A stretch of 64,000 nt of DNA from Candidatus Cloacimonadota bacterium (GTDB taxonomy: Bacteria; Cloacimonadota; Cloacimonadia; Cloacimonadales; Cloacimonadaceae). Location: positions 62,001 to 126,000 of the forward strand of contig JAJBAV010000001.1 of the NCBI GenBank assembly GCA_020532085.1. Reading direction: 5' to 3'. How positions within the stretch are numbered: position 1 is the first letter of the stretch; each line of letters opens with the position of its first letter. The notes beneath the pieces were generated by a model that ran no database searches, had not been told where the DNA came from, and was given only the letters and a program-made list of their open reading frames with translations. This document shows positions 1 to 64,000 of the stretch, in pieces. A program made the translations under genes and the position numbers.

Positions 1-519
1 CGCGCGCCGGATCTTCTGTTTCTGGCTGTGTTTCAAACTGTTGAAAATTTCTTCCTCCGTCTGGCCCTCAAGGCCGACAAGCACGGTTTCATGTGACTTC
101 GCTCCCAGTTTTTCCCAGGCAGTTTTTACTGCCTGCTGTAAAGCTATGTTGGAGACTATGCTCAGGCTTTCCAAAGCATGGGTGCGGGTTTTGGCCAGAA
201 GGCCTTCCAGGGAAACCGCGTTTTCATCGAAAACCCAGCCCCCGTAAGGCATTTCATTAGCTGACAGATTGGAATACGATCTGGTGATCCATCCTTCTCT
301 GAAGGAATGGCAGGGACAGCAGCCGACCAATTCTGCATCCTGATAGGCCAGGTAGTAGCTGAGGTCGCTGCCGAAAGCTGCGGATGCCATGCGGTTGAGG
401 GCTACCTCGTGAAAAACGGTGCCGCCGCAATCATTGCACAAAATATCAATATTGGCTGCCAGGTCCGCATCTATTTTGCCAAGGCTTAATCTGACTATAG
501 TTGGATACTGCTCAATCAC
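1..519 (-). CDS. FemAB/GNAT-like acyltransferase, C-terminus cut by window edge
   Basis: Reading the minus strand gives an open frame of 173 codons that runs off the left edge. A GTG at 519 follows an AGGGG box and a stop in the same frame lies just upstream, so this start is nearly forced. The visible part resembles the N-terminal GNAT lobe of FemAB-like proteins: YYLAYQDAELVGCCP looks like the strand in which these enzymes scan a substrate, and SLKHSQKQKIRRA resembles the K-x-RN-x-IRKA signature of the family. Such proteins transfer acyl or aminoacyl groups onto cell-wall or surface glycans and are common in exopolysaccharide clusters. It is the last visible gene of the polysaccharide operon, 50 bp after the TupA-like gene. 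The assignment rests on pattern only; an Acetyltransf_6 GNAT is the alternative. Confidence 0.6.
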   Translation of the reverse strand, partial: MIEQYPTIVRLSLGKIDADLAANIDILCNDCGGTVFHEVALNRMASAAFGSDLSYYLAYQDAELVGCCPCHSFREGWITRSYSNLSANEMPYGGWVFDENAVSLEGLLAKTRTHALESLSIVSNIALQQAVKTAWEKLGAKSHETVLVGLEGQTEEEIFNSLKHSQKQKIRRA

Positions 520-569
520 CCGATAAAGCCCCTATCTTCAATTCGAAAACGATACTGGTTTGTAAATGT

Positions 570-1496
570 TCACGCATCCTCACTGTTAAAAAATTCACCC
601 AACTGCAGATCGATCTCTTCCGGGAGTCCGTAATTCCCATGCCCCGGAGTGAATGTCAGCTCTCCAAAGACAAATTTTTTGTTCACGAAATAGAAATCAA
701 CCCTCACATAATCAAAATCTGCTGATAGTTTTTCGCTGTATTCGAGCAACTTTCGCAAAGGCAGTTCCGGATTCAGCGGCACGTTCCTGTCCGCCTTGCC
801 CCGCAGAAAGTCGATATCCATCCAATTGCCTTGGGTATCATAGGTGTTATAAACCATCTGGGAGTATCTTCCTGTGACCATATGCATGAATCCCGGTTTC
901 CCATTGAAGCAGTAAACCTTATAGTCCGTTAGCTCTCCGCTGGTGTCTTCAAGATACTTCTCGCAGATGATGCGGGGTTTGATATCCCTGTAAACCCTTT
1001 CTCGCTGGCAATAGTAGAAATTGCTCTTGAGCCAGAAGTTTACTCTGGCCTTAAGCTCCTTGTGGTCTATCGCGCTTTTATCCCTGCAGATGTAGTTCCA
1101 GGCGGCACCATGGGTGGCTTTGAGCGCAAATCTCTGGGGCAGCCTGTTCAGGGATTCACGAAATCCCTTGTAGCTGTCATAAACTCCGTAGATCTCGTTC
1201 AGGATCTCCGGCCCCGCCTTTTCTTCCACATATTTCCGAACTTCATACTTGTCGGCACATTGCACTTTCAAAGCGGGCGGCGGGGTCATCAGGATCTTAA
1301 CCACGTGTTCAGAGTACTTGCGGGGTTCCTTAAGGTTTGGTTTGACGCCGTGTCTGTTTAGGTAATACTGTTCCACAAATTTCTCATCCGGGATCAGAAT
1401 CTTATTTGCCAGCCTCTTGTACCTCACATACCTGTAAAAAAGAGAAGGATTGCTCTTTTTCATTGCTGCCAGACTTTGCCTGATACTCATCTTCAC
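570..1496 (-). CDS. TupA-like ATP-grasp protein
   Basis: 308 residues matching the ATP-grasp family named after TupA of teichuronopeptide synthesis, often found in capsule and exopolysaccharide loci. Seen: FALKATHG near residue 123 (nucleotide-binding loop), IICEKYLED near 176-183 followed by DYKVYCFNGKP at 191-201, and FDYVRVDFYF plus GELTF near 261-282, which supply the acidic metal-binding residues. Members are thought to ligate an amino acid or similar carboxylate to a glycan component, or to act as glycan-modifying enzymes; the substrate cannot be read here. The start codon overlaps the stop of the upstream glycosyltransferase by 4 bp, so the two are probably translationally coupled. A second in-frame Met at residue 3 is an equally good start. 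Confidence 0.8.
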   Translation of the reverse strand: MKMSIRQSLAAMKKSNPSLFYRYVRYKRLANKILIPDEKFVEQYYLNRHGVKPNLKEPRKYSEHVVKILMTPPPALKVQCADKYEVRKYVEEKAGPEILNEIYGVYDSYKGFRESLNRLPQRFALKATHGAAWNYICRDKSAIDHKELKARVNFWLKSNFYYCQRERVYRDIKPRIICEKYLEDTSGELTDYKVYCFNGKPGFMHMVTGRYSQMVYNTYDTQGNWMDIDFLRGKADRNVPLNPELPLRKLLEYSEKLSADFDYVRVDFYFVNKKFVFGELTFTPGHGNYGLPEEIDLQLGEFFNSEDA

Positions 1497-2446
1497 CTCA
1501 GCAATTCCGGAGGATAATCACCTGTGTCCGGTGTTTTATGTGCAAGCCATCTGTGAAATCCATTCAAACCCATGTATCTGCTTTTTATCACTCTAGAGTC
1601 AATCCCTCTGCCCAGCATGCTTTTCAAGGCTGCCTTGCCAAGAGCGTATAATGTCTCAAGATAATAACCCGCAAAGTCAAGTTTGCCTAAATGCCGGTAA
1701 CGAAGGATCAGGCGGGATTTAATGTCAAAATACTCCCGGACCGGATTGCTGTTTCTTCCCCCTATCGAGAGGCTGCCCATATGCCAGAGTTTTGCCTTGG
1801 GCGAGAAAAACAGTTTGAATCCCTTCCTGAGCGCCCGCAAAGCGTAATCCGCCTGCTCGTCGTTGAACCAGAAACAATCGCAGTAATAACCCACACTCTT
1901 GAATACTTTGATGTGCAGCAGCCAGAACACATCGTCTATCATATCCACTTCCCGGTCTTCCGGGGGCAACCCGGGATCCCGCACGTTGCGGTGCAAAGGC
2001 TTGTAGGTGAGCCTGCGGCGGTTCACGCAGATGGAGCCTGTCTGTTGGATCAGCTCTGGTTGATAATAATCATACACCACGCCGGTGACTATGCATTTGT
2101 TCGCGTGTCTTTGGGAGGCAAGCACAAGTTCTGAGATGGCGGAAGGATCGAGCACCGTGTCGTTGTTCATCACCAAGACATACTCCGGTGAGAGTTCCTC
2201 CGCTTGCTTCAACCCCCGGTTGATGCCTCCCACATAGCCATAATTTTTATCCAGCTCAAGCAGCTTCACCCCATCAGGCAGTCCCTCCCGCAGCAACCCG
2301 GGTTCCTCTGCTCGGGATCCGTTGTCCACCACCAACAGGGACAGGTTGGAATAATCAGACTTGAGGACTGAATCGACGCATTGCAGGGTTTCTTTGGCAG
2401 TATTCCAGTTGACTGTGACCACTACCACCAAGGGCTGTTCGATCAC
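1493..2446 (-). CDS. Family 2 glycosyltransferase (rhamnosyltransferase-like)
   Basis: 317-residue GT-A fold glycosyltransferase. Seen: the opening strand VVVVTVNWN, VDNGSR at 40-45 (nucleotide binding), and LVMNNDTVLD at 91-100, with the N-N-D variant of the DXD metal site typical of dTDP-rhamnosyl transferases. FNDEQADYALR near 195 matches the E/D region that carries the catalytic base. It probably adds a sugar from a dTDP- or UDP-donor to the growing surface glycan on the cytoplasmic face. It overlaps both neighbours by 4 bp, downstream of the aminotransferase gene in the same operon. The nearby RmlA and RmlC genes make a deoxyhexose donor plausible, but donor and acceptor are inference. 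Confidence 0.85.
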   Translation of the reverse strand: MIEQPLVVVVTVNWNTAKETLQCVDSVLKSDYSNLSLLVVDNGSRAEEPGLLREGLPDGVKLLELDKNYGYVGGINRGLKQAEELSPEYVLVMNNDTVLDPSAISELVLASQRHANKCIVTGVVYDYYQPELIQQTGSICVNRRRLTYKPLHRNVRDPGLPPEDREVDMIDDVFWLLHIKVFKSVGYYCDCFWFNDEQADYALRALRKGFKLFFSPKAKLWHMGSLSIGGRNSNPVREYFDIKSRLILRYRHLGKLDFAGYYLETLYALGKAALKSMLGRGIDSRVIKSRYMGLNGFHRWLAHKTPDTGDYPPELLR

Positions 2447-3549
2447 GTGTAAAACTCCCTGATCGTGTTTGTGATCAAATCAAATTCATCTGCTTGCAGA
2501 TCCGGGTAGAGAGGCAGGGTCACCAGTTCCATCCAGATCGCCTCACTCAACGGGAGTTCTCTGTACCAGGGTTTGTACATATCATACAAATGGTTGGGAT
2601 AATAATGCACTCCGGTCGTGATGCCTTTATCCATCAGGCTGGCCCGCAGTTCATCGCGTCTGGGAACTTTGATCACGAAATTGTGGCAGGCGGGGAACAT
2701 GTAGTCCTTCACGGGAGGCACTTGGATAGCCGGGATGTCCCTGAAAGCTCCACGATATCTTTCGGACCAGTATCTGCGCCTATCGTTCATCCATTCCAGT
2801 TTTTCCAGCTGGGCCAGGCCAATGGCGGCTGTGATGTCGTTCATGTGGTATTTGAAACCGGCTTCGGTGACATCGTAGAACCAGTCGTAGCTGTTACCCG
2901 CCCCGCGGTCGAAAGTATCTTTGGAGATGCCCACCCAGCGCAGTTTTTTGATCCGTACTGCCCATTCATTGTTGTTTGTGCAGAGCATACCGCCATCGCC
3001 GGTGGCCAGATTTTTCACCGCTTGGAAGCTGAAAGAACCGAAGTCACCAATCGAGCCCAGCATCCTGCCCTTGTATTTGCCGCCGCAGGCGTGGGCGCAA
3101 TCTTCGATCACCGCCAGTTTATTCTCTTTGGCCAGCTCCATGATGGGATCCATGTCGCAGGCGTAGCCTCCGTAATGAACCACAATGATGGCTTTGGTCC
3201 GCGGGGTGATGAGTTTGGCGATCTCTTCCGCGGTAACGTTCAGGTTACCTGGTTCCACGTCGCAGAAGACCGGAATGCCTCCGTTGTAGAGAATGGCATG
3301 GTTGGTGGAGACAAAAGTCATGGCAGGCGTGATCACCTCAGAGTCCTTGACGTCTATGCACATCAGGGCAAGGTGCAGGGCCGCGGTGGCGGAATTCAGT
3401 CCCAGGGCGTGTTCTGTTCCTATGTACCCTGAAAACTTGCGTTCAAACTCTGCTGTTTTAGGGCCCATGCCCCACCAACCCGAATCAATTACCTCTTTCA
3501 GGTATTTCATTTCAAGTTCATTATGATATGGACGGTAAACGGGTATCAT
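2443..3549 (-). CDS. DegT/DnrJ/EryC1/StrS family sugar aminotransferase
   Basis: 368 residues of a PLP-dependent aminotransferase that installs an amino group on a keto-sugar nucleotide. Seen: WWGMGPKTAEFE and LNSATAALHLAL near the N-terminus, EDCAHACGG at 149-157, and FSFQAVKNLATGDGG with the likely Schiff-base lysine at 179. I place the start at ATG 3549 because it follows an AGGAAG box and forms a TGATG overlap with the rmlC stop. The frame is open 90 bp further upstream, but that sequence is not family-like. In context it probably makes an amino-deoxyhexose from a dTDP- or UDP-4-keto sugar. Position 3- versus 4-amination cannot be told from sequence alone. Confidence 0.9.
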   Translation of the reverse strand: MIPVYRPYHNELEMKYLKEVIDSGWWGMGPKTAEFERKFSGYIGTEHALGLNSATAALHLALMCIDVKDSEVITPAMTFVSTNHAILYNGGIPVFCDVEPGNLNVTAEEIAKLITPRTKAIIVVHYGGYACDMDPIMELAKENKLAVIEDCAHACGGKYKGRMLGSIGDFGSFSFQAVKNLATGDGGMLCTNNNEWAVRIKKLRWVGISKDTFDRGAGNSYDWFYDVTEAGFKYHMNDITAAIGLAQLEKLEWMNDRRRYWSERYRGAFRDIPAIQVPPVKDYMFPACHNFVIKVPRRDELRASLMDKGITTGVHYYPNHLYDMYKPWYRELPLSEAIWMELVTLPLYPDLQADEFDLITNTIREFYT

Positions 3550-4100
3550 CAATCTTCCTTTGTAGCAAAAATCTGTTCCCAATTTGGTAATCCGGCATCC
3601 TTGGGCGATACCGTCACTTTCTCCGCAGGGATCTGCCAATCAATGGAGAGGCGGGGATCGTCATAGCGCAAACCCGCGTCAGCGGTTGGCTCATAATATT
3701 TGTTACACTTGTACTCAACGATTGCTTCCATGCTGAGAACCGCGAATCCGTGAGCGAAACCGGCCGGCAGGAAGAATTGACGCTGCTCCCGACCATCCAA
3801 CTCCACGCTTGCATGCCGGCCAAAGCTGTTAGATCCTGCCCTTAGATCCACCGCCACATCCAGTATCCTACCCCATACGCAGCGCACCAGCTTGGCCTGG
3901 GCGTGCGGAATCCTTTGGTAATGCAGGCCGCGGATGGTGCCGTAGCTGGAAAAGGACATGTTATCCTGAACGAAATCCACTCCCAGGATCTCTTTGTAAC
4001 TTGCCGCGCGAAATGTTTCCAGGAAAAAACCCCTCCCATCCCTGTAGATATCAGGAGTGATCAATATCAATCCGGGGATCTCAAGCTTTTGTAATTTCAA
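3549..4100 (-). CDS. rmlC: dTDP-4-dehydrorhamnose 3,5-epimerase
   Basis: Cupin-fold epimerase of the dTDP-rhamnose pathway that inverts C3 and C5 of dTDP-4-keto-6-deoxyglucose. Seen: DGRGFFLETF, FVQDNMSFSSYGTIRGLHYQ with the family catalytic His, LDVAVDLR, and FFLPAGFAHGFAVL. I choose a TTG start at 4100, spaced behind AGAGGG, because family members begin with a short KLxKLxIPG-like strand. An ATG at 4154 is in frame but would add 18 residues encoded partly by an inserted dispersed repeat. Length is 183 residues, normal for the family. It overlaps the aminotransferase gene by one base (TGATG). A 3,4-ketoisomerase of similar fold is a weaker alternative. RmlB and RmlD are not in the window. 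Confidence 0.88.
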   Translation of the reverse strand: MKLQKLEIPGLILITPDIYRDGRGFFLETFRAASYKEILGVDFVQDNMSFSSYGTIRGLHYQRIPHAQAKLVRCVWGRILDVAVDLRAGSNSFGRHASVELDGREQRQFFLPAGFAHGFAVLSMEAIVEYKCNKYYEPTADAGLRYDDPRLSIDWQIPAEKVTVSPKDAGLPNWEQIFATKED

Positions 4101-4138
4101 ACGGCATCCCTCTGGTGGAGCTATTATGCCAATTCCCT

Positions 4139-4259
4139 CTGGATCCCAGATCAAGTCCGGGATGACGATCCGCTCGGAAACTCAGTTTGTTACCTGTCAT
4201 CCCGGGCTTGACCCGGGATCCAGAACCTCAATGTCATCCCGGCGAAGGCCGGGATCCAG
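4139..4259. repeat. Cluster of three GTCATCCCGG-type palindromic dispersed repeats
   Basis: Three short palindromic units lie between rmlA and rmlC: 4139-4166 (inverted and degenerate), 4196-4223 and 4233-4259. Each pairs GTCATCCCGG with CCGGGATCCAG around a short variable loop. The same unit recurs inside gatE and, in the GTCATTCCGG form, at 20851, 21042, 21232 and 45311-45503. Units of this kind translate as VIPAQAGIQ-like peptides when they enter coding frames. Confidence 0.8.
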
Positions 4260-4287
4260 TTCATTTTTGTTTCAAAAATCCAAACCA

Positions 4288-5175
4288 TCATCTATTGTAC
4301 TGCGACACCAGTTCCGGACTTGCCAGAATGGTCTCCAGATAGGAACGGTAGTCACACCGGGGTAGCGATTCTATAAGTCGGTTGAATCCCTCCTTGCCAA
4401 CAAAGCCCATCATGTAGGCCACCTCTTCCACGCAGCCCACTTTCAGGCCCTGGCGTTTTTCGATGGCGCCAATGAATTGGGATACTTCCAGCAGAGCCTG
4501 AGGTGTGCCGGTATCCAACCAGGCCATACCCCGTCCCATGATCTGCACGTCCAGGTCTCCGCGCTCCAGATAGACCCGGTTCAGGTCGGTGATCTCCAGT
4601 TCGCCCCGGGTTGAGGGTTCCAGCTTGCAGGCAATTTGTGCCACCTCATTGTTATAGACGTACAGACCCACCACCGCGTAGTTGGATTTTGGCATCGCCG
4701 GCTTTTCCTCCAGGGAAACGGCTTTTCCCATCTGGTCAAACTCAACCACCCCGTAGCGCTGGGGATCGTTTACGTAATAACCAAACACGGTAGCTCCCCG
4801 GTTCGATCTAAGAGCTTCGCGCAGAAAGTCCAGATTACCGTAAAAGATGTTGTCGCCGAGGATCAGGGTAACATCATCTTTTCCGATGAACTCTTTTCCC
4901 AGAATGAAGGCTTCGGCTATCCCTTTTGGCCCGGGTTGCAACTTGTAGCTGATCTTCAGCCCCAGATGCGAGCCGTCCCCGAACAGCTTTTGGTAAAAGG
5001 GTATGGTCTCCGCGTTGCTGATGATCATGATCTCCAGGATCCCTGCCAGCATCAGGGTGGAAAGCGGATAGTAGATCATGGGCTTGTCGTAGATCATCAC
5101 CAGTTGCTTGCTGTAGCAAAGCGAAGTTGGATACATGCGGGAGCCGGCCCCGCCGGCCAGGATGATACCTTTCAT
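4288..5175 (-). CDS. rmlA: Glucose-1-phosphate thymidylyltransferase
   Basis: 295 residues, the usual RmlA length. It couples dTTP to glucose-1-phosphate, the first step to dTDP-deoxysugars. Seen: the nucleotide loop GGAGSRMYP at 8-16, YSKQLVMIYDKPMIYYPLS, LILGDNIFYGN near 105-114, EEKPAMPKSNYAVVGLY, and AWLDTGTPQALLE. The residues after the first motif (TSLCYSKQL in place of the common TKAVSKQL) are slightly divergent but the active-site blocks are intact. It is transcribed upstream of rmlC with a repeat-filled 190-bp gap, and feeds dTDP-glucose to the pathway that rmlC and the DegT aminotransferase serve. Confidence 0.95.
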   Translation of the reverse strand: MKGIILAGGAGSRMYPTSLCYSKQLVMIYDKPMIYYPLSTLMLAGILEIMIISNAETIPFYQKLFGDGSHLGLKISYKLQPGPKGIAEAFILGKEFIGKDDVTLILGDNIFYGNLDFLREALRSNRGATVFGYYVNDPQRYGVVEFDQMGKAVSLEEKPAMPKSNYAVVGLYVYNNEVAQIACKLEPSTRGELEITDLNRVYLERGDLDVQIMGRGMAWLDTGTPQALLEVSQFIGAIEKRQGLKVGCVEEVAYMMGFVGKEGFNRLIESLPRCDYRSYLETILASPELVSQYNR

Positions 5176-5225
5176 TATTGGTCCCTGTTTAATCCACTAA
5201 TATCACGAGTTAAACAAAAAAGGAT

Positions 5226-5336
5226 TGGTTGAGAAAGTCGAGAAAGTTTAGAAGGTTTGTAAGGAGTCAATTCACCCAGTCTTTCCAACCTTCTCAACCC
5301 TCTAAACTCTCTCAACCTTCTAAACCTTCTAAACCA
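5226..5336. repeat. Imperfect inverted repeat built of 9-10-bp purine/pyrimidine units
   Basis: The left half iterates GAGAAAGTTTAGAAGGTT-like units and the right half iterates the complement (AACCTTCTCAACC, TCTAAACC), around a short centre near 5265-5280. The right end reaches to within a few bases of the stop codon of the beta-helix lipoprotein gene. It could fold as a long hairpin and act as a weak transcriptional punctuation site, but no T-run is visible. Confidence 0.6.
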
Positions 5337-5339
5337 AAC

Positions 5340-6818
5340 TCATTGAATTCCCGCCCCAGGAACCGGAGTGAACCTTCTGGGCTGGTGAATCACATAATAG
5401 CCGCATTCTTGTCCTGGAGGATAATTGGGATTGTCAGTACCGTCAAGGAGGTAGTCGTCCACATTGGCCGGAAGCCAGTAGTTGTTGGTGGCATCCACGT
5501 CATCATATACGTATGTATAATATGGAGGAGCGTCATTTTGCCTGATCACAACAAAATACTGGGCAGTACGGTAGAAATCGTTGTAGTTGATCTGCATTGT
5601 GCCCAATGGACGTATGGTCCAGCGTGTGGAGTAATAGAATTTGTTATAAGCAATGATTTCATTGCCGCTCCCTTGGTGCACATCGATCATGCCATGTTCA
5701 AACTCATTATGAGTAATAGAACCTGAACAGGTCAAATTGGCCACGCCAAATCTGGAATTGTAAAAATAGTTGTTGTTTATATCAAAATCTCCAATAATTG
5801 ATATGCTTATCCCGTAGCCTTGATTCATGAAAACGCAGGAGGATACATCAAATGGCCCCGGCTGAGAGCTGAACAACTGAAATCCCATGTTGGCACAGTC
5901 AGCTGTGATCACATTGCTGATGCTGGCGTTCCCCTGCAAAATCGATAGTCCCGTGTTACCGTGTTGCATGAGCATATTGTTCACTACACAATAGTCGTTG
6001 AAGACGCCCACAGTGTTGGCGAAATAGCGCACTATCCCCCCCTGTAGCCGAGAGTCTTCGCCCCGCAACTCCAGACCGCCAAAATAGTCGTCGGGTCCCA
6101 ATTCCAACGCAGAGGTTGTGAATGCCTCCCTGGCCGGCAGTATCCTCCAAGCGTCATTGATATCACTGGCTTCCACAGTAATGAACCCACCATAGGCCTT
6201 GAAGGAGCTGCCAGGCCCCATGTAGATCCGGGACCCGGGCTGTATTGTCACCGTGCCTGTGAAGGAAGCAGTTTCCCCTATAAAATAACAGTGGTCCCTC
6301 TTAAACACCACGTCCTCGCTATGATATGTACCCAGAATGGTTACAGGAAACAGCTCCAGGCTGCCCAGGTCCATTTCCTGACCTGCTTCCAGCGAGAGGC
6401 CGCAAATATACCTTACCCCCCATTGCGGGCTGATGAATGCCAGATTATAGGCGCCGGGTGTGATTTCTTCCAGATCGAAGCTGCCATCTGCTCCGCTGGT
6501 TGTCAGTTTCAATGGTTCCTCTCCCCGGTGGTCAAACTCTGTCTCCTGGCTGATGGTCACCCCGATTTGAGGATACTTGGTGTTCAGTCTTACAATGGTG
6601 GTATCCAGTACTGCCGGCGCATACAGCGCGATGGTGACCCCCGCAAAATCCACCGGGTCCAGCAGCGGATCTCCGCTGTCGTTGGTCAGGACCACCCTCC
6701 CCACCAACTTGGCTGTCGTGGGCTTGGTGCAGGATGAACAGCCCAGCAGAGCCAACAGGAAAAACAGGCTCAGCAAGGATAATACTGGGATGCCACTATA
6801 AAGGGAGATTCTTTTCAT
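5340..6818 (-). CDS. Lipoprotein with right-handed beta-helix domain
   Basis: 492 residues. The N-terminus is a lipoprotein signal: basic start, hydrophobic stretch 10-25, lipobox LLGC with Cys27. Residues ~35-150 resemble a carboxypeptidase-regulatory (CarboxypepD_reg) beta-sandwich. From ~160 on, short repeated strands such as GNASISNVITADCANMGFQ and DFDINNNYFYNSRFGVANLT form the pattern of a NosD/pectate-lyase parallel beta-helix. Such proteins bind or cleave polysaccharide; no catalytic residues stand out. The start follows a strong GAGGAGG and overlaps the upstream membrane gene as TAATG, so it is coupled to it. A role in handling the glycan made by this operon at the cell surface is inference. 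Confidence 0.75.
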   Translation of the reverse strand: MKRISLYSGIPVLSLLSLFFLLALLGCSSCTKPTTAKLVGRVVLTNDSGDPLLDPVDFAGVTIALYAPAVLDTTIVRLNTKYPQIGVTISQETEFDHRGEEPLKLTTSGADGSFDLEEITPGAYNLAFISPQWGVRYICGLSLEAGQEMDLGSLELFPVTILGTYHSEDVVFKRDHCYFIGETASFTGTVTIQPGSRIYMGPGSSFKAYGGFITVEASDINDAWRILPAREAFTTSALELGPDDYFGGLELRGEDSRLQGGIVRYFANTVGVFNDYCVVNNMLMQHGNTGLSILQGNASISNVITADCANMGFQLFSSQPGPFDVSSCVFMNQGYGISISIIGDFDINNNYFYNSRFGVANLTCSGSITHNEFEHGMIDVHQGSGNEIIAYNKFYYSTRWTIRPLGTMQINYNDFYRTAQYFVVIRQNDAPPYYTYVYDDVDATNNYWLPANVDDYLLDGTDNPNYPPGQECGYYVIHQPRRFTPVPGAGIQ

Positions 6819-8092
6819 TATGCCTCCTCAAGGGTGCTAATGCTTTGCCCAGAATTCTTCCAAAAAACCTCTTTGACGAACCATAGGGCTACCAGCGCCA
6901 CCATAAAATCCAAAGGCAGGCGGTAACGCTCCATGGGCCAGACCATCAGTGTATGGACCAGGCTGTGGAACAGCGGCAGGCCAGCCAGCAGCAGGATTCG
7001 CCATCTTCGCCTGATGAAAGCGAGCACACAGCCCGCGAGGTAAAAGGGTAGATAGATTCCGTAAAACAACAGGCTGCTGAGGTTGTGCCCCAAAGACCAC
7101 TTTATTCCCCTGAATCCGTACTGGATGAAGGTCAGGCGAAAATTGGCTGGTTTCCAGTAATGCCAAAAAGCTTTCCAGTACTTCTCGTACTTTCCGTATT
7201 CCTTGAACTCAACTCCCTCTTCAATCGCCCAGGCCTGCGCTTCCTGAACCGATCTTCTATAGCCTGGATGGGCTTTGACGCCATTTTCCGCGCTGAAGTG
7301 CAGCTTGCCCAGATCCCTCCCCCAAAATCTGGAGGTTATGGTGGTTGTACGCGGGGTAAGGATTACCAATTGATCGTGTTGTTTATAGTTTCGCAGTGTC
7401 CAGGGAACCATGCTCAGCATCAGGATCAGCAATGCCAATCCTGCCTTTTTTAACCCTGACGGCAGCCCGCCCATTAGCACCAAAGCAATCAGGATAATTG
7501 GAAAATAGGCTATGAACCGCTCATCCGTGTGGATAAGCAAAGAATACAGAAGGATGCCGCTTATCAGGTTCAGGTTTTCTTTCTTTTTCTCATGCACATG
7601 GAGCAAGCAAAGTAGTATCAGCGGAATAATGAGCGTGAGCAGGGGTTCCTTGAGTATCTGGAAGTTCAGCCTGATCAAACCAAAATTGAACACCGCCCAT
7701 AAAGCCATGAAATAGCCTGTCGCTACGTTTACCAACCTCCGTCCCAAACTAAACAACACAAAGACCAGTAAAGAACTCAGGAAACAGTTAAGTAGCAGCA
7801 TAGGCAATATCGGATCCCCAGCCAGTTTGGTTGCCAGCGCGACCAGCAGGGGAATCACCGGTCCCACGATCAGGTATGGGCGCCCCGCGAAGCTGGGATA
7901 GAAATCACCTGAGGCAAAACTTTTGCCGTATTTCAGATAATTTGCCGCGTCAGCCCAGTTGTCTGTTCCGTAAGCTTGATACTCATCCCAGGTGAAGTAC
8001 ACTCTGACAACCAGAGCCAGGACGAACAGCAGGCCCAGGGTCAGTAACCTCTTTGAATCGATTTTTTGGAATATTTGTATGACTTTTCTCAT
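6818..8092 (-). CDS. Polytopic membrane protein, family 39-like glycosyltransferase
   Basis: About 424 residues with ten or more hydrophobic segments. The first periplasmic loop has FTWDEYQAYGTDNWADAANY, in which the acidic residues after helix 1 match the catalytic/metal loop of PMT/ArnT-type (GT39/GT83) transferases that use polyprenyl-phosphate sugars. LVVRVYFTWDEY and the later ERYRLPLDFMVALVALW near the C-terminus also fit. I use ATG 8092; an in-frame GTG at 8107 is the alternative. It would transfer a lipid-linked sugar onto an acceptor outside the membrane. The acceptor is unknown. The gene ends in a TAATG overlap with the beta-helix lipoprotein. Confidence 0.7.
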   Translation of the reverse strand: MRKVIQIFQKIDSKRLLTLGLLFVLALVVRVYFTWDEYQAYGTDNWADAANYLKYGKSFASGDFYPSFAGRPYLIVGPVIPLLVALATKLAGDPILPMLLLNCFLSSLLVFVLFSLGRRLVNVATGYFMALWAVFNFGLIRLNFQILKEPLLTLIIPLILLCLLHVHEKKKENLNLISGILLYSLLIHTDERFIAYFPIILIALVLMGGLPSGLKKAGLALLILMLSMVPWTLRNYKQHDQLVILTPRTTTITSRFWGRDLGKLHFSAENGVKAHPGYRRSVQEAQAWAIEEGVEFKEYGKYEKYWKAFWHYWKPANFRLTFIQYGFRGIKWSLGHNLSSLLFYGIYLPFYLAGCVLAFIRRRWRILLLAGLPLFHSLVHTLMVWPMERYRLPLDFMVALVALWFVKEVFWKNSGQSISTLEEA

Positions 8093-8183
8093 TTCTTCTG
8101 TTCCCACGCGTGTGCTTTACTCTTGGTCACTTGATATAAAACACCGGGCTCTGGCACGCGTTTCGCTCTCAGCAAAGCCATCT

Positions 8184-8759
8184 TCAGGACTCCCCTGCGG
8201 GGTATCTCTTTACCACCTTGGCCGGTACGCCCCCCACCAAGGTATAAGGCTCAACATCTCTGGTTACCACAGAACCGGCCGCCACTATCGCCCCCTCGCC
8301 GATCCTTACTCCCGGCAGGATTATGCTGCCGATCATCAGGCTCACATCTTCTTCGATGTAGGTGTCTTTTACCAAATAGCCCAATTCAAATACCTTGTCA
8401 CCCTGTTTATAACTGCCCAGATCCCGGTTATGAGCTATTATCTGCACCCGGTTCAGGATCCTGGTCCCATTGCCGATATGCACTTTTTGCGGATAGACGC
8501 TGTCTATGATAACGTCCTGGCCAATGAACACATTTTTACCCAGATCCACACCGCGGCATTTATGCAAAAAAGGTCTTAAGACGCGGGAATTGAGTGGTGC
8601 CAATAGCACAGACCTTGCCGCCATGGCTTGCAGGATCTCGTTTCGCCATATCCGCAAAGCTGATCCGGCCAGGCCAATAAAACCCCTGCCACCGTAGGTA
8701 ACAGGGGACAGCCTGAATCCTAGTTTTGTCAGGATCCTAAACGTAAAGGTCTGTCTCAT
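8184..8759 (-). CDS. Left-handed beta-helix (hexapeptide) acyltransferase
   Basis: 191 residues. Hexapeptide repeats fill residues ~70-180 (GVDLGKNVFIGQDVII, VHIGNGTRILNRVQIIAH, and IGEGAIVAAGSVVTRDVEPY), with the closing GGVPAKVVKRY typical of the maltose/galactoside O-acetyltransferase group. The conserved His of IIAHNRDL is placed like the catalytic base. It likely O-acetylates a sugar of the glycan or a sugar intermediate using acetyl-CoA. The start lies inside the end of the upstream LPG-synthase-like gene (23-bp overlap). The N-terminal ~60 residues are less conserved and may be helical. Confidence 0.88.
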   Translation of the reverse strand: MRQTFTFRILTKLGFRLSPVTYGGRGFIGLAGSALRIWRNEILQAMAARSVLLAPLNSRVLRPFLHKCRGVDLGKNVFIGQDVIIDSVYPQKVHIGNGTRILNRVQIIAHNRDLGSYKQGDKVFELGYLVKDTYIEEDVSLMIGSIILPGVRIGEGAIVAAGSVVTRDVEPYTLVGGVPAKVVKRYPAGES

Positions 8760-9783
8760 CGCTACTCTCCACCGGGTCGTTCTTCCGGCATCTGGTGTCT
8801 TTCATTTTCCAGCCAAGAAATGACAGCCCCCCCAACAAACCTTGTATGATCAGGATGCTGGACATCAGAAAGGCCGTGCTGAAAGCCAGCTCTTCCGATA
8901 TCCCTGTCTGGGGAAAAACCATCACGGCCACATACTCCCGCAAACCTATGCCTCCCACCGAAACAGGTATGATCCTTGATATCATGATGGAAAAAACACC
9001 GGCAATGAATCCCCACACATGAAAATTTACCTGCCTCATCAGGGTATAGCAGATCAACAGGTACATCAAACCCATCAGGCCGTGGCGCAAGCCAGCCGCC
9101 ACTGTGTTAATGCCGATCATCCGGGCGTATCCTTCCCGATGGGCAAACTCAGTGTGCCCCAATGCGCCCCGGTAGCCAATTTTCGCTGCCAATTTCTTCG
9201 ACAGGTTGAAGAGGGCGACATTGTTGATCGCCAATATGATCAACGCCTCCACTGCCAAAAGAACCAGCAGGGCCAGTTTGAAAGCCTGGGGCACCTTGAT
9301 CACAGGCAACCACCAAAAGGGTATCAGTACCAAGGTAAGGCTGAATGTATAGATCAGCCTGTCAATCAACACCACCAGGGTGTTTTTAGCATAACTCGCG
9401 TTATTCAAGATCTTGAATGACTGGATCTTGTAAGCGTCGCCCAAGAGAGGGAAAGCCAGTGAAAAGAACAAGCCGTGGAACTTGATGAAAAAAACGTCGC
9501 GGAGCCTGGCCGTCACGCCATAATAGCCGTAGAGTGATTTTACCCGCCAGCTGTTGATCAGGATATCCAGCACCAAGATAAGCGGTATCAGGATAAAAAA
9601 ATACACCGGAAAGTTTCTGAGGTACGCCCAAAATTGCAGCGGATCAACCTTTCTGCCAGCCACGTACAACAGCGCCAAAGTGATGATGATCTGGCCCAGC
9701 CATTTGGCTGTTTGCCAACTATTTTTTCTCAACAAATCTGGAGTACACTTCTTTACAGGTACAGAAATCCTGCCTGAATGCAT
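8737..9783 (-). CDS. LPG-synthase TM-region / UPF0104-family membrane protein
   Basis: About 348 residues with eight or so transmembrane segments. The sequence has the family look of the membrane half of lysylphosphatidylglycerol synthase (UPF0104): FKILNNASYAKNTLVVLIDRL at the middle and RIIPVSVGGIGLREYVAVM near the C-terminus, the latter being the conserved G-G-x-G-x-R-E block. Members act as flippases or lipid/glycan-linked transporters, and are frequent next to glycosyltransferases. The ATG at 9783 overlaps the deacetylase gene by 65 bp and lacks a clear ribosome binding site. A TTG at 9735 behind AAAGAAG is a good alternative start. Confidence 0.8.
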   Translation of the reverse strand: MHSGRISVPVKKCTPDLLRKNSWQTAKWLGQIIITLALLYVAGRKVDPLQFWAYLRNFPVYFFILIPLILVLDILINSWRVKSLYGYYGVTARLRDVFFIKFHGLFFSLAFPLLGDAYKIQSFKILNNASYAKNTLVVLIDRLIYTFSLTLVLIPFWWLPVIKVPQAFKLALLVLLAVEALIILAINNVALFNLSKKLAAKIGYRGALGHTEFAHREGYARMIGINTVAAGLRHGLMGLMYLLICYTLMRQVNFHVWGFIAGVFSIMISRIIPVSVGGIGLREYVAVMVFPQTGISEELAFSTAFLMSSILIIQGLLGGLSFLGWKMKDTRCRKNDPVESSDETDLYV

Positions 9784-10675
9784 GCAGAAGCTTGATCAGG
9801 TTCCTCTCCGTCCGTTCGCCTTTGTTGATCCAAACCAGCGGCCGGTTTTTGGATATTGGGGAAGGGATCTTCTCCCGGGTGAGTTCCAGAGGGTGCATGT
9901 AAAACATCGTGTCACCCTTCTTCAGGTCGTTCGAAATCACGCTCCGGAAATAATGATAGCCCAGCAAGCGGAAAAAGTAACCGCCTCCGGCTGGCAGGAC
10001 CAGTTTTTGTGATATCTCTTTCCTGCTCCAAGGCAGTTCCACAAGTTCTGTAACCGGCGGCTCAGCGTTCAGGGTGTGCTGGTTCAGATAATACGGCAAC
10101 GAGGGGATGTTCTCCAAGGTTACGTTGGTTTTGTTGTATATGGTGTTGTAGGCTACAGAGGAATCGTATCTGAAGCCAGCTTCAAGCAGCAGGGGCACCA
10201 TCCAGCTGGCGAAATAGGCGTTGGGAGCCCGGTAACCGGTCACCTCCTTCTGGAACACTTTCTCCAGCAGCTCTTTTGCCTTCACCAAATCCTGATACCA
10301 TTCCGCCTGAGGCCTTAGTTCTCTCTTGGTATGGGAATCCAGAGCGGAATGATGGGCTAGGCCATGGCAGGCTATTTCATGTTCGCTTTGCCTGAGCATG
10401 TTCACCAGCTCCGGATAGCGCTGAGTGATCTCTGCCACGATAAAAAAAGTGCAGCTTATTCCCAGATCTTTCAGGATGCCCAGCAGCCTCTCTGTTTCTT
10501 TTGTGATCAGGTCCCTGAATTGTTCCCCATGCTGTTCGAAGAAATCTTGGGAACTGCTGAACTGAGAGAAGGATGATCCGCTCACCATGGGAGTATGATA
10601 CCAGTCTTCTATGTCAAAAGATAGGGCTATTCTATGCGTTGAATTCATTTGATTATTATTTGTATAAACGATCAT
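9719..10675 (-). CDS. Polysaccharide deacetylase (DUF3473/XrtA-locus type)
   Basis: 318 residues with a NodB-homology fold. Seen: IALSFDIEDWYHT near 17-29 with the catalytic Asp pair, HEIACHGLAHH with the two zinc-binding histidines, and VTGYRAPNAYF. The C-terminal part, PWSRKEISQKLVLPAGGGYF and FYMHPLEL, is typical of deacetylases associated with PEP-CTERM/XrtA exopolysaccharide loci, although no exosortase is visible here. The enzyme removes N-acetyl groups from hexosamines in a glycan. There is no signal peptide, as in others of this subgroup. Start at ATG 10675 overlaps the upstream glycosyltransferase by 20 bp; ATG 10648 is possible. Confidence 0.9.
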   Translation of the reverse strand: MIVYTNNNQMNSTHRIALSFDIEDWYHTPMVSGSSFSQFSSSQDFFEQHGEQFRDLITKETERLLGILKDLGISCTFFIVAEITQRYPELVNMLRQSEHEIACHGLAHHSALDSHTKRELRPQAEWYQDLVKAKELLEKVFQKEVTGYRAPNAYFASWMVPLLLEAGFRYDSSVAYNTIYNKTNVTLENIPSLPYYLNQHTLNAEPPVTELVELPWSRKEISQKLVLPAGGGYFFRLLGYHYFRSVISNDLKKGDTMFYMHPLELTREKIPSPISKNRPLVWINKGERTERNLIKLLHAFRQDFCTCKEVYSRFVEKK

Positions 10676-11756
10676 TGTCCTGAATATCCATCCACATCGC
10701 GAATAGCAAAGACTGAGATGCGCTTACAAACAAGAACATAAACATCAGCGTGTTCAAAACTGGTTTTTCGCCGTATATCCCCCTAGCTAATAGATACTGG
10801 ACAATTCGCACGGCAAAGGGAATGCAGAAAAGATAGAGAAAGAGGGAAAGATTGTATAAGATGAAAAGCGGATGAAAGTCGTTGATGAAGTATTTGGTCC
10901 AGATCCTTCCAATAAAGGATCTGAAAAGCAGCCAGGATATCCGTGGAATGACCTTGTGGACTCTCATCTTGGAATTCTCTCCCACCCTGTAAACTGGCTT
11001 GATGGGGATTTCCCTGATTGTGCATCCTGCGATGTTCAGCTTCACCAGCATGTCGTTGGGCATTCCATAGCGGGGATAGATGTCATAGAGCTTAATTGAA
11101 TTCAAGGCTGAGTTTGAAATAGCTGTGTATCCAGTCTGGGTGTCTGAAACGCGCCAGTAGCCGGATGCTGCTTTTGTCATCAGGGAAAGTACGGAGTTGC
11201 CGAAAAACCTTGTTTTTGGTATGAATACCCTGGCGCTGCCATGCGAGAGCCGGTTGCCCTTCACATAATCCACCCCCTCCGCTACAACCGGATAGCAGAT
11301 GTCGTAAAGCTCACTGGGATCCATTTGCGCGTCTCCCGCCATCACGGCCGTACAGTCTATGTGGTGGTCCTTGCACCATTTATAGCCTCTGGCTATGGTT
11401 TGGCCCACCCCGGCGTTTTTTTCATTCCGAATGACCACGATCCTGTGATCTGGTTCTTCATGAATGATTGTAGACGGGGTAAACAATGCCATCTCTTCCC
11501 TATTTAGTCGTTCCAGTACTTTTTCGGCCTCGTTGTGAAAGCTGCTCTCTATTGCTTCTTTTACCGAAAGTGGCCGGCTTGCATTGTTACTTCGGTTATA
11601 ATACTTAGCTAGGGCAGCCTGTGTCCCATCTGTCGAATTATCATCCACAATCACAATTCTATCAATATAATCTGGCATTGTTTCGATAACGATGCCAATT
11701 TGGGACTCCTCGTTGTAAGCCGGAACGACAACTGCTAATGTGTTATCGTTGATCAT
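10656..11756 (-). CDS. Family 2 glycosyltransferase, polyprenyl-phosphate type
   Basis: 366 residues. The N-terminal GT-A domain has VVVPAYNEESQIG, IVIVDDNSTDGTQ at 33-45, and VMAGDAQMDPSEL, the D-x-D-like block of dolichol-phosphate-mannose/undecaprenyl-phosphate-sugar synthases. An insertion of about 50 residues (after TQAALAKYYNRSNN) separates the second and third strands. DTQTGYTAIS and IPIKPVYRVGENSKMRV follow, and the last ~100 residues carry two membrane segments. It likely makes a polyprenyl-phosphate-linked sugar, which would fit the GT39-like transferase further down the operon as its user. That link is inference. Confidence 0.88.
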   Translation of the reverse strand: MINDNTLAVVVPAYNEESQIGIVIETMPDYIDRIVIVDDNSTDGTQAALAKYYNRSNNASRPLSVKEAIESSFHNEAEKVLERLNREEMALFTPSTIIHEEPDHRIVVIRNEKNAGVGQTIARGYKWCKDHHIDCTAVMAGDAQMDPSELYDICYPVVAEGVDYVKGNRLSHGSARVFIPKTRFFGNSVLSLMTKAASGYWRVSDTQTGYTAISNSALNSIKLYDIYPRYGMPNDMLVKLNIAGCTIREIPIKPVYRVGENSKMRVHKVIPRISWLLFRSFIGRIWTKYFINDFHPLFILYNLSLFLYLFCIPFAVRIVQYLLARGIYGEKPVLNTLMFMFLFVSASQSLLFAMWMDIQDNDRLYK

Positions 11757-11783
11757 AAAAGCTTCTCCTGCAAATAATCAACA

Positions 11784-12719
11784 TCACAAAGCTAAGCATC
11801 TCTTTCCCTCATGCAAGCTTTTTTGAACGGCAATGCCTACATCATTCGAAAAAATATCCGCCCCCTTTTCATTTAAATGATGCCAATCAACGAACAACTC
11901 GGCATTATCCAGATACTTGCGATCTTCAGAAAAATCAAGTAACTCAATGCTATGATCTTCAGAGAAGTTTTTTATTAAATCAAACCCAACTGGTTTTGCC
12001 ATCGTATATCTGGGAGAGTAGAGATAAATCAGTGTTATATTCTTATCTCTGCACAAGTTTGCGAATCTGACGAAGTAATTCCATGCTAAAGGATCAAAGT
12101 TTTCATCAGCTTGCAGTTTTTTATCTGTTTGACGGGCTATTGGAATCTGCGCAAGATCCAGGGTGCCCCTTCGGGGAATGAACCCTTCAATTGAGGAATC
12201 TGAGCTGTTCAAATATGCATGGGTAATACCAAAGATCTTCTGATTCATGGCATAAAGAGGTATCGCAAATTTGATCCCAGCCAAGGGATCTCGTTTTCTC
12301 AAAACTTCATGAACTTCTTTGTTTTTATCATAATACGGAAAAAAATCAGCTATTGCTCCATCCAGGTTCTTGCCCAGATCACCTATCTCATATAGTATTG
12401 CCTCGGGTGTATGATTTTCGAGTAGTAGGTTGAGCATGCAATATTGGTATGCAGCGTTTGAGGAAGCTACCCCAGCATTGTAAACAGAGCTTGAGCTTAA
12501 ATAACTGCTGATTATTGCTGGATTGTAATGCCTTAAAGCCCTTGAAGCTCCAAAAATATATACATCAGCTTGTGTCCTTTGAATGCTGTTTATCTTTAAA
12601 TAATTCGTCTCCCCTGCGCCCATTTGCTGCAGAGCGCCATAAACGATCCAATTAGCCGCATAAAAGAGTGCAATGGCAAGACCAATTTTATAAATCAATT
12701 TCATCTTAGAATTTTTCAT
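11784..12719 (-). CDS. SGNH-hydrolase-like membrane-anchored protein paired with MBOAT
   Basis: 311 residues. One N-terminal membrane segment (about 8-30) precedes a soluble domain with IFGASRALRHYNP (Ser59 in a G-x-S-x block) and DWHHLNEKGADIF near 278-290, the D-x-x-H of SGNH hydrolases. This is the arrangement of DltD/AlgX/AlgJ-like proteins that work with MBOAT acyltransferases to move an acyl group onto a glycan outside the membrane. The gene overlaps the upstream MBOAT gene by 14 bp. It is noticeably more AT-rich than its neighbours, suggesting a separate history for this module. The catalytic role of the two motifs is inference. Confidence 0.72.
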   Translation of the reverse strand: MKNSKMKLIYKIGLAIALFYAANWIVYGALQQMGAGETNYLKINSIQRTQADVYIFGASRALRHYNPAIISSYLSSSSVYNAGVASSNAAYQYCMLNLLLENHTPEAILYEIGDLGKNLDGAIADFFPYYDKNKEVHEVLRKRDPLAGIKFAIPLYAMNQKIFGITHAYLNSSDSSIEGFIPRRGTLDLAQIPIARQTDKKLQADENFDPLAWNYFVRFANLCRDKNITLIYLYSPRYTMAKPVGFDLIKNFSEDHSIELLDFSEDRKYLDNAELFVDWHHLNEKGADIFSNDVGIAVQKSLHEGKRCLAL

Positions 12720-14109
12720 AAATAAAGGCCATGCTCTCCAGATTGCCTATCAGCAGAATTGTAACAGCCAGTCCTAGGTATGTTCCCCATCGTGTAATCA
12801 CTCTGTGACTGTCTATCCACTCATCGAATTGCTTCTTATTCAGTAAGATCTCGAACAAGACAAGAATTGACAAACCGAATGACATGTATGTAAATATTGT
12901 TGCCGAACCATAGTAAAAGTTAAGTGAGAACTTTGCAGTATTTGCAATATGCTCCTTCATGTGTTTAAAAGATGGTAAGCGGAAAAACATCAAGCCAAAT
13001 GCCAAAGCAAGATATGTGGCCGCTCGCTTGAGAGTGTTAACGATTACATTAGCTGATTTTTTCCGTCCCAGCCCGGTTGCGTCTTCAAATATGAGATACC
13101 CAGACTGGATCAATCCCCAGATAAGGAACATCCAGCCTGCCCCGTGCCAGAAGCCCATAACCAGAAACATCACCAGGATACCCAAGTAAACCTTTGGCTT
13201 TGAAGTGCTGCTGCCCATAAAGGGAAAGAACACGTATTCCCGAACCCAGGATGTGAGAGAAATGTGATTCCTCCTCCAATAGTCGGTAACCGAGGTTGAA
13301 TTCACGTAGGGCGTCCGGAAATTGACCATCAGGTCATAACCGAAGAGTTTGGCCACACCCCTGGCGATATTCGTGTAACCCCCAAAATCTGTGTACAACT
13401 GAAAAGGATATAGCAGAGCGGCAACGATCAGAGTCAGGCTTGAATGCATGGGAATATTGCCATAAATTGCGTCAACATACAAGGCAATGTTATCCGCGAC
13501 CACCATTTTCATGAACAGACCCCAGAGAATGAGTCTGAAGCCGTTGGCGAAGTTGTCGTAAGCCATCAGGTGTTCGGTTGTGAATTGTTTGAACAGGTTT
13601 TTGGCCCTGCCGATGGGACCGCAGAGGATCTGGGGGAAAAAGGCAAGGTATAGGGAAAGAGTGAGGTAATTCCTCTGGTGCTTGATGTCGCCCCAATACA
13701 CGTCCAGGATGTAACCCAGAGCCATGAAGGTGTAGAAGGAAATCCCTATGGGCAGGATCAGGCTGTATTTGGGAATGGAAATATCCAAGCTTGCGCTTCG
13801 GAACAGAGCGTTTAGCTGATCGCTGAAGAAATTGAAGTACTTGAAGAGGAACAGCAACCCGATGTTAAACACCAGCGCCAGGCCCAGGAGAAGCTTTTTC
13901 CGCTGGGGATGGTTGTCCATGGCTTTGGCAGTGAAGTAGTTGAAGGCGGTGGAACCCAGAAGGATAATCAGATATTCTGCTTTAAAACTGAAATAGAAAT
14001 AATAACTTGCGGCCAACAGCAGCCAGTTCCTGTATCTTTTCGGTAAAACGTAGTACAGGACCACCACCGCGAACAGGAATAGGAAGAAAGGTATTGAGGT
14101 AAATTGCAT
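12706..14109 (-). CDS. MBOAT family acyltransferase (AlgI/DltB-like)
   Basis: 467 residues, polytopic, with the MBOAT signature: SVTDYWRRNHISLTSW, FRTPYVNSTSVTDYW and MGFWHGAGWMFLIWG, in which His322 is the family catalytic residue. AlgI/DltB-type MBOATs take an acyl group from a cytoplasmic donor and pass it across the membrane to an exported polymer. Here the genes immediately upstream encode a KASIII, an acyl carrier protein and a ketoreductase-like SDR, so the donor is probably an acyl-ACP made on site. The gene is 2 bp from the SDR gene and overlaps the SGNH-like gene. Confidence 0.92.
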   Translation of the reverse strand: MQFTSIPFFLFLFAVVVLYYVLPKRYRNWLLLAASYYFYFSFKAEYLIILLGSTAFNYFTAKAMDNHPQRKKLLLGLALVFNIGLLFLFKYFNFFSDQLNALFRSASLDISIPKYSLILPIGISFYTFMALGYILDVYWGDIKHQRNYLTLSLYLAFFPQILCGPIGRAKNLFKQFTTEHLMAYDNFANGFRLILWGLFMKMVVADNIALYVDAIYGNIPMHSSLTLIVAALLYPFQLYTDFGGYTNIARGVAKLFGYDLMVNFRTPYVNSTSVTDYWRRNHISLTSWVREYVFFPFMGSSTSKPKVYLGILVMFLVMGFWHGAGWMFLIWGLIQSGYLIFEDATGLGRKKSANVIVNTLKRAATYLALAFGLMFFRLPSFKHMKEHIANTAKFSLNFYYGSATIFTYMSFGLSILVLFEILLNKKQFDEWIDSHRVITRWGTYLGLAVTILLIGNLESMAFIYEKF

Positions 14110-14110
14110 C

Positions 14111-14872
14111 TTAGGCCAACGAGTATCCGCTGTCTATTACAATATTCGTTCCAGTAATGGCTTTGCCCAGATCCGATATCAGATATGCGCAGAGATTAGC
14201 CACGTCCACGGGTTCAACGAGACCAAGCAAATGCCTGGTTTGGATGGCTGCAACAGATTCCGCAGGCAACTCCTCAAATACGTTTTTAAGCATCTCGGTC
14301 TCTACCATAGCGGGTGACACGCTATTTACCCGGATACCCTTGCTTGCAAGCTCTCGTGACATTGATCTTACCATGCCGAACATCGCTGATTTGCTGCTCG
14401 AATATTCAATGTTGCCTTTCTCTCCAAGCATGCCCCTGATCGATGATATATAAACGTAGCTGCTTCCATTCTTATCGTAGACCTTTGGGCGTGAAAGCAT
14501 CTGAGCGATCATCACTCCGGCGATCAGATTAACTTTCAACATGTTGGCGTATGCATTGGGGTCGATACTCTTCAGCGGACTGGTCCATTCAATTCCCGCA
14601 CTGTGGATGAATCCGGCCAGAGGTCCATCCGCCGATAGAGTTGGAAACCCCGCCTGGAGCTCATCGCTGTTGCCTATGTCGCAGGCCAGACTTTGATGTC
14701 CGGAGCCCTGCAGCAAAGATATTGTTTCAGCCAGGCGCTCCTCGTTGCGCCCCATGGCCACGATCCGGGCACCCAGGCTGCTGCATACAACTGCACAAGC
14801 CCTGCCGATCCCGGAAGAGGCCCCGGAGATCAGAATGCGCTTGCCTGTAAGGACCTTGTCCGACCAAAGCAT
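14111..14872 (-). CDS. Short-chain dehydrogenase/reductase, ketoacyl-ACP-reductase-like
   Basis: 253 residues with a Rossmann fold. Seen: ISGASSGIG at 15-23 for NAD(P), NVN-like KVNLIAG, the catalytic Ser around 143-144, and YSSSK at 157-161. The C-terminal ITGTNIVIDSGYSLA is the usual SDR end. The place between an acyl carrier protein gene and an MBOAT gene suggests it reduces a 3-oxoacyl-ACP to the 3-hydroxyacyl form. Sequence alone does not exclude a sugar-nucleotide or other alcohol substrate. It is 2 bp from the ACP stop and 1 bp before the MBOAT start. Confidence 0.88.
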   Translation of the reverse strand: MLWSDKVLTGKRILISGASSGIGRACAVVCSSLGARIVAMGRNEERLAETISLLQGSGHQSLACDIGNSDELQAGFPTLSADGPLAGFIHSAGIEWTSPLKSIDPNAYANMLKVNLIAGVMIAQMLSRPKVYDKNGSSYVYISSIRGMLGEKGNIEYSSSKSAMFGMVRSMSRELASKGIRVNSVSPAMVETEMLKNVFEELPAESVAAIQTRHLLGLVEPVDVANLCAYLISDLGKAITGTNIVIDSGYSLA

Positions 14873-14874
14873 TG

Positions 14875-15105
14875 TCAGTTGAAACTATCCTCGCCGATCA
14901 GATCAACCAGGGACTGGACAGTGTCAATGTTATTGAGTTGCCTAGCGTTGAACTGCTTCCCGAAATTCTTGTGGATATAGGCCACCAGACTCATGATGGC
15001 CATGGAATCGTATTCCTCGTAGTCTTTCAGATTGCTATCCAGGCTGAGATCAGCTTCGATCTCGATCAATTCAACCAGTTCCTGCATAAATGTCTGCAGT
15101 GTCAT
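14875..15105 (-). CDS. Acyl carrier protein
   Basis: 76 residues. The 4'-phosphopantetheine attachment serine is Ser34 in YEEYDSMAIMSLV, at the head of helix II; the sequence is acidic, as expected for an ACP. It differs from housekeeping AcpP in having DSM in place of DSL, a common feature of specialised ACPs. It lies 9 bp from the KASIII gene and 2 bp from the SDR gene and so is likely a dedicated carrier for the acyl group used by the MBOAT protein. Confidence 0.9.
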   Translation of the reverse strand: MTLQTFMQELVELIEIEADLSLDSNLKDYEEYDSMAIMSLVAYIHKNFGKQFNARQLNNIDTVQSLVDLIGEDSFN

Positions 15106-15114
15106 TACTTCTCC

Positions 15115-16098
15115 TCAAATGGTGATTATGGTTGCGCCGTATGAATAACCCACGCCAAATCCCGCCAGCAACACCCTGTCCCCCGTTTTGATTATTCCTT
15201 TGCCCAGGCAGTCTTCCAGGGCCAGGGGAATGGTTGCCGAAACTGTGTTGCCCGTCTCAAGCATATTGATGTAAAATTTGTCTTCCGGCACCGAGACCAG
15301 TTCCCTGAGATATTGCAGCATGTATTGGTTCGCCTGATGGAAGATCACATAGTCGATGTCTTCAATATTGCAGTTATTTTTGCTTAAAACCTGGCTGATC
15401 ATTTTTGGAACAGCTTCAATAGTAAAATTGAAGATCTCCGGCCCGTTCATGTAGAGATTGTTGTCATTCCGGATCGCCCCATTCTCGTCCGTCCAATCCT
15501 GTGCGTTGGGATCATACGCTTTTCTGAGTCCGCCATTGGGTACGATCAGGTTGTTCCAGCCGGTTCCGTCCGTGCCCAGCGCAAAATCGTGAATTTTGTC
15601 CGTGTCCTCTTTTGTGATCAGCACCGCCGCGGCCGCGTCGCCAAAAATGCTGCGGTTGCCCTTGTCCAAGGGATGCAGGTGCTTGGAATAGGTTTCCGCC
15701 ATCACCAGGATCAGCTTGGATGCCGCCCCGCTGACCAGCAGGCCCTTGGCCAGGGACAAGCCGTAAACGAAACCGGAACAGCCAAGGTTGAAATCCAGGG
15801 CGCCGATCTCGTTTTTAAGTCCCAGCCGCTCCTGAAGGATGCAGGCTGAGGTGGGCAGATAATAGTCCGGGCTTTGCGTGCATAGAAGCAGAAAATCAAC
15901 TTCGGCTTTGTCCTCACCCTGCAGCAGTTTCTGGCAAGCATAATAAGCCAGGTCAAGCGCGGTTTCATTGTCTGCTGCTACATGCCGGGAGCGTATGCCG
16001 ATCTTTTTCTCGATCTTGCCGGCTGACCACTCAGGGAACCTCTCCGCCAGATCCTGGTTGGTGAGAACTTTCTCGGGAAGATATGACGCAAACTTCAT
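15115..16098 (-). CDS. 3-oxoacyl-ACP synthase III (FabH-like)
   Basis: 327 residues of the thiolase-fold KASIII family. The catalytic triad is visible: Cys107 in NLGCSGF, His254 in IFHQANQ, and Asn284 in TGNTVSATIP. It condenses an acyl-CoA with malonyl-ACP to yield a 3-oxoacyl-ACP. Being first in a polysaccharide operon, followed at once by its own ACP and an SDR, it is more likely to prime a special acyl chain than to serve bulk fatty acid synthesis. No elongation enzyme or dehydratase is in the cluster, so a short product such as a 3-hydroxyacyl group is expected (inference). Confidence 0.92.
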   Translation of the reverse strand: MKFASYLPEKVLTNQDLAERFPEWSAGKIEKKIGIRSRHVAADNETALDLAYYACQKLLQGEDKAEVDFLLLCTQSPDYYLPTSACILQERLGLKNEIGALDFNLGCSGFVYGLSLAKGLLVSGAASKLILVMAETYSKHLHPLDKGNRSIFGDAAAAVLITKEDTDKIHDFALGTDGTGWNNLIVPNGGLRKAYDPNAQDWTDENGAIRNDNNLYMNGPEIFNFTIEAVPKMISQVLSKNNCNIEDIDYVIFHQANQYMLQYLRELVSVPEDKFYINMLETGNTVSATIPLALEDCLGKGIIKTGDRVLLAGFGVGYSYGATIITI

Positions 16099-16139
16099 TC
16101 TAACCTCATTGATATACTAACAGTGAATTACAGCAGCCA

Positions 16140-17522
16140 TCACTTATGATGCTTCCTGATGAACTCCTCCACCTCCGGCAGCCCGCCCTGGAAGACAAGG
16201 TAGCCGTTGTAAGGTTCGCCCGGAGTAATATCTCCGGCGATGGGGGTCAGCATCAGTTCGCGCACTTGGTCGGGTTCGGAGTGCTGTCCCAAAGCCCAGC
16301 CCAGCTTGATGTAGGCCACTTCCGGCAGCAGATTCTCGCCCGGCACGATGCCCATGCTCATCAGGTCGCGCCCGGTGTCGTAAACGAACATGTGCACAAA
16401 GCCCCAGAGGGTTTGCACGGTCATGTAGATCTGCACGCCCTTGGCCACGGCGCGCTGGATGGCGGGGTACAGGGGCTTGTTCACGTGCCCCAGCCCGGTG
16501 CCGGCGATCACGATGCCCTTGTAGCCGTTCTCGGTGAGGGAATCTATGATGTCCGGATGCATGTTGGGGTAATAATAAACGATGGCCACCCGCTCCTCGA
16601 AGAAGGGCAGCACGGTCACCTTTTTATCGGATCTGCGTTTATGGTAATCCGTCTTGATGGGGATCACGGCGTCCCGGGTCACGCGGGCAATGGGCACATC
16701 GCCGATGGTGCGGAAGGTGCTGCGGTAGGAGGAGTGCATCTTGCGCACCCGGGTGCCCTGGTGCAGAAGGCCGTATTCATCGCTGGTGGGGCCGAACATG
16801 CAGACCATAACCTCAGCGATGTCAGAATGCCCGGCGGTGAAGGCCGCGTGCATCAGATTGAGCGCGGCGTCTGAGGAAGGGCGGTCGCTGGAGCGTTGCG
16901 AACCCACCATCACCACGGGGATGGGCAGGTCCCGCAGCATGTAGGAAAGCGCCGCCGCGGTGTGGTGCATGGTGTCGGTGCCGTGGCCGATGATGATGCC
17001 CTGGGTGCCGCGCTCCACCTCTTTGCCGATGGAGATGGCCAGTTTCTTGTACTGCTTCGGGCCCATGTTTTCGGAAAAAACGGCGAAGAGCTTTTCGGTG
17101 TCCAGATTGCAGATGTCCGCCAGTTCCGGGACCGCGCCGTAGAGTTCTCCGGGCGAAAAAGCCGGGATCACGGCGCCAGTGCGATAATCCAGCCGCGAAG
17201 CGATGGTGCCGCCGGTGCCGAGCAGCTTCACTTTGGGCAGCCCCGGCGTGAAGGGGAATTCTTTTTCCGGGATCTTGTAATGCGCTTCCTTATAGCCGGT
17301 CTCTGTCATGCCCAAAATGGTGGCCACGTCGATGCCGACGTTGTAACCGGTGACGAGCTTGAGCACGATGTGCTGGTCGTCGTCGTTCTCGCTGCGGGGC
17401 AGGATGATGCCCTGGAACGTGCCGCGGGTGGTCTCCACCGTGGTGTCACCCCAAACCCTGGCCTGAAAATGCTTCAGCACCTCCAGCGCGCGGCCCTTGT
17501 ATCCTTTAAAAAGATCCAGCAT
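16140..17522 (-). CDS. gatD: Glutamyl-tRNA(Gln) amidotransferase subunit D
   Basis: 460 residues, an asparaginase-like subunit that releases ammonia from amide donors for the transamidation of Glu-tRNA(Gln). It has the extra N-terminal domain (1-90, with GYKGRALEVL and GIILPRSENDDDQHIVLKL) that separates GatD from plain L-asparaginase. Catalytic blocks follow: GTGGTIASR with Thr106 and IIGHGTDTM with Thr182/Asp183, plus VMVGSQRSSDRPSSDAALN. GatD works only with GatE, whose gene is the next amidotransferase gene on the same strand (18434-20563). GatDE is normally described as an archaeal system, so its presence here is unusual. Convergent evolution is unlikely given the N-terminal domain. Confidence 0.93.
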   Translation of the reverse strand: MLDLFKGYKGRALEVLKHFQARVWGDTTVETTRGTFQGIILPRSENDDDQHIVLKLVTGYNVGIDVATILGMTETGYKEAHYKIPEKEFPFTPGLPKVKLLGTGGTIASRLDYRTGAVIPAFSPGELYGAVPELADICNLDTEKLFAVFSENMGPKQYKKLAISIGKEVERGTQGIIIGHGTDTMHHTAAALSYMLRDLPIPVVMVGSQRSSDRPSSDAALNLMHAAFTAGHSDIAEVMVCMFGPTSDEYGLLHQGTRVRKMHSSYRSTFRTIGDVPIARVTRDAVIPIKTDYHKRRSDKKVTVLPFFEERVAIVYYYPNMHPDIIDSLTENGYKGIVIAGTGLGHVNKPLYPAIQRAVAKGVQIYMTVQTLWGFVHMFVYDTGRDLMSMGIVPGENLLPEVAYIKLGWALGQHSEPDQVRELMLTPIAGDITPGEPYNGYLVFQGGLPEVEEFIRKHHK

Positions 17523-17528
17523 CTAATG

Positions 17529-17814
17529 AACTGTCCACGAATTACACGAATTTACACGAATCAATATTAAGTCAAAAAAGCTGTAGTGAAAGACATGGTT
17601 TTGGAGGTTTAAACTGTCCACGAATTACACGAATTTACACGAATCAATATTAAGTCAAAAAAGCTGTAGTGAAAGACATGGTTTTGGAGGTTTAAACTGT
17701 CCACGAATTACACGAATTCACACGAATTAATATTAAGTCAAAAAACTGCAGTGAAAGACATGGTTTTGGAGGTTTAAACTGTCCACGAATTACACGAATT
17801 CACACGAATTAAAA
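17529..17814. repeat. Tandem array of ~83-bp repeats (3.4 copies)
   Basis: Units beginning AACTGTCCACGAATTACACG start at 17529, 17612, 17695 and 17777, spaced 83, 83 and 82 bp; the last is partial. The unit contains CCACGAATTACACGAATT and a GTGAAAGACATGGTTTTGGAGG block. The last copy is also the left inverted repeat of the GxxExxY cassette. Confidence 0.9.
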
Positions 17815-18430
17815 AAAACAGATTGTAAGGGTCTGCAAAACAACATTTGTGCCAAGTTCCATTGGCTACCATTAACAGGCGTTCAATGCTGATATCCATA
17901 TTACTCTGTAAAGAGGATGGTGTCATATTCTTGTGATGAACTTGCTGAACATGATCAATCAAATTCGTGTTCATTTGTGTGGATTATCACAATACTATGC
18001 GTTCGTAGTTCAGGCTGGTAGTGCCAAAGTTAACAAAAGCCCCAATTTCAGATGAGAAGCTTTAAGATAATTGAGAACTTGGGCCATATGTTCTTTGCTG
18101 AGTTGACCTAATGCCTTCAATTCCACAATTATGTTTCCATAGCACAGAAAGTCGACTTTGTAGGTTTTCGATAGGATCAAGCCTTTGAAATTTATCTCAT
18201 ACTCCTTTTCACGTTCATAGGGAACCCCTTGTCGCTGGAGTTCAAATGCTAATGCTTCCTGGTAAACGGGTTCCAGAAAACCGCAGCCCAAGGTTCGGTG
18301 CACTTCCATGCACGCGCCCACGATCTTGTAGCACTCGTCTTTAAAGAGCAGATCCTGACCATTTCCCATCACGCTTGGCATTTACTGTAGTTATCTTTTA
18401 ATTCGTGTGAATTCGTGTAATTCGTGGACA
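17780..18430. mobile_element. Putative cassette bounded by perfect 35-bp inverted repeats, carrying a GxxExxY gene
   Basis: The 35 bases 17780-17814 and 18396-18430 are perfect reverse complements (TGTCCACGAATT...AATTAAAA). They bracket 581 bp whose only gene is a GxxExxY protein. A looser relative of the end sequence lies at 21440-21472. No transposase is encoded, so if mobile it is non-autonomous. A target-site duplication is not evident because the left end merges with the tandem array. Confidence 0.45.
18010..18381 (-). CDS. GxxExxY family protein, C-terminus frameshifted
   Basis: 123 residues with the family signature GCGFLEPVYQEAL near 32-44, YEREKEYEINFKG, and YKVDFLCYGNIIVELKAL, the D-x(n)-E-x-K pattern of PD-(D/E)XK-like nucleases. 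The final residues LGLLLTLALPA are atypical. Shifting by one base at the TTTT run near 18033-18038 restores the usual VNFGTTSLNYERIVL ending, with a stop at 17987. So the gene has lost one base in that run, by mutation or assembly error. Function of the family is unknown. Here it sits alone between inverted repeats and interrupts the gatD-gatE pair. Confidence 0.85.
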   Translation of the reverse strand: MPSVMGNGQDLLFKDECYKIVGACMEVHRTLGCGFLEPVYQEALAFELQRQGVPYEREKEYEINFKGLILSKTYKVDFLCYGNIIVELKALGQLSKEHMAQVLNYLKASHLKLGLLLTLALPA

Positions 18431-18433
18431 ATA

Positions 18434-20563
18434 CTAATTCGTGGACAGGTCTTTTTCAATGGCTTGTCTCAAATCACTTAGTGGAATGTTACCCAGAGCC
18501 ATTTTGTGGAGCCGGCCCATCATCCAGTGCTGGATGGCATCCGGCCGTTTCAGACCGCGTGTTTTGGCCCGCGGCCACATGGCTTTTAGCAGCGGCACCT
18601 GTTCCAGTATCTCCGCCGGCGGGGTTTCTTTGTAGCCGATCACCGCCAGCACCGAGGAGAACTGCATGTTGGGCTGTTCGTAGAGCACTTTCAGCATCTG
18701 AGGCAGGATATCCGGCTGCAGCTGGCGTTTGTTGACAAAGATGAGCAGATCCTCCACCCGCTGGTGGTCGAAGGGCAGCGGATCGCGTCCCTGCAGGCCT
18801 TTCAGCAGATGGGCGTAGAGCAGGCCCAGGCGTTTGGGCGCGATTGCGTGTTTCGCGGAAAACTCTTCCAGAACCGGCATCAGGTTGTTACGCAGCAGAT
18901 AGGTATAGGCGTCGGCGGGGATGCCCCACTCCGCCAGCTGTTGCAGCCTTGTCGCCAGATCCACCGGCAGGTCCTGCCGCGCGGTTTCGATCATCTCTTC
19001 GTGGATTGGGATCGGTGCTGAATCTGTATCCGGATACATCCTGTCCGCGCCGGGCAGCACCCTTTCGAAGAGCGTGATCCCGTCCGGCAGGGATTTGCGG
19101 GTCTCGTTGGGAACGCCCGCGAAGGCCAATTGGCAGCGTTCCTCGATGGTCTCCAGCGCGGTCTTGATGTCTTCGTCCGGCGCCCAGAAGAGGAGCTGGG
19201 CGTCTTGATCCCCGGCTTTGAGTTCCGCGCGGAGCCTGGTCCAATCGGATTCGCTTAATGTGGAGGCTGAGCCGGTATTGGTTGACTGGATCCCGGCCTG
19301 CGCCGGGATGACGGTGGAATCGGCTATTGCCGATATGCTCGAGTCGCTGCCCGTGCCTCGCTCGACTCCAGCGATCTCCTCCGAGTGGAACATGTTCGGC
19401 AGTTCCAGGCAGGCGATCACTTTGAGGCGGTCAGAGATCTCGTCGGCGAAGCAGCGTCCGGGCTGGTTGAAGAAGCTGAGGATGCCGGAAAAGCGCGGCA
19501 GATTGACCGAGACCAGCTTCCAGCCCTCGCTTCCGGCCTGCTTCAGCAGGGGGATGTGACGCCAGTCGGCAGGGTCTAAAAATATGTGGTTCAGCTTCCA
19601 CTTCGTCGGATCAGCAACTCGCTTACGCAATTCCTCGCGGATCAGCAGCAGAGATTTTTGGCGAAACGCCTCGTTGTGCGTGAGTTTGGGGATCCAGGAG
19701 ATGTGCGCCACACCCTTGATCTCGACCCTGGTGCCGCCCGCAATGGAAACGTTCACATCCTCGCGGGCCGCGCCGATGCCGGTGCGCGCCAGGCCTGAAC
19801 TGCGCGCGATGAAGCGGATGTTTTGGGCCGCTTCGGCCGCTTCCCAGGGCGTTTCCATGTCCGGATAGGTTACCGTTTCGATCAGCGGCATGCCCAGCCG
19901 GTCGGCAAAATAGGTGCGGGTGTGCCTGACATCCGAAACCTCGCGGCAGCTGTCTTCCTCCACGGAAAACTGGATCACGCGGATGGTTTTGGTGGAGATG
20001 GGAAATTCGCCTTCGATGCCGAGGATGGTGGTGCGCTGGAAGCCGGTGGGTATGCTGCCGTCCAAATACTGTTTGCGGGTGATGTGCAGTTCGCCCACGA
20101 TCTTCAGCTTCAGCAGCAGGGCGATCTTCATCGCCTGTTCCAAAGCCTCGCGGTTCAGCGGGAACGGCGGGGTGTCGTCCACTTCGTAGGTGCAGGCGCT
20201 GTCATTGTTGATGCGGTAAACGATCTTTTTCCGCGTCTTGAATTCCATCAGAGCGGTGCCGTCATACTCACCCAGTTCAGACAAAGTGGGCCGCATATGA
20301 CGCACGATCTCGGCGTCGAAATCGTCGAAATCGTGGTACCTGCCCGCGGGACAGCGGCAAAAAAGTTTCCGGGAAGTGTTCAGTTGCTGGTGAACTTCCA
20401 GGCCGCACCTGAACCCAAGCTTCCGCCAGGTCGCTTGCACGGCGTCCGGAAGGCTGACCCAGCCGGTGTCGTCCCGGCTGCGCAACCAGTTTTGTTGGTG
20501 AGGGTTGTCCAAATATGGTTCCCTAATATGTAATGTAAGGACCACACTCCGCAGGCGCGCCAT
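18434..20563 (-). CDS. gatE: Glutamyl-tRNA(Gln) amidotransferase subunit E
   Basis: 709 residues. GatE carries the kinase/transamidase and tRNA-binding functions of the GatDE enzyme that turns Glu-tRNA(Gln) into Gln-tRNA(Gln). Seen: GLEVHQQLNTSRKLFCRCP at 54-72, the GatB/E cradle with YLDGSIPTGFQRT and VEEDSCREV, an AspRS-like GAD insertion (about 325-480, WKLVSVNLPRFSGIL), then GVPNETRKSLPDGITLFERV and a helical YqeY-like tail. Archaeal GatE proteins are about 620-635 residues. The extra length lies at the N-terminus and in ~30 residues near 397-426, which are encoded by a dispersed repeat. The true start may be further in, since the first ~45 residues are not family-like. Confidence 0.92.
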   Translation of the reverse strand: MARLRSVVLTLHIREPYLDNPHQQNWLRSRDDTGWVSLPDAVQATWRKLGFRCGLEVHQQLNTSRKLFCRCPAGRYHDFDDFDAEIVRHMRPTLSELGEYDGTALMEFKTRKKIVYRINNDSACTYEVDDTPPFPLNREALEQAMKIALLLKLKIVGELHITRKQYLDGSIPTGFQRTTILGIEGEFPISTKTIRVIQFSVEEDSCREVSDVRHTRTYFADRLGMPLIETVTYPDMETPWEAAEAAQNIRFIARSSGLARTGIGAAREDVNVSIAGGTRVEIKGVAHISWIPKLTHNEAFRQKSLLLIREELRKRVADPTKWKLNHIFLDPADWRHIPLLKQAGSEGWKLVSVNLPRFSGILSFFNQPGRCFADEISDRLKVIACLELPNMFHSEEIAGVERGTGSDSSISAIADSTVIPAQAGIQSTNTGSASTLSESDWTRLRAELKAGDQDAQLLFWAPDEDIKTALETIEERCQLAFAGVPNETRKSLPDGITLFERVLPGADRMYPDTDSAPIPIHEEMIETARQDLPVDLATRLQQLAEWGIPADAYTYLLRNNLMPVLEEFSAKHAIAPKRLGLLYAHLLKGLQGRDPLPFDHQRVEDLLIFVNKRQLQPDILPQMLKVLYEQPNMQFSSVLAVIGYKETPPAEILEQVPLLKAMWPRAKTRGLKRPDAIQHWMMGRLHKMALGNIPLSDLRQAIEKDLSTN
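19286..19376. repeat. Dispersed repeat inserted in frame in gatE
   Basis: The palindrome at 19286-19312 (CTGGATCCCGG...CCGGGATGAC) is the same unit as at 4196-4259. The following block, ending TCGCTCGACTCCAGCG, resembles the blocks at 45676-45712 and 45795-45830, in the same order. Read as gatE codons it gives the telltale VIPAQAGIQ. It falls in the GAD-domain region and keeps the frame open. Confidence 0.8.
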
Positions 20564-20713
20564 TTTTGTCCAGCATTATTTCACGTCTCGAATCAAGGCC
20601 GCAAACCGCCTCTGGGAGTAGTTTTCCCCGGGAGATATCCTAAGCGGTCAAATCCCACTGGCTTAGGCCCTTCGCGGGATTGTGGAATTTGGGACACAGG
20701 GGGCAAATATGGC

Positions 20714-20834
20714 TCTTTCAAACAGGGTGGGTAAAGCCCAGAGGGCGACAGAACGATAGCGAGGGTGTGGAGTGAGCGTAGCGATCGGAACCCCTCGTCA
20801 GGAGAGTTGGTCACACACAAACATCCCCCAAGCC
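20714..20834. repeat. ~120-bp dispersed repeat, copy 1
   Basis: The segment is nearly identical to 34038-34160, sharing long runs such as GCGTAGCGATCGGAACCCCT and CAGGAGAGTTGGTCACACA. It lies downstream of RNB-gene and upstream-side of gatE in a 917-bp space (20564-21480) where I see no gene. Confidence 0.85.
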
Positions 20835-20850
20835 TCAGCCCAGGCTCACT

Positions 20851-21260
20851 ATGTCATTCCGGGGTAGGGGCCCCGGAATCCAGGCTAATAAGATCAATTA
20901 AAACAGAGGGACAGAGACACAGAGAAATGGGAAAAGGTAGCCTCACACAAGTTTATCAGATCGCACAGATCTGAAAATAACGGGTCACAGAATAGCGCGG
21001 AATAAGGGAAAATGCATTTAGAAAAAGAGGGAAGAAGATGTATGTCATTCCGGGGTAGGGGCCCCGGAATCCTGGCTAAAAAAGTTCTATTAAAACAGAG
21101 GGCCAGAGACACAGAGAAATGGGAAAAGGTAGCCTCACACAAGTTTATCAGATCGCATAGATCTGAAAATAACGGGTCACAGAATAGCGCGGAATAAGGG
21201 AAATGCATTTAGAAAAAGAGGGGAGAAATGTATGTCATTCCGGGGTTGGGGCCCCGGAAT
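20851..21260. repeat. Tandem ~190-bp repeat, two full copies and a partial third
   Basis: Units start with ATGTCATTCCGGGG at 20851, 21042 and 21232 (spacing 191 and 190). Each full unit holds a GTCATTCC/GGAATCC palindrome, then an A-rich stretch (AAAACAGAGGGACAGAGACA), CACACAAGTTTATCAGATCG and GGGTCACAGAATAGCGCGGA. Small internal differences show independent decay. No open frame of substance is conserved across the copies. Confidence 0.9.
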
Positions 21261-21480
21261 GACATAAGGATCGGGTCTGAGGGAAAACCTGGATTCCGGG
21301 CACTCGTTCCTCGTCCCGGAATGACGTGCGCTTTGGTGCTGGGATGGTGGTTCTTCTGCTGGCGACGATGCTCTTTCCTCACTCAACACCAGCGGAGTTA
21401 CCCCCTATACCGACTTTTCCCCTCTATCCTTTGTCTCTTATAATTCGTGTTAATTTGTGAAATTTGTGGACAAACCAAAA

Positions 21481-23391
21481 TCAAAGGATCACATCGCCAA
21501 AGACCAGCAATTCCTCCAGATCGACCCCCGCCACCACCAGTTTCACAGGCGTCCGCAGCGGCAAACCCTCCTCACAGCGCAGCACCAGCCGTTTTTCCCA
21601 GCGGCTCAGTTCCACCAGGCAGCCCTGTTTCACCCGGCGCAGCAGCACCGCGTCAAGTGGCTCGCCCAGATATTTCTGCTTAAGGAACCGCAGCAGCCAG
21701 TGGCGCTCGCTGCGGTGGGTGACGGCGCGCAGCAGCCGCAGGCGTTTTTCGATGCTGAGGATGAGTTCCTCCAGGTCCTGCCGCGCAAAGCTCTGCCCCC
21801 TGCCCGCCAGCAGCGCGGAAAACTGGGCCTGGTTAACGATATCGGTGAAGCGCCGGATGGGCGAAGTCGCGTGCAGATAGGCCTGGGCGCCCACCCCGGG
21901 GTGGAATTTGGCTGAGGTGGAAAGGTAGGCCTGGATGCCGTAGTTGGCAGCATCCTCGTCCTCTTCCTCAGCAAACTGGGTGACGTTGCGATAGATCAGG
22001 GGCAGGGAACTCTGGCAGGCGCGTTCGGCCAGAAGGCGGTTGTAGAGGATCATCAGCTCTTCGATCACGAAGCGCGCCGGGCTGAGATTGTCCACCCGCT
22101 GCAGGGCGACATCGCCGTCAGAAACCTTCAGATTCCAGCTGTAGCGAGGTTTTCGCTCCTCGCCCTCCCCCACCCTGGCGTCGCGCAGTTTGCGGCAGAT
22201 TTCCAGCAGTGGCGAACGTTCCTGGGAGCGGAGCAGAGCGTCAAAAGTCTCGTAGCTCAAATTTTTCTTCACTCGCAGCCAGCCCCGGTGCCAGTCGCAG
22301 GCAACGATCCGCGCTTCGCGGTCCAGCTCCACCCGCAGCGAAAGCACCGGCCGCGCTTCACCTTCGCGCAGACTGAAAGCGTCGCCGGAAAGCTCCGGAG
22401 GCAGCAGCGGTATGGTTTGCGAGGGCAGATACAGCGAGGCCACGCGGTCCTGGGCCGCGCGCCAAAGATCTTTTCCCACGGGGATACGGGCTGCCACATC
22501 GCTGATATGCACGCCCAAATTCCACCCAGCAGCGGTTTCCTGCCAGTCGATGGCGTCATCCAGATCGCCGGAATCCTCCGCGTCGATCGTGAACGCTTCC
22601 CGCTGCTCCAGCTCGGATGGTTCCGGAGTTACAGCCAGCGCCGGCAATCCGGGGACAAAAGCGATGGGAATTCCGCTGGCCGCGGCGACGGGATCGGTGT
22701 CCGCCGCGATATCGCCCAAACTGAGGCGCAGAGCGCGTACCGACTTATCCAGGTTTCGCCCGTCGGCGCGCAGGACCCTGGCCAGGTCCTTCGGTTCGCC
22801 CGAGATCAGCAAAGCGCGCAGTTCCTGGGCAAGTTGCCTCTCCGTCCCGGAGCTGAACTCAGGCAGTCCGGCCGTGGCATCCTTTGCGTCCAGCCGTTCC
22901 AGAAAGCCCGCCACAGCCTCCAAATAACGCGTCCGGGCCGCCTCCTGTTCCTTCCGGGCCAGAAAGGCAGCGGTCTCTTCCGGGTCGCGCGTGCGCCACA
23001 CACCTTTCTTGAGCAGATAGAGGTCTTCGCGCTGGCGCAGATGGCGGTAGAGGGCAAAACGGCAGAAATCGGAATGGCAGCCGGCGGCTTCAGAAGCCTG
23101 TTCAAAACTGAAGGGAGCGGGAAGCTGGGCGAGACGGGCCGGAACGCCTTCGTCCTGCAAAAGTTCCAGGGATTGTTCCGCCATAGCGGCAAAATTGCCC
23201 AGCGTGCGCGTGTTTGGAGGCGTGAACAGGTCGAGTGAGGCCAGCGCGAAGCGTTCGGATGCGAGCAGTTGCGCTTCGCCCTCAGAATCCAGCACCTGCC
23301 AGCGGTTGCCTTCCGCGGAGGTCACAATGCCCAGGCAAAGCCTGGCCTGGTGGTAAAACAAGACGATGGTACCCGCTGCGTACGTGGCCAT
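21481..23391 (-). CDS. RNB-domain exoribonuclease (RNase II/R family)
   Basis: 636 residues. The RNB catalytic domain covers roughly residues 250-570: FTIDAEDSGDLDDAIDW near 267-283 with the acidic residues that bind magnesium, VHISDVAARIP, YLPSQTIPLLPPELSGDAFS, and YLHATSPIRRFTDIVNQAQF near 500-520. These enzymes degrade single-stranded RNA from the 3' end. The N-terminal ~240 residues are divergent and lack an obvious pair of cold-shock domains. The short C-terminal part may hold a weak S1-like fold. The family's first residue after TID is usually Gly and is Ala here. Its start is 19 bp from the tRNA-Arg gene on the same strand, so the two may share a transcript. Confidence 0.9.
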   Translation of the reverse strand: MATYAAGTIVLFYHQARLCLGIVTSAEGNRWQVLDSEGEAQLLASERFALASLDLFTPPNTRTLGNFAAMAEQSLELLQDEGVPARLAQLPAPFSFEQASEAAGCHSDFCRFALYRHLRQREDLYLLKKGVWRTRDPEETAAFLARKEQEAARTRYLEAVAGFLERLDAKDATAGLPEFSSGTERQLAQELRALLISGEPKDLARVLRADGRNLDKSVRALRLSLGDIAADTDPVAAASGIPIAFVPGLPALAVTPEPSELEQREAFTIDAEDSGDLDDAIDWQETAAGWNLGVHISDVAARIPVGKDLWRAAQDRVASLYLPSQTIPLLPPELSGDAFSLREGEARPVLSLRVELDREARIVACDWHRGWLRVKKNLSYETFDALLRSQERSPLLEICRKLRDARVGEGEERKPRYSWNLKVSDGDVALQRVDNLSPARFVIEELMILYNRLLAERACQSSLPLIYRNVTQFAEEEDEDAANYGIQAYLSTSAKFHPGVGAQAYLHATSPIRRFTDIVNQAQFSALLAGRGQSFARQDLEELILSIEKRLRLLRAVTHRSERHWLLRFLKQKYLGEPLDAVLLRRVKQGCLVELSRWEKRLVLRCEEGLPLRTPVKLVVAGVDLEELLVFGDVIL

Positions 23392-23409
23392 AAAATCCTT
23401 TAAAAATGG

Positions 23410-23482
23410 CGCCCCAAGGATGATTCGAACATCCGACCAACGGTTTAGGAAACCGCTGCTCTATCCCCTGAGCTACTGGGGC
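23410..23482 (-). tRNA. tRNA-Arg (anticodon CCT)
   Basis: A complete cloverleaf on the minus strand: acceptor GCCCCAG paired with TTGGGGC (one G-T pair), D-arm AGCTCAGGGGATAGAGC, anticodon stem GCGGT/ACCGT with loop TTCCTAA and anticodon CCT, and T-arm GGATG-TTCGAAT-CATCC. CCA is not encoded. It reads AGG codons. Confidence 0.95.
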
Positions 23483-23496
23483 GCGACTTCAGGGGT

Positions 23497-23525
23497 TAAA
23501 TTTCCCGGAGCCCCGTTTTTGTCAA
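23497..23525 (-). promoter_or_regulatory. Probable promoter for tRNA-Arg and RNB gene
   Basis: On the minus strand TTGACA (23520-23525) is followed after 17 bases by AATTTA (23497-23502), ending 14 bp before the tRNA 5' end. The -35 is perfect and the -10 is weak. A divergent TTGACA for asd lies at 23534. Confidence 0.45.
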
Positions 23526-23533
23526 GTTTTGCA

Positions 23534-23539
23534 TTGACA
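23534..23539 (+). promoter_or_regulatory. Possible -35 element upstream of asd
   Basis: TTGACA lies 58 bp before the asd start, in a T-rich setting. A good -10 at the right spacing is not visible, so only the -35 is marked. The same hexamer sits at nearly the same distance before ppdK. Confidence 0.3.
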
Positions 23540-23596
23540 AAAGCCCCGCCCCGCAGGAAAAGGATTTTTCATATTTACCACGTTTAAGGATTTGAC

Positions 23597-24577
23597 ATGA
23601 AACTAGCAGTTGTCGGCGCCACCGGTGAAGTGGGCCGCATGATGATAACCTGTCTGGAGGAATTTGCAGTTCCCGTGGACTCCCTCAGTCTTTTCGCCTC
23701 CGCGCGTTCAGCCGGAAGCATACTCTACTACGGCGATACGGCGCTCCCGGTGCGTGAACTGGACGCCGCGGGAATGCGGGAACATTTTGATTATGTGCTC
23801 TTTTCCGCCGGCGCGGGAGTGGCCCGGGAATTCGCGCCCCTCGCGGCCGCGAGCGGTTCCGTGGTGATCGACAATTCCTCCGGATTCCGCCAGGAAACGG
23901 ATATTCCGCTGGTGGTGCCGGAGATCAACGGAGATCTGCTCAAAGGATATCAGGGCATCGTGGCCAACCCCAACTGCACCACCATCCAGATGGTGCTGCC
24001 GCTGGCGGTGCTGGACCGGCTTTTCGGGCTGCGCAAAGTGGTCGTGAGCACCTACCAGTCTGTCTCCGGCAGCGGCCACAAGGGCGTGGCCACCCTCGAG
24101 TCACAGCGCGCTGGCGCTCCCGGAAAAGGCATTTATCCCGATATCATCGACCTCAACGTGATCCCCCAGATCGGCGCCTTTGCCGACAACGGCTTTTCCC
24201 AGGAAGAGGAAAAGATCCACTTCGAGACTCGCAAAATACTCGACAACACGGAGTTGGAGGTCTGCGCCACCTGCGTGCGCGTGCCTGTGTTCCATGGCCA
24301 CAGCGAAAGCATCTATGCGGAATTCGCCTCCGGGGTCGATCTGGCCAAAGCCGCGCGGGAACTGAAACAGGCCGAGTCCATCGTCTTTGGCGAAAACACC
24401 TACCTCACCCCGCGCGATCTGGGTTCCTCGAACGACAGCCACGTCTGCCGCCTGCGCCGCGGCACCGGCCCAAACTCAGTCTGCTTCTGGAATGTGGGCC
24501 ACAACGTCCGCCTTGGCGCCGCCACCAACGCCGTGCGCATCCTGCTCAAACACGCCCAACTGGCAGGCCGGATATGA
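23597..24577 (+). CDS. asd: Aspartate-semialdehyde dehydrogenase
   Basis: 326 residues. It reduces aspartyl phosphate to aspartate semialdehyde with NADPH, at the branch to lysine, threonine and methionine. Seen: VVGATGEVGRMM at 5-16, IDNSSGFRQ, VVPEINGD, and ANPNCTTIQM with the catalytic Cys127. QSVSGSGHKG and the acceptor-binding RVPVFHGHSESIYAEF are also intact. It overlaps the M20 amidohydrolase by 4 bp (ATGA), so the two are coupled, which fits a lysine/diaminopimelate role for both. Confidence 0.95.
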   Translation: MKLAVVGATGEVGRMMITCLEEFAVPVDSLSLFASARSAGSILYYGDTALPVRELDAAGMREHFDYVLFSAGAGVAREFAPLAAASGSVVIDNSSGFRQETDIPLVVPEINGDLLKGYQGIVANPNCTTIQMVLPLAVLDRLFGLRKVVVSTYQSVSGSGHKGVATLESQRAGAPGKGIYPDIIDLNVIPQIGAFADNGFSQEEEKIHFETRKILDNTELEVCATCVRVPVFHGHSESIYAEFASGVDLAKAARELKQAESIVFGENTYLTPRDLGSSNDSHVCRLRRGTGPNSVCFWNVGHNVRLGAATNAVRILLKHAQLAGRI

Positions 24578-25671
24578 ACCTCAGCGCCATCCGCCGCGAA
24601 CTGCACCGCAACCCCGAGCTGGCCTTCCGCGAGGAAAACACCAAAAGCCTCATTCTCTCGTATTTACAAGGCATCCCCGACCTCAGGATCCACGAATTCG
24701 CCACCAACACCGGCATCCTGGTGGAATACAGCCGTGGTGAAGGTCCCTACAGGCTTTTCCGTGCGGACATGGACGCCCTGCCGATTAGCGAAAACACCGG
24801 CTGCGCTTTTTCCTCCCAAAACCCAGGCCTGATGCACGCCTGCGGCCACGATATCCACATGACGGTGCTGCTGGGCCTGGTCGCGCAGGTGGCGGCAGAG
24901 AAGATGCAGCGCAATCTGCTCTTTCTCTTCCAGCCGGCTGAAGAGGGCGAAGGCGGCGCGCAGAGCGTGATCGCGGAGGGCCTGATCCAGCGCTTCGACG
25001 TGGAGAAAGCCTTCGCGCTGCACGTGGCCAGCGGATTGCCTCTGGGAGCGGTCTCCAGCCGTCCGGGCGTGTTTTTCGGCGTGCCCCAGGAATTCGACGT
25101 GGAATTCATCGGCAAGCCGGCCCACGCGGCCTTTCCGGAAGAGGGGATCAACGCCCTGGACGCCGGCCGCGAATTCCTGCGCCTGATGGAGCCAGACATC
25201 GCCCAATTGGCACAGCGGCACCGGGTTATCTGCCACGTGGGCAAACTGGCCGCCGGAACCGTGCGCAACGTGGTGCCGCACCGCTGCAAGCTGGAAGGCA
25301 CCCAACGCAGCCTGGACAAGGCAGTGAGCCTGAAGATAAATGAGATCATCAGTCGCAATGCCGCCCTGGCCGCGGAGTCGTTGGGGACGGGCTTTCGGGT
25401 CGATTTCCTCGGAACTTACGATCCGGTGGTCAATTCCGCCCCGTTGGTCGAAGAACTAAAAACGGTTTGCGCGGAAACCGGAATCGAGTTTCGGGAGGCG
25501 GAGGTCGCCCTCACTGGCGAGGATTTCGGCTTTTTCACCTCCCTCTACCCCGGCCTGCTCTTCTGGCTGGGTTCCGGCTGCGCGGAACCTTTGCATTCCG
25601 ATAAATTTCTGCCGGACGCGGCCTGCATCGACATCGGCGTGGAAATATTTGCCGCCCTGGCCCGCCATTAA
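24574..25671 (+). CDS. M20-family amidohydrolase, possible N-acetyl-diaminopimelate deacetylase
   Basis: 365 residues of the M20D amidohydrolase/aminoacylase group. Seen: RRELHRNPELAFREENT at the N-terminus, FRADMDALPI, HACGHDIHMTVLLG with metal ligands, and LFLFQPAEEGEGGAQ with the catalytic Glu. CHVGKLAAGTVRNVVPH and LTGEDFGFF follow. Members cleave N-acyl groups from amino acids. Coupling to asd suggests the acetylase branch of diaminopimelate/lysine synthesis, but hippurate-hydrolase or other acyl-amino-acid activity cannot be excluded. Confidence 0.85.
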   Translation: MNLSAIRRELHRNPELAFREENTKSLILSYLQGIPDLRIHEFATNTGILVEYSRGEGPYRLFRADMDALPISENTGCAFSSQNPGLMHACGHDIHMTVLLGLVAQVAAEKMQRNLLFLFQPAEEGEGGAQSVIAEGLIQRFDVEKAFALHVASGLPLGAVSSRPGVFFGVPQEFDVEFIGKPAHAAFPEEGINALDAGREFLRLMEPDIAQLAQRHRVICHVGKLAAGTVRNVVPHRCKLEGTQRSLDKAVSLKINEIISRNAALAAESLGTGFRVDFLGTYDPVVNSAPLVEELKTVCAETGIEFREAEVALTGEDFGFFTSLYPGLLFWLGSGCAEPLHSDKFLPDAACIDIGVEIFAALARH

Positions 25672-25732
25672 AATATTTGTTCCCATTTTCCCCGACATCT
25701 TCCTCTTATCCTTCCTGTCTCAATTCCTTTCG

Positions 25733-25821
25733 GCTCCCAATATCAATACGGTATCAATACGGAATCAATACGGATTTTATCCGTATTGATTCCGTATTGA
25801 TACCGTATTGATATTGGGAGC
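25733..25821. repeat. Perfect palindrome with 43-bp arms made of 11-bp units, copy 1
   Basis: Arms 25733-25775 and 25779-25821 are exact reverse complements around a 3-base loop (TTT). Each arm carries three direct repeats of ATCAATACGG plus one base, with GCTCCCAAT at the outer end. A shorter relative is at 52421-52491. It begins 62 bp after the M20 stop codon. No T-run follows, so it is not a standard terminator. Confidence 0.95.
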
Positions 25822-25968
25822 GGGTTGAGGGGAAAGTGGGGTTGTGGCACATTTTTATGTGTGAAGAATAAAGATTTTGGCCCTCTTTCATACCGAGAGG
25901 GTGGCTCAACATTCATCCCTTGATGGGATAAAGTGTCATCCCGGGATGGGGCTTCAGCCTGGTTTTTG
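25822..25968. other. Intergenic, no gene seen
   Basis: Part of the 25672-26571 gene-free stretch. An open frame here on the minus strand is only the palindrome and REP sequence read through. A decayed GTCATCCCGG unit lies near 25936-25951. Confidence 0.6.
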
Positions 25969-26050
25969 CCGGTGGCTGAAGCCACCCGGACATCGTCTGT
26001 TTTGCTGTGCCGCTTTCTGGCACGGTGGCTGAAGCCACCGCCTTCCGTCT
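25969..26050. repeat. REP pair upstream region, unit 1
   Basis: Two imperfect hairpins, CCGGTGGCTGAAGCCACCCGG and ACGGTGGCTGAAGCCACCG, are joined by a ~35-bp spacer and end in CCTTCCGTCT. This is the same unit that flanks the transposase gene at 26488-26570 and 27072-27570. The stretch 26051-26487 after it has no gene. Decayed relatives of the GAGGGCGACAGA dispersed repeat lie near 26158-26210. Confidence 0.8.
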
Positions 26051-26487
26051 GGTTCTTTGCCTTTTGTGGATACATTGGCTGCGTACCTCGTATTGTCTGA
26101 TCAGTAAGGCTCTCATTCAAACCGAGTTGGTAGAAGTGATCAACCCGCCAGCAGCTTGGAGGGCGACAGATCATAGCACAAATCATAGCTAGGGAGCGGA
26201 GCCCCCCGTAACGAAACAAGGGACAATTAATGGAATTTTCTCCACCCCTCCCCGGAAACGTGGCACGCTTCCGGGGTGGGGTGGATTGAGCTGCAGTCTT
26301 TCGTCTGGTTTTCGCGCCAAATATGGGTAAATTGGCTGAGTCATCGCCAAACATTTGCGTTGTGGCTCTGGATGAGGATCCGAGGGTTAAAATTGACCGC
26401 AGATAGTCTTTTCCCCTGCCTGGATGGGGTTTGTTGCCAACTTGTTGACATCATTGGCGTCAGTGTGAAATCTTGAATCTCAATAAA

Positions 26488-26570
26488 GACGGAAGGCGGT
26501 GGCTTCAGCCACCGTAAACAGACAAGGCGATCCGAAAAAGACGATGTCCGGAGCTTTCAAGCTCCGGCAA
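26488..26570. repeat. REP pair, inverted orientation, next to transposase gene
   Basis: GACGGAAGGCGGTGGCTTCAGCCACCG at the left is the reverse complement of the REP ends right of the transposase gene. GACGATGTCCGGAGCTTTCAAGCTCCGG is a sequence-variant of the partner hairpin with stem compensation. It abuts the transposase stop codon. Confidence 0.8.
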
Positions 26571-26571
26571 T

Positions 26572-27048
26572 TCACTCTGCCGAATCTGGATATTTAGCCC
26601 AGGTCTCCGGCCGCAAATAAGACCCGGACTTGTCTTCAAAGCGTTTCATCTCATCTTCGAAGCTGGTCTCGCGGTGATGCTCCTCCTGGTTGAAAATATA
26701 GTTCTTGGTTTGCTCCAGTTGAGATCCACTCACGGTGTAGATCTGGTAGCCTTCCTGCCAGTTCAGTTTATGTATGTGGTTTTCATCCTGTTGGTTAAAC
26801 CAGTGGGCGCTGCCGCCCTTGATCGCCTGCACGGATTGGGACAGGGAAATGTGTCGCGGCAAAAATGCCAGGATGTGCACATGGTCCCAGACGCCGTTGA
26901 TCAGCACCGGCATGCCACTGGATTTTTTGATGATGCCGCCCATATAGGCAAACAAGGCCGGTCGTTTCGCCGGATGCAGGGTCCGGGCCCGGTTCTTGGT
27001 GGAAAAGATGAGATGATAGAGCAGGAAGCTGCTGGTTGAGCCGGACAT
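26572..27048 (-). CDS. REP-associated tyrosine transposase (RAYT, Y1/IS200-like)
   Basis: 158 residues of the Y1 transposase (HUH) family. Seen: LLYHLIFSTKNRARTL near the N-terminus, GVWDHVHILAFLP with the His-x-His metal pair at 56 and 58, WQEGYQIYTVS, and QTKNYIFNQEEHHR with the nucleophilic Tyr117. I start at ATG 27048 because GGAGG lies 5 bases upstream; the frame is open four codons further to a TTG that contains this site. RAYTs nick and join single-stranded DNA and are held to spread REP palindromes. REP units in opposite orientation flank the gene on both sides. Confidence 0.92.
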   Translation of the reverse strand: MSGSTSSFLLYHLIFSTKNRARTLHPAKRPALFAYMGGIIKKSSGMPVLINGVWDHVHILAFLPRHISLSQSVQAIKGGSAHWFNQQDENHIHKLNWQEGYQIYTVSGSQLEQTKNYIFNQEEHHRETSFEDEMKRFEDKSGSYLRPETWAKYPDSAE

Positions 27049-27071
27049 TATATCCTCCAATCGTTTTGGTG

Positions 27072-27570
27072 CCGGTGGCTAAAGCCAACCGGACATCGTC
27101 TATTTTGTTGTGCCGCTTTCTGGTACGGTGGCTGAAGCCACCGCCTTCCGTCTTGTTTTGGCGACGATCTGGCTGTGAGGTTGTAGCAACATCCATCAAG
27201 CCAATGCCGGTGGCTGAAGCCAACCGGAAATCGTCTATTTTGTTGTGCCGCTTTCTGGTACGGTGGCTGAAGCCACCGCCTTCCGTCTTGTTTTGGCGAC
27301 GATCTGGCTGTGAGGTTGTAGCAACATCCATCAAGCCAATGCCGGTGGCTGAAGCCAACCGGAAATCGTCTATTTTGTTGTGCCGCTTTCTGGTACGGTG
27401 GCTGAAGCCACCGCCTTCCGTCTTGGTTTGGCGACGATCAGCCGTGTTGCTGTAGCATCAGCCATCAGTATTTGTTTTCATTGGTGGCCACAGCCAACCG
27501 GACATCGTCTTGTTTGGCCGCCGTTTTATTGTGCGGTGGCTGAAGCCACCGCCTTCCGTCTTAATCAAGG
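27072..27570. repeat. Tandem array of 135-bp REP-containing units (3.7 copies)
   Basis: Units start at 27072, 27207, 27342 and ~27481 (spacing 135, 135 and 139). Each contains a CCGGTGGCT(G/A)AAGCCAACCGG hairpin, TGTGCCGCTTTCTGG, then CGGTGGCTGAAGCCACCG and CCTTCCGTCTT. Between copies lies GGTTGTAGCAACATCCATCA. The last copy is diverged. No gene is seen between 27049 and 27639. Confidence 0.9.
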
Positions 27571-27639
27571 TTTTGTATCAAGTATAACCGCTATACAGCA
27601 TACACCCAAGGTTTGACTGTAATATATCCAATACTGCCA

Positions 27640-30117
27640 TCACCGCAGCAGCGCGATCTTGCCCGTCCTCCGGTTGCCTTTGTCGTCGTTCACCACCACG
27701 AAATAGATGCCATTGGCGCAGGCTTTGCCTGCGGCGTTGGCGCCGTTCCACTCGAAGCGGGCGAACTCGTTTTCCTCCAGAACGCGCACCAGGGTGCCGG
27801 CGGAATCGTAGATCCGGCATCGGTTGAGGCCCCGGGGCAGGGTTTCCGTGGGATGGTTGCGGATGATCACAGAACCGCGCTCGGCGGGACGGAAGGGATT
27901 GGGGTAGATCACCAGGTTTTCCAGCGCGGCCTCCGGTTTTTCCGCGATGCCGATCTTGAGGGTGTTCAGGCCCTCCGGAGTGCCGATCAGCAGAGTGCCT
28001 TCCACGGGCTGGTAACCCAGGGCGGTGATATAGTTCGAAAGCAGGGGCGAGTTTTCCTGATAGTAGTTCGTAAAGCGTTCGGTATCAGGATCATACATGC
28101 TGATGCCGTGCTCCAGGCTGCCGATCCAGACGCGGTTGAAGGGATCGAGATAGATGGCGGTGGGCGTGGTGCGCACCGAGCCGTAGAGCCGCTCTTCGTC
28201 AACGTAGTAGAGGATGTCATTCTCCCAAACGCGGGTGACTTTGTTGAATTTGAAGCGCTTGATCGAGGTATCCCACTTGTACCAGTCGGCCTCATCCCAC
28301 ATGAAGAGCCCGGTGCTGGCGGCGATCCAGTGCTGGATGCCCTCGTAGGCGCTGTTCAGGCTCACGACGCCGTAAACCTCGCAGTTGCTTAGTTCCGGTG
28401 GATCGGGAATGATCCAGTGGGGGCCGTCGGTTTCAGGAATGGAATCATGGTTCCAGATCACCAGGCCGCGGTCGTTGTAGGTGCCGATAAAGTATTGGCT
28501 GCCATTGTGATAGCAGTAGATCGAGCGCTGGTAAACGCTGTTCGGGATGGTAAATTCGGCGATGAGGTTGTCATCAGGGTCCAGCACGCTGAAGCCGTCG
28601 TTCAGACAGGCCACGAACATGTTGCCGTGCCGGTCCTGGGTGATGCTCAGGTCCGTGTTGCCCAGCAGCTGCGCCGAACCGGTGATCGCGGGTCCGTATC
28701 GGCCCAGCTCCGCATCCCAGAGATGGATGCCCTCGCGGTCCAGATATTTCCAGCTGGGGATGGCTTCGTCGAAGATGGTGACTCCGAATTTCCAGCCCTC
28801 GGGGCTGTTGTCGTTCACGTCGTAGGTGCCGAACCATTTACGGTCGTGGCTGTCAACCGCCACGCAGTAGATGTTGTCCGTGTGGATGGGACTGTTGGCA
28901 ATGGTGAATGTTTGCCAGACGCCATCCAAGTATTTGCTGGCGCCCAAGGTGCTCTTGCGCAGGGGCAAAGCGCTGAGCGCGCCGCTGCCGAACCAGACGG
29001 CGTGGGCGGCGTCGGTGGCTATGCCGGAGATCTTGGGAAAGCCGATGGAATTGGGCAGGTCATGTTGCCAGTTAAAATCGCTGGTGGTGGTGCCTTCCCA
29101 CTGTGAAAAAATGCCGTCGCCCCAACTGCAGAGATAGATCATCTCGTCATGGGTGACAATTTTACCGATGCTTTTGGCGCCGAGGTTGGCTTCGGTCTCA
29201 GACCAGTGGCGGACATTGCCGGCGCTGTCGATCCGGGTGAGCAGGGTGTCGGCGTTGCGGGAATAGCTGAGGAAATCCTCGTTCCAGTTGCCGTAGGCCA
29301 CCCACAACGCGCCCAGGCCGTCCAAAGCGGCGCTGGATATCGTTTCCAGAAGCAATCCATCCGCCTGCCTGTAGGTTTTCCAAGTGCCGGTCCAGGGATC
29401 GTCGGAACGGGTGTAAACCGCCAGCGGGCCTGCCACCGTGAGGTGGCCCGGGCGCACGGCCAGTTTGTATTGGCTGCCGCTGCCGCCGGGAAAATCGCCA
29501 AAACTGTGCCAGGCGGAATCCACATCCAGGGAGTCCAGATGGACAAAATTGACGCCTCCGGCACTGCTGAGATACAGATAGTTGGTGGAGGCCAGTTCCA
29601 TGGCGTCGATGGCATCGGCCAGCAGGCCGGGGGTGGTTTGAGTGGTGTATTTGTGCAGCAAAAGGGGGAAATTGATCCCCTCCAGATAGTAGTAGGAGGC
29701 CAGGCCCGCCTTGGTCGCCACCAGGATGTTGGCGCCTTGTTCCACGATCTTGACCACGTTGTTGGAAAGCAGGCCCAGAGAGGCATTCAACTGTTGAACA
29801 CCCTGTGGCGTGACGATCGTGATGCCGTTGGCGGCGGTTCCCACCCAGAGGCTCTGGTTCAGGGCGATGTATGCCAGGGTGCGCACGTCGTTTGAGGCCA
29901 GGCCTTCCGCGGTGGTTAGGATCTCCTGCCCCGCGGGAACTTCTCCGTTCCCGCCCCAGGAATGCACCACGCCACCCCAGGTGGAAAAATAGGTATCCCA
30001 GTCCCCCAGGGGGACAAAATCGTAAACATGGCTGAGGTTGGTGATCGTTTGCCAGCGGGTGGCGCTCAGCATCAGGCATACCGACGCGAGCAGCACTATC
30101 AATAAAATCCGTTTCAT
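27640..30117 (-). CDS. Secreted beta-propeller protein with type IX-like C-terminal tail
   Basis: 825 residues: a signal peptide (MKRILLIVLLASVCLMLSA), then many ~40-residue blades of the ligand-binding propeller type seen in two-component regulators, for example TTAEGLASNDVRTLAYIALNQSLWVGT and PTAIYLDPFNRVWIGSLEHG. The tail starts at VIYPNPFRPAE, with RIYDSAGTLVRVL, FEWNGANAAGK and GIYFVVV, matching the PNPF...WDGRD..G..V..GVYFY sorting-domain pattern. No kinase or output domain follows. It is the last gene of the minus-strand operon with the WecA-like gene (4-bp overlap). Surface attachment is inferred from the tail. Confidence 0.82.
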   Translation of the reverse strand: MKRILLIVLLASVCLMLSATRWQTITNLSHVYDFVPLGDWDTYFSTWGGVVHSWGGNGEVPAGQEILTTAEGLASNDVRTLAYIALNQSLWVGTAANGITIVTPQGVQQLNASLGLLSNNVVKIVEQGANILVATKAGLASYYYLEGINFPLLLHKYTTQTTPGLLADAIDAMELASTNYLYLSSAGGVNFVHLDSLDVDSAWHSFGDFPGGSGSQYKLAVRPGHLTVAGPLAVYTRSDDPWTGTWKTYRQADGLLLETISSAALDGLGALWVAYGNWNEDFLSYSRNADTLLTRIDSAGNVRHWSETEANLGAKSIGKIVTHDEMIYLCSWGDGIFSQWEGTTTSDFNWQHDLPNSIGFPKISGIATDAAHAVWFGSGALSALPLRKSTLGASKYLDGVWQTFTIANSPIHTDNIYCVAVDSHDRKWFGTYDVNDNSPEGWKFGVTIFDEAIPSWKYLDREGIHLWDAELGRYGPAITGSAQLLGNTDLSITQDRHGNMFVACLNDGFSVLDPDDNLIAEFTIPNSVYQRSIYCYHNGSQYFIGTYNDRGLVIWNHDSIPETDGPHWIIPDPPELSNCEVYGVVSLNSAYEGIQHWIAASTGLFMWDEADWYKWDTSIKRFKFNKVTRVWENDILYYVDEERLYGSVRTTPTAIYLDPFNRVWIGSLEHGISMYDPDTERFTNYYQENSPLLSNYITALGYQPVEGTLLIGTPEGLNTLKIGIAEKPEAALENLVIYPNPFRPAERGSVIIRNHPTETLPRGLNRCRIYDSAGTLVRVLEENEFARFEWNGANAAGKACANGIYFVVVNDDKGNRRTGKIALLR

Positions 30118-31163
30118 TTTTTTCTCCCTTGCCGCATGAGGACGTAGGCCAAGACCACACCCAGCACCAACAGACCGAGCAGTACCGAGAAGAGGATGCG
30201 CTTGGTGGAAAAGGAAAAGCCGATGGCGATGAGGCCAAAGAGCAGGGTTACAACGTAGCCGGTGAGCGCAATGGCTTTTTGGGAAAGGCCCAAGCCCAGC
30301 ATGGCATGGTGCAGGTGGGCTTTGTCGGCCACGAAAATGTTGCCCAGGCGCAGGCGGCGGAAAACCGCCAGGGCTGTGTCGATGAGCGGGATTGCCAACA
30401 CGGCCAGGGGAATGATGAGCGTCATCGAGGTGATGCCTTTGTACTGCTGCGTCCCGGCAGTGGAAACAGCCGCGATCACCAGCCCGTTGAACAGCGCGCC
30501 GGTATCGCCCAGAAAGATCTTCGCGGGATGGAAATTGAAGCGCAGAAAGGCCAGATTGCCGGCCAGCAGAAAGGCTGAAAGCGCCGTCACCATGAGGTTC
30601 TGTTCCTTGATGCCCACGCTCAGCAGCACCGCGCAGACGATCACGCAGACTCCGCTGGCCAGGCCGTCGATGCCGTCGATGAGGTTGATGGCGTTCATCA
30701 CCACCAGATACCAGAGCAGGGTTACGGGGAAAGAGGCCCAGTGCAGAACGAATTCCGCGCCGAAGGGGTTGGTGAGCGAAGCCACGCGGAATCCGATGGC
30801 GTACATCACCACGCCGATCAACAGCTGCAGCAGGAATTTCAGCCCGGCGCGGGTGCCGTGGCGGTCGTCCAGAACGCCCAGGAACAATGTTATCAGCTCC
30901 ACTCCGGCCAGTTGCAGCAGCATTGTCCCCAGCAAGTCCGGCAGTAAAATCAGCCCCAGCGCTCCCTGCGCCAGCACCAGGGGCAGGGCGAAAGAGAGCC
31001 CGCCCGCCTCAGGAATGGCCTGGGTGTGGATCTTGCGTTCGCCGGGTTGGGCGAGGATGCCGAAATGCTTGGAAAACCTGATGTTCAGCGGCACCAACAG
31101 ATGCGTGAGCAGATGAACGCCCAAGCTCAGCAAGAGGATGGGCAGCGCCATATCAAGATTCAC
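30114..31163 (-). CDS. WecA/MraY-family undecaprenyl-phosphate phosphosugar transferase
   Basis: 349 residues with ten or so membrane helices. It transfers a sugar-1-phosphate from a UDP-sugar to undecaprenyl phosphate, starting a lipid-linked glycan. Seen: LGVLDDRHGTRAG (the DD metal motif), NAINLIDGIDGLASG, KIFLGDTGALFNG, and the cytoplasmic HLHHAMLGLG typical of the WecA/TagO side of the family rather than MraY. Overlaps by 4 bp with both neighbours place it in a four-gene operon with a glycosyltransferase and a deacetylase-like protein. Likely substrate UDP-GlcNAc, by family only. Confidence 0.93.
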   Translation of the reverse strand: MNLDMALPILLLSLGVHLLTHLLVPLNIRFSKHFGILAQPGERKIHTQAIPEAGGLSFALPLVLAQGALGLILLPDLLGTMLLQLAGVELITLFLGVLDDRHGTRAGLKFLLQLLIGVVMYAIGFRVASLTNPFGAEFVLHWASFPVTLLWYLVVMNAINLIDGIDGLASGVCVIVCAVLLSVGIKEQNLMVTALSAFLLAGNLAFLRFNFHPAKIFLGDTGALFNGLVIAAVSTAGTQQYKGITSMTLIIPLAVLAIPLIDTALAVFRRLRLGNIFVADKAHLHHAMLGLGLSQKAIALTGYVVTLLFGLIAIGFSFSTKRILFSVLLGLLVLGVVLAYVLMRQGRKK

Positions 31164-32281
31164 GCTCCCTCCCGGTAAAGCCGCAGATAGCCGGCCACCA
31201 TCTGTTCGTAAGAGCAGATCCCGCCGATGGTTTGGGCCGCTGTTTGTCCCTTTTGGAAAGCGCCGGAGCGGTCGCGGGAAATGGCCGCGATGCGGTCGAT
31301 CAGGGCGGTTTGGTCATCCAGTGGGACCAGCCAGCCGCAGGTGGGATTCACCAGTTCCCGGATGGAAGGAATGTCCGAACCCAAAATGGGCAGGCCGGCG
31401 TGCATGGCCTCGATGATGCTGAAAGGCTGGGCCTCCCAGCGGGAATAGAGCAGGAAAACGTCGAAGAGCGGCAGCCATTTGGCGACGTCCGCGTCCCAGC
31501 CAGGCAGCAGGATCCGTTCGTTCAGACCGTGCGAGTGCACGATCCGGCAGCAAAGCTGAAGATATTCGCCATCGCCCAGCAGGATGAAGCGCAGGTTGGG
31601 TTCCCGCGCGCAAGCCTGGCAAGCGGCGCCGGTGATGTTCACCACGTTCTTTTGCGCGGTGAAACGCAGGGTGGAACCGATCACGAAATCCTGTTTGGCG
31701 GGGTCTGGCTTCCGCGCGGCGGCGATCCGGGCCAGTTTTTCCGCTTGGTCCGGGGGCAGGGCGTTGTTGACTGTGAGGGCCTGTTCCGGCGGCAGAAGGC
31801 CCAGCGCCAGGCATTTGGCGCGATCAGAATTGTTAACGAAGACCACCTTGTGCCCCAGCGCGTTGCCCGCTTTCTCCAGGTGCCGGAACAGCTGCTGCCG
31901 CAGGCGTGCTTGGCCCTCCTGAAAAGCGGTGCCGTGCTCGGTGTGCAAGATCAGCGGCACCCGGCAGAGCCTGGCGGCCAAACGACCCAGCAGACCGGGT
32001 TTGGAGGAATTGGTGTGCACGATGTCGAAGCGGTGGCGGCGCAGCAGAAGCAGCAGCTCGGCCAGTGCCGCGGCGTCCAGAGGCGAGATGGGATGCCGCA
32101 GGAAACGCAGCGGAATGTGTTTGTAGCCCCTTTGGCGCACCGCCTCGACCAAATCCCCGCCGGGGGCGCTGGCCACGTAGATGTCAAATTCGTCGCGGGG
32201 CAGGCCGTCCAGCAGGTGCAGGCTGAAATTCTGCACGCCGGAAAGCAGCGGCAGCAATTGCAGATGGAGCAGTTTGGTCAC
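31160..32281 (-). CDS. Family 4 glycosyltransferase
   Basis: 373 residues with a GT-B fold. The N-terminal domain begins LLHLQLLPLLSGVQNFSLHLL and includes FDIVHTNSSKPG and LILHTEHGTAFQ. The C-terminal donor domain shows GSTLRFTAQKN, FILLGDGEY, and the E-x7-E-like SRWEAQPFSIIEAMHAGLPI. It likely adds the next sugar to the lipid-linked product of the WecA-like enzyme encoded by the following gene; donor unknown. 4-bp overlap with both neighbours. Confidence 0.9.
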   Translation of the reverse strand: MTKLLHLQLLPLLSGVQNFSLHLLDGLPRDEFDIYVASAPGGDLVEAVRQRGYKHIPLRFLRHPISPLDAAALAELLLLLRRHRFDIVHTNSSKPGLLGRLAARLCRVPLILHTEHGTAFQEGQARLRQQLFRHLEKAGNALGHKVVFVNNSDRAKCLALGLLPPEQALTVNNALPPDQAEKLARIAAARKPDPAKQDFVIGSTLRFTAQKNVVNITGAACQACAREPNLRFILLGDGEYLQLCCRIVHSHGLNERILLPGWDADVAKWLPLFDVFLLYSRWEAQPFSIIEAMHAGLPILGSDIPSIRELVNPTCGWLVPLDDQTALIDRIAAISRDRSGAFQKGQTAAQTIGGICSYEQMVAGYLRLYREGA

Positions 32282-33945
32282 GGTTCCCGATTAAGTCTGA
32301 TCACCGCGATCGCCTCCGCGGGCACTCCGGTGAAGTGGACCATGTTTCCTTCCACCCGGGCCGGCAGGCCGTCCACTTCGCGGATCTTGTCCTCGTTGAG
32401 CACCTGCAGGGCGAAATGTTCCATTTCATCAGGAAAATAGATGCTGATCTCGTAATCGCTCTCTTCGATCGTCACGCGGTTGCGCCTGTCCCACCAGGTG
32501 GTGAGTTCAGCCGGCGTGGGCACCCAGACGCGGCCGGCCTTCAGCAGGGCCAGCGCGTAGGCGTACAGCTTTTTCACATAGGGGATGTCGGCATAGGAGG
32601 CGAGGTTGAGGTCGATCCCGAAGATGCCGCGGGTGCGGAGGGCAGCCTGGAAAAACTTCTTGAGCAGGTGTTTGGCCGGCTCGAGCTGCAGGGTTTTATA
32701 GCGGCCCACGCGCAGATGGGCGTCGTGATAGACGGTGGGAAGCTCCCACCAGCTGGCTTTGAGGCCTCCGATCCAGGGCTGGTAGGGAACGCTGACCCCG
32801 CTCACGAAGCCGGGAGTGTCCCTGCGGGCGGTGCTTTGGCTGTGGGAGGGGCCCAGTTTGTTGTGCAGGTCGCGCAGGGCATCGCTGGAGCGGTAATGCA
32901 GCTGGCGGATGCCGATCTGGTCTTTGCGCAGTTGGTGCAGCATGATCTGCTTGCGGGAGACGAACTCGTCGCGGGTGGGCTTGTCCGGCGCGAGCAGCAG
33001 CCCCACGTCGTGCCCGGCGCGGGTGAGCTGCTGGATCTCTTCCTGGAGGTCGGCGTCATCCAGATTGTAGTTGATGTATTCGTTCTTTTCCGGGGCGATG
33101 TAGAAAACGCTGCGGAATCCGGAATCTTCCTCCAGCTGGCGGTATTCCCCGAAATTCCAGTAGAGTTCCACATTGGTGAAGAGAAAGCGGAATTTGCTGC
33201 CGATGCTGTGCAAAAGCTGGCGCCAACTGAAGGATAAGAGCATCGCGAGGTCGCTGCCCACGGAGAGGAACAGCTCTGAATAGTTCCATTTCTGCAGGTT
33301 GTCCACGCTGTGCGAGAGCAGGGCCGCGCCTTCCTGGGCCTGCGGCCAGTACTGCTTTTGAACGATGTGGATGCCCTTGGCGCGGGTGTGCTCTTTGATC
33401 ATGCTGTCGATCAGCCAGAGCAGGTTGTCCACATAGGGCGTGTCGCGGTGGGAATTGAGCTGGCTGGCCTCGTCCGGATGGCAGCCGTCGGCGTCGCGGG
33501 TGGGATCGATCTGCGCTTCCAGGCCGGCCAGATGGAAAAAGACGTTGCCCACGAGGTCGAAATTGATCTTGCCGGCGTGGACTTCGCTTTCGGAATAGTT
33601 TTCGGCGGGATAGGAAAAACTGCGGGCGCTGATCACCGGCGTCTGCGAGAGCAGCTTGATGGTTTTCAGGCCACGGCGCAGCTTGTCCGGATTCATGCTC
33701 TTGGGGTCGAAGAGGTCCGGCTCGCTCTGGATGAAAATGGTGATGAAATGGCGCGCGATCCCCTTCAGCTCTTCCACCGTGGGATCGGTGTAGCCGTAGA
33801 TGAAGAGGATGTCGTTGTCCTTCAGCTGGCCGGTGTCCGAAATGAAGCAGAAACCGTAGCCCAGGGTCTGAAAGATGAAGCTGAAGGCGTACTTTATCTC
33901 GTGCTGATACCTCGCCAGCTTGTAGTCGATGAAGATCGAGATCAT
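32278..33945 (-). CDS. Polysaccharide-deacetylase-like protein, large divergent form
   Basis: 555 residues. The centre and C-terminal half fit the NodB fold as found in long bacterial proteins with an extra N-terminal domain (DUF7033-like): SVGSDLAMLLSFSWRQLL, DLQEEIQQLTRAGHDVGLLLAP, then RDEFVSRKQIMLHQL and GIRQLHYRSSDALRDLHNKL, VYHDAHLRVG, and GIFGIDLNLASY. The expected H-x-S-x-x-H is replaced here by GHDVGLLL, so the metal site is incomplete and catalysis is uncertain. The N-terminus (FIDYKLARYQHEIKYAFSFIF) has no signal peptide. First gene of its operon, with a promoter-like sequence just upstream. Confidence 0.68.
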   Translation of the reverse strand: MISIFIDYKLARYQHEIKYAFSFIFQTLGYGFCFISDTGQLKDNDILFIYGYTDPTVEELKGIARHFITIFIQSEPDLFDPKSMNPDKLRRGLKTIKLLSQTPVISARSFSYPAENYSESEVHAGKINFDLVGNVFFHLAGLEAQIDPTRDADGCHPDEASQLNSHRDTPYVDNLLWLIDSMIKEHTRAKGIHIVQKQYWPQAQEGAALLSHSVDNLQKWNYSELFLSVGSDLAMLLSFSWRQLLHSIGSKFRFLFTNVELYWNFGEYRQLEEDSGFRSVFYIAPEKNEYINYNLDDADLQEEIQQLTRAGHDVGLLLAPDKPTRDEFVSRKQIMLHQLRKDQIGIRQLHYRSSDALRDLHNKLGPSHSQSTARRDTPGFVSGVSVPYQPWIGGLKASWWELPTVYHDAHLRVGRYKTLQLEPAKHLLKKFFQAALRTRGIFGIDLNLASYADIPYVKKLYAYALALLKAGRVWVPTPAELTTWWDRRNRVTIEESDYEISIYFPDEMEHFALQVLNEDKIREVDGLPARVEGNMVHFTGVPAEAIAVIRLNREP

Positions 33946-33976
33946 GCGCAGCTTACCGCCAATTTCTTTTTAAGAC

Positions 33977-34005
33977 CATAGATTCCCCTTTTTACTATGT
34001 GTCAA
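33977..34005 (-). promoter_or_regulatory. Probable promoter of the 33945-27640 operon
   Basis: TTGACA (34000-34005 on the minus strand) is followed after 17 bases by TCTATG (33977-33982), about 32 bp before the first start codon. The spacing is ideal, the -10 weak. Confidence 0.45.
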
Positions 34006-34037
34006 GCAAAATCGTCGGTTACCACTTTTTCCGACTC

Positions 34038-34290
34038 TCTTTCAAACCGGGTGGGTAAAGCCCGGAGGGCGACAGAACTAAAGCGAGGGCGTGGAGTGAG
34101 CGTAGCGATCGGAACCCCTCGTCAGGAGAGTTGGTCACACATGTAAGCAACCCCCAAGCCCAGGCTCAATATTTTGTGAGCCTGGGCTGGGCTTGGGGGA
34201 AAAATGAACAAATTCAGTTTGTCGTGAAGCGAGGGGCTTACGCGCCCTCGCTATGGTTCTGTCGCCCTCCGGGCTGCTTCTGGTTGAGCG
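34038..34290. repeat. ~120-bp dispersed repeat copy 2 within a large imperfect inverted repeat
   Basis: 34038-34160 matches 20714-20834. Unlike copy 1 it continues into a hairpin, AAGCCCAGGCTCA...TGAGCCTGGGCTT around 34155-34195, and then an inverted, partly matching arm (CGCCCTCGCTATGGTTCTGT and CGCCCTCCGGGC, 34240-34278). So the complete element looks like a long palindrome of which copy 1 is one half. No gene between 33946 and 34427. Confidence 0.75.
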
Positions 34291-34427
34291 CCGCACCACT
34301 TGAAAGAAAGCCTCTTTTTTTATTTGTTACCCACTTGGATAGACAGAGAGCCTTTTTTCATATACTTCCGCAGTCGTGTGCGCTTTGGCCACACTCCCTG
34401 CCGCCGCTTTTGGGGTTCAGGCGATGC

Positions 34428-35108
34428 TCAGAACACCAATCCCAGGCCCAGCGAACCGGTGGGAAAAAACCCCAAACCCCCGCCGGCGAAGGGCACCACC
34501 TCCATACCCAGCTCGGGATGCAGGATCACCGGACCCAGATTCAGCCTCAGGCTTCCGGATACATTTCCGTGCACCAGATTTTGGGTTTCACCCGCCGGGT
34601 TACTGCTACTTTTCCGAACCAGGTTGTCATAACTGACCCGCGCACCCAGAGTGGGGACCAGCCAGGATTTCACTTCCCAGGAGGAGAGAAAGGCCAGTTC
34701 AGCCCCAAGTGACGAGTACTTCGAGTGTCCCTCAGCGGTTCCGTTGCTGGAAAGCGCTGTCAAAGAGGGCGCCAAAGCCAGATAGTTGAAGTCTGTATTT
34801 CCCACCAGTAGCTTGGCACCCAGTTTACCTCCCACCATGAAGCCGGAAGTGTAGATCCGGCCGGTCAGGTCAAACCCGGGCGACACGCTCAATCCAGTCT
34901 TGAACCCGGTGATGAGCCATCCGCCCAAGTTCTGGTCCTGCGCGTTGTTCTGCATCATGGTGCCCAGGTCCACTCCCAGGTTTTCATACAGGGTTAGCTC
35001 CAGGTTTTTGTCCTGCAGGGGCACCGCCGTGTCCAGCATGCTGATGTCCATGATGGAGCAGGCGCCAAGCGAAGCCAGCAAAGTGGCCATTATCAACAGT
35101 CTTGTCAT
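34428..35108 (-). CDS. Predicted outer-membrane lipoprotein, unrecognised family
   Basis: 226 residues from ATG 35108. It begins MTRLLIMATLLASLGAC, a lipoprotein signal with lipobox LGAC. The rest alternates short amphipathic strands separated by Gly/Asn turns (FDLTGRIYTSGFMVGGKLGAKL, WLVPTLGARVSYDNLV, GSLRLNLGPVILHPELG) and ends in a strand closing with Phe (GSLGLGLVF), the outer-membrane barrel signature. I do not recognise the family. The frame is open 16 codons upstream to 35156, but that would bury the signal peptide, so I reject it. Monocistronic, between repeat-filled spacers. Confidence 0.72.
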   Translation of the reverse strand: MTRLLIMATLLASLGACSIMDISMLDTAVPLQDKNLELTLYENLGVDLGTMMQNNAQDQNLGGWLITGFKTGLSVSPGFDLTGRIYTSGFMVGGKLGAKLLVGNTDFNYLALAPSLTALSSNGTAEGHSKYSSLGAELAFLSSWEVKSWLVPTLGARVSYDNLVRKSSSNPAGETQNLVHGNVSGSLRLNLGPVILHPELGMEVVPFAGGGLGFFPTGSLGLGLVF

Positions 35109-35390
35109 CTCTTGTAACCTCTGTAAGACAGAATAAGTGATTCTGCCACCGTGCAAAGTAAATATTCTTGAACAGGTTTATTTGACACATGGTCCGATTT
35201 ACCCGCAGACCATCTTGGGCAGAGCACGGGTTCAGACGCTTGCCCCTGCCCAGGCTTGTTCAGCGCGATGCAGGCATCGCCTGCTTTCAGATTCGACTGG
35301 GACCGGTTTTGGATCCGCCCCCCGCGCGATCCCCGCACCAGATGCGGCCATCCTCAGGGAGGCTGGCGCCGGGCTCAAAACAGCAGCTTG

Positions 35391-35419
35391 GAAAAAACCC
35401 CGGCAGCTCTGCCGGGGTT
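35391..35419 (-). terminator. Rho-independent terminator of the C25-like gene
   Basis: On the minus strand an 11-bp stem AACCCCGGCAG/CTGCCGGGGTT with a 2-base loop is followed by TTTTTT (35392-35397). It lies 41 bp after the stop codon of the 1820-residue protein gene. The rest of the 35109-35459 spacer holds no gene that I can see. Confidence 0.85.
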
Positions 35420-35459
35420 GGGATATTCAGCGCTGCCCGGGTTGGGCAGGCGAGGTTTG

Positions 35460-38400
35460 TTATTTGATCATCAGCATCTTGCGGGTGGAAACATAGTCCC
35501 CGGCCTCAAGGCGGTAGAAATAGACTCCTGAAGAGACTCCACGTCCGCCGGCATCCAGTCCGTTCCAGGTGATCCGGTGCGTTCCGGGGGCCAGGTCACC
35601 GTCCACAAGTTCCTTCACCAGCTGGCCCTTCACGTTGAAAACGCTCAGCCTGGCCTTGCCGGACCGCGCGAGATCGAAGGAGATGGTGGTGCTGGGGTTG
35701 AAGGGGTTGGGGTAGTTAGAATTGAGGCTGGTAAACAGTTCCGGCGCGTTGTCTTCCATGTTTTCCACCACGTAGGGAAATTCGAAGGCCAGGGTGTCTG
35801 AGGGGCTGCCTTCCGTGTTGTAGAAGACAGCGCTGATCAGATAGGCATAGTCTCCATGCAGCGAGATCACGTCGGTGTGGGTAAGCCCGGTGGTTTGCTG
35901 GATCAGTTCGAAGGGTCCGGTGTTGAATTTTTTATAGACGCGGTAATTCATCACCGGGAGCACCGGATCGTAGGGCGGTTCCCAACTCAGCAGCACTTCA
36001 CCGGTGAGGTTGTCAACCGCGAAACCGGCATTGGCCGGCTGGGGCAGGTTGATGAGGGTGAAATCGGCCTGGTGCACCGGATCGGCGGGGGTGATCAGGA
36101 CGTTGTTGATGCTGGAGGATTGGTGGTAAGGCAGGGTGGCATTCACGTTGAAGGTGCCGTTGGGCAGGTAGAGCCGGTAGGAACCGTCGGCAGCGGGATG
36201 GGTGGCGTAGTAGTTGCTGGCCATCACCAAAGCCTCCGGGGCCGGGGTGTCTGAAGTGGGGATCACCGTCCCGTGCAAGTATCCGGTCTTCTGGTTCACG
36301 CCGCTGAGCTCAAAATCGTCGATGAACCAGCCGATGCCGCCAGTGCCGCCGTCGGAGCCCATGCGGAAGCGGAAACGCACCTGCTGTCCGGCGTATTGGC
36401 TGAGATCGAAGATCACGGGCTGCCAGTTGGCCAGGGTCCCGGAAAATCCTGGTTCGCCGCCCAAACCGGCCAGGCTGCTGTGCGTGTAGCCGCTCAGAGG
36501 GTTGAGCAGGCTCCAGGTCATGCCGTTGTTTGTGGAAATGCCCACGTTGCCGCCGTCATAGTTATTCTCAAAACCGTAGCGGTGCTGCAGGGAAAGGGTC
36601 GCTCCGGTTTCCATGGCGTAGAGCGGGGTCACCAGCACGTAGTTCACCAAGTCCGGGTAGTTGCCGCTGAGCCCTGTCGCCCACAGCTTGGTGCCCGAAA
36701 ACGCGGTCACCTGTGAGGGCGTGCCCCAGGACCAGCCAGTTTCGGAAATGAAACCGCCGCTGTTGGTCTCAAAATCGTTGAAAATGTTGGCCATGTTGTA
36801 GGGGACCATCAGATTCGAGTTCAACGGCATGCCGTTCGAGATGGAGGCATTGAACTGGAAGGGGATGTACTGCCCCAGGGCGGACGTGCTCACGAATTGC
36901 AGCTCAAATACGAACTGCATCACGGCGTTGGCCTCAATGAGCGGCAGGATGATGATCGGTTCGGCGATCACCACATCCGTGCTTGCGGTGGAAAGCGTGG
37001 CCTGGATATCGCGGGATTGAACGGCCGCGTGGTTGTTGACGTTGATCACCAGTTTCACCGTCTCCAGCGGATCTATGATGCCGTTGAAATTGGTGTCGGC
37101 ATCGTTGATCAGGAAAGATTCGAACACCAGCACGGAGGCGTCCACCCGCAGGCTGAAACTCCTTTCCCAAACGGATTCTCCGCAGGTAATGGTGAGCAGG
37201 AAGTTGAGCACCGTGGCGTTGGGGCATTCCGGCGAAACGGTGAAGACGAAAGGAACGCGGTTGACCCCGAAGCCGTCACCCACAAGGGGAAAGTACTGAG
37301 CTGTGGCGTTCGTGATGGTGATATGCTCGCTGGTGGTGGAAAGCGTGGCCGACACATCTTCAGCGGTGAGGCTGCCGATGTTTTGCAACTGCACGCCCAG
37401 TTCGACTGTTTCGCCGGGCTCGCAGACTCCGTTGCCGTTGTCGTCGTCCACAAAGGTTTCGCTCAGCAGCAAATGTGGTTCGTGGTAATAGATGGGGATG
37501 TTGGTGATGTAGATGGCGCGCTCGTTACCCAAAGGCGAAGCGGCTGTGGGATACGTGTTTCCGTAGGAGTATTCCAGGCCCACCATGCCGCTGTGGTCCT
37601 CGATGCCGATGGTGGAGTAGCAGCCGTGGTGGCCGGTGTTTGTGGATGAATCCACATTGTTGAAAGTGTGATACTGGATCTTGATGGGGCCGTCGCCCAA
37701 AGCGGTGGCGAACACGCTCTGGTCGTAGAGGATGATCTGGAAAGTTTCCAGGCTGTTGCCGTTCACCCCGTTTTTCATGTTGTACCATTCGATCACAAAG
37801 GCGTGCTCGTCGTGGTCGTACAAGGTGTAAACACCTCCCCCGGCGTGGGTGGCCAGGTCATCCCAGAATGCCGCGATCATGGGATTGGGGCCCATGGCGC
37901 CGGGCAGGCGGTAGTTTCTGAATTCGGCATTCTCGGAAACGCCCATGGCTATGAAGCCGTTGGAGGAAACCGTGATCTGGTTGTACATGATGCCGTAAAA
38001 TTGGAAGGGGAAGGGCAGATTCACCACTTCCAGCGCGTCCGCGCCCACCTGGTCTCCCTCGTCACCGCTGGTGTAGGCGTCGGAGATGGCCAAAAGGGTG
38101 CCCACGCCTCCCTCGGCAGGCGCGATGCCGTTCCAGTCGTACACGGGGCATTCCTCGTAGGAGGTGTCTGTATCGTCGTAGATCACATAACCGTAGCTAT
38201 CCGGCCCCAAGGGATCGTGCACATCCACTTCGCCGGCCGTGAGGGTGAAGCCCAGCCATTGTTCGAAACCGGCGTCGTTATAAAGCTTGAGCTGCATGGG
38301 GATCAGCATGCCCGGCAGCAGCATGGGCCGGCCGTAGAGCTCGAACATGTCCGTGGATGGCGTCACCTGCACGTTTTGCAGCAGATCGCCATACCACGCC

Positions 38401-40922
38401 GTGTTGTCATTCACCGCCACCAGGTCGTTGAGGCTGTAGAGTTTGCCCCAGATCCCGGTCACTCCCGTGGGAGTGATGTTGCTTACCGTTACCGTGAAGC
38501 CCGCGGTTTCGTTGGGGTCGAGCACCTGGTTGCCGCCATTGGTCACCAGGCTGTTGTTGTACATCATTTTGGCATTGTGGATGGGGATGAATTCCGAGAT
38601 GTCGTAGCTTTGGTTCTGGCCGTCCGTGAGCAACACGTGGATGCGGATCATGGCCTCATGCGGCGCGTTCGGCGCGATCTGCATCACCACTGGGCTGGCG
38701 TTGAAGCCCAGCCCGCCGCCGGCGATCTCGCTGTAGGTAACCAGGGAATCCACGAAAGTCACCCAGGGGCTGTTGGAGTGGACCTGGCCGCCAAGCCCGG
38801 AAATGGGGCTGGCAGCGGTGTTGGTGAGCCCGAAAAGGATCTCCAGGGTTTCGCCGCCGTTGGCCAGGCCGTCGTTGTTGCCGGAAGAGGCGCCGGTGGT
38901 GTCATCATCGATAACGATGCTGGCCGGCACCAGGGTACCGCTGCTGTCCACGGTCAAAGTTTGCTGCAAAGGCTTGAAATCGTGTTGGGAAACTGTGAGC
39001 ACGCAGTCGTTGGTGGTCATCGTTTGCGGCAGCATCAGGATGATGTTGCCCTCGATGTCCGTATAGCCCCTGCTGATGATCGAGCCGTTCTGGGTGAGGG
39101 TTACGGATGCCCCCTCCACCGGCAGGCTGGCGCCGTTCAGCACATTCACGTCCAGCAGGCTGAGGCCCAGCGGAATGCTGGTCATGGTTGTAACGTTGAA
39201 ATGATCGGGAATGCCGGTCCAGGTTTCCATGGTGGGGTCGCCCATCAGATTGCACCAGTGGGTGAACTTAAGCACGTTGTCCGGAGAAGAGACACCATAC
39301 GTTTGTGACATGTATAGTTTGCCGTTCAGCAGGGCCTCTCCCATGGTGCGCATCCCGTATTGGAAGATGCCGCCGAAGATGCCGCCGTGCAGCACGTTGT
39401 TGAAGTTCGTATGCGTGCTGGAAGTGCTCATACCGATGCCGGTGACGGCGCCTTTGGGAACGGCCGGGGTGCCGTAGCGGATGAACTGCTCCATCTCGGA
39501 AGTGCCGTTCCAGTAGTTGTTCGTGCCGCAGGTGATGTTGATGGCGTGGGGAATCCTGTAGGCGTTGAAAAGGGCTGATTCCGACGGCGGTGAGTAGTCG
39601 ATGTAACCGCGGTAGCTGTAAAACCCGACGCCCTGGTTGATGGCCGCGTTGATCTGGGTGGCGGCGGGCGAGCTGTTGTAGATCTCCGTGAAGGTGTAAT
39701 CCGGGTTCACATTCAGCGCCCGTTCCTTGATGTATTTGCTGATGTACATGGTGGAAATGCCCGAGGGGGCGGTGTCGCCCACCAGCAGCATCCGGTCCAG
39801 CCAGTCAGCCGTGTCCAGGTTTACGTCGCGTTCATAGAGATATATCTTGCTGAGCAAGTTTTGCAGTTGGGAGATGTTTTCCACCGAGATGCGGCCTATG
39901 AAGCAGTCGCCCAGGATGTCGCTGCCGGCCAGATGCGTGTAGGGATAATCGCCGCCGCCGTTGCTGACCACGGAAGCCGCCGGGATGGTGTAGCTGCCGC
40001 TGGTATCGCCCAGCAGGATCACATAATCCGGCCGGGTGGCGGGGTTGTTGTAGGCGTTTTGGATGTAGTTCTTGATGGTGGTGGTGCTGCTGCCGGCCTG
40101 GCCGGAAGCCGTGCTGGCCACATCAACGTCCGCGCCCTTCTGCTTTTTCCAGAGCACATACTCGTTCAGGGCCGTTGTGAAGGCCGGGTCGGAGTTGCTT
40201 CCGTAAATGAGCAGGAAACGGGGCGGAACGTTGCTGTACATGAGGTCGCGGTAATCGTCAAAGTTGAGGATCATGGATTCGTAGATCCTGGCAAAGGAGG
40301 GAGAAACCGCTGTCAGTTCGCCATCCAACTCGTTGAGTCCGGGACCGCTGGTGTAGCTTAGCCTCAGGTTGATCTCCTGGTTCACCGTCAGCGTCTGGGT
40401 TTGGGGATCATAGCTGAAGGGATTCACCAGCAAGTTCACAATACGGAAATCGCGCAGGATCATGGGATCGCCGCACTGCACCGCGGTGGCTGGATAGGCA
40501 GTGCCGCCGGCATAGAAAGCGGCGTCGATCACAAAGGATTTGGGCGCTTCCTCCTGCTGGCCTTGCTGCACCGGATAGGCCATGAACTGCTGGATCTGGC
40601 TCTGCTCCTGGCTTAACACGCTAACCTCAACTCCGCCCCGGCGGGGAATGGCCAGGTGCACGCTGAGGGTGGGCAATTCCGGAAAACCGCTGTCCAGCGT
40701 GCTTCCGGCCCCTGGAAGTATGATCCGTTGGTAGATCGCCCCTCCGACCTCAGACTGTTCCAGCTCAAACTGGGGCAGGGAGAACCGGATGTCGGTATGG
40801 TTGGCGGCTTTGTCCGTGATGGCAAAGGCCTGGTTGAACTGGGTGGGCGTGTATTCGCCGGCCGCGGCAAACACGAAGCTCACGGCAAGTCCCGCCAAAA
40901 GCAGGAGTATCAAGTGTTTCAT
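35460..40922 (-). CDS. C25 (gingipain-like) peptidase homologue with type IX-like sorting tail
   Basis: 1820 residues. Signal peptide 1-20; propeptide-like region to ~225; a peptidase C25 domain about 229-600 (FLLIYGSNSD, VILLGDTSGSYTIPA, CFIGRISVEN, ITCGTNNYW with Cys465, GAVTGIGMS). The usual catalytic His of NYVGHGS is not there: the place reads YSYRGYID, with Tyr440. Four repeated beta-domains follow, each with an acidic D-x-N-G-x-x-(E/D)PxET block, then a MAM/jelly-roll-like domain (SGTKLWAT, WFIDDFELSG), a carboxypeptidase-regulatory-like and an Fn3-like domain, and the tail NYPNPFNPSTTISFDLARSG ending YVSTRKMLMIK. Probably surface-bound; proteolytic activity is uncertain. Confidence 0.9.
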   Translation of the reverse strand: MKHLILLLLAGLAVSFVFAAAGEYTPTQFNQAFAITDKAANHTDIRFSLPQFELEQSEVGGAIYQRIILPGAGSTLDSGFPELPTLSVHLAIPRRGGVEVSVLSQEQSQIQQFMAYPVQQGQQEEAPKSFVIDAAFYAGGTAYPATAVQCGDPMILRDFRIVNLLVNPFSYDPQTQTLTVNQEINLRLSYTSGPGLNELDGELTAVSPSFARIYESMILNFDDYRDLMYSNVPPRFLLIYGSNSDPAFTTALNEYVLWKKQKGADVDVASTASGQAGSSTTTIKNYIQNAYNNPATRPDYVILLGDTSGSYTIPAASVVSNGGGDYPYTHLAGSDILGDCFIGRISVENISQLQNLLSKIYLYERDVNLDTADWLDRMLLVGDTAPSGISTMYISKYIKERALNVNPDYTFTEIYNSSPAATQINAAINQGVGFYSYRGYIDYSPPSESALFNAYRIPHAINITCGTNNYWNGTSEMEQFIRYGTPAVPKGAVTGIGMSTSSTHTNFNNVLHGGIFGGIFQYGMRTMGEALLNGKLYMSQTYGVSSPDNVLKFTHWCNLMGDPTMETWTGIPDHFNVTTMTSIPLGLSLLDVNVLNGASLPVEGASVTLTQNGSIISRGYTDIEGNIILMLPQTMTTNDCVLTVSQHDFKPLQQTLTVDSSGTLVPASIVIDDDTTGASSGNNDGLANGGETLEILFGLTNTAASPISGLGGQVHSNSPWVTFVDSLVTYSEIAGGGLGFNASPVVMQIAPNAPHEAMIRIHVLLTDGQNQSYDISEFIPIHNAKMMYNNSLVTNGGNQVLDPNETAGFTVTVSNITPTGVTGIWGKLYSLNDLVAVNDNTAWYGDLLQNVQVTPSTDMFELYGRPMLLPGMLIPMQLKLYNDAGFEQWLGFTLTAGEVDVHDPLGPDSYGYVIYDDTDTSYEECPVYDWNGIAPAEGGVGTLLAISDAYTSGDEGDQVGADALEVVNLPFPFQFYGIMYNQITVSSNGFIAMGVSENAEFRNYRLPGAMGPNPMIAAFWDDLATHAGGGVYTLYDHDEHAFVIEWYNMKNGVNGNSLETFQIILYDQSVFATALGDGPIKIQYHTFNNVDSSTNTGHHGCYSTIGIEDHSGMVGLEYSYGNTYPTAASPLGNERAIYITNIPIYYHEPHLLLSETFVDDDNGNGVCEPGETVELGVQLQNIGSLTAEDVSATLSTTSEHITITNATAQYFPLVGDGFGVNRVPFVFTVSPECPNATVLNFLLTITCGESVWERSFSLRVDASVLVFESFLINDADTNFNGIIDPLETVKLVINVNNHAAVQSRDIQATLSTASTDVVIAEPIIILPLIEANAVMQFVFELQFVSTSALGQYIPFQFNASISNGMPLNSNLMVPYNMANIFNDFETNSGGFISETGWSWGTPSQVTAFSGTKLWATGLSGNYPDLVNYVLVTPLYAMETGATLSLQHRYGFENNYDGGNVGISTNNGMTWSLLNPLSGYTHSSLAGLGGEPGFSGTLANWQPVIFDLSQYAGQQVRFRFRMGSDGGTGGIGWFIDDFELSGVNQKTGYLHGTVIPTSDTPAPEALVMASNYYATHPAADGSYRLYLPNGTFNVNATLPYHQSSSINNVLITPADPVHQADFTLINLPQPANAGFAVDNLTGEVLLSWEPPYDPVLPVMNYRVYKKFNTGPFELIQQTTGLTHTDVISLHGDYAYLISAVFYNTEGSPSDTLAFEFPYVVENMEDNAPELFTSLNSNYPNPFNPSTTISFDLARSGKARLSVFNVKGQLVKELVDGDLAPGTHRITWNGLDAGGRGVSSGVYFYRLEAGDYVSTRKMLMIK

Positions 40923-40987
40923 TAGCTTACCTCTAAAGGTGTGAATATGGTTTTGCCTACTGACCTTGCAATATGCGTTCCAAAGCT

Positions 40988-42409
40988 TTACAGATTGTAA
41001 TAGAGCAACAGCTCGTGTGGATGAACCCGGTTCATAACCGCCTGATGCTCAGCCAGTTTGTGCTTGATGTGGGATTCGATCAGTTCTTCGTTAAACACGT
41101 TGCCCTGCAGCAGGAACTTGTGGTCCTCCTCCAGGCAGCGCAGCGCTTCGGCCAGGTTGGCTGGAATGGACAGCAGTTTGGCTTTCTGTTTCTCGCTCCA
41201 GGCAAAGACGTTGTCGTCGTAGGGCCCCAGTTTGTGTTTGGCGGGGTCGATCTTGTTGATGATGCCGTCCAAACCCGCCAGCAGCAAGGCGCTCATGGCG
41301 AAGTAGGGATTGCAGGTGGCGTCGCCGGTGCGGAATTCGAAGCGTTTGGTCTCCGGCGTATTGGCATATTTGGGAATGCGGATGGCCGCGCTGCGGTTGG
41401 CCAGGCCGTAGAAAAGCTTCACCGGCGCTTCAAAGCCGGGCAGCAAGCGCTTGAAGCTGTTGGTGCTGGGATTGGTGAAAGCCACCAGGGCGCGTCCGTG
41501 CTTCAGGATGCCGCCGATGAACCAGATCGCCTCGTTGGAGAGGTCAGCGTAGCCGCCTTTTTGGTAGAATATGTTCTTGCCATTTTTGTGCAGCATCATG
41601 TGAAAGTGCATGCCGTTGCCGGCCTGGTTGTAAACGGGTTTGGGCATGAAGGTGGCCGTGAGCCCGTACTCCAGGGCGGTGCGGCGGATGATGTCCTTCA
41701 TCACCATGGTGTCGTCGCAGATCTTGGGGAAGGCCAGCAGTTCCGTCTCGATCTCCTGCTGCGAGCTCAGCCCCACCTCGTGGTGGTGGTAGCGCACCTT
41801 GATCCCCTGCTCTTCCATGCGGTCCGCCATTTCCTGGCGGATCTCGTAGTAGCGGTCGAAAGGCGTGTCCATGTGATAGCCTTTTCGGCCTTGCTGGGCC
41901 ACGGCGTCGTCATCTTCAAAATCCAGGGGCAGGGCGTCTTTGCTTTCCGCGGAGGTCACGGTGTAGCCGCTGGAATATTCGTCGCTGTTGTATTCCACGG
42001 TGTCGAAGAGGTGGAACTCCAGTTCCGGGATCCAGGTGCTGTGGTCGGCGATACCGGTGGATTTGAGGTAATCCTGAGCCCTCAGGGCCACGCTGCGGGG
42101 GTCTTTTTTCACGCCGATGCGGGTTTCCGCGTCGCAGATGGAGCAGATGAAGCGCAGGGTGGGGGTCTCGAAGAAGGGGTCGATGTGCGCCGTGTCTGTG
42201 TCCGGCATCAGCACCATGTCTCCGGATTCCACGGAGCGCATGCCCGGGATGGAGGAGCCGTCGAAGGGCACGCCCAGCCGCAAAACCTCATCCAGCCCGC
42301 GGGCCGGGAAGGTGATGTGGTACCAGCGTCCGTCCATGCCGGTGTACTTCAGGTCGATCGCCTTGATGTTGTGTTTTTTGATCAATTCGATGATTTTGTT
42401 CTTGTCCAT
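40988..42409 (-). CDS. glnA: Glutamine synthetase type I
   Basis: 473 residues. It makes glutamine from glutamate, ammonia and ATP. Seen: VPFDGSSIPGM (the D-50-type loop), PELEFHLF with metal-binding Glu, NGMHFHMMLHKNG, FTNPSTNSFKRLLPGFEAP, and RSAAIRIP. The adenylylation-site block NLY-D/E-LPP of GSI-beta is absent; the matching place reads NVFAWSEKQKAKLLSIP, so control by adenylylation is not expected. It follows tyrS and the M50 gene on the same strand with a 36-bp gap. Confidence 0.95.
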   Translation of the reverse strand: MDKNKIIELIKKHNIKAIDLKYTGMDGRWYHITFPARGLDEVLRLGVPFDGSSIPGMRSVESGDMVLMPDTDTAHIDPFFETPTLRFICSICDAETRIGVKKDPRSVALRAQDYLKSTGIADHSTWIPELEFHLFDTVEYNSDEYSSGYTVTSAESKDALPLDFEDDDAVAQQGRKGYHMDTPFDRYYEIRQEMADRMEEQGIKVRYHHHEVGLSSQQEIETELLAFPKICDDTMVMKDIIRRTALEYGLTATFMPKPVYNQAGNGMHFHMMLHKNGKNIFYQKGGYADLSNEAIWFIGGILKHGRALVAFTNPSTNSFKRLLPGFEAPVKLFYGLANRSAAIRIPKYANTPETKRFEFRTGDATCNPYFAMSALLLAGLDGIINKIDPAKHKLGPYDDNVFAWSEKQKAKLLSIPANLAEALRCLEEDHKFLLQGNVFNEELIESHIKHKLAEHQAVMNRVHPHELLLYYNL

Positions 42410-42445
42410 GCTTTTTATCCTTGGATGTTTTTTGTTATCGTTTTT

Positions 42446-43093
42446 TCAGGCAACGCCCAGCAGGCCCATCACCAGGTTGATGGGCGGCAGGATCAGCCGG
42501 CCGATGATGTTCAGGTTCAGCAGGCGGGATACGATCAGAATGCCGAAGAGCACGTACATGCCGGTCCTTTCCTGGGCCATCCAGCGCCAGTAGGCGTCAT
42601 CCGGCAGCACCATGCCCAAAACCTTGCTTCCGTCCAGCGGCGGAACCGGGATCAGGTTGAAAAAAGCCAGCAGCAGGTTAAAAAACACCACCATCTGAAA
42701 GATGTAGGCCAGCAGCTGGTTGCCGGGGCTGAGGTGATACAGCAGCGCGAACACGATGGCGATCAGCAGGTTCGAAGCCGGCCCGGCCAGCGCCGAAAGC
42801 CCTATCCCCTGTTTGATGTTTTTATAGTTGTAGGGATTGAGCGGCACCGGCTTGGCATAGCCCCAGATCACGCCGGCCGTGAAATACATGATCAGCGGCA
42901 GGATCACCGTACCGAACCAATCGATGTGCTTGAGCGGGTTCAGGCTCAGCCGGCCGGCCCGTTTGGCCGTGTCGTCGCCCAGCCAGAAGGACACCACGGC
43001 GTGGCTCACTTCATGGATGATGATCGAATAGAACACGATCAGGATGATGATGCCGGTCAGCACCATTTCGATGGTTTTGTCCGATACAACCAT
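42446..43093 (-). CDS. M50-family site-2-protease-like membrane peptidase
   Basis: 215 residues with about five membrane segments. Seen: IIHEVSHAVVS, the HExxH zinc motif in helix 1 (residues ~27-31), the loop ALAGPASNLLIA, and NLIPVPPLDGSKVLG, the Asp-containing third metal motif. The YwhC/Rip3-like short form has no PDZ or CBS domain. Substrates are unknown. It begins directly after the tyrS stop codon. Confidence 0.92.
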   Translation of the reverse strand: MVVSDKTIEMVLTGIIILIVFYSIIIHEVSHAVVSFWLGDDTAKRAGRLSLNPLKHIDWFGTVILPLIMYFTAGVIWGYAKPVPLNPYNYKNIKQGIGLSALAGPASNLLIAIVFALLYHLSPGNQLLAYIFQMVVFFNLLLAFFNLIPVPPLDGSKVLGMVLPDDAYWRWMAQERTGMYVLFGILIVSRLLNLNIIGRLILPPINLVMGLLGVA

Positions 43094-44296
43094 TTACGCC
43101 TTCCTGAGTTTCAAAAACTTGCGTTTGCCGGCCCGTAGCACCATGCCGTCGGCGAGGGTGACCTCCGCGTCCACTGAACTCACCCTGGCGCCGTCGATGC
43201 TCACCCCGCCGCCCTGGATGAGGCGCTTGGCCTCTCCCCCGCTGGCGCACAAACCGCTGTCGGTGAGCAGTTTGGCCACGCGGAACACCGGTTCGCTGAC
43301 TTCAAACTCCGGCATCTCGTCCGGCAGCTCGCGTTTGGAAAAGAGCTGCTCAAAGCTTTCCTGAGCGCTCAGCGCGGCCTCTTCCCCATGGTAAAAGCCC
43401 ACGATCTCGCGCGCCAGCCTTTTCTTCAGCAGCATGGGGTTGGTGCCTTGGGCCAGTTCGCCGGTCACCTTGTCCAGCGCTTCCTCGTCGGCGTTGGCGG
43501 CGTACTTGAAATAGTTCAGGATCAGGCTGTCCGGGATGGACATCACCTTGCCGAATTTATCCGCGGCAGTGTCGAACACCGCGATATAGTTGTTCAGCGA
43601 CTTGCCCATTTTGTTCACGCCGTCGGTGCCGGTGAGGATGGGTGAAAGCACCGCCACCTGCTGTTCCTGGCCAAAGTGGCGCTGCATGTCGCGTCCGCAG
43701 AGGATGTTGAATTTCTGCTCGGTGGCGCCCAGCTCCACGTCGCTGTGGATGGCCACGGAGTCGTAGCCCTGCAATATTGGATACATGAGCTCGTGCATGC
43801 CCAGGGCCAAACCCGCCTCAAATCTGGTTCTGAAGGTATCGTGGGCCATGAACTGGGCCAGGGTGAATTTCCCCATCAGCTTTAGGACCTCGGCCATGCC
43901 CATGGCGCCGAACCACTCGCTCTGCCAGCGAACTTCGGTCTGTTCGGGCTTCAGCACCGTGTAAAGCTGCTCCATGTATTTTTCGCTGTTGGCCAGGATC
44001 TCCTCGTGCGTGAGCGGCGGCCGGGATTCGTCGCGGCCGGTGGGGTCGCCGATCTGGGCGGTGAAATCGCCGATGATGATCACTCCGGTGTGCCCCAGGT
44101 CTTGAAAATCACGCATCTTGCGGATAGGCACCAGATGGCCCAGGTGGACGTCGCAGCCGGTGGGATCGATCCCGAATTTGATCCGCAGCGGCTGGCCCGC
44201 CCGCTCGCTTTTCTCCAGCTTGGCCAGCAGGTCTTCCAGCGGAATGATCTCGTCCGTGGCTCTTTTTATCACTTTCAGTTCTTGTTCGAAACGCAT
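43094..44296 (-). CDS. tyrS: Tyrosyl-tRNA synthetase
   Basis: 400 residues from ATG 44296, which follows AGGATAG; the frame is open 29 codons upstream but only the later start matches the family. Class I synthetase: FGIDPTGCDVHLGHLVPIRK (HIGH motif as HLGH), ILQGYDSVAIHSDVELGATEQ, and KMGKSLNN (KMSKS as KMGKS). A C-terminal S4-like RNA-binding domain (SGGEAKRLIQGGGVSIDGAR) ends the protein. TyrRS of the TyrZ/long-linker type in which the second motif is KMGKS. Confidence 0.95.
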   Translation of the reverse strand: MRFEQELKVIKRATDEIIPLEDLLAKLEKSERAGQPLRIKFGIDPTGCDVHLGHLVPIRKMRDFQDLGHTGVIIIGDFTAQIGDPTGRDESRPPLTHEEILANSEKYMEQLYTVLKPEQTEVRWQSEWFGAMGMAEVLKLMGKFTLAQFMAHDTFRTRFEAGLALGMHELMYPILQGYDSVAIHSDVELGATEQKFNILCGRDMQRHFGQEQQVAVLSPILTGTDGVNKMGKSLNNYIAVFDTAADKFGKVMSIPDSLILNYFKYAANADEEALDKVTGELAQGTNPMLLKKRLAREIVGFYHGEEAALSAQESFEQLFSKRELPDEMPEFEVSEPVFRVAKLLTDSGLCASGGEAKRLIQGGGVSIDGARVSSVDAEVTLADGMVLRAGKRKFLKLRKA

Positions 44297-44711
44297 GTCT
44301 ATCCTTATGTTTTTCCATAAATTGGACTCACGGGACCAGAAACGGCAGGGGGCGTATTTGTCAAGCCTTTCCGGCCCGGACACTTGCGGAAATGACTTCC
44401 AGGGCCGGAGCCCATGCCGGACGGCTGCCGCCGCTTGGTTTGCGGGAACAAATTTTTTCTTGACAGGAAATGGCCGGTGGGGAGGATGCGTTCACTCGAC
44501 GGTCAGAAAAATTCGCAACAGGAGGTTGTAACTATGTACGGGTTCAGGGGATCTGCGGTTCCCTCAAAATCACGGGAAATCTCTGGCGCATCGCGCGCGG
44601 GGACAATTATGGGTCTGGATCCTGCTTTTTCCCGGCCACTGGCTTGAACTGAAGCCGTGCGGGAAAGGTACGCTCCGGAGCAATCAATGTAAACTGTATT
44701 AGGGAGGAAAA
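44297..44711. other. Intergenic with divergent TTGACA elements
   Basis: No gene seen. TTGACA on the minus strand at 44359-44364 (63 bp before tyrS) and on the plus strand at 44460-44465. Neither has a clear -10. A GGAGGTTGTAACTATG string at 44520 begins a short out-of-context frame I do not support. GGGAGGAAAA just before 44712 is the ribosome binding site of the next gene. Confidence 0.5.
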
Positions 44712-45284
44712 ATGTATCAGGTCCTGTTCAAGGAAGGGACATACCAAATCGTGAAACAGGGAATGCCGGTGTACACGCCGGCGGGAAGCATCGTAAGCGC
44801 CGAAAACGAAATGCTGGCCCGGAAACTGCGGGAGCATTTCCTGGCCTTTGGCACATCCCACGCGGACTGGCGCTCGCTGGCCCACTTCCACTTTCCCCTG
44901 CTGGACTTCGTGCGCCACTACCCCAAAACCGACGTGATCATGCGCCTGGTGATGGACCTGGATCCTTACAACGACTGGACCCTCCGGCCCGTGGCTGACA
45001 ATCCGGAGCTGGAACGGCACCGGGAAGGGCTCTTTGGAGATCCGGCCACGCAACTTGCCCAAGGCCGCGCCTGGCTGGCCAGCCTGAACGAGTATCAGCT
45101 CTGCGCCGCCCTGGTGCTGGGCAGGGACCTGGGCAGCATCAACGCCGCCTGGATGGCCACCATGCACTGTGACAACGATGCGGAGAAACAATTCAGGTCC
45201 GGTCTGGTCCTCTTCAATCCTGAACTGGGCAACCGCCCCCTGCGCGAGCTTTTGGCCAACTATCGCTTTTACCGGGGACTGTAG
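44712..45284 (+). CDS. Conserved-looking protein of unknown function
   Basis: 190 residues behind a strong GGGAGG. There is no signal peptide or membrane helix. It opens MYQVLFKEGTYQIVKQGMPV and has VYTPAGSIVSAENEMLARKL, LRPVADNPELERHREGL, and a Leu/Ala-rich helical C-terminal half (ASLNEYQLCAALVLGRDLG). The first third faintly recalls ATP12-like chaperones (TPAG...LA..L), but I would not assign that. Codon use is like its neighbours, so it is a real, native gene. It is monocistronic. Confidence 0.75.
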   Translation: MYQVLFKEGTYQIVKQGMPVYTPAGSIVSAENEMLARKLREHFLAFGTSHADWRSLAHFHFPLLDFVRHYPKTDVIMRLVMDLDPYNDWTLRPVADNPELERHREGLFGDPATQLAQGRAWLASLNEYQLCAALVLGRDLGSINAAWMATMHCDNDAEKQFRSGLVLFNPELGNRPLRELLANYRFYRGL

Positions 45285-45900
45285 CGGCAACGGCGATTCC
45301 ACGGCCAGGGCGTCATTCCGGGGAAGTCGCACAAGCGACTGGGGCCAGGGTGTCATTCCGGGGAAGCGGGGTCCTCGCGGACGAGCGTAGCGAGTTCGTG
45401 GGGTGCGGATGGGACCCCGGAATCCAGAAACCAGCACCACCCCGCCTCAAACTTACGTCATTCCGGGCAAGCGTGCGCCAGCACGCGGGGAACCGGAATC
45501 CAGACGATGTGGGTAATGCCTTGGGAGGGTTTCGATGCAGACTGCGTCTGGATCGACCCCTCTTTGGCCTGAGTCTGAGATGGGCTATTCCCGCCAGGTT
45601 TGGATTCCGTCTCTTCGCGCCAGAGGCGCTCCTTTACGGAATGACGTGCGTTTGAGGCGGGGAGAGGGATGTTCTGCTGTAGCCGATGCTCCTGCGTCGC
45701 TCGACTCCAGCGGGGTAGGGGATGTTTGAATCCGTTCAATCCGTAAATCCGTTCAATCCGTGAATCCGTATGAAAATGTGTATGCCCGGGTTCTGCTGTA
45801 GTCGATGCTCCTGCGTCGCTCGACTCCAGCCTCTCCGTCACGGAAGCCAAGTGATCCGGCAGGGCAAGGCAGAGGCCGGAGGCTGCCGCCAACTTGATCC
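45285..45900. repeat. Mosaic of GTCATTCCGG palindromes and GCTCGACTCCAGC blocks
   Basis: Units: 45311-45350, 45352-45427 (with GACGAGCGTAGCGAGTTCGT inside), 45457-45503, an inverted unit at about 45602-45652, the block GATGCTCCTGCGTCGCTCGA at ~45686 and again at ~45801, and direct repeats ATCCGTTCAATCCGT at 45732-45765. No gene is supported here. This is the same family found in gatE and around 4200 and 21000. Confidence 0.8.
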
Positions 45901-45908
45901 CGGCCAAA

Positions 45909-45942
45909 AGAAAAAGCCGGAAACCAATCTGAGGTTTCCGGC
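45909..45942 (-). terminator. Rho-independent terminator of the flavodoxin-nucleotidase operon
   Basis: On the minus strand GCCGGAAACC/GGTTTCCGGC (10-bp perfect stem, 7-base loop, 45916-45942) is followed by TTTTTCTTTT. It is 26 bp after the flavodoxin stop codon. Confidence 0.88.
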
Positions 45943-45967
45943 CTGGAAGTTGAGCTTGTATCCTGGT

Positions 45968-46453
45968 CTATCGGACTTGCGCGCAGATCAGGTTCGCGGC
46001 TTCTTCGTATTTGTCCATTTTACGTTTGGCGGCGCTGGGCAGCGCCAGTCCTGGCAGCGCTTGCGCCCCGGCGTTGCCGGCCAGTCTGCGCAAAGTGTTC
46101 ACGGAGGAGTTTCCGGTGAGCCAGGCCCAGGGAAAAGAGTGGGTCACGAAAGGCAGCACCTGCCTGCCTCTGAGCTGAGGTGCCAGGTCCGCCATCGCTT
46201 TCAGCAGCAAGGGATAGGGCCGGAACGCCCAGACCGGGCCACCGATGAGAACGATGTCCGCGGAGCTCACATCAGGCAGGTTGGTTATCCGGATGTTTCC
46301 GGCGGCCATGGGTTTGCTCTGGTCCAGGGGCGGATCGGAGACCAGCTGGGTGAGGTTCACCTGATGTCCGGCCTCCATCAGTTTGGCGCTTATCATTTCC
46401 CCCAGTTTCAGGGTGTTGCCGGATTGGGAGCAGATCACCATTGATACTTTCAT
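45968..46453 (-). CDS. Flavodoxin-family protein
   Basis: 161 residues. SQSGNTLKL at 9-17 is the FMN phosphate loop and IGGPVWAFRPYP near 69-80 the second flavin loop (family W/Y position). HSFPWAWLTG follows. It resembles the NAD(P)H-dependent, single-domain flavodoxin group; electron partner unknown. The start overlaps the nucleotidase gene by 4 bp and a strong terminator follows, so it is the last gene of that operon. Confidence 0.85.
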   Translation of the reverse strand: MKVSMVICSQSGNTLKLGEMISAKLMEAGHQVNLTQLVSDPPLDQSKPMAAGNIRITNLPDVSSADIVLIGGPVWAFRPYPLLLKAMADLAPQLRGRQVLPFVTHSFPWAWLTGNSSVNTLRRLAGNAGAQALPGLALPSAAKRKMDKYEEAANLICAQVR

Positions 46454-48108
46454 GGCAGCATCTCCGGGGTGGGTTTGGCGTTGTCGTCGCGTTCCCAGCG
46501 GTCGTCGATCCTGGTGCGGACGGGGCTGTTCTTCCGGAAGTAGTTAACGATGGCGTCGCGCAGGTTGATCTGATGGAAGATGATGTCTTCCGCGGGCACC
46601 TGGGTGAGCAGCGTGAGCCCTGCGTTGCCCTGCATCAAAAAGTCGGTGGTGGTGCAGGTGTAGATCTTGTTTTTGTCCCAGGGTTCGCCGGCGATCTTGA
46701 GCGAGGTCACGCGGTCGAAATTGGGCCGTTTTTTGGAATAGACCACGTTGACACCGGAGACCACCAGGCCGTGGCGTCCGCCTTCCACGCGGGTTTCGAT
46801 GATGCGGCGCAGGAATTCGCCGGTGCAGCGGAAACTCACCACCATGTTGTCGAAAGGCATCACCTGAAAGACGTCGCGGTAGGTTACAGGCCCGTTTTTG
46901 ATGTCCGCGCGCACGCCACCGAGGTTCAGAAAGGCGAAATCGGCGTTCACTTCGTGGCGCATGGCGTCCGTGATCGTGTTTCCCATCAGGCTTTGGGCAT
47001 CCACGTTGGTGCGGGAGAGATAGACCCCTGCGGTGCCGATGATCTCATCCATGCCTTCTTCGGCAACGGCCACCTGGGCTTCGATGGTGGCGGAGATCTC
47101 CGGGTCCGGGATGAATTGGTCCTCAAACAGGGTGATCATCAGGCCTTCGCGCAGAGCGGGCAATTCATAGCCGCTCACGCTTTTGGTTTCGGGATCGATC
47201 GTAAGCGTCATCCAGCCAAGGTTCGAGCCGTAGGCATAGCCCTGGATCACCATGGTGTGGGTGTAGGGATCGATCCAGGGTTTGGGAATGCCGCGGTGCA
47301 TGTGGCCGCCGATGAAGAGATCGATACCGGGCACTTCGCGCGCGATCTCCTGGGCGTCCCAGCCCCAAGCGGCGTAACGCTCTGCCTGCAGCGGATTGCC
47401 CTGGGCGTCGTAGCGCGAAAGGTAGGTTTCCTCGATCTCGTAGGGCAAGCCGGCGTGGCCCAGAACGATCACGATATCGGCCCTTTCCTGGTCGCGCACG
47501 ATCTCCACGTACTTGCTTACCGCGATCTTTTCGTCCACAAAATCGATATTCTTGATGTGCTCCGGGAAGCTCATCTTTTCCGTGTCCGTGGTGGTGAAGC
47601 CGATCACGCCGATGCGCAGGCCCAGCCTTTCGAAGATGCGGTAGGGCACCACATACCAAGGCAGGTCGCCGGTGCGCCGGTCGATGATGTTGCAGGAAAG
47701 GATCGGGAAATTCACGCATTCCAGCGTTTCCATCAGCTCTTCGTCGATGATGTCGAACTCGTGGTTGCCCACGGTCATGGCGTCGTAGCCGATGGCGTTC
47801 ATATATTCGATCACGGCGCGGCCTTTGGTGACCGTTCCAACGGGGCGTCCCTGGAAAAAGTCGCCGGCGTCCAGCAGCAGGGAAGCGCGTTGTTCGTTTC
47901 CCTGCGAGCGCACGTGCTTGATCAGAGTGGCCGCGGACGCCCCTCCACCAAGTTGGGGAGGAAAGTCCGGGTTCATGAAAGTGGCCTCCGAGCGGTCGAT
48001 GCCGCCGTGGACGTCATTGGAAAACATGATGTCCAAACGAAGGTCTTCTGCGCCGAGTCCAGCCGCGAGGGCCAGGCAGAGCGCTGTGAGCAGAATGATA
48101 TTTTTCAT
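46450..48108 (-). CDS. 5'-nucleotidase/UshA-like metallophosphoesterase
   Basis: 552 residues with signal peptide MKNIILLTALCLALAAGLGA. The N-terminal metallophosphatase domain has FSNDVHGGID, LLLDAGDFFQG, VGNHEFD, VLGHAGLP and GGHMHRG, together the full dimetal site. The C-terminal substrate-binding domain shows LGGVRADIKNG, VMPFDNMVV and VSGVNVVYSKK. It acts in the periplasm on nucleotides or UDP-sugars; exact substrate unclear. Coupled to the flavodoxin gene. Confidence 0.92.
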   Translation of the reverse strand: MKNIILLTALCLALAAGLGAEDLRLDIMFSNDVHGGIDRSEATFMNPDFPPQLGGGASAATLIKHVRSQGNEQRASLLLDAGDFFQGRPVGTVTKGRAVIEYMNAIGYDAMTVGNHEFDIIDEELMETLECVNFPILSCNIIDRRTGDLPWYVVPYRIFERLGLRIGVIGFTTTDTEKMSFPEHIKNIDFVDEKIAVSKYVEIVRDQERADIVIVLGHAGLPYEIEETYLSRYDAQGNPLQAERYAAWGWDAQEIAREVPGIDLFIGGHMHRGIPKPWIDPYTHTMVIQGYAYGSNLGWMTLTIDPETKSVSGYELPALREGLMITLFEDQFIPDPEISATIEAQVAVAEEGMDEIIGTAGVYLSRTNVDAQSLMGNTITDAMRHEVNADFAFLNLGGVRADIKNGPVTYRDVFQVMPFDNMVVSFRCTGEFLRRIIETRVEGGRHGLVVSGVNVVYSKKRPNFDRVTSLKIAGEPWDKNKIYTCTTTDFLMQGNAGLTLLTQVPAEDIIFHQINLRDAIVNYFRKNSPVRTRIDDRWERDDNAKPTPEMLP

Positions 48109-48179
48109 AATTATAAGTTTATCCTTTAGCTACAAGTTATCTGCCGGCTGCCACATGACAAGCGAATATTTACTGTTTC

Positions 48180-49628
48180 TCACCAAGAGATACTAAGGCT
48201 GGCGCTCAGGCTCAAGTTGCTTTCCCGCACCTTGTCCGGGTTTTCCCAGCCGCGGTCGGTGAGCACGATGTACTGATTCGGCCAAAGCTGGTAGGTGTCG
48301 TCGTCGGTGTATTCGGTGTCATCGTAATACTTATCCCTGAACATATCCAAGGCTTCGTATTCCCGCCAGGAATAGCCGATGCCGAGGTCCAGATGCAGGT
48401 TGTCTGTCAGGAAAACGCTGCTGCCTCCGGAGATGGTGGGTGTGATAACTTTTCTGACGGTGATTGTTCCGTCTCGCTCTAATTCGCGAAGATAGCTGGT
48501 TTCAGATCTGAAACCCAGGCGCAGGGGCAGGCGGTTCGTGATGTGGTGTTCCACCCCGGCTGAGAAATTGTAACAATCATCGTAAGGGAAATACTGAACG
48601 ATTGTAAGTGTATCAGGTATTTCAAAATATTCTGGGATTTCGCTGAACTTGACCCATTCAACCTCCAGATTGAATCTGGTGCGCATGATCATGTTACGCG
48701 GCTGGTAGTTCAGGCCCAGACTGATCTGGGTCGGCAGGATATAATCTTCGGTGATGGACGCGGTGGAATCCATGGCCGCGTGACCATCCCAGGCTTCCTG
48801 CTGGATGGAGTAGTCAAGCTTGCGGTCCAGAGTGGATTTGAGCGCGTAAGTGCTGCCAATACCGAAGTTCTCATTGATCCGGATGCCGATGCCGCCTTTG
48901 AGGCGGTAGCCGTCGAGATCGACGTGCTCGGTATAGGTGGAATCAGGCAATACGCCTTCACCCACTGTATCGATGGCCCACTGACTCCAGCGGATGGTTT
49001 TGGAACTGGTGATGTCGCCGTAGAGCTTGCCAAAATCAAGGCCCAGATTGACGTCGAAGACCTGGCCGAGTCTGAAGCCCATGCTGGCAACGGCGGAGGC
49101 CTGATTAAGCACGCCCGTGTTTTCGATCCGGTTGATGGCTATCATCTCGGGATAGGAGTCGTTGTCGGTGTTGCGGTTGTTGCGGATCTGTTCGTCGTAA
49201 GTGCCGTCGAAACTCAGATAAGGCCTGTAATACGCTCCCACGCCGAGCCTTGCTTTCCCCAGTTTAAGAGCGGTGAAAGCGGCGGCGGAGTAGTCGTCGT
49301 ACATATTGATGTTGGAGGCGTAGACGGCGTCGTCGATGTAGTTGTCGAACGAATTGTAGAGCGGCACGGCCCGGTTGTCTTCGTTGCGGTTCACAAAAAC
49401 AGCGCCGGCGATCCCGGCCCCTTTGTCCATCAGGGTCAGGTTCGCGGGATTGATGATGATCCCGGCGGTGCGCATGTCGTCAAAAAGCCCGGTTCCGCCC
49501 ATGGCCTGGCTGCGGGCGTCAAGCACGCCGAAGCGGTTTCCAAAGTATGTATCGGTGATGGACCAGGCGCTCAGCCCGGCCAGGGAAAGAAGCATTGCCA
49601 GCATTATGATGAGATGTTTGTTGATCAT
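48180..49628 (-). CDS. PorV/UPF0164-like outer-membrane barrel
   Basis: 482 residues. Signal peptide (about 1-24), then GVLDARSQAMGGTGLFDDMRTAGIIINPANLTL, which is typical of OmpP1/FadL-related PorV/PorQ proteins of the type IX system and their relatives. The rest is alternating strands ending NLSLSASLSISW with aromatic C-terminus. In FCB bacteria such proteins act as shuttles or transport pores. Since proteins with type IX-like tails are encoded nearby, a PorV-like role is possible but not proved. Confidence 0.78.
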   Translation of the reverse strand: MINKHLIIMLAMLLSLAGLSAWSITDTYFGNRFGVLDARSQAMGGTGLFDDMRTAGIIINPANLTLMDKGAGIAGAVFVNRNEDNRAVPLYNSFDNYIDDAVYASNINMYDDYSAAAFTALKLGKARLGVGAYYRPYLSFDGTYDEQIRNNRNTDNDSYPEMIAINRIENTGVLNQASAVASMGFRLGQVFDVNLGLDFGKLYGDITSSKTIRWSQWAIDTVGEGVLPDSTYTEHVDLDGYRLKGGIGIRINENFGIGSTYALKSTLDRKLDYSIQQEAWDGHAAMDSTASITEDYILPTQISLGLNYQPRNMIMRTRFNLEVEWVKFSEIPEYFEIPDTLTIVQYFPYDDCYNFSAGVEHHITNRLPLRLGFRSETSYLRELERDGTITVRKVITPTISGGSSVFLTDNLHLDLGIGYSWREYEALDMFRDKYYDDTEYTDDDTYQLWPNQYIVLTDRGWENPDKVRESNLSLSASLSISW

Positions 49629-49639
49629 TATTCCTCCAC

Positions 49640-52261
49640 TTAGTAGCGGTATTCAAGGCTGAGACGGATGGTGTTTTCCTTGTGGTCCACCCGCTGGTAC
49701 AGGTTTTCACCTTCCACAGGCACGTTATACTGGCGGATGCTCAGTTCCTGCGTCTGATAGGTTTTGTTTCTGAATTTCAGAGAGAGATACATGTTGCGGG
49801 AGATCCTCGAATGCAGGGCCACCCAGGCTTTCATGCCCTTGTCGCCCATAAAGTCGATCTCCATGTCTTCCCAATCCCAGTGCGAAATGCCGTGGCCGAA
49901 CCAGTAGATCAGCGAGCCCTGCACTTTCAGGTTGGCGTTGAAGTTGTGGGTGTAGTTCACGCCGATATAGTCGCCGGTCATCAGGGTCATCGCGGCCGCC
50001 ATGGTGTTGTTGCCGGGCAGGGCCGGATTGGTGAGCGAGGTGTAGGCCGGGCTCAGCACGGTGTTGTAGCGGTATTCGAACTCCAGGAAATCGCGGTTGG
50101 AAAGGAAGGTGCGCACGCTGAAGGTGTATTCGTCGGTCTTGGAAACACCGCGTTCGGCGTAGTCGTCGTAGCGGTTGGTCTGGGTTTTAAAGCGCGCCCG
50201 CATGGCCAGCTGGAAAACCGGCCGGAATTCCAGCTCGGTTTGCAGCCGCACGGAGCGGCGCGCGTCGGAGAGGCGTTCCCAGATGTCCAGGTAGCTGCGG
50301 CCAATGGTGAAGAAGCGGTCGAATTTGTAGCGGGTCTCAAAGTAGATCCCTTTCTCCGGCTGGGATTGCGGCGCGTTCAGATAGATGTCCGCCAGGGTGG
50401 GATTGGTGAGCGCGTAGATGTTCTTTTCCAGGATGGTGTCGTTGAAGCGCTCGTGCTCGGAGAAGGAATTGCTGTAGGGATTGTCGAAGCCAATGTCGTA
50501 GTGGCGGTAAAGGCTGAGGAAATAGAGGTTGTCGAACTGGGTGTAGGCGCTCACGAGATAGGCCTTGGGATCATCGCCCAGTTTGAAGTCCGAGCCGTCC
50601 ACGCTCAATTCCGCGTATTCACCCTGCACGGAGACGTTGCCGAAAGTGGTTTGGGCGTCAAAACCCAGCACCCGGCGGTAGTTGCGGGCGTAGGTGTCGG
50701 TGAGGGTGCTGTAGAGGCCGGCGATCTCGGCGTCCATCATCTTGAATTTGGGATAGTAATAGGAATCGCGCACCAGCAGCATCTTGAGGTCGTTCCAGGC
50801 CGGCACCACGAAGTAGGCGTTGTCATAGAGCGCGGTGTAGGTGGTGAAGCCAAGCTTGGTGCCCAGGAAGGGATTCACCTGCAGATGCGTGCCCCAGAGG
50901 GTTTCGCGCAGCGCGTCCTTGCGGTAGGCCAGGTTGATGTAGTCCGTGGCGTAGGGCGAGCCGCTCTGCAGTTCGCTGTTGAAATGGGTTTCGGCCTCGC
51001 GCAGTTCCTCGGTGCCAAAGCGGGTGGTGGGGATCACATAGCCAAAAAGCTTGTCCTTGCCGCCTTCCTGGATGATCTCGCCATCCCGGTCCACGTAGGC
51101 CACCGCGTCCTTGTCATCCTGCGAGACCCAGCCGGAAACGCCGAACCAGGGATTGGTGAGTTCGACCGCCGCGCCGCGCAGGGCGTATTCCTGGGTGCGG
51201 GAAAGATCGGGGGTGAGGCCCAGGATGCGTTTGCTGAAGCCGTAGCCGGTCTTGCGGGCGCTGTAAAAATCGGTATTTTCCATCACCAGCCCTTCCCCAA
51301 AGGTGGCGCGGTAATGGCCCAGATATAGTTTCAGCCGGGTGTTGTCCAGCAGCGGCAGGGCGGTGTTCTCATAGCCGGCGTAGAACTTGGAATCGGCCAT
51401 GATCTCGGCGGGGCCTTTGTCCCGGATCGGAGTTTCACCCTTGGGGCTGTAATACATCCAGCCCACCTTGTAGTTGTTGCCGTAGCGGGCGCGCAGCTTC
51501 ACCAGCAGATCGGGGTTCACCTCGTCCATGTTGAAGTAGCCCCAGTAGGAAAGGTCCTTGCGGTGCGGGACCGTCACGCTGGAATTGCCGTAATCGCTGC
51601 GCAGGAAGCTCTCGTGATACATGTCGTAGGCGCCTTCCTCCAGATAGCGGGTGTAATACTCCATCTGGGCGTCCCACATGAAACGGTTGCTCACCGGCGG
51701 TTCCTTGTAATAGACGTAGCTGCGGAGGTTCGTGTAGCCGTAATAACTGAGCCCGGGTGAATTGCGCAGGTCGCGCATGTCCGCGATCGTGTCGCCCTGC
51801 GCGGTGCGTTTGAGAATGCCCACGGCGTCGATGGCGGAAACGTTGGGCAGGCTGATGAAGTCGTCGAAGTGCATCTTGTTCACGTTCTGGGGCGTCATCA
51901 GATAGTCCTCCCAGACGTCGGACATGCCTTCGGAGGCTCCCTCGTTGCTGTCCAGGCGTTCCAGCAGATCGCGGATCTCCTCGCGCCTGGCCGCCACCTC
52001 GTCTTCCTCCACGTACAGCGAAACCACTGCCAGATCCTTGATCCGCAGCAGCGTCGGCTGGTCGATGGAAGGAATCTCGCGCAGCTCGTAGATGTCGCTG
52101 AAAATGGAAATGTAGGTGCGGTAATCCAGGATGTCCCGGGCCTGCTTTTCCGTGAGCGGCAGCTGCAAAAGTTCGTCGAGGTTGGCGGTGTTCAGATCCA
52201 CTTTGGCGGCAATCTGCCCCAGACAAAAGAGGGCAAAGAGCAAGACAAATAACTTTTTCAT
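49640..52261 (-). CDS. HhH-domain protein fused to an outer-membrane beta-barrel
   Basis: 873 residues. After signal peptide MKKLFVLLFALFCLGQIAA comes KVDLNTANLDELLQLPLTEK, a ComEA-like helix-hairpin-helix, then a second HhH-like unit (MHFDDFISLPNVSAIDAVGI). From ~185 to the end is a chain of beta-strands with aromatic girdle residues (YARNYRRVLGFDAQTTFG, RYKFDRFFTIGRSYLDIW, NTIRLSLEYRY with C-terminal Tyr) that reads as a large outer-membrane barrel. Similar architectures occur in Bacteroidetes. DNA contact on the periplasmic side is suggested by the HhH domains but unproved. 11 bp upstream of the PorV-like gene. Confidence 0.85.
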   Translation of the reverse strand: MKKLFVLLFALFCLGQIAAKVDLNTANLDELLQLPLTEKQARDILDYRTYISIFSDIYELREIPSIDQPTLLRIKDLAVVSLYVEEDEVAARREEIRDLLERLDSNEGASEGMSDVWEDYLMTPQNVNKMHFDDFISLPNVSAIDAVGILKRTAQGDTIADMRDLRNSPGLSYYGYTNLRSYVYYKEPPVSNRFMWDAQMEYYTRYLEEGAYDMYHESFLRSDYGNSSVTVPHRKDLSYWGYFNMDEVNPDLLVKLRARYGNNYKVGWMYYSPKGETPIRDKGPAEIMADSKFYAGYENTALPLLDNTRLKLYLGHYRATFGEGLVMENTDFYSARKTGYGFSKRILGLTPDLSRTQEYALRGAAVELTNPWFGVSGWVSQDDKDAVAYVDRDGEIIQEGGKDKLFGYVIPTTRFGTEELREAETHFNSELQSGSPYATDYINLAYRKDALRETLWGTHLQVNPFLGTKLGFTTYTALYDNAYFVVPAWNDLKMLLVRDSYYYPKFKMMDAEIAGLYSTLTDTYARNYRRVLGFDAQTTFGNVSVQGEYAELSVDGSDFKLGDDPKAYLVSAYTQFDNLYFLSLYRHYDIGFDNPYSNSFSEHERFNDTILEKNIYALTNPTLADIYLNAPQSQPEKGIYFETRYKFDRFFTIGRSYLDIWERLSDARRSVRLQTELEFRPVFQLAMRARFKTQTNRYDDYAERGVSKTDEYTFSVRTFLSNRDFLEFEYRYNTVLSPAYTSLTNPALPGNNTMAAAMTLMTGDYIGVNYTHNFNANLKVQGSLIYWFGHGISHWDWEDMEIDFMGDKGMKAWVALHSRISRNMYLSLKFRNKTYQTQELSIRQYNVPVEGENLYQRVDHKENTIRLSLEYRY

Positions 52262-52420
52262 CGCTTTTCCTTACTATGCTTTATACTTTTGAAACTCAAA
52301 GTTTTTTTACAAGATTCACATTCTGTGGACTCCTGATAATCTGTAAAGCTTTTTTTGAGTTTGTCCTTCCAATATTCGAGTAATCCGCCAACTTTTTCCC
52401 GCCGCCGCGCCTCCCTGGTG

Positions 52421-52491
52421 ATCAATACGGAATAAATACGGGATCAATACGGATTTCATCCGTATTGATCCCGTATTTATTCCGTATTGAT
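52421..52491. repeat. Perfect palindrome of 11-bp units, copy 2
   Basis: Arms 52421-52454 and 52458-52491 are exact complements around TTC. Each has ATCAATACGG, ATAAATACGG and ATCAATACGG units. The outer CTCCC/GGGAG remnant matches copy 1 (25733-25821). It lies in the 291-bp gap between the HhH-barrel and the NB-ARC gene, 62 bp beyond the NB-ARC stop. The rest of the gap holds no gene. Confidence 0.95.
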
Positions 52492-52552
52492 AATGGGAGA
52501 CATCAAATCACGATGGAGAAATACTTGTTACTACATATGACCGATAGTATCA

Positions 52553-55243
52553 TTAGTTCGTTGTTTTTATCGCACGATGATCATTTTTCTTGATCTTCTC
52601 TAATATAAACGTCTTCTGTTCTTGGAATCTTAGATTGTTTGGCTGAAGTTCAAGACCCTTGTTAACATAATCTAATGCATCCCTATGATTATTAGTGTAT
52701 ATATTTATTTTTGCCAGATAATAATATGATATTGCAGTACTGTTCTTTTGGTAAACATCTGGATTATCATATATGCTTTTTAAGAATGCTTCGGAACTCT
52801 TTTTGTAATTATTCATCATTTCTCTACGTAAGCCTTTCTTCCATTGGTTTCGTCCGATTTCATAGTAGCACTTCCCCAAATAATGATATAGACTACACGA
52901 GCTTTTCAATCTAATGGCATTCTGAAAAGCTGCTGCACTCTCAACCAGCTCTTTTTGATTATACAGCCCTATACCCATTTCGGTATGTAACAGGACTTTA
53001 AAATCAAGGTCATCACTAAATGACAGGGCCTTGTTGAAATAGTCCTTATTTACAGAACCTGCAATTTCTAGTTCTACTTTTGCTTTATAATAATATATTA
53101 ATGGATTTTTATCTCCGTACTCAGTAGCTTTTTGAAAATACTCCTCAGATTTGGCAATATCTCCACATTTAGCTCGATTGTATGCTGACAAAGCAAAAGT
53201 ATCAGATAAGGACAAATCTTTTTTGAACGGTTGATGATAAATGGCTGATGATTGTCTAACATCTACTATATCTCGATACTCTTTGAGTCGTAATGTGAGA
53301 TCTTCATTGATTGTTGAATACTCCAATAATTTATTCGTTAAGAATGACCTAGTCAAAGGAAGCATAGAGTAAGAGCCTGGATTCATGGAGTCATGATTAA
53401 TCAAAGAAAGTTTGTTAAGGTACCCTATTATCTCCTCTACATCGAACTCATTTATTGAAGATACGAAACATATGCTGTCTTTCGATGGATTATCAAGGAT
53501 ACAACAACTAAACAGCACCTTCTTTTGCTTCTCGTCAAGCGATTCAAACGTTTGAGCAAAAGAGAATTTCAAGATTTCTTCCTTAGTTGCAAAATTCTTG
53601 GTTTCTATATTTTTTACTAATTTCTTTATAGATGATTCATTCTTTATTTGACCAATTAGAACTTCAGTTGCCAGCGCAACGCCTCCCGTAAAATTATGCA
53701 AGGCTTTAACATCACCGTCCGATATATCAATGTCAAGGCAGAATTTTTCTCTAACCAAGTATTTGCAGAATTCCCGGTAGTCATCGTAATCAAACTCTTT
53801 TACCTCTATGATTTTCTCTGAGCTGCCAAGTTGGTGTCTTGTAGTAAGTAAAATTTTGGTTCCCTCCGACTGATCACCCACTGCTTCAAAAAAATCTAAG
53901 AATGCACTTGGATTTTCTACTGTCTCAAAATTATCCAGTATTAGCAGAAATGAATCCATTGAGAGTATCTCGAGGCATTGTTCTTTTTTGTATTTGAACG
54001 TATGATTTTTATACTCATCGAACCCTGTCGCGTCCAATATTACATTTAACAATTGGTTCAGTTGCGTAAATTTAATCTCTTCTTGTTTAATACCTTCCGG
54101 AGTTAAAAATTCCCATTTTGCGCTGACCCAAATAATGTACTGATATTTCATGCTAGGCAATTCTATTAGAGTTCTGGCCGTCTCAATTGCTATAGCAGAT
54201 TTTCCAACTCCACCTATTCCGCTTACTGTAATCAAATAATGTCTTCGATGGTCTAGATTCCTTATTATTTCACTTATTATCTGTGTCCTACCAATGAATC
54301 TGTCAAAAAAAGGCGTTGGTACATTATGAATAACATTATTGTCTTTTCTCATCATAATTCTTATTGGTACTTCATGCAATAGATCAATATCTTCCTTAAT
54401 TGTCTCCTTAAAAGCCTCTGTTAAGCTCTTCTTTGTAATTGGTGTTTGGTCTATGTCAATGATTTGTTGGTATTGAGGGAAATTCTTCTTATTCACCCCG
54501 CTATATACATATAGTTCTTCATTTGAGCAGATAAGAAATGGCCTTAATGGTATTAGTGAGTCTTTATAGTAATAATAATATTCTCCAACATAGATAGGAT
54601 CATGTCCTTCGATGGATGATATCGGAATATAATACTTTACTATCGGGAAAGAGGAGAAATCATTAAAATCCAGGTTGCCTTCTTTATCTACGTCATAGCT
54701 AGTATTCTTAGATAATAATACTCTACCATCAATAAGGTTATTCAATATCTGGCTGAAGCAAACAAGTGATTCAAAAAGACCTAGTTGATTGATTATCTTT
54801 GCTCTTTCGTCAGTAATCTTCCCATGAGCATATGCCTTATTTCGTATAGTCATTAAATCAGCTATAAAAGTATTAATATCATATGAATTACATGCTCTCT
54901 GCTCATCTGCAGGCCGATACAAATTAGCAATTTCGGTTACACTCTTACCACAATTCGTTTCTTGAATCTTAGAAGATATTTTGTCTGAAAGCGCAAGAAT
55001 CAGAGAGCAGTTCTTCAAAAGATCTGCCCATGATGATGAGAGAGGATTCTTATTGTGAAACCTGTATAAAATCACTTCAATAATGCTTTTACTAACTTTG
55101 TTGACGATTCTTGTGTGAGAGTAATAAATCACAGAATATATTTGCAATATTAGATCAAGAAAGTGAGCACATTTAGCAACTTTTTCTACATCGTTTGTAA
55201 CTAGAGCAGTTTTGTTCTTGAACTCCTCAATCCAGTATACCAT
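52553..55243 (-). CDS. HEPN-NB-ARC-TPR protein, candidate antiviral STAND NTPase
   Basis: 896 residues from ATG 55243, behind GAGG (a TTG at 55270 is also in frame). The N-terminal ~180 residues are helical and carry IRNKAYAHGK, an R-x5-H motif at 134/140, as in HEPN RNases. A middle region (200-300, PLRPFLICSNEELYVYSG) is not recognised. The STAND ATPase follows: VSGIGGVGKSAIA (Walker A, ~340-352), LLILDNFETV (Walker B, ~433-442), KILLTTRH (sensor), and GGVALATEVL. A winged-helix region and TPR-like helical repeats make up the last ~350 residues. It is AT-rich and alone, unlike all neighbours, which suggests horizontal gain. Sensor-effector role is inference. Confidence 0.9.
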   Translation of the reverse strand: MVYWIEEFKNKTALVTNDVEKVAKCAHFLDLILQIYSVIYYSHTRIVNKVSKSIIEVILYRFHNKNPLSSSWADLLKNCSLILALSDKISSKIQETNCGKSVTEIANLYRPADEQRACNSYDINTFIADLMTIRNKAYAHGKITDERAKIINQLGLFESLVCFSQILNNLIDGRVLLSKNTSYDVDKEGNLDFNDFSSFPIVKYYIPISSIEGHDPIYVGEYYYYYKDSLIPLRPFLICSNEELYVYSGVNKKNFPQYQQIIDIDQTPITKKSLTEAFKETIKEDIDLLHEVPIRIMMRKDNNVIHNVPTPFFDRFIGRTQIISEIIRNLDHRRHYLITVSGIGGVGKSAIAIETARTLIELPSMKYQYIIWVSAKWEFLTPEGIKQEEIKFTQLNQLLNVILDATGFDEYKNHTFKYKKEQCLEILSMDSFLLILDNFETVENPSAFLDFFEAVGDQSEGTKILLTTRHQLGSSEKIIEVKEFDYDDYREFCKYLVREKFCLDIDISDGDVKALHNFTGGVALATEVLIGQIKNESSIKKLVKNIETKNFATKEEILKFSFAQTFESLDEKQKKVLFSCCILDNPSKDSICFVSSINEFDVEEIIGYLNKLSLINHDSMNPGSYSMLPLTRSFLTNKLLEYSTINEDLTLRLKEYRDIVDVRQSSAIYHQPFKKDLSLSDTFALSAYNRAKCGDIAKSEEYFQKATEYGDKNPLIYYYKAKVELEIAGSVNKDYFNKALSFSDDLDFKVLLHTEMGIGLYNQKELVESAAAFQNAIRLKSSCSLYHYLGKCYYEIGRNQWKKGLRREMMNNYKKSSEAFLKSIYDNPDVYQKNSTAISYYYLAKINIYTNNHRDALDYVNKGLELQPNNLRFQEQKTFILEKIKKNDHRAIKTTN

Positions 55244-55270
55244 AATAACCTCACTATTTATACTAATCAA

Positions 55271-55590
55271 TGTGTTTCCAACCTAGATGACAATGATAAA
55301 ATTCATGGCTGTATCCACAATATATTGTTTCGCAATATGTTGCATTGAGTATATCAATATGTCTTCTATGCATCTTTTATTAATAACAAAACTTCTTAAT
55401 CCGATAAATTCAACAATTGAACATTCAATTGCAGTCTTATAATTCGTCCAAATCCGTCAAGGTTTTTTTAAGCTTGGAGAAGTATACAACGATTCTCTAG
55501 ACGAATATGTAGCTGGACCAATTTATGATTAATTCGGTATCTATGTAAACAACCACTGGGAATAGAAATGCACTTTAGGCCAGTTATTCA
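55271..55590. other. AT-rich intergenic stretch, no gene seen
   Basis: About 390 bp between the NB-ARC gene and ppdK, AT-rich as the former. I find no tRNA, ORF, or clear repeat. It probably holds the promoters of both divergent genes. Confidence 0.5.
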
Positions 55591-55596
55591 TTGACA
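55591..55596 (+). promoter_or_regulatory. Possible -35 element upstream of ppdK
   Basis: TTGACA lies 61 bp before the ppdK start and is preceded by a T-rich stretch, as before asd. No convincing -10 follows at 16-18 bp. Confidence 0.3.
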
Positions 55597-55656
55597 AAAT
55601 GGCCCCTGCCAAAATCAGGTAAGAAAATATTAAAAAAAACCATTAATGGAGGATAA

Positions 55657-58377
55657 ATGCCTAATACCAAACGTGTTTACCTGTTCGGCAACGGAAGTGC
55701 CGAAGGCAGGGCGGACATGAAGAATCTGCTGGGCGGCAAAGGCGCCAACCTAGCCGAAATGAATCTGATCGGCGTGCCCGTGCCCCCTGGATTCACCATC
55801 ACCACAGACGCCTGCATCGAATTCACCCAGCTGGGCGAAGCCAGGATGCGGGAACTGCTGCTGGCCGAGGTGCAAAGTGCCGTGCAGCACATCGAAGACC
55901 TGATGCACATGAGTTTCGGCTCCAACGAAAACCCGCTGCTGGTCTCGGTTCGCAGCGGTGCCCGGGCCTCCATGCCCGGCATGATGGACACCATCCTGAA
56001 CCTGGGCATGAACGACAACGCGGTGCAGGGCATCATCAAAAAGACCGGCAACGAGCGTTTCGCCTGGGACAGCTACCGCCGCTTCGTGCAGATGTACGGC
56101 GACGTGGTTTTGGGCCTCAAGCCCGCCAGCAAGGAAGAACACGACCCCTTTGAAGTGATCATCGACGCGATGAAACAGGAGCGTGGCGTGCAGCAGGACC
56201 TCGACCTCAGCGCCGCCGACCTGCAGGAACTGGTGGTCCGCTTCAAGAAAGCCGTGAAAGACAACACCGGCCACGATTTTCCGGATGACCCCTGGGAACA
56301 GCTTTGGGGCGCGGTGTTTGCCGTGTTCAACAGCTGGAACAACGACCGGGCCATATTCTACCGCCAGCTGAACGGCATCCCGGACGCCTGGGGCACCGCG
56401 GTGAACGTGCAGGCCATGGTTTTCGGCAACATGGGCGATACCAGCGCCACCGGCGTGGCCTTCACCCGTGACGCCGCCACCGGCGAGAACCTGTTCAACG
56501 GCGAATACCTGATCAACGCCCAGGGCGAAGACGTGGTGGCCGGCATCCGCACCCCGCAGCAGATCACCAAAATCGGATCGCAGCGCTGGGCCGAACTGGC
56601 CGGAGTCTCCGAAGCCGACCGCGCCGCCAAGTATCCCTCCCTGGAAGAGGCGATGCCCACGGTCTATCAGGAACTTTTCGCCACCCAGAAAAAACTGGAA
56701 AACCACGCCAAAGACATGCAGGACATCGAGTTCACCATCCAGGAAGGCAAACTCTGGATGCTGCAAACCCGCAACGGCAAACGCACCGGCTTCGCCATGG
56801 TGAAAGTGGCCATGGACCTGGTGCGAGAGGGCATGATCGACGACAAGACCGCCCTGCTGCGCATGGAACCCAACAAACTGGACGAACTGCTGCATCCCGT
56901 GTTCTCCAAAGCCGGCCTGGCCGGCGCGACCGAGATCGCCAAAGGCCTGCCCGCCTCTCCGGGAGCCGCCACCGGCCAGATCGTCTTCTTCGCCGACGAC
57001 GCCGAAGCCTGGGCCGCCCAGGGCAAGCAGGTGATCCTCTGCCGCCTGGAAACCTCTCCGGAAGACCTGCGCGGCATGAACGTCGCCAAAGGCATCCTCA
57101 CCGCCCGCGGAGGCATGACCTCCCACGCGGCTGTGGTGGCCCGCGGCATGGGCAAATGCTGCGTCTCCGGCGCCGGCGCCCTCAACATCGACAACAAGAC
57201 CCGCACCATGAGCGTGGGCGGCAAAAGCTTCAAGGAAGGCGACTGGATCTCCCTCAACGGCAGCACCGGGCAGGTTTTGGAAGGCAAGATCGAAACCGTG
57301 GACCCGGAACTCAGCGGCGATTTCGCTCAGATCATGGCCCTGGCGGAAAAATACACCAAAATGTACGTGCGCACGAACGCCGACACCCCCAAGGACGCCA
57401 GCGTGGCCCGCAATTTCGGCGCCAAGGGCATCGGCCTCTGCCGCACCGAACACATGTTCTTTGAAGGAGACCGCATCAAAGCCATGCGCGAGATGATCCT
57501 CGCCGCCAACGAAGCCGGGCGCAGAAAGGCTTTGGACAAACTTCTGCCCATCCAGCGCGCCGATTTTGAAGGCATCTTCACCGCCATGGACGGCTTTCCG
57601 GTAACCATCAGGCTGCTGGACCCGCCCCTGCACGAGTTTGTGCCCCACGAGGAGGCGCAGCAGCAGATCATGGCCGACGAACTCGGCCTGCCCCTGCAAA
57701 CCGTGAAGGACCGCGTGAACTCGCTGCACGAGATGAACCCCATGCTGGGCCACCGCGGCTGCCGCCTGGGCAACACCTATCCCGAGATCACTGAAATGCA
57801 GGCCCGGGCGATCATCGAAGCCGCCCTCAGCGTTCAGGCCAAAGGCGTGAAAGTGCTGCCGGAGATCATGGTCCCGCTGATCGGCACCGACGCCGAATTC
57901 AAGCTGCAGGAACAGATCATCCGCGCCACCGCGGAGAAGGTCTTCGCGGAAAAGGGCGCCAAAGTGGAATACCTGGTGGGCACGATGATCGAGATCCCGC
58001 GCGCCGCCCTGGTCGCGGACAAGATCGCCGTGAACGCCGAATTCTTCAGCTTCGGCACCAACGACCTCACCCAGATGACCTTCGGCTACTCGCGCGACGA
58101 CGCCGGGGTCTTCCTGCCGGTTTACATCAGCAAAAACCTGCTGAAACACGACCCCTTCCAGATCCTGGACCAGGAAGGCGTGGGCCAGCTGGTGCAGATG
58201 GGCACCGAGCGCGGACGCCAGACCAGGCCCGACCTGAAGGTGGGGATCTGCGGCGAACACGGCGGCGAGCCCAGCAGCGTGGAATTCTGCCACCGCGTGG
58301 GCATGAGCTACGTGAGCTGCTCACCCTACCGCGTGCCGATCGCCAGGCTGGCCGCGGCCATGGCAGCCATCCGCTAA
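55657..58377 (+). CDS. ppdK: Pyruvate, phosphate dikinase
   Basis: 906 residues, full length. It interconverts pyruvate + ATP + Pi and PEP + AMP + PPi. Seen: the N-terminal ATP-binding domain (VYLFGNGSAEGRADMKNLLG, LVSVRSGARASMPGMMDTIL), the phosphohistidine swivel domain with GGMTSHAAVVARGMGKCCV, and the C-terminal PEP-binding barrel (GLCRTEHMFF, FGTNDLTQMTFGYSRDDAG, GICGEHGGEPSSV). GGAGG precedes the start, and a strong terminator ends the transcript 26 bp after the stop, so it is monocistronic. Probably central in glycolysis/gluconeogenesis of this anaerobe. Confidence 0.98.
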   Translation: MPNTKRVYLFGNGSAEGRADMKNLLGGKGANLAEMNLIGVPVPPGFTITTDACIEFTQLGEARMRELLLAEVQSAVQHIEDLMHMSFGSNENPLLVSVRSGARASMPGMMDTILNLGMNDNAVQGIIKKTGNERFAWDSYRRFVQMYGDVVLGLKPASKEEHDPFEVIIDAMKQERGVQQDLDLSAADLQELVVRFKKAVKDNTGHDFPDDPWEQLWGAVFAVFNSWNNDRAIFYRQLNGIPDAWGTAVNVQAMVFGNMGDTSATGVAFTRDAATGENLFNGEYLINAQGEDVVAGIRTPQQITKIGSQRWAELAGVSEADRAAKYPSLEEAMPTVYQELFATQKKLENHAKDMQDIEFTIQEGKLWMLQTRNGKRTGFAMVKVAMDLVREGMIDDKTALLRMEPNKLDELLHPVFSKAGLAGATEIAKGLPASPGAATGQIVFFADDAEAWAAQGKQVILCRLETSPEDLRGMNVAKGILTARGGMTSHAAVVARGMGKCCVSGAGALNIDNKTRTMSVGGKSFKEGDWISLNGSTGQVLEGKIETVDPELSGDFAQIMALAEKYTKMYVRTNADTPKDASVARNFGAKGIGLCRTEHMFFEGDRIKAMREMILAANEAGRRKALDKLLPIQRADFEGIFTAMDGFPVTIRLLDPPLHEFVPHEEAQQQIMADELGLPLQTVKDRVNSLHEMNPMLGHRGCRLGNTYPEITEMQARAIIEAALSVQAKGVKVLPEIMVPLIGTDAEFKLQEQIIRATAEKVFAEKGAKVEYLVGTMIEIPRAALVADKIAVNAEFFSFGTNDLTQMTFGYSRDDAGVFLPVYISKNLLKHDPFQILDQEGVGQLVQMGTERGRQTRPDLKVGICGEHGGEPSSVEFCHRVGMSYVSCSPYRVPIARLAAAMAAIR

Positions 58378-58402
58378 AGCAATAACACCGTATGAGATAC
58401 AG

Positions 58403-58432
58403 CGCCGGAGACTTGGCTCTCCGGCGTTTTTT
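58403..58432 (+). terminator. Rho-independent terminator of ppdK
   Basis: Stem CGCCGGAGA/TCTCCGGCG (9 bp, 6-base loop) followed by six T. Confidence 0.93.
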
Positions 58433-58523
58433 CATGCCTGTGTTCCGGGTTTGGAGCCCTGCCAGCCAAAAAAGTGGTTGACCGTTTTGGAGAGGATCGA
58501 TTTTATGGAATTGTGAGGTGAAC

Positions 58524-59045
58524 ATGAACGACGAAATTTTTGCAGGACAGGATGTTTCCGACGCCGAGCGGGAAGAGCTGGACGAACGCATCGTGGACCT
58601 GGATGATGACAAGCTGAAGTTTTACGAGAAGCTGCGCAAAAAAGCCAGGGACTGGACGAACGAGAAGACGGGCAAAGCCGGCAACAAGCTGGCCGAATAC
58701 CTTTTTCTGCTGCCGGATTTCTTCATTCTGGTGAGCCGCGTCGCGCTCGACAAACGGGTGCCCACCAAGCGCAAACTGATGCTGGGGGGGATCGTGGCCT
58801 ACGTGATGCTGCCCCTGGACATCATTCCGGATTTCATTCCCATCCTGGGTTCGGTGGACGACCTGGTGCTGGTGGTGATGGGGCTGAACATGCTGCTCAA
58901 CGAAGTTGACCAGAAAGTGCTGGAAGACAACTGGAGCGGCGAGGGCGACGTTTTGCACCTGATGCAGAAGATCACCGCCACGGCCGAGAAATTTTTGGAC
59001 CAAAAAGTGCTGGCCCGCATCAAGAAGTGGCTCAAGATCAAGTAG
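58524..59045 (+). CDS. YkvA/DUF1232-family membrane protein
   Basis: 173 residues from ATG 58524 behind GTGAGG. The charged N-terminal half is helical. VPTKRKLMLGGIVAYVMLPLD then DIIPDFIPILGSVDDLVLV is the DUF1232 signature, with short hydrophobic helices. The function of the family is unknown. It is 4 bp from the RdgB-phosphohexomutase fusion gene and so in the same operon. A GTG two codons earlier is in frame. Confidence 0.88.
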   Translation: MNDEIFAGQDVSDAEREELDERIVDLDDDKLKFYEKLRKKARDWTNEKTGKAGNKLAEYLFLLPDFFILVSRVALDKRVPTKRKLMLGGIVAYVMLPLDIIPDFIPILGSVDDLVLVVMGLNMLLNEVDQKVLEDNWSGEGDVLHLMQKITATAEKFLDQKVLARIKKWLKIK

Positions 59046-59049
59046 GCGC

Positions 59050-61008
59050 GTGCACAAACTTCTGATCGCCTCCCGGAATCCGGACAAGATCGCCGAGCTC
59101 CGCGCGCTGCTGGCCGGAACGGCAATGGAGGTCTTTTCCCTGCTCGATTTTGAGGACCTTCCCGCCACGCTGGAGGACCAGGACACCCTGCGCGGCAACG
59201 CGGCCAAGAAAGCCCTGGAAGCGGCGAAGCACACCGGAATGCTCTGCCTGGCCGACGACACGGGCCTGTTCATCGATGCCCTGGACGGCCAGCCCGGGAT
59301 CTACGCCGCCCGCTTTGCCGGCGAGCATTGCAGCTATAAAGACAACCGGGACAAGGCTTTGCGGATGCTGGAAGGCGTCTCCGACCGCCGCGCGGAGTTT
59401 CGCACCTGCGCGGTCCTGGCCGCCCCGGACGGAGTGGTGGCATTCACCGAAGGCATCATGCCGGGTTCCATCTCCACCAGTGAACGCGGCAGCAACGGCT
59501 TTGGCTATGACTCCATCTTCATTCCGGAGCCGGGAGAACGCAGCTACGCCGAGATGACCGACACCGAAAAGAACGCGCATTCCCACCGGGCCAAGGCTTT
59601 GGAAGCCATGCTGCCCATCCTGAAAGATATCATGGAATCAGATAAGGAGGTTAACATGATCGAACCCCAGGTATTCCGCCAATACGACATTCGCGGCATA
59701 GTTGACGAAGAACTGAACGAAGAATCATACTACTTGATAGGCAAAGGTTTTGGCAGCTATCTGCGCCAGCAAGGCCTGAAAACGATAGCCCTGGGCGGCG
59801 ACGCCCGGCTTACCACCCCGAAAATGATGCAGGCCTTTGTGAAAGGGGCTTTGGAGACGGGCTGCGACATCACCGACATCGGCATAGTGGCCACTCCCGT
59901 GCTCTACTACGCCATTTGGAAGCTGAAAACCGACGCCGGCGCCATGGTCACCGCCAGCCACAATCCCTCCCAGTACAATGGCTGCAAACTTAATCTGGGA
60001 CTGGGTTCCGTTTACGCGGAAGAGCTGCAGAAGGTGCTGAAGATCATCCAAGCCGGCGATTTTGCCAGCGGCGCGGGCAGATATGCCAAAGACGACTCGG
60101 TGAACGCTGATTACATCGACTACATCACCGCCAACATCCATCTGGAGCGGCCGGTGAAGGTGGCGATCGACGGCGGCAATGGCATGGGCGGGCCCTATCT
60201 GCCGGAGATCCTTTCCCGGCTGGGCTGCGAACTCATCGAAATGTATTGCGAGCCAGACGGCACTTTCCCGAACCACCATCCGGACCCCACCGTGGCCAAG
60301 AACATGGTGGACCTCGCCCGGGCCGTGGTGGAAGCGGAATACGAACTGGGCATAGGCCTGGACGGTGACGCGGACCGCATCGGCGTGGTGGATGAAAAGG
60401 GCAAAATGCTCTTCGGTGACCAGATCCTGAACATCCTGGCCCGCGACTATCTGAAGACAAACCAGGGCAAGACCATCATCGCCGACGTGAAATGCTCCAA
60501 AAACCTCTACGACGACATCCGCAAGCATGGAGGCGTGCCCATGATGTATAAAACCGGCCACGCCAACATCAAGATGAAGATGAAGGAAATCGGGGTGGAT
60601 TTCGCCGGCGAGATGAGTGGCCACGTGTTTCTGGGTGACCGCTATCTGGGCTTCGATGACGCCATCTACGTAAGCTGCCGCCTGATCGAGATTGTTTCCC
60701 AAACCGACGCCCCCGTAAGCACTTACCTGGCCGACCAGCCAAAGATGTACAACACCCCGGAACTGCATCTGAAATGCGCCGACGAGCGGAAATTCGAGGT
60801 GGTGGCCAGGGTCTGCGAGGAATTCAAGGCCGAGGGATACGACGTGAACGACATCGACGGCGCCCGCATCACCTTCAGCGATGGCTGGGGACTGGTTCGC
60901 GCCTCAAACACCACCCCGGTGCTGGTAACCCGCTTCGAGGCGGAATCCGAAGCCCGCATGCACGAGATCCAGGCCTTGATCGAAGGAAAGATCAACAAGT
61001 ATCTCTGA
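59050..61008 (+). CDS. RdgB/HAM1 pyrophosphatase fused in frame to a phosphoglucomutase/phosphomannomutase
   Basis: 652 codons from GTG 59050 without a stop. Residues 1-195: house-cleaning NTP pyrophosphatase with ASRNPDKIAELRALL, LADDTGLFIDALDGQPG, GSNGFGYDSIF and AHSHRAKALE. Residues 203-652: phosphohexomutase with PQVFRQYDIRGI, TASHNPSQYNGCKL (catalytic Ser303), GIGLDGDADRIGVVD (metal), GEMSGHVFLGDR and RASNTTPVLV. The first half hydrolyses dITP/XTP-like nucleotides; the second interconverts hexose 1- and 6-phosphates. The linker holds a perfect AAGGAGG and an ATG (59656), so a free mutase is probably also made. Whether the fused form exists is the open point. Confidence 0.9.
   Translation: MHKLLIASRNPDKIAELRALLAGTAMEVFSLLDFEDLPATLEDQDTLRGNAAKKALEAAKHTGMLCLADDTGLFIDALDGQPGIYAARFAGEHCSYKDNRDKALRMLEGVSDRRAEFRTCAVLAAPDGVVAFTEGIMPGSISTSERGSNGFGYDSIFIPEPGERSYAEMTDTEKNAHSHRAKALEAMLPILKDIMESDKEVNMIEPQVFRQYDIRGIVDEELNEESYYLIGKGFGSYLRQQGLKTIALGGDARLTTPKMMQAFVKGALETGCDITDIGIVATPVLYYAIWKLKTDAGAMVTASHNPSQYNGCKLNLGLGSVYAEELQKVLKIIQAGDFASGAGRYAKDDSVNADYIDYITANIHLERPVKVAIDGGNGMGGPYLPEILSRLGCELIEMYCEPDGTFPNHHPDPTVAKNMVDLARAVVEAEYELGIGLDGDADRIGVVDEKGKMLFGDQILNILARDYLKTNQGKTIIADVKCSKNLYDDIRKHGGVPMMYKTGHANIKMKMKEIGVDFAGEMSGHVFLGDRYLGFDDAIYVSCRLIEIVSQTDAPVSTYLADQPKMYNTPELHLKCADERKFEVVARVCEEFKAEGYDVNDIDGARITFSDGWGLVRASNTTPVLVTRFEAESEARMHEIQALIEGKINKYL
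59644..59658 (+). promoter_or_regulatory. Internal ribosome binding site and start of the mutase
   Basis: AAGGAGG (59644-59650) lies 5 bases before ATG 59656, which opens the mutase half exactly where the family begins (MIEPQVFRQYDIRG). This is the best ribosome binding site in the window, placed inside the open frame of the fusion. Confidence 0.85.
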
Positions 61009-61025
61009 GCCTGCTCCAAAGCTCT

Positions 61026-61057
61026 GAAAACCCGGCGCCAAGCGGTTCCGGGTTTTC
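61026..61057 (+). terminator. Probable terminator after the mutase
   Basis: GAAAACCCGG/CCGGGTTTTC, 10-bp stem with 12-base loop, then T/C-rich TCTTGCCTTTTG. The T-tract is imperfect. Confidence 0.6.
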
Positions 61058-61230
61058 TCTTGCCTTTTGTTGCCAGGTTCGGGCCGGGGGCAGGCCGGCA
61101 GGGGAAAAAGAGAGCCTGAAAGATAATGCTTTACAAAATATACGCCCGGGTATAGCAGGCGTGCAGATGAAAATTTTTAAGGGAAACACCCTTGACTGGC
61201 AGTACCAAGTACAGACAAAGGACTAGCAGG

Positions 61231-61713
61231 ATGAAGACAGCAAAGTTCAGGGCGAGGCTGAAGAAGATCAATCTGAGAAAGTTGATCAGCTTTCATCTGA
61301 TCGCCTGGTTGGGCACGCTGGTGAACCTCGCTGTTCTGTGGCTAACCCACGGCGTCCTGAAGATGCCCCTGCTGATCGCCGGCGCTGTGGCGATCGAAGT
61401 GGCCATCATCCACAATTTCACGGGACACTACTTCATCACCTGGAAAGACCGCACCAAGCGCTCTCCCGGCAATTATTTCAACTTGCTGCTGCGCTACAAC
61501 ATCGTGACCGCGTCCATAGATTTTGTGGTAAACCTGGGCATCTTGTGGCTGCTGAACCACTTTCTGGGCGTCCACTACATGGCCGCGAGCGTGGCGGGAC
61601 AGATCCTGGGACCGCTCTTCAAGCTGCTGGCAAACGAATATCTGGTATTCCCCAAACGAAAGCAAAAACAGACCTCCGTGCCTGCTGACAAGGAGATCAG
61701 GGAGAAAGCATGA
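61231..61713 (+). CDS. GtrA-family membrane protein
   Basis: 160 residues from ATG 61231 (AAAGGA 8-9 bases upstream; a TTG at 61192 is also in frame). Four membrane helices; ISFHLIAWLGTLVNLAVLWL, VEVAIIHNFTGHYFITWKDR-type motif (IIHNFTGHYFITW), and FKLLANEYLVFP match GtrA, which moves or helps use polyprenyl-linked sugars in surface glycan modification. It overlaps the CDP-alcohol phosphotransferase gene by 4 bp. Confidence 0.9.
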   Translation: MKTAKFRARLKKINLRKLISFHLIAWLGTLVNLAVLWLTHGVLKMPLLIAGAVAIEVAIIHNFTGHYFITWKDRTKRSPGNYFNLLLRYNIVTASIDFVVNLGILWLLNHFLGVHYMAASVAGQILGPLFKLLANEYLVFPKRKQKQTSVPADKEIREKA

Positions 61714-62405
61714 ACGAGACAAACGCGGAAAGGGTGATCGACACCCTCACCGGACCCTGGGAAAGAAAGATCTTGCGCAAGCTGGCTGCAGCCCTGCCGG
61801 AGAAGGTGGTTCCGGACCATCTCACGGCACTGGCATTTCTGGCCACGCTGCTCAGCGCGGCGGCCTATCTGCTGAGCGCGCACTCGCGCTGGTGGCTGTT
61901 TCTGGCCAGTTTCGGCTTCGTGCTGAACTGGTTTGGCGACAGCCTGGACGGCACCCTGGCCCGGGTGAGGCATATCGAGCGAGAGCGCTATGGCTACTTT
62001 GTGGACCATATGGCCGACGCCCTGACCACGGTGATAGTCTGCCTGGCTTTTGGCATGTCGCCCCTCATGCGGTTCGACATCGCGATGATGCTGGCCATCG
62101 GCTATCTGCTGATGAATGTCTTTGTGCACGTATCCGCCTACACTCACGGGGAGTTCCGCATCTCCTACATGAAGTTCGGACCCACCGAGATCAGGCTGGC
62201 CATCATCCTCTTCAACACGGTCATGGTTTTCTGGGACGGCCGGGTGATGCGATACCGGGGCGATGATCTGACCATCATGGATTTGGGCGGCCTGTTCTTC
62301 AGCCTTGTGTTTCTGATCATATTCGTGGTGAACACCATCAGAACTGCGCGTAAACTGGACAAACTTGACCGGGCGAAAAAGCCGGGCGCGGGCAACGAGG
62401 AATGA
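61710..62405 (+). CDS. CDP-alcohol phosphatidyltransferase family protein
   Basis: 231 residues, six or so membrane helices. The active-site motif is complete: DGTLARVRHIERERYGYFVD ending HMAD (D-G-x2-A-R-x8-G-x3-D-x3-D). Such enzymes displace CMP from a CDP-alcohol to make phospholipids or phosphoglycolipids. The acceptor is not readable. Overlap with the GtrA gene suggests they act on one lipid or glycolipid. Confidence 0.92.
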   Translation: MNETNAERVIDTLTGPWERKILRKLAAALPEKVVPDHLTALAFLATLLSAAAYLLSAHSRWWLFLASFGFVLNWFGDSLDGTLARVRHIERERYGYFVDHMADALTTVIVCLAFGMSPLMRFDIAMMLAIGYLLMNVFVHVSAYTHGEFRISYMKFGPTEIRLAIILFNTVMVFWDGRVMRYRGDDLTIMDLGGLFFSLVFLIIFVVNTIRTARKLDKLDRAKKPGAGNEE

Positions 62406-62729
62406 ATCCGGCCAACCGCAGATGTTGGGGCGACAGAGATGCTTACCCACCGCAAAGTCCTTCCAGTCACGCCCTGAGCGCTCGCTTCCATCCCCCTCCC
62501 ACGTTCCCCGCCTGATCATCGCATCAAACGCGGCTATCATGCGGGAGGCGCGTCCGGGCCCCGGGAAATGGCCTTAATGGCCAAAGGGGCATCGTTTCGG
62601 TCCTCTGCGGGGTCCCCGGCCACTTCACCCTCATGCCAACGCATTCCGCTTCTGGGATCTACTTACCCGATTTGCAAAAGATCCCTAAAAAAGGCAGTTG
62701 GCCCCGTTTTCGTCTTGTTCAGTTCTGGT
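62406..62729. other. Intergenic between convergent genes, no gene seen
   Basis: 324 bp between the convergent CDP-alcohol transferase and hisS genes. No tRNA, terminator with a convincing T-run, or repeat family recognised above is seen. Confidence 0.5.
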
Positions 62730-64000
62730 TCAATGAACAGGGGATCGGCGCCGGAGGGCGGAGATCAGCTCTGAAAGGGGCTCCAGCGGATAGGTGAGTT
62801 GTTCTCCGCTGCTGAGGTCTTTGAGGATGGCGCTTTTCCTGGCCAGTTCGGTCTCGCCGATGATCAGGGCGTGGCGGGCCTGGCTGTTGTCGGCGGCCTT
62901 GAGCTGGGCTTTGAAGGAATTCTTGTCGGGATCGTATTCGGCGTAAACACCCGCCTTGCGCAAATCGTTCAGGTAGGGCAGGATGAATTCCTGGGCCGCG
63001 GTTCCCATCGGGATCACAAAAACATCCGGGACAGGCGCCTGGCCAAGGGACACTTTTTCCTCTTCCAGGGCCAGCAGGAGTCGTTCGAAGCCTCCGGCGA
63101 AACCGATGGCGGGAATGCTCTTGCCGCCGATCTGTTCCAGCAAGCCGTTGTAGCGTCCGCCTCCGGCCAGGGAATTCTGCGCGCCGAGGCCTTCCGACAC
63201 GATCTCGAAAGCCGTATTGGTGTAATAATCCAGCCCACGCACGATGCGGGGATTGATGGTGAAAGGCACCTGCATCAGTTCCAAATGTCTTTGGGTGGCG
63301 GCAAAGTGGATCTGGCAGGGTTCGTCCAGATAATCCAACTGCGACGGCGCGCCCCGGGCTATATCTTTGCAGGCCTTCACCTTGCAGTCAAGCAGCCGGC
63401 GTGGTTTCAGGCCGATCCGCAGCTGGCAGTCCGGACAAAGCTCTGCCACGTGGGGCTGGAAATATTCCTGCAGCGCCTTGTCGTAGTCTTTGGCGCAGTT
63501 GGCGCAGCCTACGCTGTTCAGTTCCAGACGCAGCTTGGCAAGCCCCAAACCGCTGAGGTAGAGCCAGAGGATGGAGATCACCTCCGCGTCGTAAAAGGGA
63601 TTGTCGCTGCCGATGAATTCGATGCCGTATTGCTGGAACTGGCGGTAGCGTCCGGCCTGGGGGCGGTCGTAGCGGAACATCGGGCCGATGTAGTAGAGCT
63701 TGCGCACGGCGGAGCCGATGTCCAGGCGGTTTTCCAGGTAGGCCCTGGCCACCGGCGCGGTCCCTTCCGGACGCAGCGCGAATTGGCGGCCTTTCTGGTC
63801 CGAGAAGCGGTACATTTCCTTTTTAACGACGTCGGAACTCTCTCCGGATGAGCGTTCGAACAGAGCGGCCTGCTCGAAGACAGGCGTGCTGATCTCTTCA
63901 TAGCCAAAGGCGGCGGCGAGCTCGCGAAAAGCGGAGATAACTTTTTGCCACTTATAGCTTTGCTCAGGCAGGATGTCATAGGTTCCGCGGGGTATCTGGT
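62730..64000 (-). CDS. hisS: Histidyl-tRNA synthetase, first few residues beyond the window edge
   Basis: About 423 codons visible. The frame stays open to the right edge, where QIPRGTYDILP, the very start of HisRS proteins, is read; an ATG at 63815 is internal. Class II motifs: VVKKEMYRFSDQKGRQFALR, motif 2 GPMFRYDRPQAGRYRQFQQY, the histidine-binding VRGLDYYTNTAFE, and GGGRYNGL and GIGFAGGFERLL-like IPAIGFAGGFERL (motif 3). A four-Cys cluster (NSVGCANC, LCPDCQ, CKVKACKD) marks the insertion of one HisRS subgroup. The C-terminal anticodon-binding domain is complete. Confidence 0.95.
   Translation of the reverse strand, partial: QIPRGTYDILPEQSYKWQKVISAFRELAAAFGYEEISTPVFEQAALFERSSGESSDVVKKEMYRFSDQKGRQFALRPEGTAPVARAYLENRLDIGSAVRKLYYIGPMFRYDRPQAGRYRQFQQYGIEFIGSDNPFYDAEVISILWLYLSGLGLAKLRLELNSVGCANCAKDYDKALQEYFQPHVAELCPDCQLRIGLKPRRLLDCKVKACKDIARGAPSQLDYLDEPCQIHFAATQRHLELMQVPFTINPRIVRGLDYYTNTAFEIVSEGLGAQNSLAGGGRYNGLLEQIGGKSIPAIGFAGGFERLLLALEEEKVSLGQAPVPDVFVIPMGTAAQEFILPYLNDLRKAGVYAEYDPDKNSFKAQLKAADNSQARHALIIGETELARKSAILKDLSSGEQLTYPLEPLSELISALRRRSPVH

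Follow-up and report, generated by a model that had tools for sequence, protein, structure and literature searches.

The window, a stretch of 64,000 nucleotides from a Candidatus Cloacimonadota contig, carries five adjacent genes that, in our reading, specify a carrier-protein-fed MBOAT–SGNH system which makes its own acyl group, probably 3-hydroxybutyryl, and decorates with it an extracytoplasmic glycan; to this reading we assign a probability of roughly two in three. The KASIII–ACP–SDR trio is in itself not new, being known from sugar N-acylation loci; the novelty consists in the joining of this trio with an MBOAT–SGNH pair, that is of two known machines, a combination of which no description was found in searches of open-licence PMC papers.

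Organization of the locus

The five genes lie on the minus strand and are transcribed in the order KASIII → ACP → SDR → MBOAT → SGNH, with gaps of 9, 2 and 1 bp followed by a 14-bp overlap between the MBOAT and SGNH genes. The row of five genes recognized in the sequence-only reading is entirely present, but the range given there (12706–16098) covers four of them, the SGNH gene lying at 11784–12719; likewise, the gaps start at 1 bp and not at 2. The features considered here, all on the minus strand, are the following, the last five being context rather than core.

15115–16098, minus: KASIII, condensing enzyme of clade A, apart from FabH, with Cys107–His254–Asn284 (Pfam/NCBIfam; PDB 3gwa, 331 bits; alignment; tree; FabH alignment)
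14875–15105, minus: dedicated ACP, phosphopantetheine site Ser34 in DSM (PF00550; alignment)
14111–14872, minus: FabG-like classical SDR (ketoreductase) with Asn115/Ser144/Tyr157/Lys161 (Pfam; NCBIfam; solved relatives; alignment)
12706–14109, minus: MBOAT O-acyltransferase with His282/His322, Asn281, PFMG in place of PLGG (296–299) and FIYEKF (462–467) (Pfam; alignment; DltB fold)
11784–12719, minus: SGNH acyltransferase, membrane-anchored, DltD-like fold, Gly57-x-Ser59 and Asp278-x-x-His281 (alignment; AF2 fold match)
10656–11756, minus: GT2 glycosyltransferase with a weak resemblance to polyprenyl-phosphate-sugar synthases; it follows the SGNH gene after 27 bp (Pfam; NCBIfam)
9719–10675, minus: polysaccharide deacetylase, XrtA-system-like, below cut-off (Pfam; NCBIfam)
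8737–9783, minus: LPG_synthase_TM membrane protein (Pfam)
8184–8759, minus: hexapeptide acetyltransferase without PglD_N domain, a rival partner for the trio (Pfam; NCBIfam)
6818–8107, minus: PMT_2-like glycosyltransferase, just at cut-off (Pfam)

The families ACP_syn_III/_C, PP-binding, adh_short_C2/KR and MBOAT are each matched above the Pfam cut-off, and alignments show the catalytic residues to be intact in all five proteins. The SGNH protein yielded no match in Pfam and NCBIfam searches; its G-x-S and D-x-x-H motifs are invariant in five aligned relatives and the best fold match of its AF2 model is DltD (6o93, E 7.9e-6). Scanning for terminators gave 9 predictions as compared with 10.6 in shuffled sequences, no better than shuffles, and scanning for promoters 17 as compared with 11.7 (sd 3.8), little above them.

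The proposed acyl-making trio

Aligned with E. coli FabH, the KASIII of the window retains the Cys-His-Asn condensing triad, and its reading as a condensing-type enzyme is supported; as the Asn is kept, the view that it is a mere acyltransferase is not favored. Its score against TIGR00747 (FabH) is 246.8 bits, below the cut-off of 292.1, and in the KASIII tree, for which 4 of 24 Chryseobacterium loci were retained, the cassette enzyme falls in a clade separate from FabH that has also a member in the vioA island of Burkholderia glumae. Since the genome possesses a separate fabH-fabD-fabG-acpP set, the cassette is additional to fatty-acid synthesis, and its KASIII can be rejected as being the genome's own FabH. 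Furthermore, PF00550 is matched only twice in the genome, by the cassette ACP and by a protein of the fab cluster, so that the description of the ACP as dedicated is borne out. The residue that follows the ACP serine, considered as a marker of MBOAT-linked ACPs, was dropped, the motif being DSM or DSF in Cloacimonadota and SSL in Prevotella and UBA3734.

The identity of the starter is less certain. At the positions of E. coli FabH Trp32, Arg36 and Arg249, which we take to be CoA/ACP-contact residues, the cassette enzyme has Lys, Lys and Tyr, and acetyl-CoA is therefore not assured as the starter. A variant of the main reading, overlapping with it and differing in the product only, is that KASIII starts from a larger or a branched acyl group, or performs two condensations, to yield a longer 3-hydroxyacyl or a 3,5-dihydroxyacyl group. 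Against this variant, which we deem rather unlikely, there is a single KASIII in the window, and the five clade-A enzymes aligned (5/5) have Tyr at the position of E. coli FabH Leu142, a pocket residue, where Tyr would narrow the pocket. In its favor, besides the altered CoA-binding residues, loci with two KASIIIs have mostly one clade-A and one clade-B enzyme in the tree, and Flavobacterium psychrophilum, whose wfpC-F genes include two KAS genes, carries a 3,5-dihydroxyhexanoyl group (PMC6519341, partial text); from these two facts chain length would seem to be set by the KASIII complement.

The SDR is a classical enzyme of 253 amino acids with a Pfam KR match and many FabGs among its best solved relatives. 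That it acts instead on a sugar nucleotide or another metabolite, leaving a 3-oxoacyl or some other group, is very improbable, even if it scores under every FabG equivalog cut-off of NCBIfam and is the least conserved member of the trio (35–55% identity, vis-à-vis 47–76% for the ACP, among the window and the cassette genomes G034 and G087). Indeed, the SDR travels with the ACP and KASIII, and a Pseudomonas syringae vioR mutant, lacking the same kind of reductase, loses its 3-hydroxyacyl sugar (PMC3927599, partial text). The ketoreductase-like assignment thus holds, and activity on sugar nucleotides was rejected as the main reading.

Distribution and genomic context

Among 124 Cloacimonadota genomes, seven have the order KASIII-ACP-SDR-MBOAT-SGNH; in all seven the ACP lies within the module and the MBOAT and SGNH genes follow the SDR directly. 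Of 80 loci taken from other genomes, 49 likewise have KASIII, ACP and SDR side by side with no gene in between (in L119 no KASIII was called by the script). Neither of the two outcomes named in the sequence-only reading as counting against it, an SDR working on sugar nucleotides and an unconserved gene order, was encountered. Because of these two recurrences the five-gene arrangement is not attributable to chance. Genome G052 has a KASIII from a clade other than A; between G087 and G052 identity is 57% for the ACP, 59% for the SDR and 64% for the MBOAT but only 39% for KASIII. The term “polysaccharide operon” applied by the sequence-only reading is correct for the window but not in general, three of the seven modules not adjoining glycan genes: the neighbors are an ABC-transporter gene and purH in G034, a comEC-like gene in G008 and an aconitase fragment in G087.

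Could the trio and the MBOAT–SGNH pair have two separate functions, the former serving the acylation of a nucleotide sugar in the cytoplasm by a hexapeptide transferase and the latter ordinary O-acetylation from acetyl-CoA? Cytoplasmic sugar acylation is the role of the trio where it has been studied (vio, wfp), the window does contain a hexapeptide transferase gene (8184–8759), and among 46 loci the gene right after the trio encodes a hexapeptide transferase in 11 cases (10 with PglD_N) and an MBOAT in 5; these 46 genes, out of 52, were scanned with Pfam, six short ORFs (L049, L055, L080, L094, L099 and L111) being omitted. On the other hand, the hexapeptide gene of the window is the fourth past the SGNH gene and lacks PglD_N, no homologue of it was found on the contigs (4.5–17 kb) of the other six cassette genomes, and in 7/7 cases it is the MBOAT–SGNH pair that comes immediately after the SDR. 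Moreover, the MBOATs linked to the trio form a clade of their own, having Asn281 and lacking the Gly-Gly kept by MBOATs without an ACP neighbor. We thus consider two separate functions distinctly unlikely; that the trio feeds the MBOAT–SGNH pair is the most likely arrangement.

Signatures of the MBOAT

The MBOAT–SGNH pair was correctly identified in the earlier reading and is accompanied by an acyl-shuttle motif, FxYxxF, fused to the C-terminus of the MBOAT (FIYEKF, 462–467); a separate DltX microprotein has no room inside the module, whose gaps are of 1–9 bp. The structure match of the MBOAT is the DltB fold, and fold only, its score against the DltB equivalog TIGR04091 being 132.7 bits, below the cut-off of 375.

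In trees from which the duplicates L047 and L089 were left out (the second tree also omitting long-branched, truncated and most Chryseobacterium rows), the trio-linked MBOATs group as a single clade in spite of KASIIIs belonging to two clades and of differing gene orders. In this clade the Trp beside the first catalytic His is replaced by Asn (Asn281), a substitution found in 9/9 trio-linked MBOATs and 0/50 others; the corresponding DNA pattern matches exactly the seven cassette genomes among the 124 of Cloacimonadota and none of 395 Bacteroidota. Asn281 being confined to one clade, it reflects one evolutionary event. The trio-linked MBOAT of a Treponema locus (L124) does not have the Asn, and its placement in the clade was rejected (p-AU 6e-5). 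Nor does membership of this sequence group imply a trio, a rule that was likewise rejected: the best-scoring Bacteroidota MBOATs picked up from sequence alone (from 552 bits down) have none within 1.5 kb on each side.

A second signature concerns a Gly-Gly motif in the helix that in DltB serves as the docking site of DltC; the motif is lost in 22 of 23 ACP-adjacent MBOATs and kept in 84 of 89 others; five MBOATs have lost it with no ACP seen and one has kept it with an ACP nearby. These figures refer to 116 MBOATs, four of which have no readable motif and which do not include that of the window, and a single relaxation of the regular expression, made when two rows had turned out to read GLGG, changed the counts for lost with ACP, lost without, kept with and kept without from 22/7/1/82 to 22/5/1/84. 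Eleven of the 22 ACP-linked rows lacking the motif were absent from the set that prompted the idea, namely L173, L176, L230, L250 (twice, one related to an earlier row), L257, L261, L262, L263, L271 and L275. An independent-pair test of Gly-Gly loss against ACP linkage gave about three pairs in the expected direction and none in the opposite, too few for significance.

Proposed mechanism

The families, the intact residues, the gene order, the dedicated ACP and the MBOAT signatures are established by the analysis, while the chemistry and the acceptor are inferred. The FabD of the cell would charge malonate onto an ACP, whereupon the cassette KASIII would perform one condensation, for which acetyl-CoA is the likeliest of the small acyl starters, and the resulting 3-oxoacyl-ACP would be reduced by the SDR to 3-hydroxyacyl-ACP. 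Since the cassette has neither a dehydratase nor an enoyl reductase, the chain would stop at this stage and 3-hydroxybutyryl would be the likeliest group, a probable assignment suggested by one condensation plus one reduction and by analogy with precedent. The holo-ACP would then dock with the MBOAT at its cytosolic helix, and the MBOAT would move the acyl group across the membrane to Tyr464 of its FxYxxF tail. From there the DltD-like SGNH protein would take it and attach it in ester linkage to a glycan outside the cytoplasm; in the window, the glycosyltransferase genes downstream of the module probably make this glycan.

A possible wider class of MBOAT–SGNH systems

We lean slightly towards the view that the window exemplifies a widespread second donor class of MBOAT–SGNH systems, fed by a dedicated ACP, with the shuttle tail on the MBOAT and with interchangeable acyl-making front ends: KASIII and SDR in the window, and elsewhere FkbH, FkbH with MaoC and SDR, a fatty-acyl-AMP ligase or a DltA-like ligase. 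The class would be recognizable from the MBOAT alone by the loss of Gly-Gly on the DltC-docking helix, and its KASIII branch further by the Asn for Trp beside the first catalytic His. If so, the genes ahead of the ACP would tell which acyl group decorates a surface polymer, a few MBOAT residues would reveal the donor type, glycan decoration would become predictable in uncultured phyla, and parts would be at hand for polysaccharides bearing chosen hydroxyacyl, glyceryl or fatty-acyl esters.

Comparison with known systems

The viosamine island of P. syringae, vioS-acp-vioR-vioB, resembles the window in that KASIII, ACP and SDR produce 3-hydroxybutyryl for a surface glycan, as we propose for the window, and the vioR mutant has no modified sugar; it differs in that cytoplasmic VioB N-acylates dTDP-viosamine, with no MBOAT or SGNH in the available part of the account (PMC3927599). 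Similarly, wfpC–wfpG of F. psychrophilum include genes for a KAS, an ACP and a reductase that serve to acylate the O-antigen but, unlike the window, have two KAS genes, a 3,5-dihydroxyhexanoyl product and a PglD-type N-acyltransferase (PMC6519341, partial text). Thus, where these loci have a VioB/PglD hexapeptide N-acyltransferase beside the trio, the window has an MBOAT. In Aeromonas flagellar glycosylation, an ACP and a 3-oxoacyl-ACP reductase occur with an AMP ligase rather than as a KASIII/ACP/SDR set (PMC7874193, partial text).

The contrast with DltA-like and acetyl-CoA-only systems drawn in the sequence-only reading is right, although the trio had precedents in the N-acylation loci. With the Dlt system of teichoic acid D-alanylation (DltA-DltB-DltC-DltX-DltD) the window shares a dedicated carrier protein next to the MBOAT, its probable donor, the DltB-fold MBOAT and the DltD-fold SGNH protein, but Dlt has the DltA ligase and a separate DltX, whereas the module has no AMP-binding gene, KASIII and SDR instead, and the FxYxxF tail fused to the MBOAT. 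This motif, which in PatA and DltX has been demonstrated to be the acyl carrier, is also C-terminal in the MBOATs of PatA/PatB and AlgI/AlgJ, likewise paired with an SGNH partner; these systems, however, use acyl-CoA and are said to have no carrier protein (PMC12148441, partial text), and compared with them the MBOAT of the window has a changed Gly-Gly motif and a changed Trp before the first His. The same 2025 paper, in its available part, divides MBOAT–SGNH systems into Dlt, with carrier protein and DltX, and all other pairs, without carrier protein and using acyl-CoA, a division that neither the module of the window nor the other ACP-adjacent MBOATs found here fit. The MBOAT of the window is a hybrid, with a carrier protein as in Dlt and a fused shuttle tail as in PatA.

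The five-gene module and its surroundings

Five closely packed genes form a module on the minus strand; it and other minus-strand landmarks of the window are as follows.

11784–16098, minus strand: KASIII, ACP, SDR, MBOAT and SGNH genes, read from 16098 downwards, spaced by 9, 2 and 1 bp, the last two overlapping by 14 bp
16140–17522, minus strand: gatD (TIGR02153, 497.8 bits, above cut-off)
18434–20563, minus strand: GatB/GatE-domain gene (gatE-like ORF) with a VIPAQAGIQ stretch, a peptide known from dispersed repeats
20894–21208, minus strand: ORF whose translation is one segment twice over, probably a DNA repeat and not a gene
35460–40922, minus strand: secreted 1820-aa protein with a Peptidase_C25 (gingipain-type) domain and propeptide, its C-terminal sorting domain slightly below cut-off

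The first four products exceed their Pfam cut-offs, whereas the fifth has no family match in Pfam or NCBIfam and was assigned to the SGNH group from its motifs and fold, its AF2 model (mean pLDDT 79, pTM 0.79) finding DltD as top structural match; that of the MBOAT (pLDDT 79, pTM 0.82) finds DltB (6bug, E 4e-9). The KASIII has Cys107, His254 and Asn284 aligned with the E. coli FabH triad, the SDR retains Asn115, Ser144, Tyr157 and Lys161, the SDR tetrad, the ACP retains Asp33-Ser34 and the MBOAT His282 and His322, with FIYEKF at its C-terminal end. To judge from sequence, the cassette enzymes appear to be active.

Past the SGNH gene there follow, by Pfam and in this order, a GT2 glycosyltransferase, a polysaccharide deacetylase, an LPG_synthase_TM protein, a hexapeptide transferase and a PMT_2-like protein, and then further glycan genes (e.g., nucleotidyltransferase, dTDP-sugar epimerase, DegT aminotransferase). 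The GC content is 44–53% over 1–16 kb as opposed to 54–61% over most of 16–40 kb, a contrast consistent with acquired DNA. The genes directly upstream of the module are, in a bacterium, gatD of the archaeal-type Glu-tRNA(Gln) amidotransferase and the GatB/GatE-domain gene.

The host genome (2.8 Mb, 98 contigs, 99% complete) has a separate fabH-fabD-fabG-acpP cluster on contig 25, and a PF00550 search returned just two ACPs, that of this cluster and that of the cassette; the latter is therefore a second, separate carrier.

Distribution of the module and of its first three genes

The gene order of the module occurs in seven of the 124 Cloacimonadota genomes (G000, G006, G008, G034, G038, G052 and G087), the MBOAT of G038 being read as two frames and its SGNH gene cut by the contig end. 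In G052 the order is unchanged but the KASIII comes from a different clade: identity with G087 is 57% for the ACP, 59% for the SDR and 64% for the MBOAT, but only 39% for the KASIII. In the six genomes that could be compared (the G038 contig is too short), the neighbours are glycan genes (G000, G052), an RmlB-like gene identified by eye (G006), an ABC-transporter gene and purH (G034), a comEC-like gene (G008) or an aconitase fragment (G087); since they vary, the module is an independent unit.

A single scan of a species-genome collection with a KASIII alignment yielded 80 loci, mostly from Bacteroidota, in 49 of which KASIII, ACP and SDR genes (the trio) form one uninterrupted block. An MBOAT lies directly 3′ of the block in five of the 80: L047 and L089 (again contigs of G034 and G087), L097, L101 (Prevotella) and L124 (Treponema). 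Among 46 genes checked, of 52 immediately past the trio, there are 11 hexapeptide transferases (PglD_N in 10) and 5 MBOATs. The trio without an MBOAT is a common and already known setting.

The KASIII tree contains two clades distinct from FabH, A (70 rows, including the window) and B (25 rows), and loci with two KASIIIs mostly have one of each, the exceptions being L044, L096 and the second set in L097. At the position of E. coli FabH Leu142, clade A has Tyr (5/5 aligned) and clade B Val, Ile or Lys (3/3); this residue may mark starter versus extender KASIIIs. A further locus, L178, in the flagellar region of Burkholderia glumae plasmid pBGF3, carries vioA, a clade-A KASIII, ACP, a second KASIII, SDR, an acetyltransferase and a Rieske protein; the second KASIII, found as two overlapping frames (7254–8084 and 7900–8355), is probably broken.

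Carrier-linked MBOATs

Nearly all MBOATs without an ACP neighbour have P-L-G-G 14–17 residues past the first catalytic His, whereas in trio-linked MBOATs the first Gly or both are altered (PFMG in the window). The motif could be read in 112 MBOATs of Cloacimonadota, Bacteroidota and Treponema: Gly-Gly is absent in 22 of the 23 that have a same-strand ACP gene no more than 2.7 kb away and retained in 84 of the 89 that have none (Fisher 1.5e-17, not tree-aware). In the one exception (L250) the ACP is directly 5′ of another MBOAT, itself without Gly-Gly. On the tree the loss requires six changes, and the independent pairs are in the expected direction, none opposed, though too few for significance. 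By ungapped count from His289 the two glycines fall on DltB Val305 and Ile306, which the structural report lists among the residues touching DltC, the stretch being a horizontal helix that serves as docking surface for DltC (PMC11035591). The five Gly-Gly-less MBOATs with no recognised ACP gene nearby are L201, L244, L249 (4081), L171 and L172.

The genes 5′ of MBOAT-linked ACPs vary: KASIII with SDR; FkbH, either alone or accompanied by MaoC and SDR; acyl-AMP ligases; an adenylation protein resembling DltA; and, once, a Kbl-like protein. The FkbH-ACP-MBOAT sets of Bacteroidota (L230, L250, L257, L274; MaoC and SDR genes in between in two) would suggest glyceryl- or lactyl-like glycan decoration, and the acyl-AMP-ligase-ACP-MBOAT sets (L261, L275 and, by position, L262, L263, L271) suggest other acyl chains transferred by MBOATs without Gly-Gly. 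In Cloacimonadota, L161 (G004:C32) is a DltA-like ligase-ACP-MBOAT-SGNH set, and in L173 (G044:C31) a Kbl-like (glycine C-acetyltransferase) gene precedes ACP-MBOAT-SGNH. No description of Gly-Gly-less, ACP-adjacent MBOATs with varied front ends was found in searches of open-licence PMC papers.

The trio-linked MBOATs of the seven Cloacimonadota, Prevotella and UBA3734 fall into a single clade (100/98; IQ-TREE, 44 rows). In a free quick tree of 61 rows, some gathered by sequence alone, the ligase-linked L161 fell within these nine; the likelihood improved when the nine were constrained together, and upon removal of L161 they formed one clade at 97. All nine have Asn immediately before the first catalytic His (Asn281 in the window), while Trp occupies this position in all 50 other MBOATs of the set with a readable motif, in the Treponema trio-linked MBOAT and in DltB, whose Trp288 shares the active-site pocket with residues His289 and His336 (PMC11035591). 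Since the Asn-bearing MBOATs are one clade, the change counts as one event. Of the 124 Cloacimonadota genomes, a DNA pattern that encodes the Asn form matched precisely the seven with the cassette; it matched none of 395 Bacteroidota genomes drawn, a sample without the Prevotella genome G124.

Predicted product and comparison with known systems

The sequence-only reading is upheld in outline: most likely, a 3-hydroxyacyl group would be built on the cassette's own ACP and handed to the ACP-fed MBOAT, after which the DltD-like SGNH protein would place it extracellularly.

As for chain length, two studies offer a comparison. In P. syringae, N-(3-hydroxybutyryl) viosamine is attributed to vioS, acp, vioR and vioB, a vioR mutant having rhamnose-only glycans (PMC3927599); in F. 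psychrophilum, a 3,5-dihydroxyhexanoyl group of measured structure is attributed to wfpC-F, wfpG being a PglD-type transferase (PMC6519341). Since the acyl group has four carbons where there is one KASIII, in the former, and six where there are two KAS genes, in the latter, the single KASIII of the window points, by analogy, to 3-hydroxybutyryl. What appears to be new, to judge from searches of open-licence PMC papers, is the coupling of the trio to MBOAT-SGNH. Dlt is described as using a carrier protein together with DltX, and other MBOAT-SGNH pairs as having no carrier protein and drawing on acyl-CoA (PMC12148441); the window combines a carrier protein with an FxYxxF tail fused to the MBOAT, as in PatA, the corresponding DltX being separate in Dlt.

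Follow-up and report, generated by a model that had tools for sequence, protein, structure and literature searches.

Bacterial MITEs (ERIC, Correia/NEMIS and RUP-like elements) are short, non-coding, inverted-repeat sequences, dispersed and intergenic. Direct repeats of 11 bp are found in centromeres of the ParR/parC type, which are bound by a ParR-type protein and adjoin par genes. Integron attC sites, which IntI recognises by R and L boxes in the folded single strand, were also considered for comparison, being hairpins of single-stranded DNA used for recombination. REPs are 20-40 bp in length and bear an unpaired GTAG or CGTC tetranucleotide at one of their ends (PMC3733652); REP, BIME and REPIN sequences are mobilised by RAYTs (PMC3733652, PMC2817692, PMC3116915), and IS elements that target REP sequences have been described (Tobes and Pareja, PMC1525189). 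The hairpin analyzed here lies in a stretch of 64,000 nucleotides of Cloacimonadota DNA (the window). As REP, BIME and REPIN sequences, it belongs to a set of many extragenic palindromes per genome, sorted into lineage-specific classes, without long target duplications, and serving insertion sequences as targets. It differs from REPs in size (about 89 bp, with 43-nt arms), in being symmetric, and in being built of 11-bp direct repeats. With MITEs it shares the short size, the inverted-repeat and non-coding nature and the dispersal in intergenic DNA, but it is made up of iterated units, not of simple terminal repeats. Only the 11-bp iteration is in common with ParR/parC-type centromeres, the hairpins being chromosomal, present in many copies and arranged as one palindrome.

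The focal palindrome spans positions 25733-25821, and consists of two arms of 43 nt (25733-25775 and 25779-25821), 100% complementary, separated by a TTT loop (25776-25778), replaced by TTC/GAA in the majority of the copies residing in the same genome. Six exact ATCAATACGG units follow each other with an 11-bp period. Three are on the plus strand, unit 1 (25742-25751) being followed by spacer T, unit 2 (25753-25762) by spacer A, and unit 3 occupying 25764-25773; units 3', 2' and 1' are on the minus strand, at 25781-25790, 25792-25801 and 25803-25812. The left stem base GCTCCCAAT (25733-25741, plus strand) pairs with the right stem base ATTGGGAGC (25813-25821, plus strand), and is conserved and partly covarying across copies (GCTCCC/GGGAGC or GCCCCC/GGGGGC). 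Folded as single-stranded DNA, the hairpin has an energy of -51.8 kcal/mol, against a mean of -10.6 for shuffled sequences (z -18.7; 0 of 200 shuffles); the z value of the RNA fold, in a 181-nt context, is -13.3. The earlier note on this DNA had described six units in two arms, a 3-base loop and no mismatches, a description which is exact, and understated. Scanned for hairpins without bias, the 64-kb window returned two far outliers, none being found at the same cut-off in one shuffled 64-kb window. One is the focal hairpin, the other a second copy of the family at 52421-52491, which reads ATCAATACGG A ATAAATACGG G ATCAATACGG, has a TTC loop and a perfectly complementary 71-bp core. Both arms of this copy have an altered middle unit, similar to the form common in the relative G012.

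With a probability of about 0.55, we regard the hairpin as a non-autonomous mobile interspersed repeat of about 90 bp, belonging to one Cloacimonadota family and endowed with iterated protein-binding sites.

The 2.81-Mb genome from which the window derives (G000) contains 121 forward and 138 reverse matches to a two-unit pattern, and none to the reversed-pattern control. Allowing for several matches per copy, this corresponds to some 65-75 interspersed copies, a figure incomplete, as are the flanks at contig ends, because MAGs are broken at repeats. The further copies that the earlier note had proposed to search for, and whose absence would have spoken against its reading, are therefore plentiful. 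A blast search of the same genome gave 65 candidate places, 40 of which were scored, and 48 copies were taken individually with their surroundings. The consensus is an 11-bp unit, ATCA[A/T]TACGG plus spacer, repeated three times per arm; the loop is GAA/TTC, and the stem base GCTCCC/GGGAGC. The 47 copies aligned have in common a 71-bp core and GCTCCCAAT/ATTGGGAGC, outside which similarity stops abruptly, flanks being unrelated beyond the stem base except for weak preferences (CC about 6 bp outside and, immediately next to the element, T[G/C], with the mirror image on the right), which extend the consensus to T[G/C]GCTCCC...GGGAGC[G/C]A. No conserved unpaired end tag of the GTAG or CGTC type was found in these 47 sequences. 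The number of units may vary, one copy (L073) having an extra unit in one arm, and copies in the relative G018 four units per arm. In most own copies unit 3' or its partner is ATCATTACGG, which introduces one conserved A:A mismatch in the innermost part of the stem. The focal copy belongs to a perfect minority, and the notion, put forward in the earlier note, that perfect identity implies recent origin has to be corrected. The focal site is not brand new, since the same place holds a differently lettered copy in a related species.

None of 47 own copies falls in a called gene, and of the 34 with fully determined contexts 12 are located between convergent, 13 between tandem and 9 between divergent genes, the remainder of the 47 lying at contig ends; genes were called with a home-made program, and these counts are hence approximate. 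The focal copy is found 61 bp past the stop codon of a plus-strand gene encoding an M20-family peptidase (24574-25671). This location, the 12 convergent contexts, the high stability of the RNA hairpin and the paired changes in the arms reported below would fit an element working at the RNA level, as a bidirectional terminator, an mRNA stabiliser or an RNase III-type hairpin at 3' ends. Yet no transcript ends in the divergent contexts, the focal stem is not followed by a T-run on either strand, as expected of intrinsic terminators, one base of the unit admits A:A and T:T mismatches, the other bases being fixed, and no Rfam family is matched at gathering score, weak microRNA-hairpin look-alikes being the only hits below it. 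An RNA-level role is improbable, and the statement of the earlier note that the hairpin does not resemble a terminator holds.

The exact two-unit pattern was monitored in 84,980 species genomes, and matches were found in Cloacimonadota only. A looser pattern (triple TACGG, one mismatch allowed) is present in 16 of 125 genomes of the phylum, nearly all belonging to the same family as the window; the single match outside the family (G084) does not rise above the scatter obtained with the reversed control, and carries no weight. The genus is very uneven in its pattern counts, many copies residing in five species and essentially none in the others. Plasmids gave no match in a distant blastn search, and viral contigs no exact unit pair. 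In a search by title and abstract of the literature outside subscription journals, no paper describing palindromic or extragenic repeats in Cloacimonadota/Cloacimonetes was retrieved, and general searches on such repeats returned only REP/REPIN, stem-loop and MITE work.

Relatives in the family have hairpins of the same architecture made up of different 11-bp units, for example TTAATCNNNNN, TTCCCNTATCA and GATATACGGGT. These hairpins emerged from an unbiased hairpin scan of sampled stretches of the relatives. Unit TTAATCAAGCG is found in G003, G004 and G020, CCTGTCATCCA in G020, GGGAGTCATCA, ATCATTACGCT and GATATACGGGT in G016, AGCATTCCCAT in G031. A TTAATC class is abundant in several species devoid of the TACGG class; both classes coexist in G008 and G020. 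Three hairpins of G017 (L279, L280 and L285) carry four differing units per arm, each made of TTAATC plus five variable bases, and their arms are perfectly matched, the changes in the variant units occurring in both arms together.

Several places are common to species with no more than about 70-88% DNA identity. The L161 site holds a copy in G000, G010 and G012, the L165 site in G000, G008 and G012, the focal site in G000 and G010, and the L069 and L076 sites are shared with G008. Positions conserved at about 70% DNA identity across species show that copies are stable over long times. The spacer letters are nevertheless typical of the species (T/A in G000, G/G in G008 and G010, A/A in G012), and the finding of the same places filled by species-typical letters indicates that copies are homogenised within each species. 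Among 46 copies, 17 of the 43 arm pairs are changed on both sides, as many as in none of 500 shuffles, and far above slid partners; the copies being related, paired changes support the maintenance of pairing, and are no proof alone. Mismatches between the arms cluster at the fifth base of the unit, which is either A or T, and this clustering suggests that the unit itself, and not the stem alone, is read.

The same data could be explained by a chromosomal site maintained by the host, with a nucleoid, segregation or regulatory protein binding the 11-bp array and selection keeping the copies, according to a logic like that of parS, matS or parC. The 11-bp helical phasing, the strong conservation of the unit with its A/T tolerance at one base, the positions conserved in distant species and the homogeneity within each species are all in line with this explanation, which is however rather unlikely: in some species of the genus another unit class is found and no match to the TACGG class, sites have been gained or lost (L092 and the focal site), and copies are placed along contigs with no evident regularity.

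As with MITEs and other mobile interspersed repeats, empty orthologous sites were found. At L092 the G002 genome lacks the element in an otherwise alignable site, the difference amounting to about 97 bp plus small flanking differences; this is the only fully clean empty site recovered, and it may reflect a loss in G002 instead of a gain in G000. At the focal place no hairpin is found in G001, G004, G006 and G008, an unrelated repeat in G002, a hairpin in G010. One clean empty site and the patchy occupancy together indicate mobility. The hairpins found in G002 at the focal and L161 sites had been considered as diverged orthologs, and turned out to be a separate, longer MITE-like repeat with GGCTCTC...GAGAGCC ends and CTCCCGCAT inside.

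At the element edges, direct repeats of at least 2 bp are not in excess. The single bases that border the element are identical, G or C, in 31 of 45 copies, and differ in 14 (p 0.017), a weak hint, as this is one of many looks; a target-site duplication of at most 1 bp sets the hairpins apart from MITEs, in which it measures several bp. In the loci read, neither hairpin ends shared with a transposase gene nor a gene-carrying element bounded by hairpins came to light, and no autonomous copy or dedicated transposase was found. A dedicated RAYT was rejected as mobiliser. Among 26 Y1_Tnp places in nine genomes, an iterated hairpin lies within about 1.5 kb in 7, always on one side; in none are there hairpins on both sides, the arrangement typical of REPtrons; moreover, the nearby Y1_Tnp enzymes belong to different subfamilies, and the clustering of repeats in intergenic DNA could account for their proximity.

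Two gene pairs adjacent in G002 (contigs C8 and C58) are split in G000, with a different hairpin beside each half (L083/L088 and L075/L079), which suggests recombination between hairpin copies or between adjacent IS copies. Split pairs, variation in unit number and the recurrence of one architecture with unrelated units would also be expected if hairpins arose passively, through slippage and template switching during replication (quasi-palindrome correction), and were spread by recombination, no specific protein being involved. This is improbable, as it leaves unexplained the discrete insertion of about 97 bp at a new place, the near-identical sequences at dispersed sites throughout a species, and the fixed 11-bp period.

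The left end (TGTCTCGTCCTAAAAAAGTTGACAC) of an insertion sequence lies beside these hairpins. The label IS3-type given to it is provisional, because the match of its first reading frame to HTH_Tnp_1 is weak and just under the cut-off (22.9 vs. 24.1 bits). Of the distinct left ends, 37 have upstream sequence of sufficient length, and 32 of these have a hairpin within 140 bp, at distances of 1-58 bp, against 2 of 600 random stretches; the left end always faces the hairpin because the search started from it. The hairpins are a target hot spot of this one IS type, the insertion of which beside them is non-random. A different IS-like end, monitored in G016, is associated with iterated hairpins in none of six cases. 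Repeated insertion at interspersed palindromes is reminiscent of the IS elements found at REPs (PMC1525189), with the difference that here one IS type adjoins hairpins of several unrelated units in 11 genomes. By inspection only, a putative right end of the IS was seen beside the hairpin in two own loci (L072 and L089). At the contig starts of these loci (positions 1-165 and 1-131, respectively), a repeated end, CAACCTTTGAGACGCTA, abuts the hairpin, one hairpin being trimmed there; CAACCTTTGAGACGCTA may be this right end.

Taken as a whole, the element is a multi-copy intergenic hairpin with a unit motif, maintained arm pairing, species-wide homogenisation, gain or loss of sites, and targeting by an IS. 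In the mobile-repeat reading, the 11-bp units, one per helical turn, would be iterated sites for a DNA-binding or strand-transfer protein; we infer such binding from periodicity and constraint. The protein may act on the duplex array, or on an extruded hairpin or cruciform, and copies would in this way be spread and homogenised. The IS3-type transposase may target the same hairpin structure, or a protein bound on it. More tentatively, the hairpins could represent a new class of mobile DNA, in which units are replaceable (at least five unrelated ones in one family), architecture and IS targeting are constant, an undescribed enzyme reading such hairpins would spread them, and the IS3-type transposase would recognise this structure and not a sequence. 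The earlier note had proposed a MITE-like or REP-like element, or a multi-site binding hairpin. Dispersal, intergenic location, the 11-bp unit motif and the empty site are in keeping with it; the REP tag and size, the flanking RAYT and the MITE target-site duplication are absent. As defining features of both REPs and classical MITEs are missing, the hairpin is placed with the interspersed palindromic repeats, which it resembles in its workings while forming a new variant.

As a rule, interspersed palindromes are short and of simple build. In the present case a fixed architecture, an 11-bp iteration in a perfect hairpin, is kept across the family, and unit sequences are swapped and homogenised species by species while an insertion sequence keeps tracking the hairpin. 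It becomes testable whether what a transposase recognises in its target is the shape of a hairpin or cruciform, or a bound partner, and not the sequence, and which enzyme moves and homogenises iterated-hairpin repeats. The hairpins can also serve as lineage markers, and probably cause contig breaks in Cloacimonadota MAGs.

Additional repeats reside in the window. The next gene downstream of the focal hairpin encodes a Y1_Tnp (IS200/RAYT-like) protein (26572-27060, minus strand), and has its own, different REP-like repeats (GGTGGCTGAAGCCACC); it is taken here as a neighbour of the hairpin, not as a demonstrated part of it. Tandem 135-bp repeats with GGTGGCTGAAGCCACC palindromes surround this gene from 25967 to 27562, and are likely a REP/RAYT island separate from the focal hairpin. 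Two shorter, GC-rich hairpins are located at 26241-26285 and 21231-21266, and similar CCCCACCCCAAAC hairpins are found in G006 (L220). The longer MITE-like repeat, an imperfect CTCCCGCAT...ATGCGGGAG hairpin often set between its GGCTCTC/GAGAGCC ends, occurs at about 62470-62590 in the window and at loci L177 and L189 in G002; counting both strands, it has 210 matches in G002, and 42 in the own genome.
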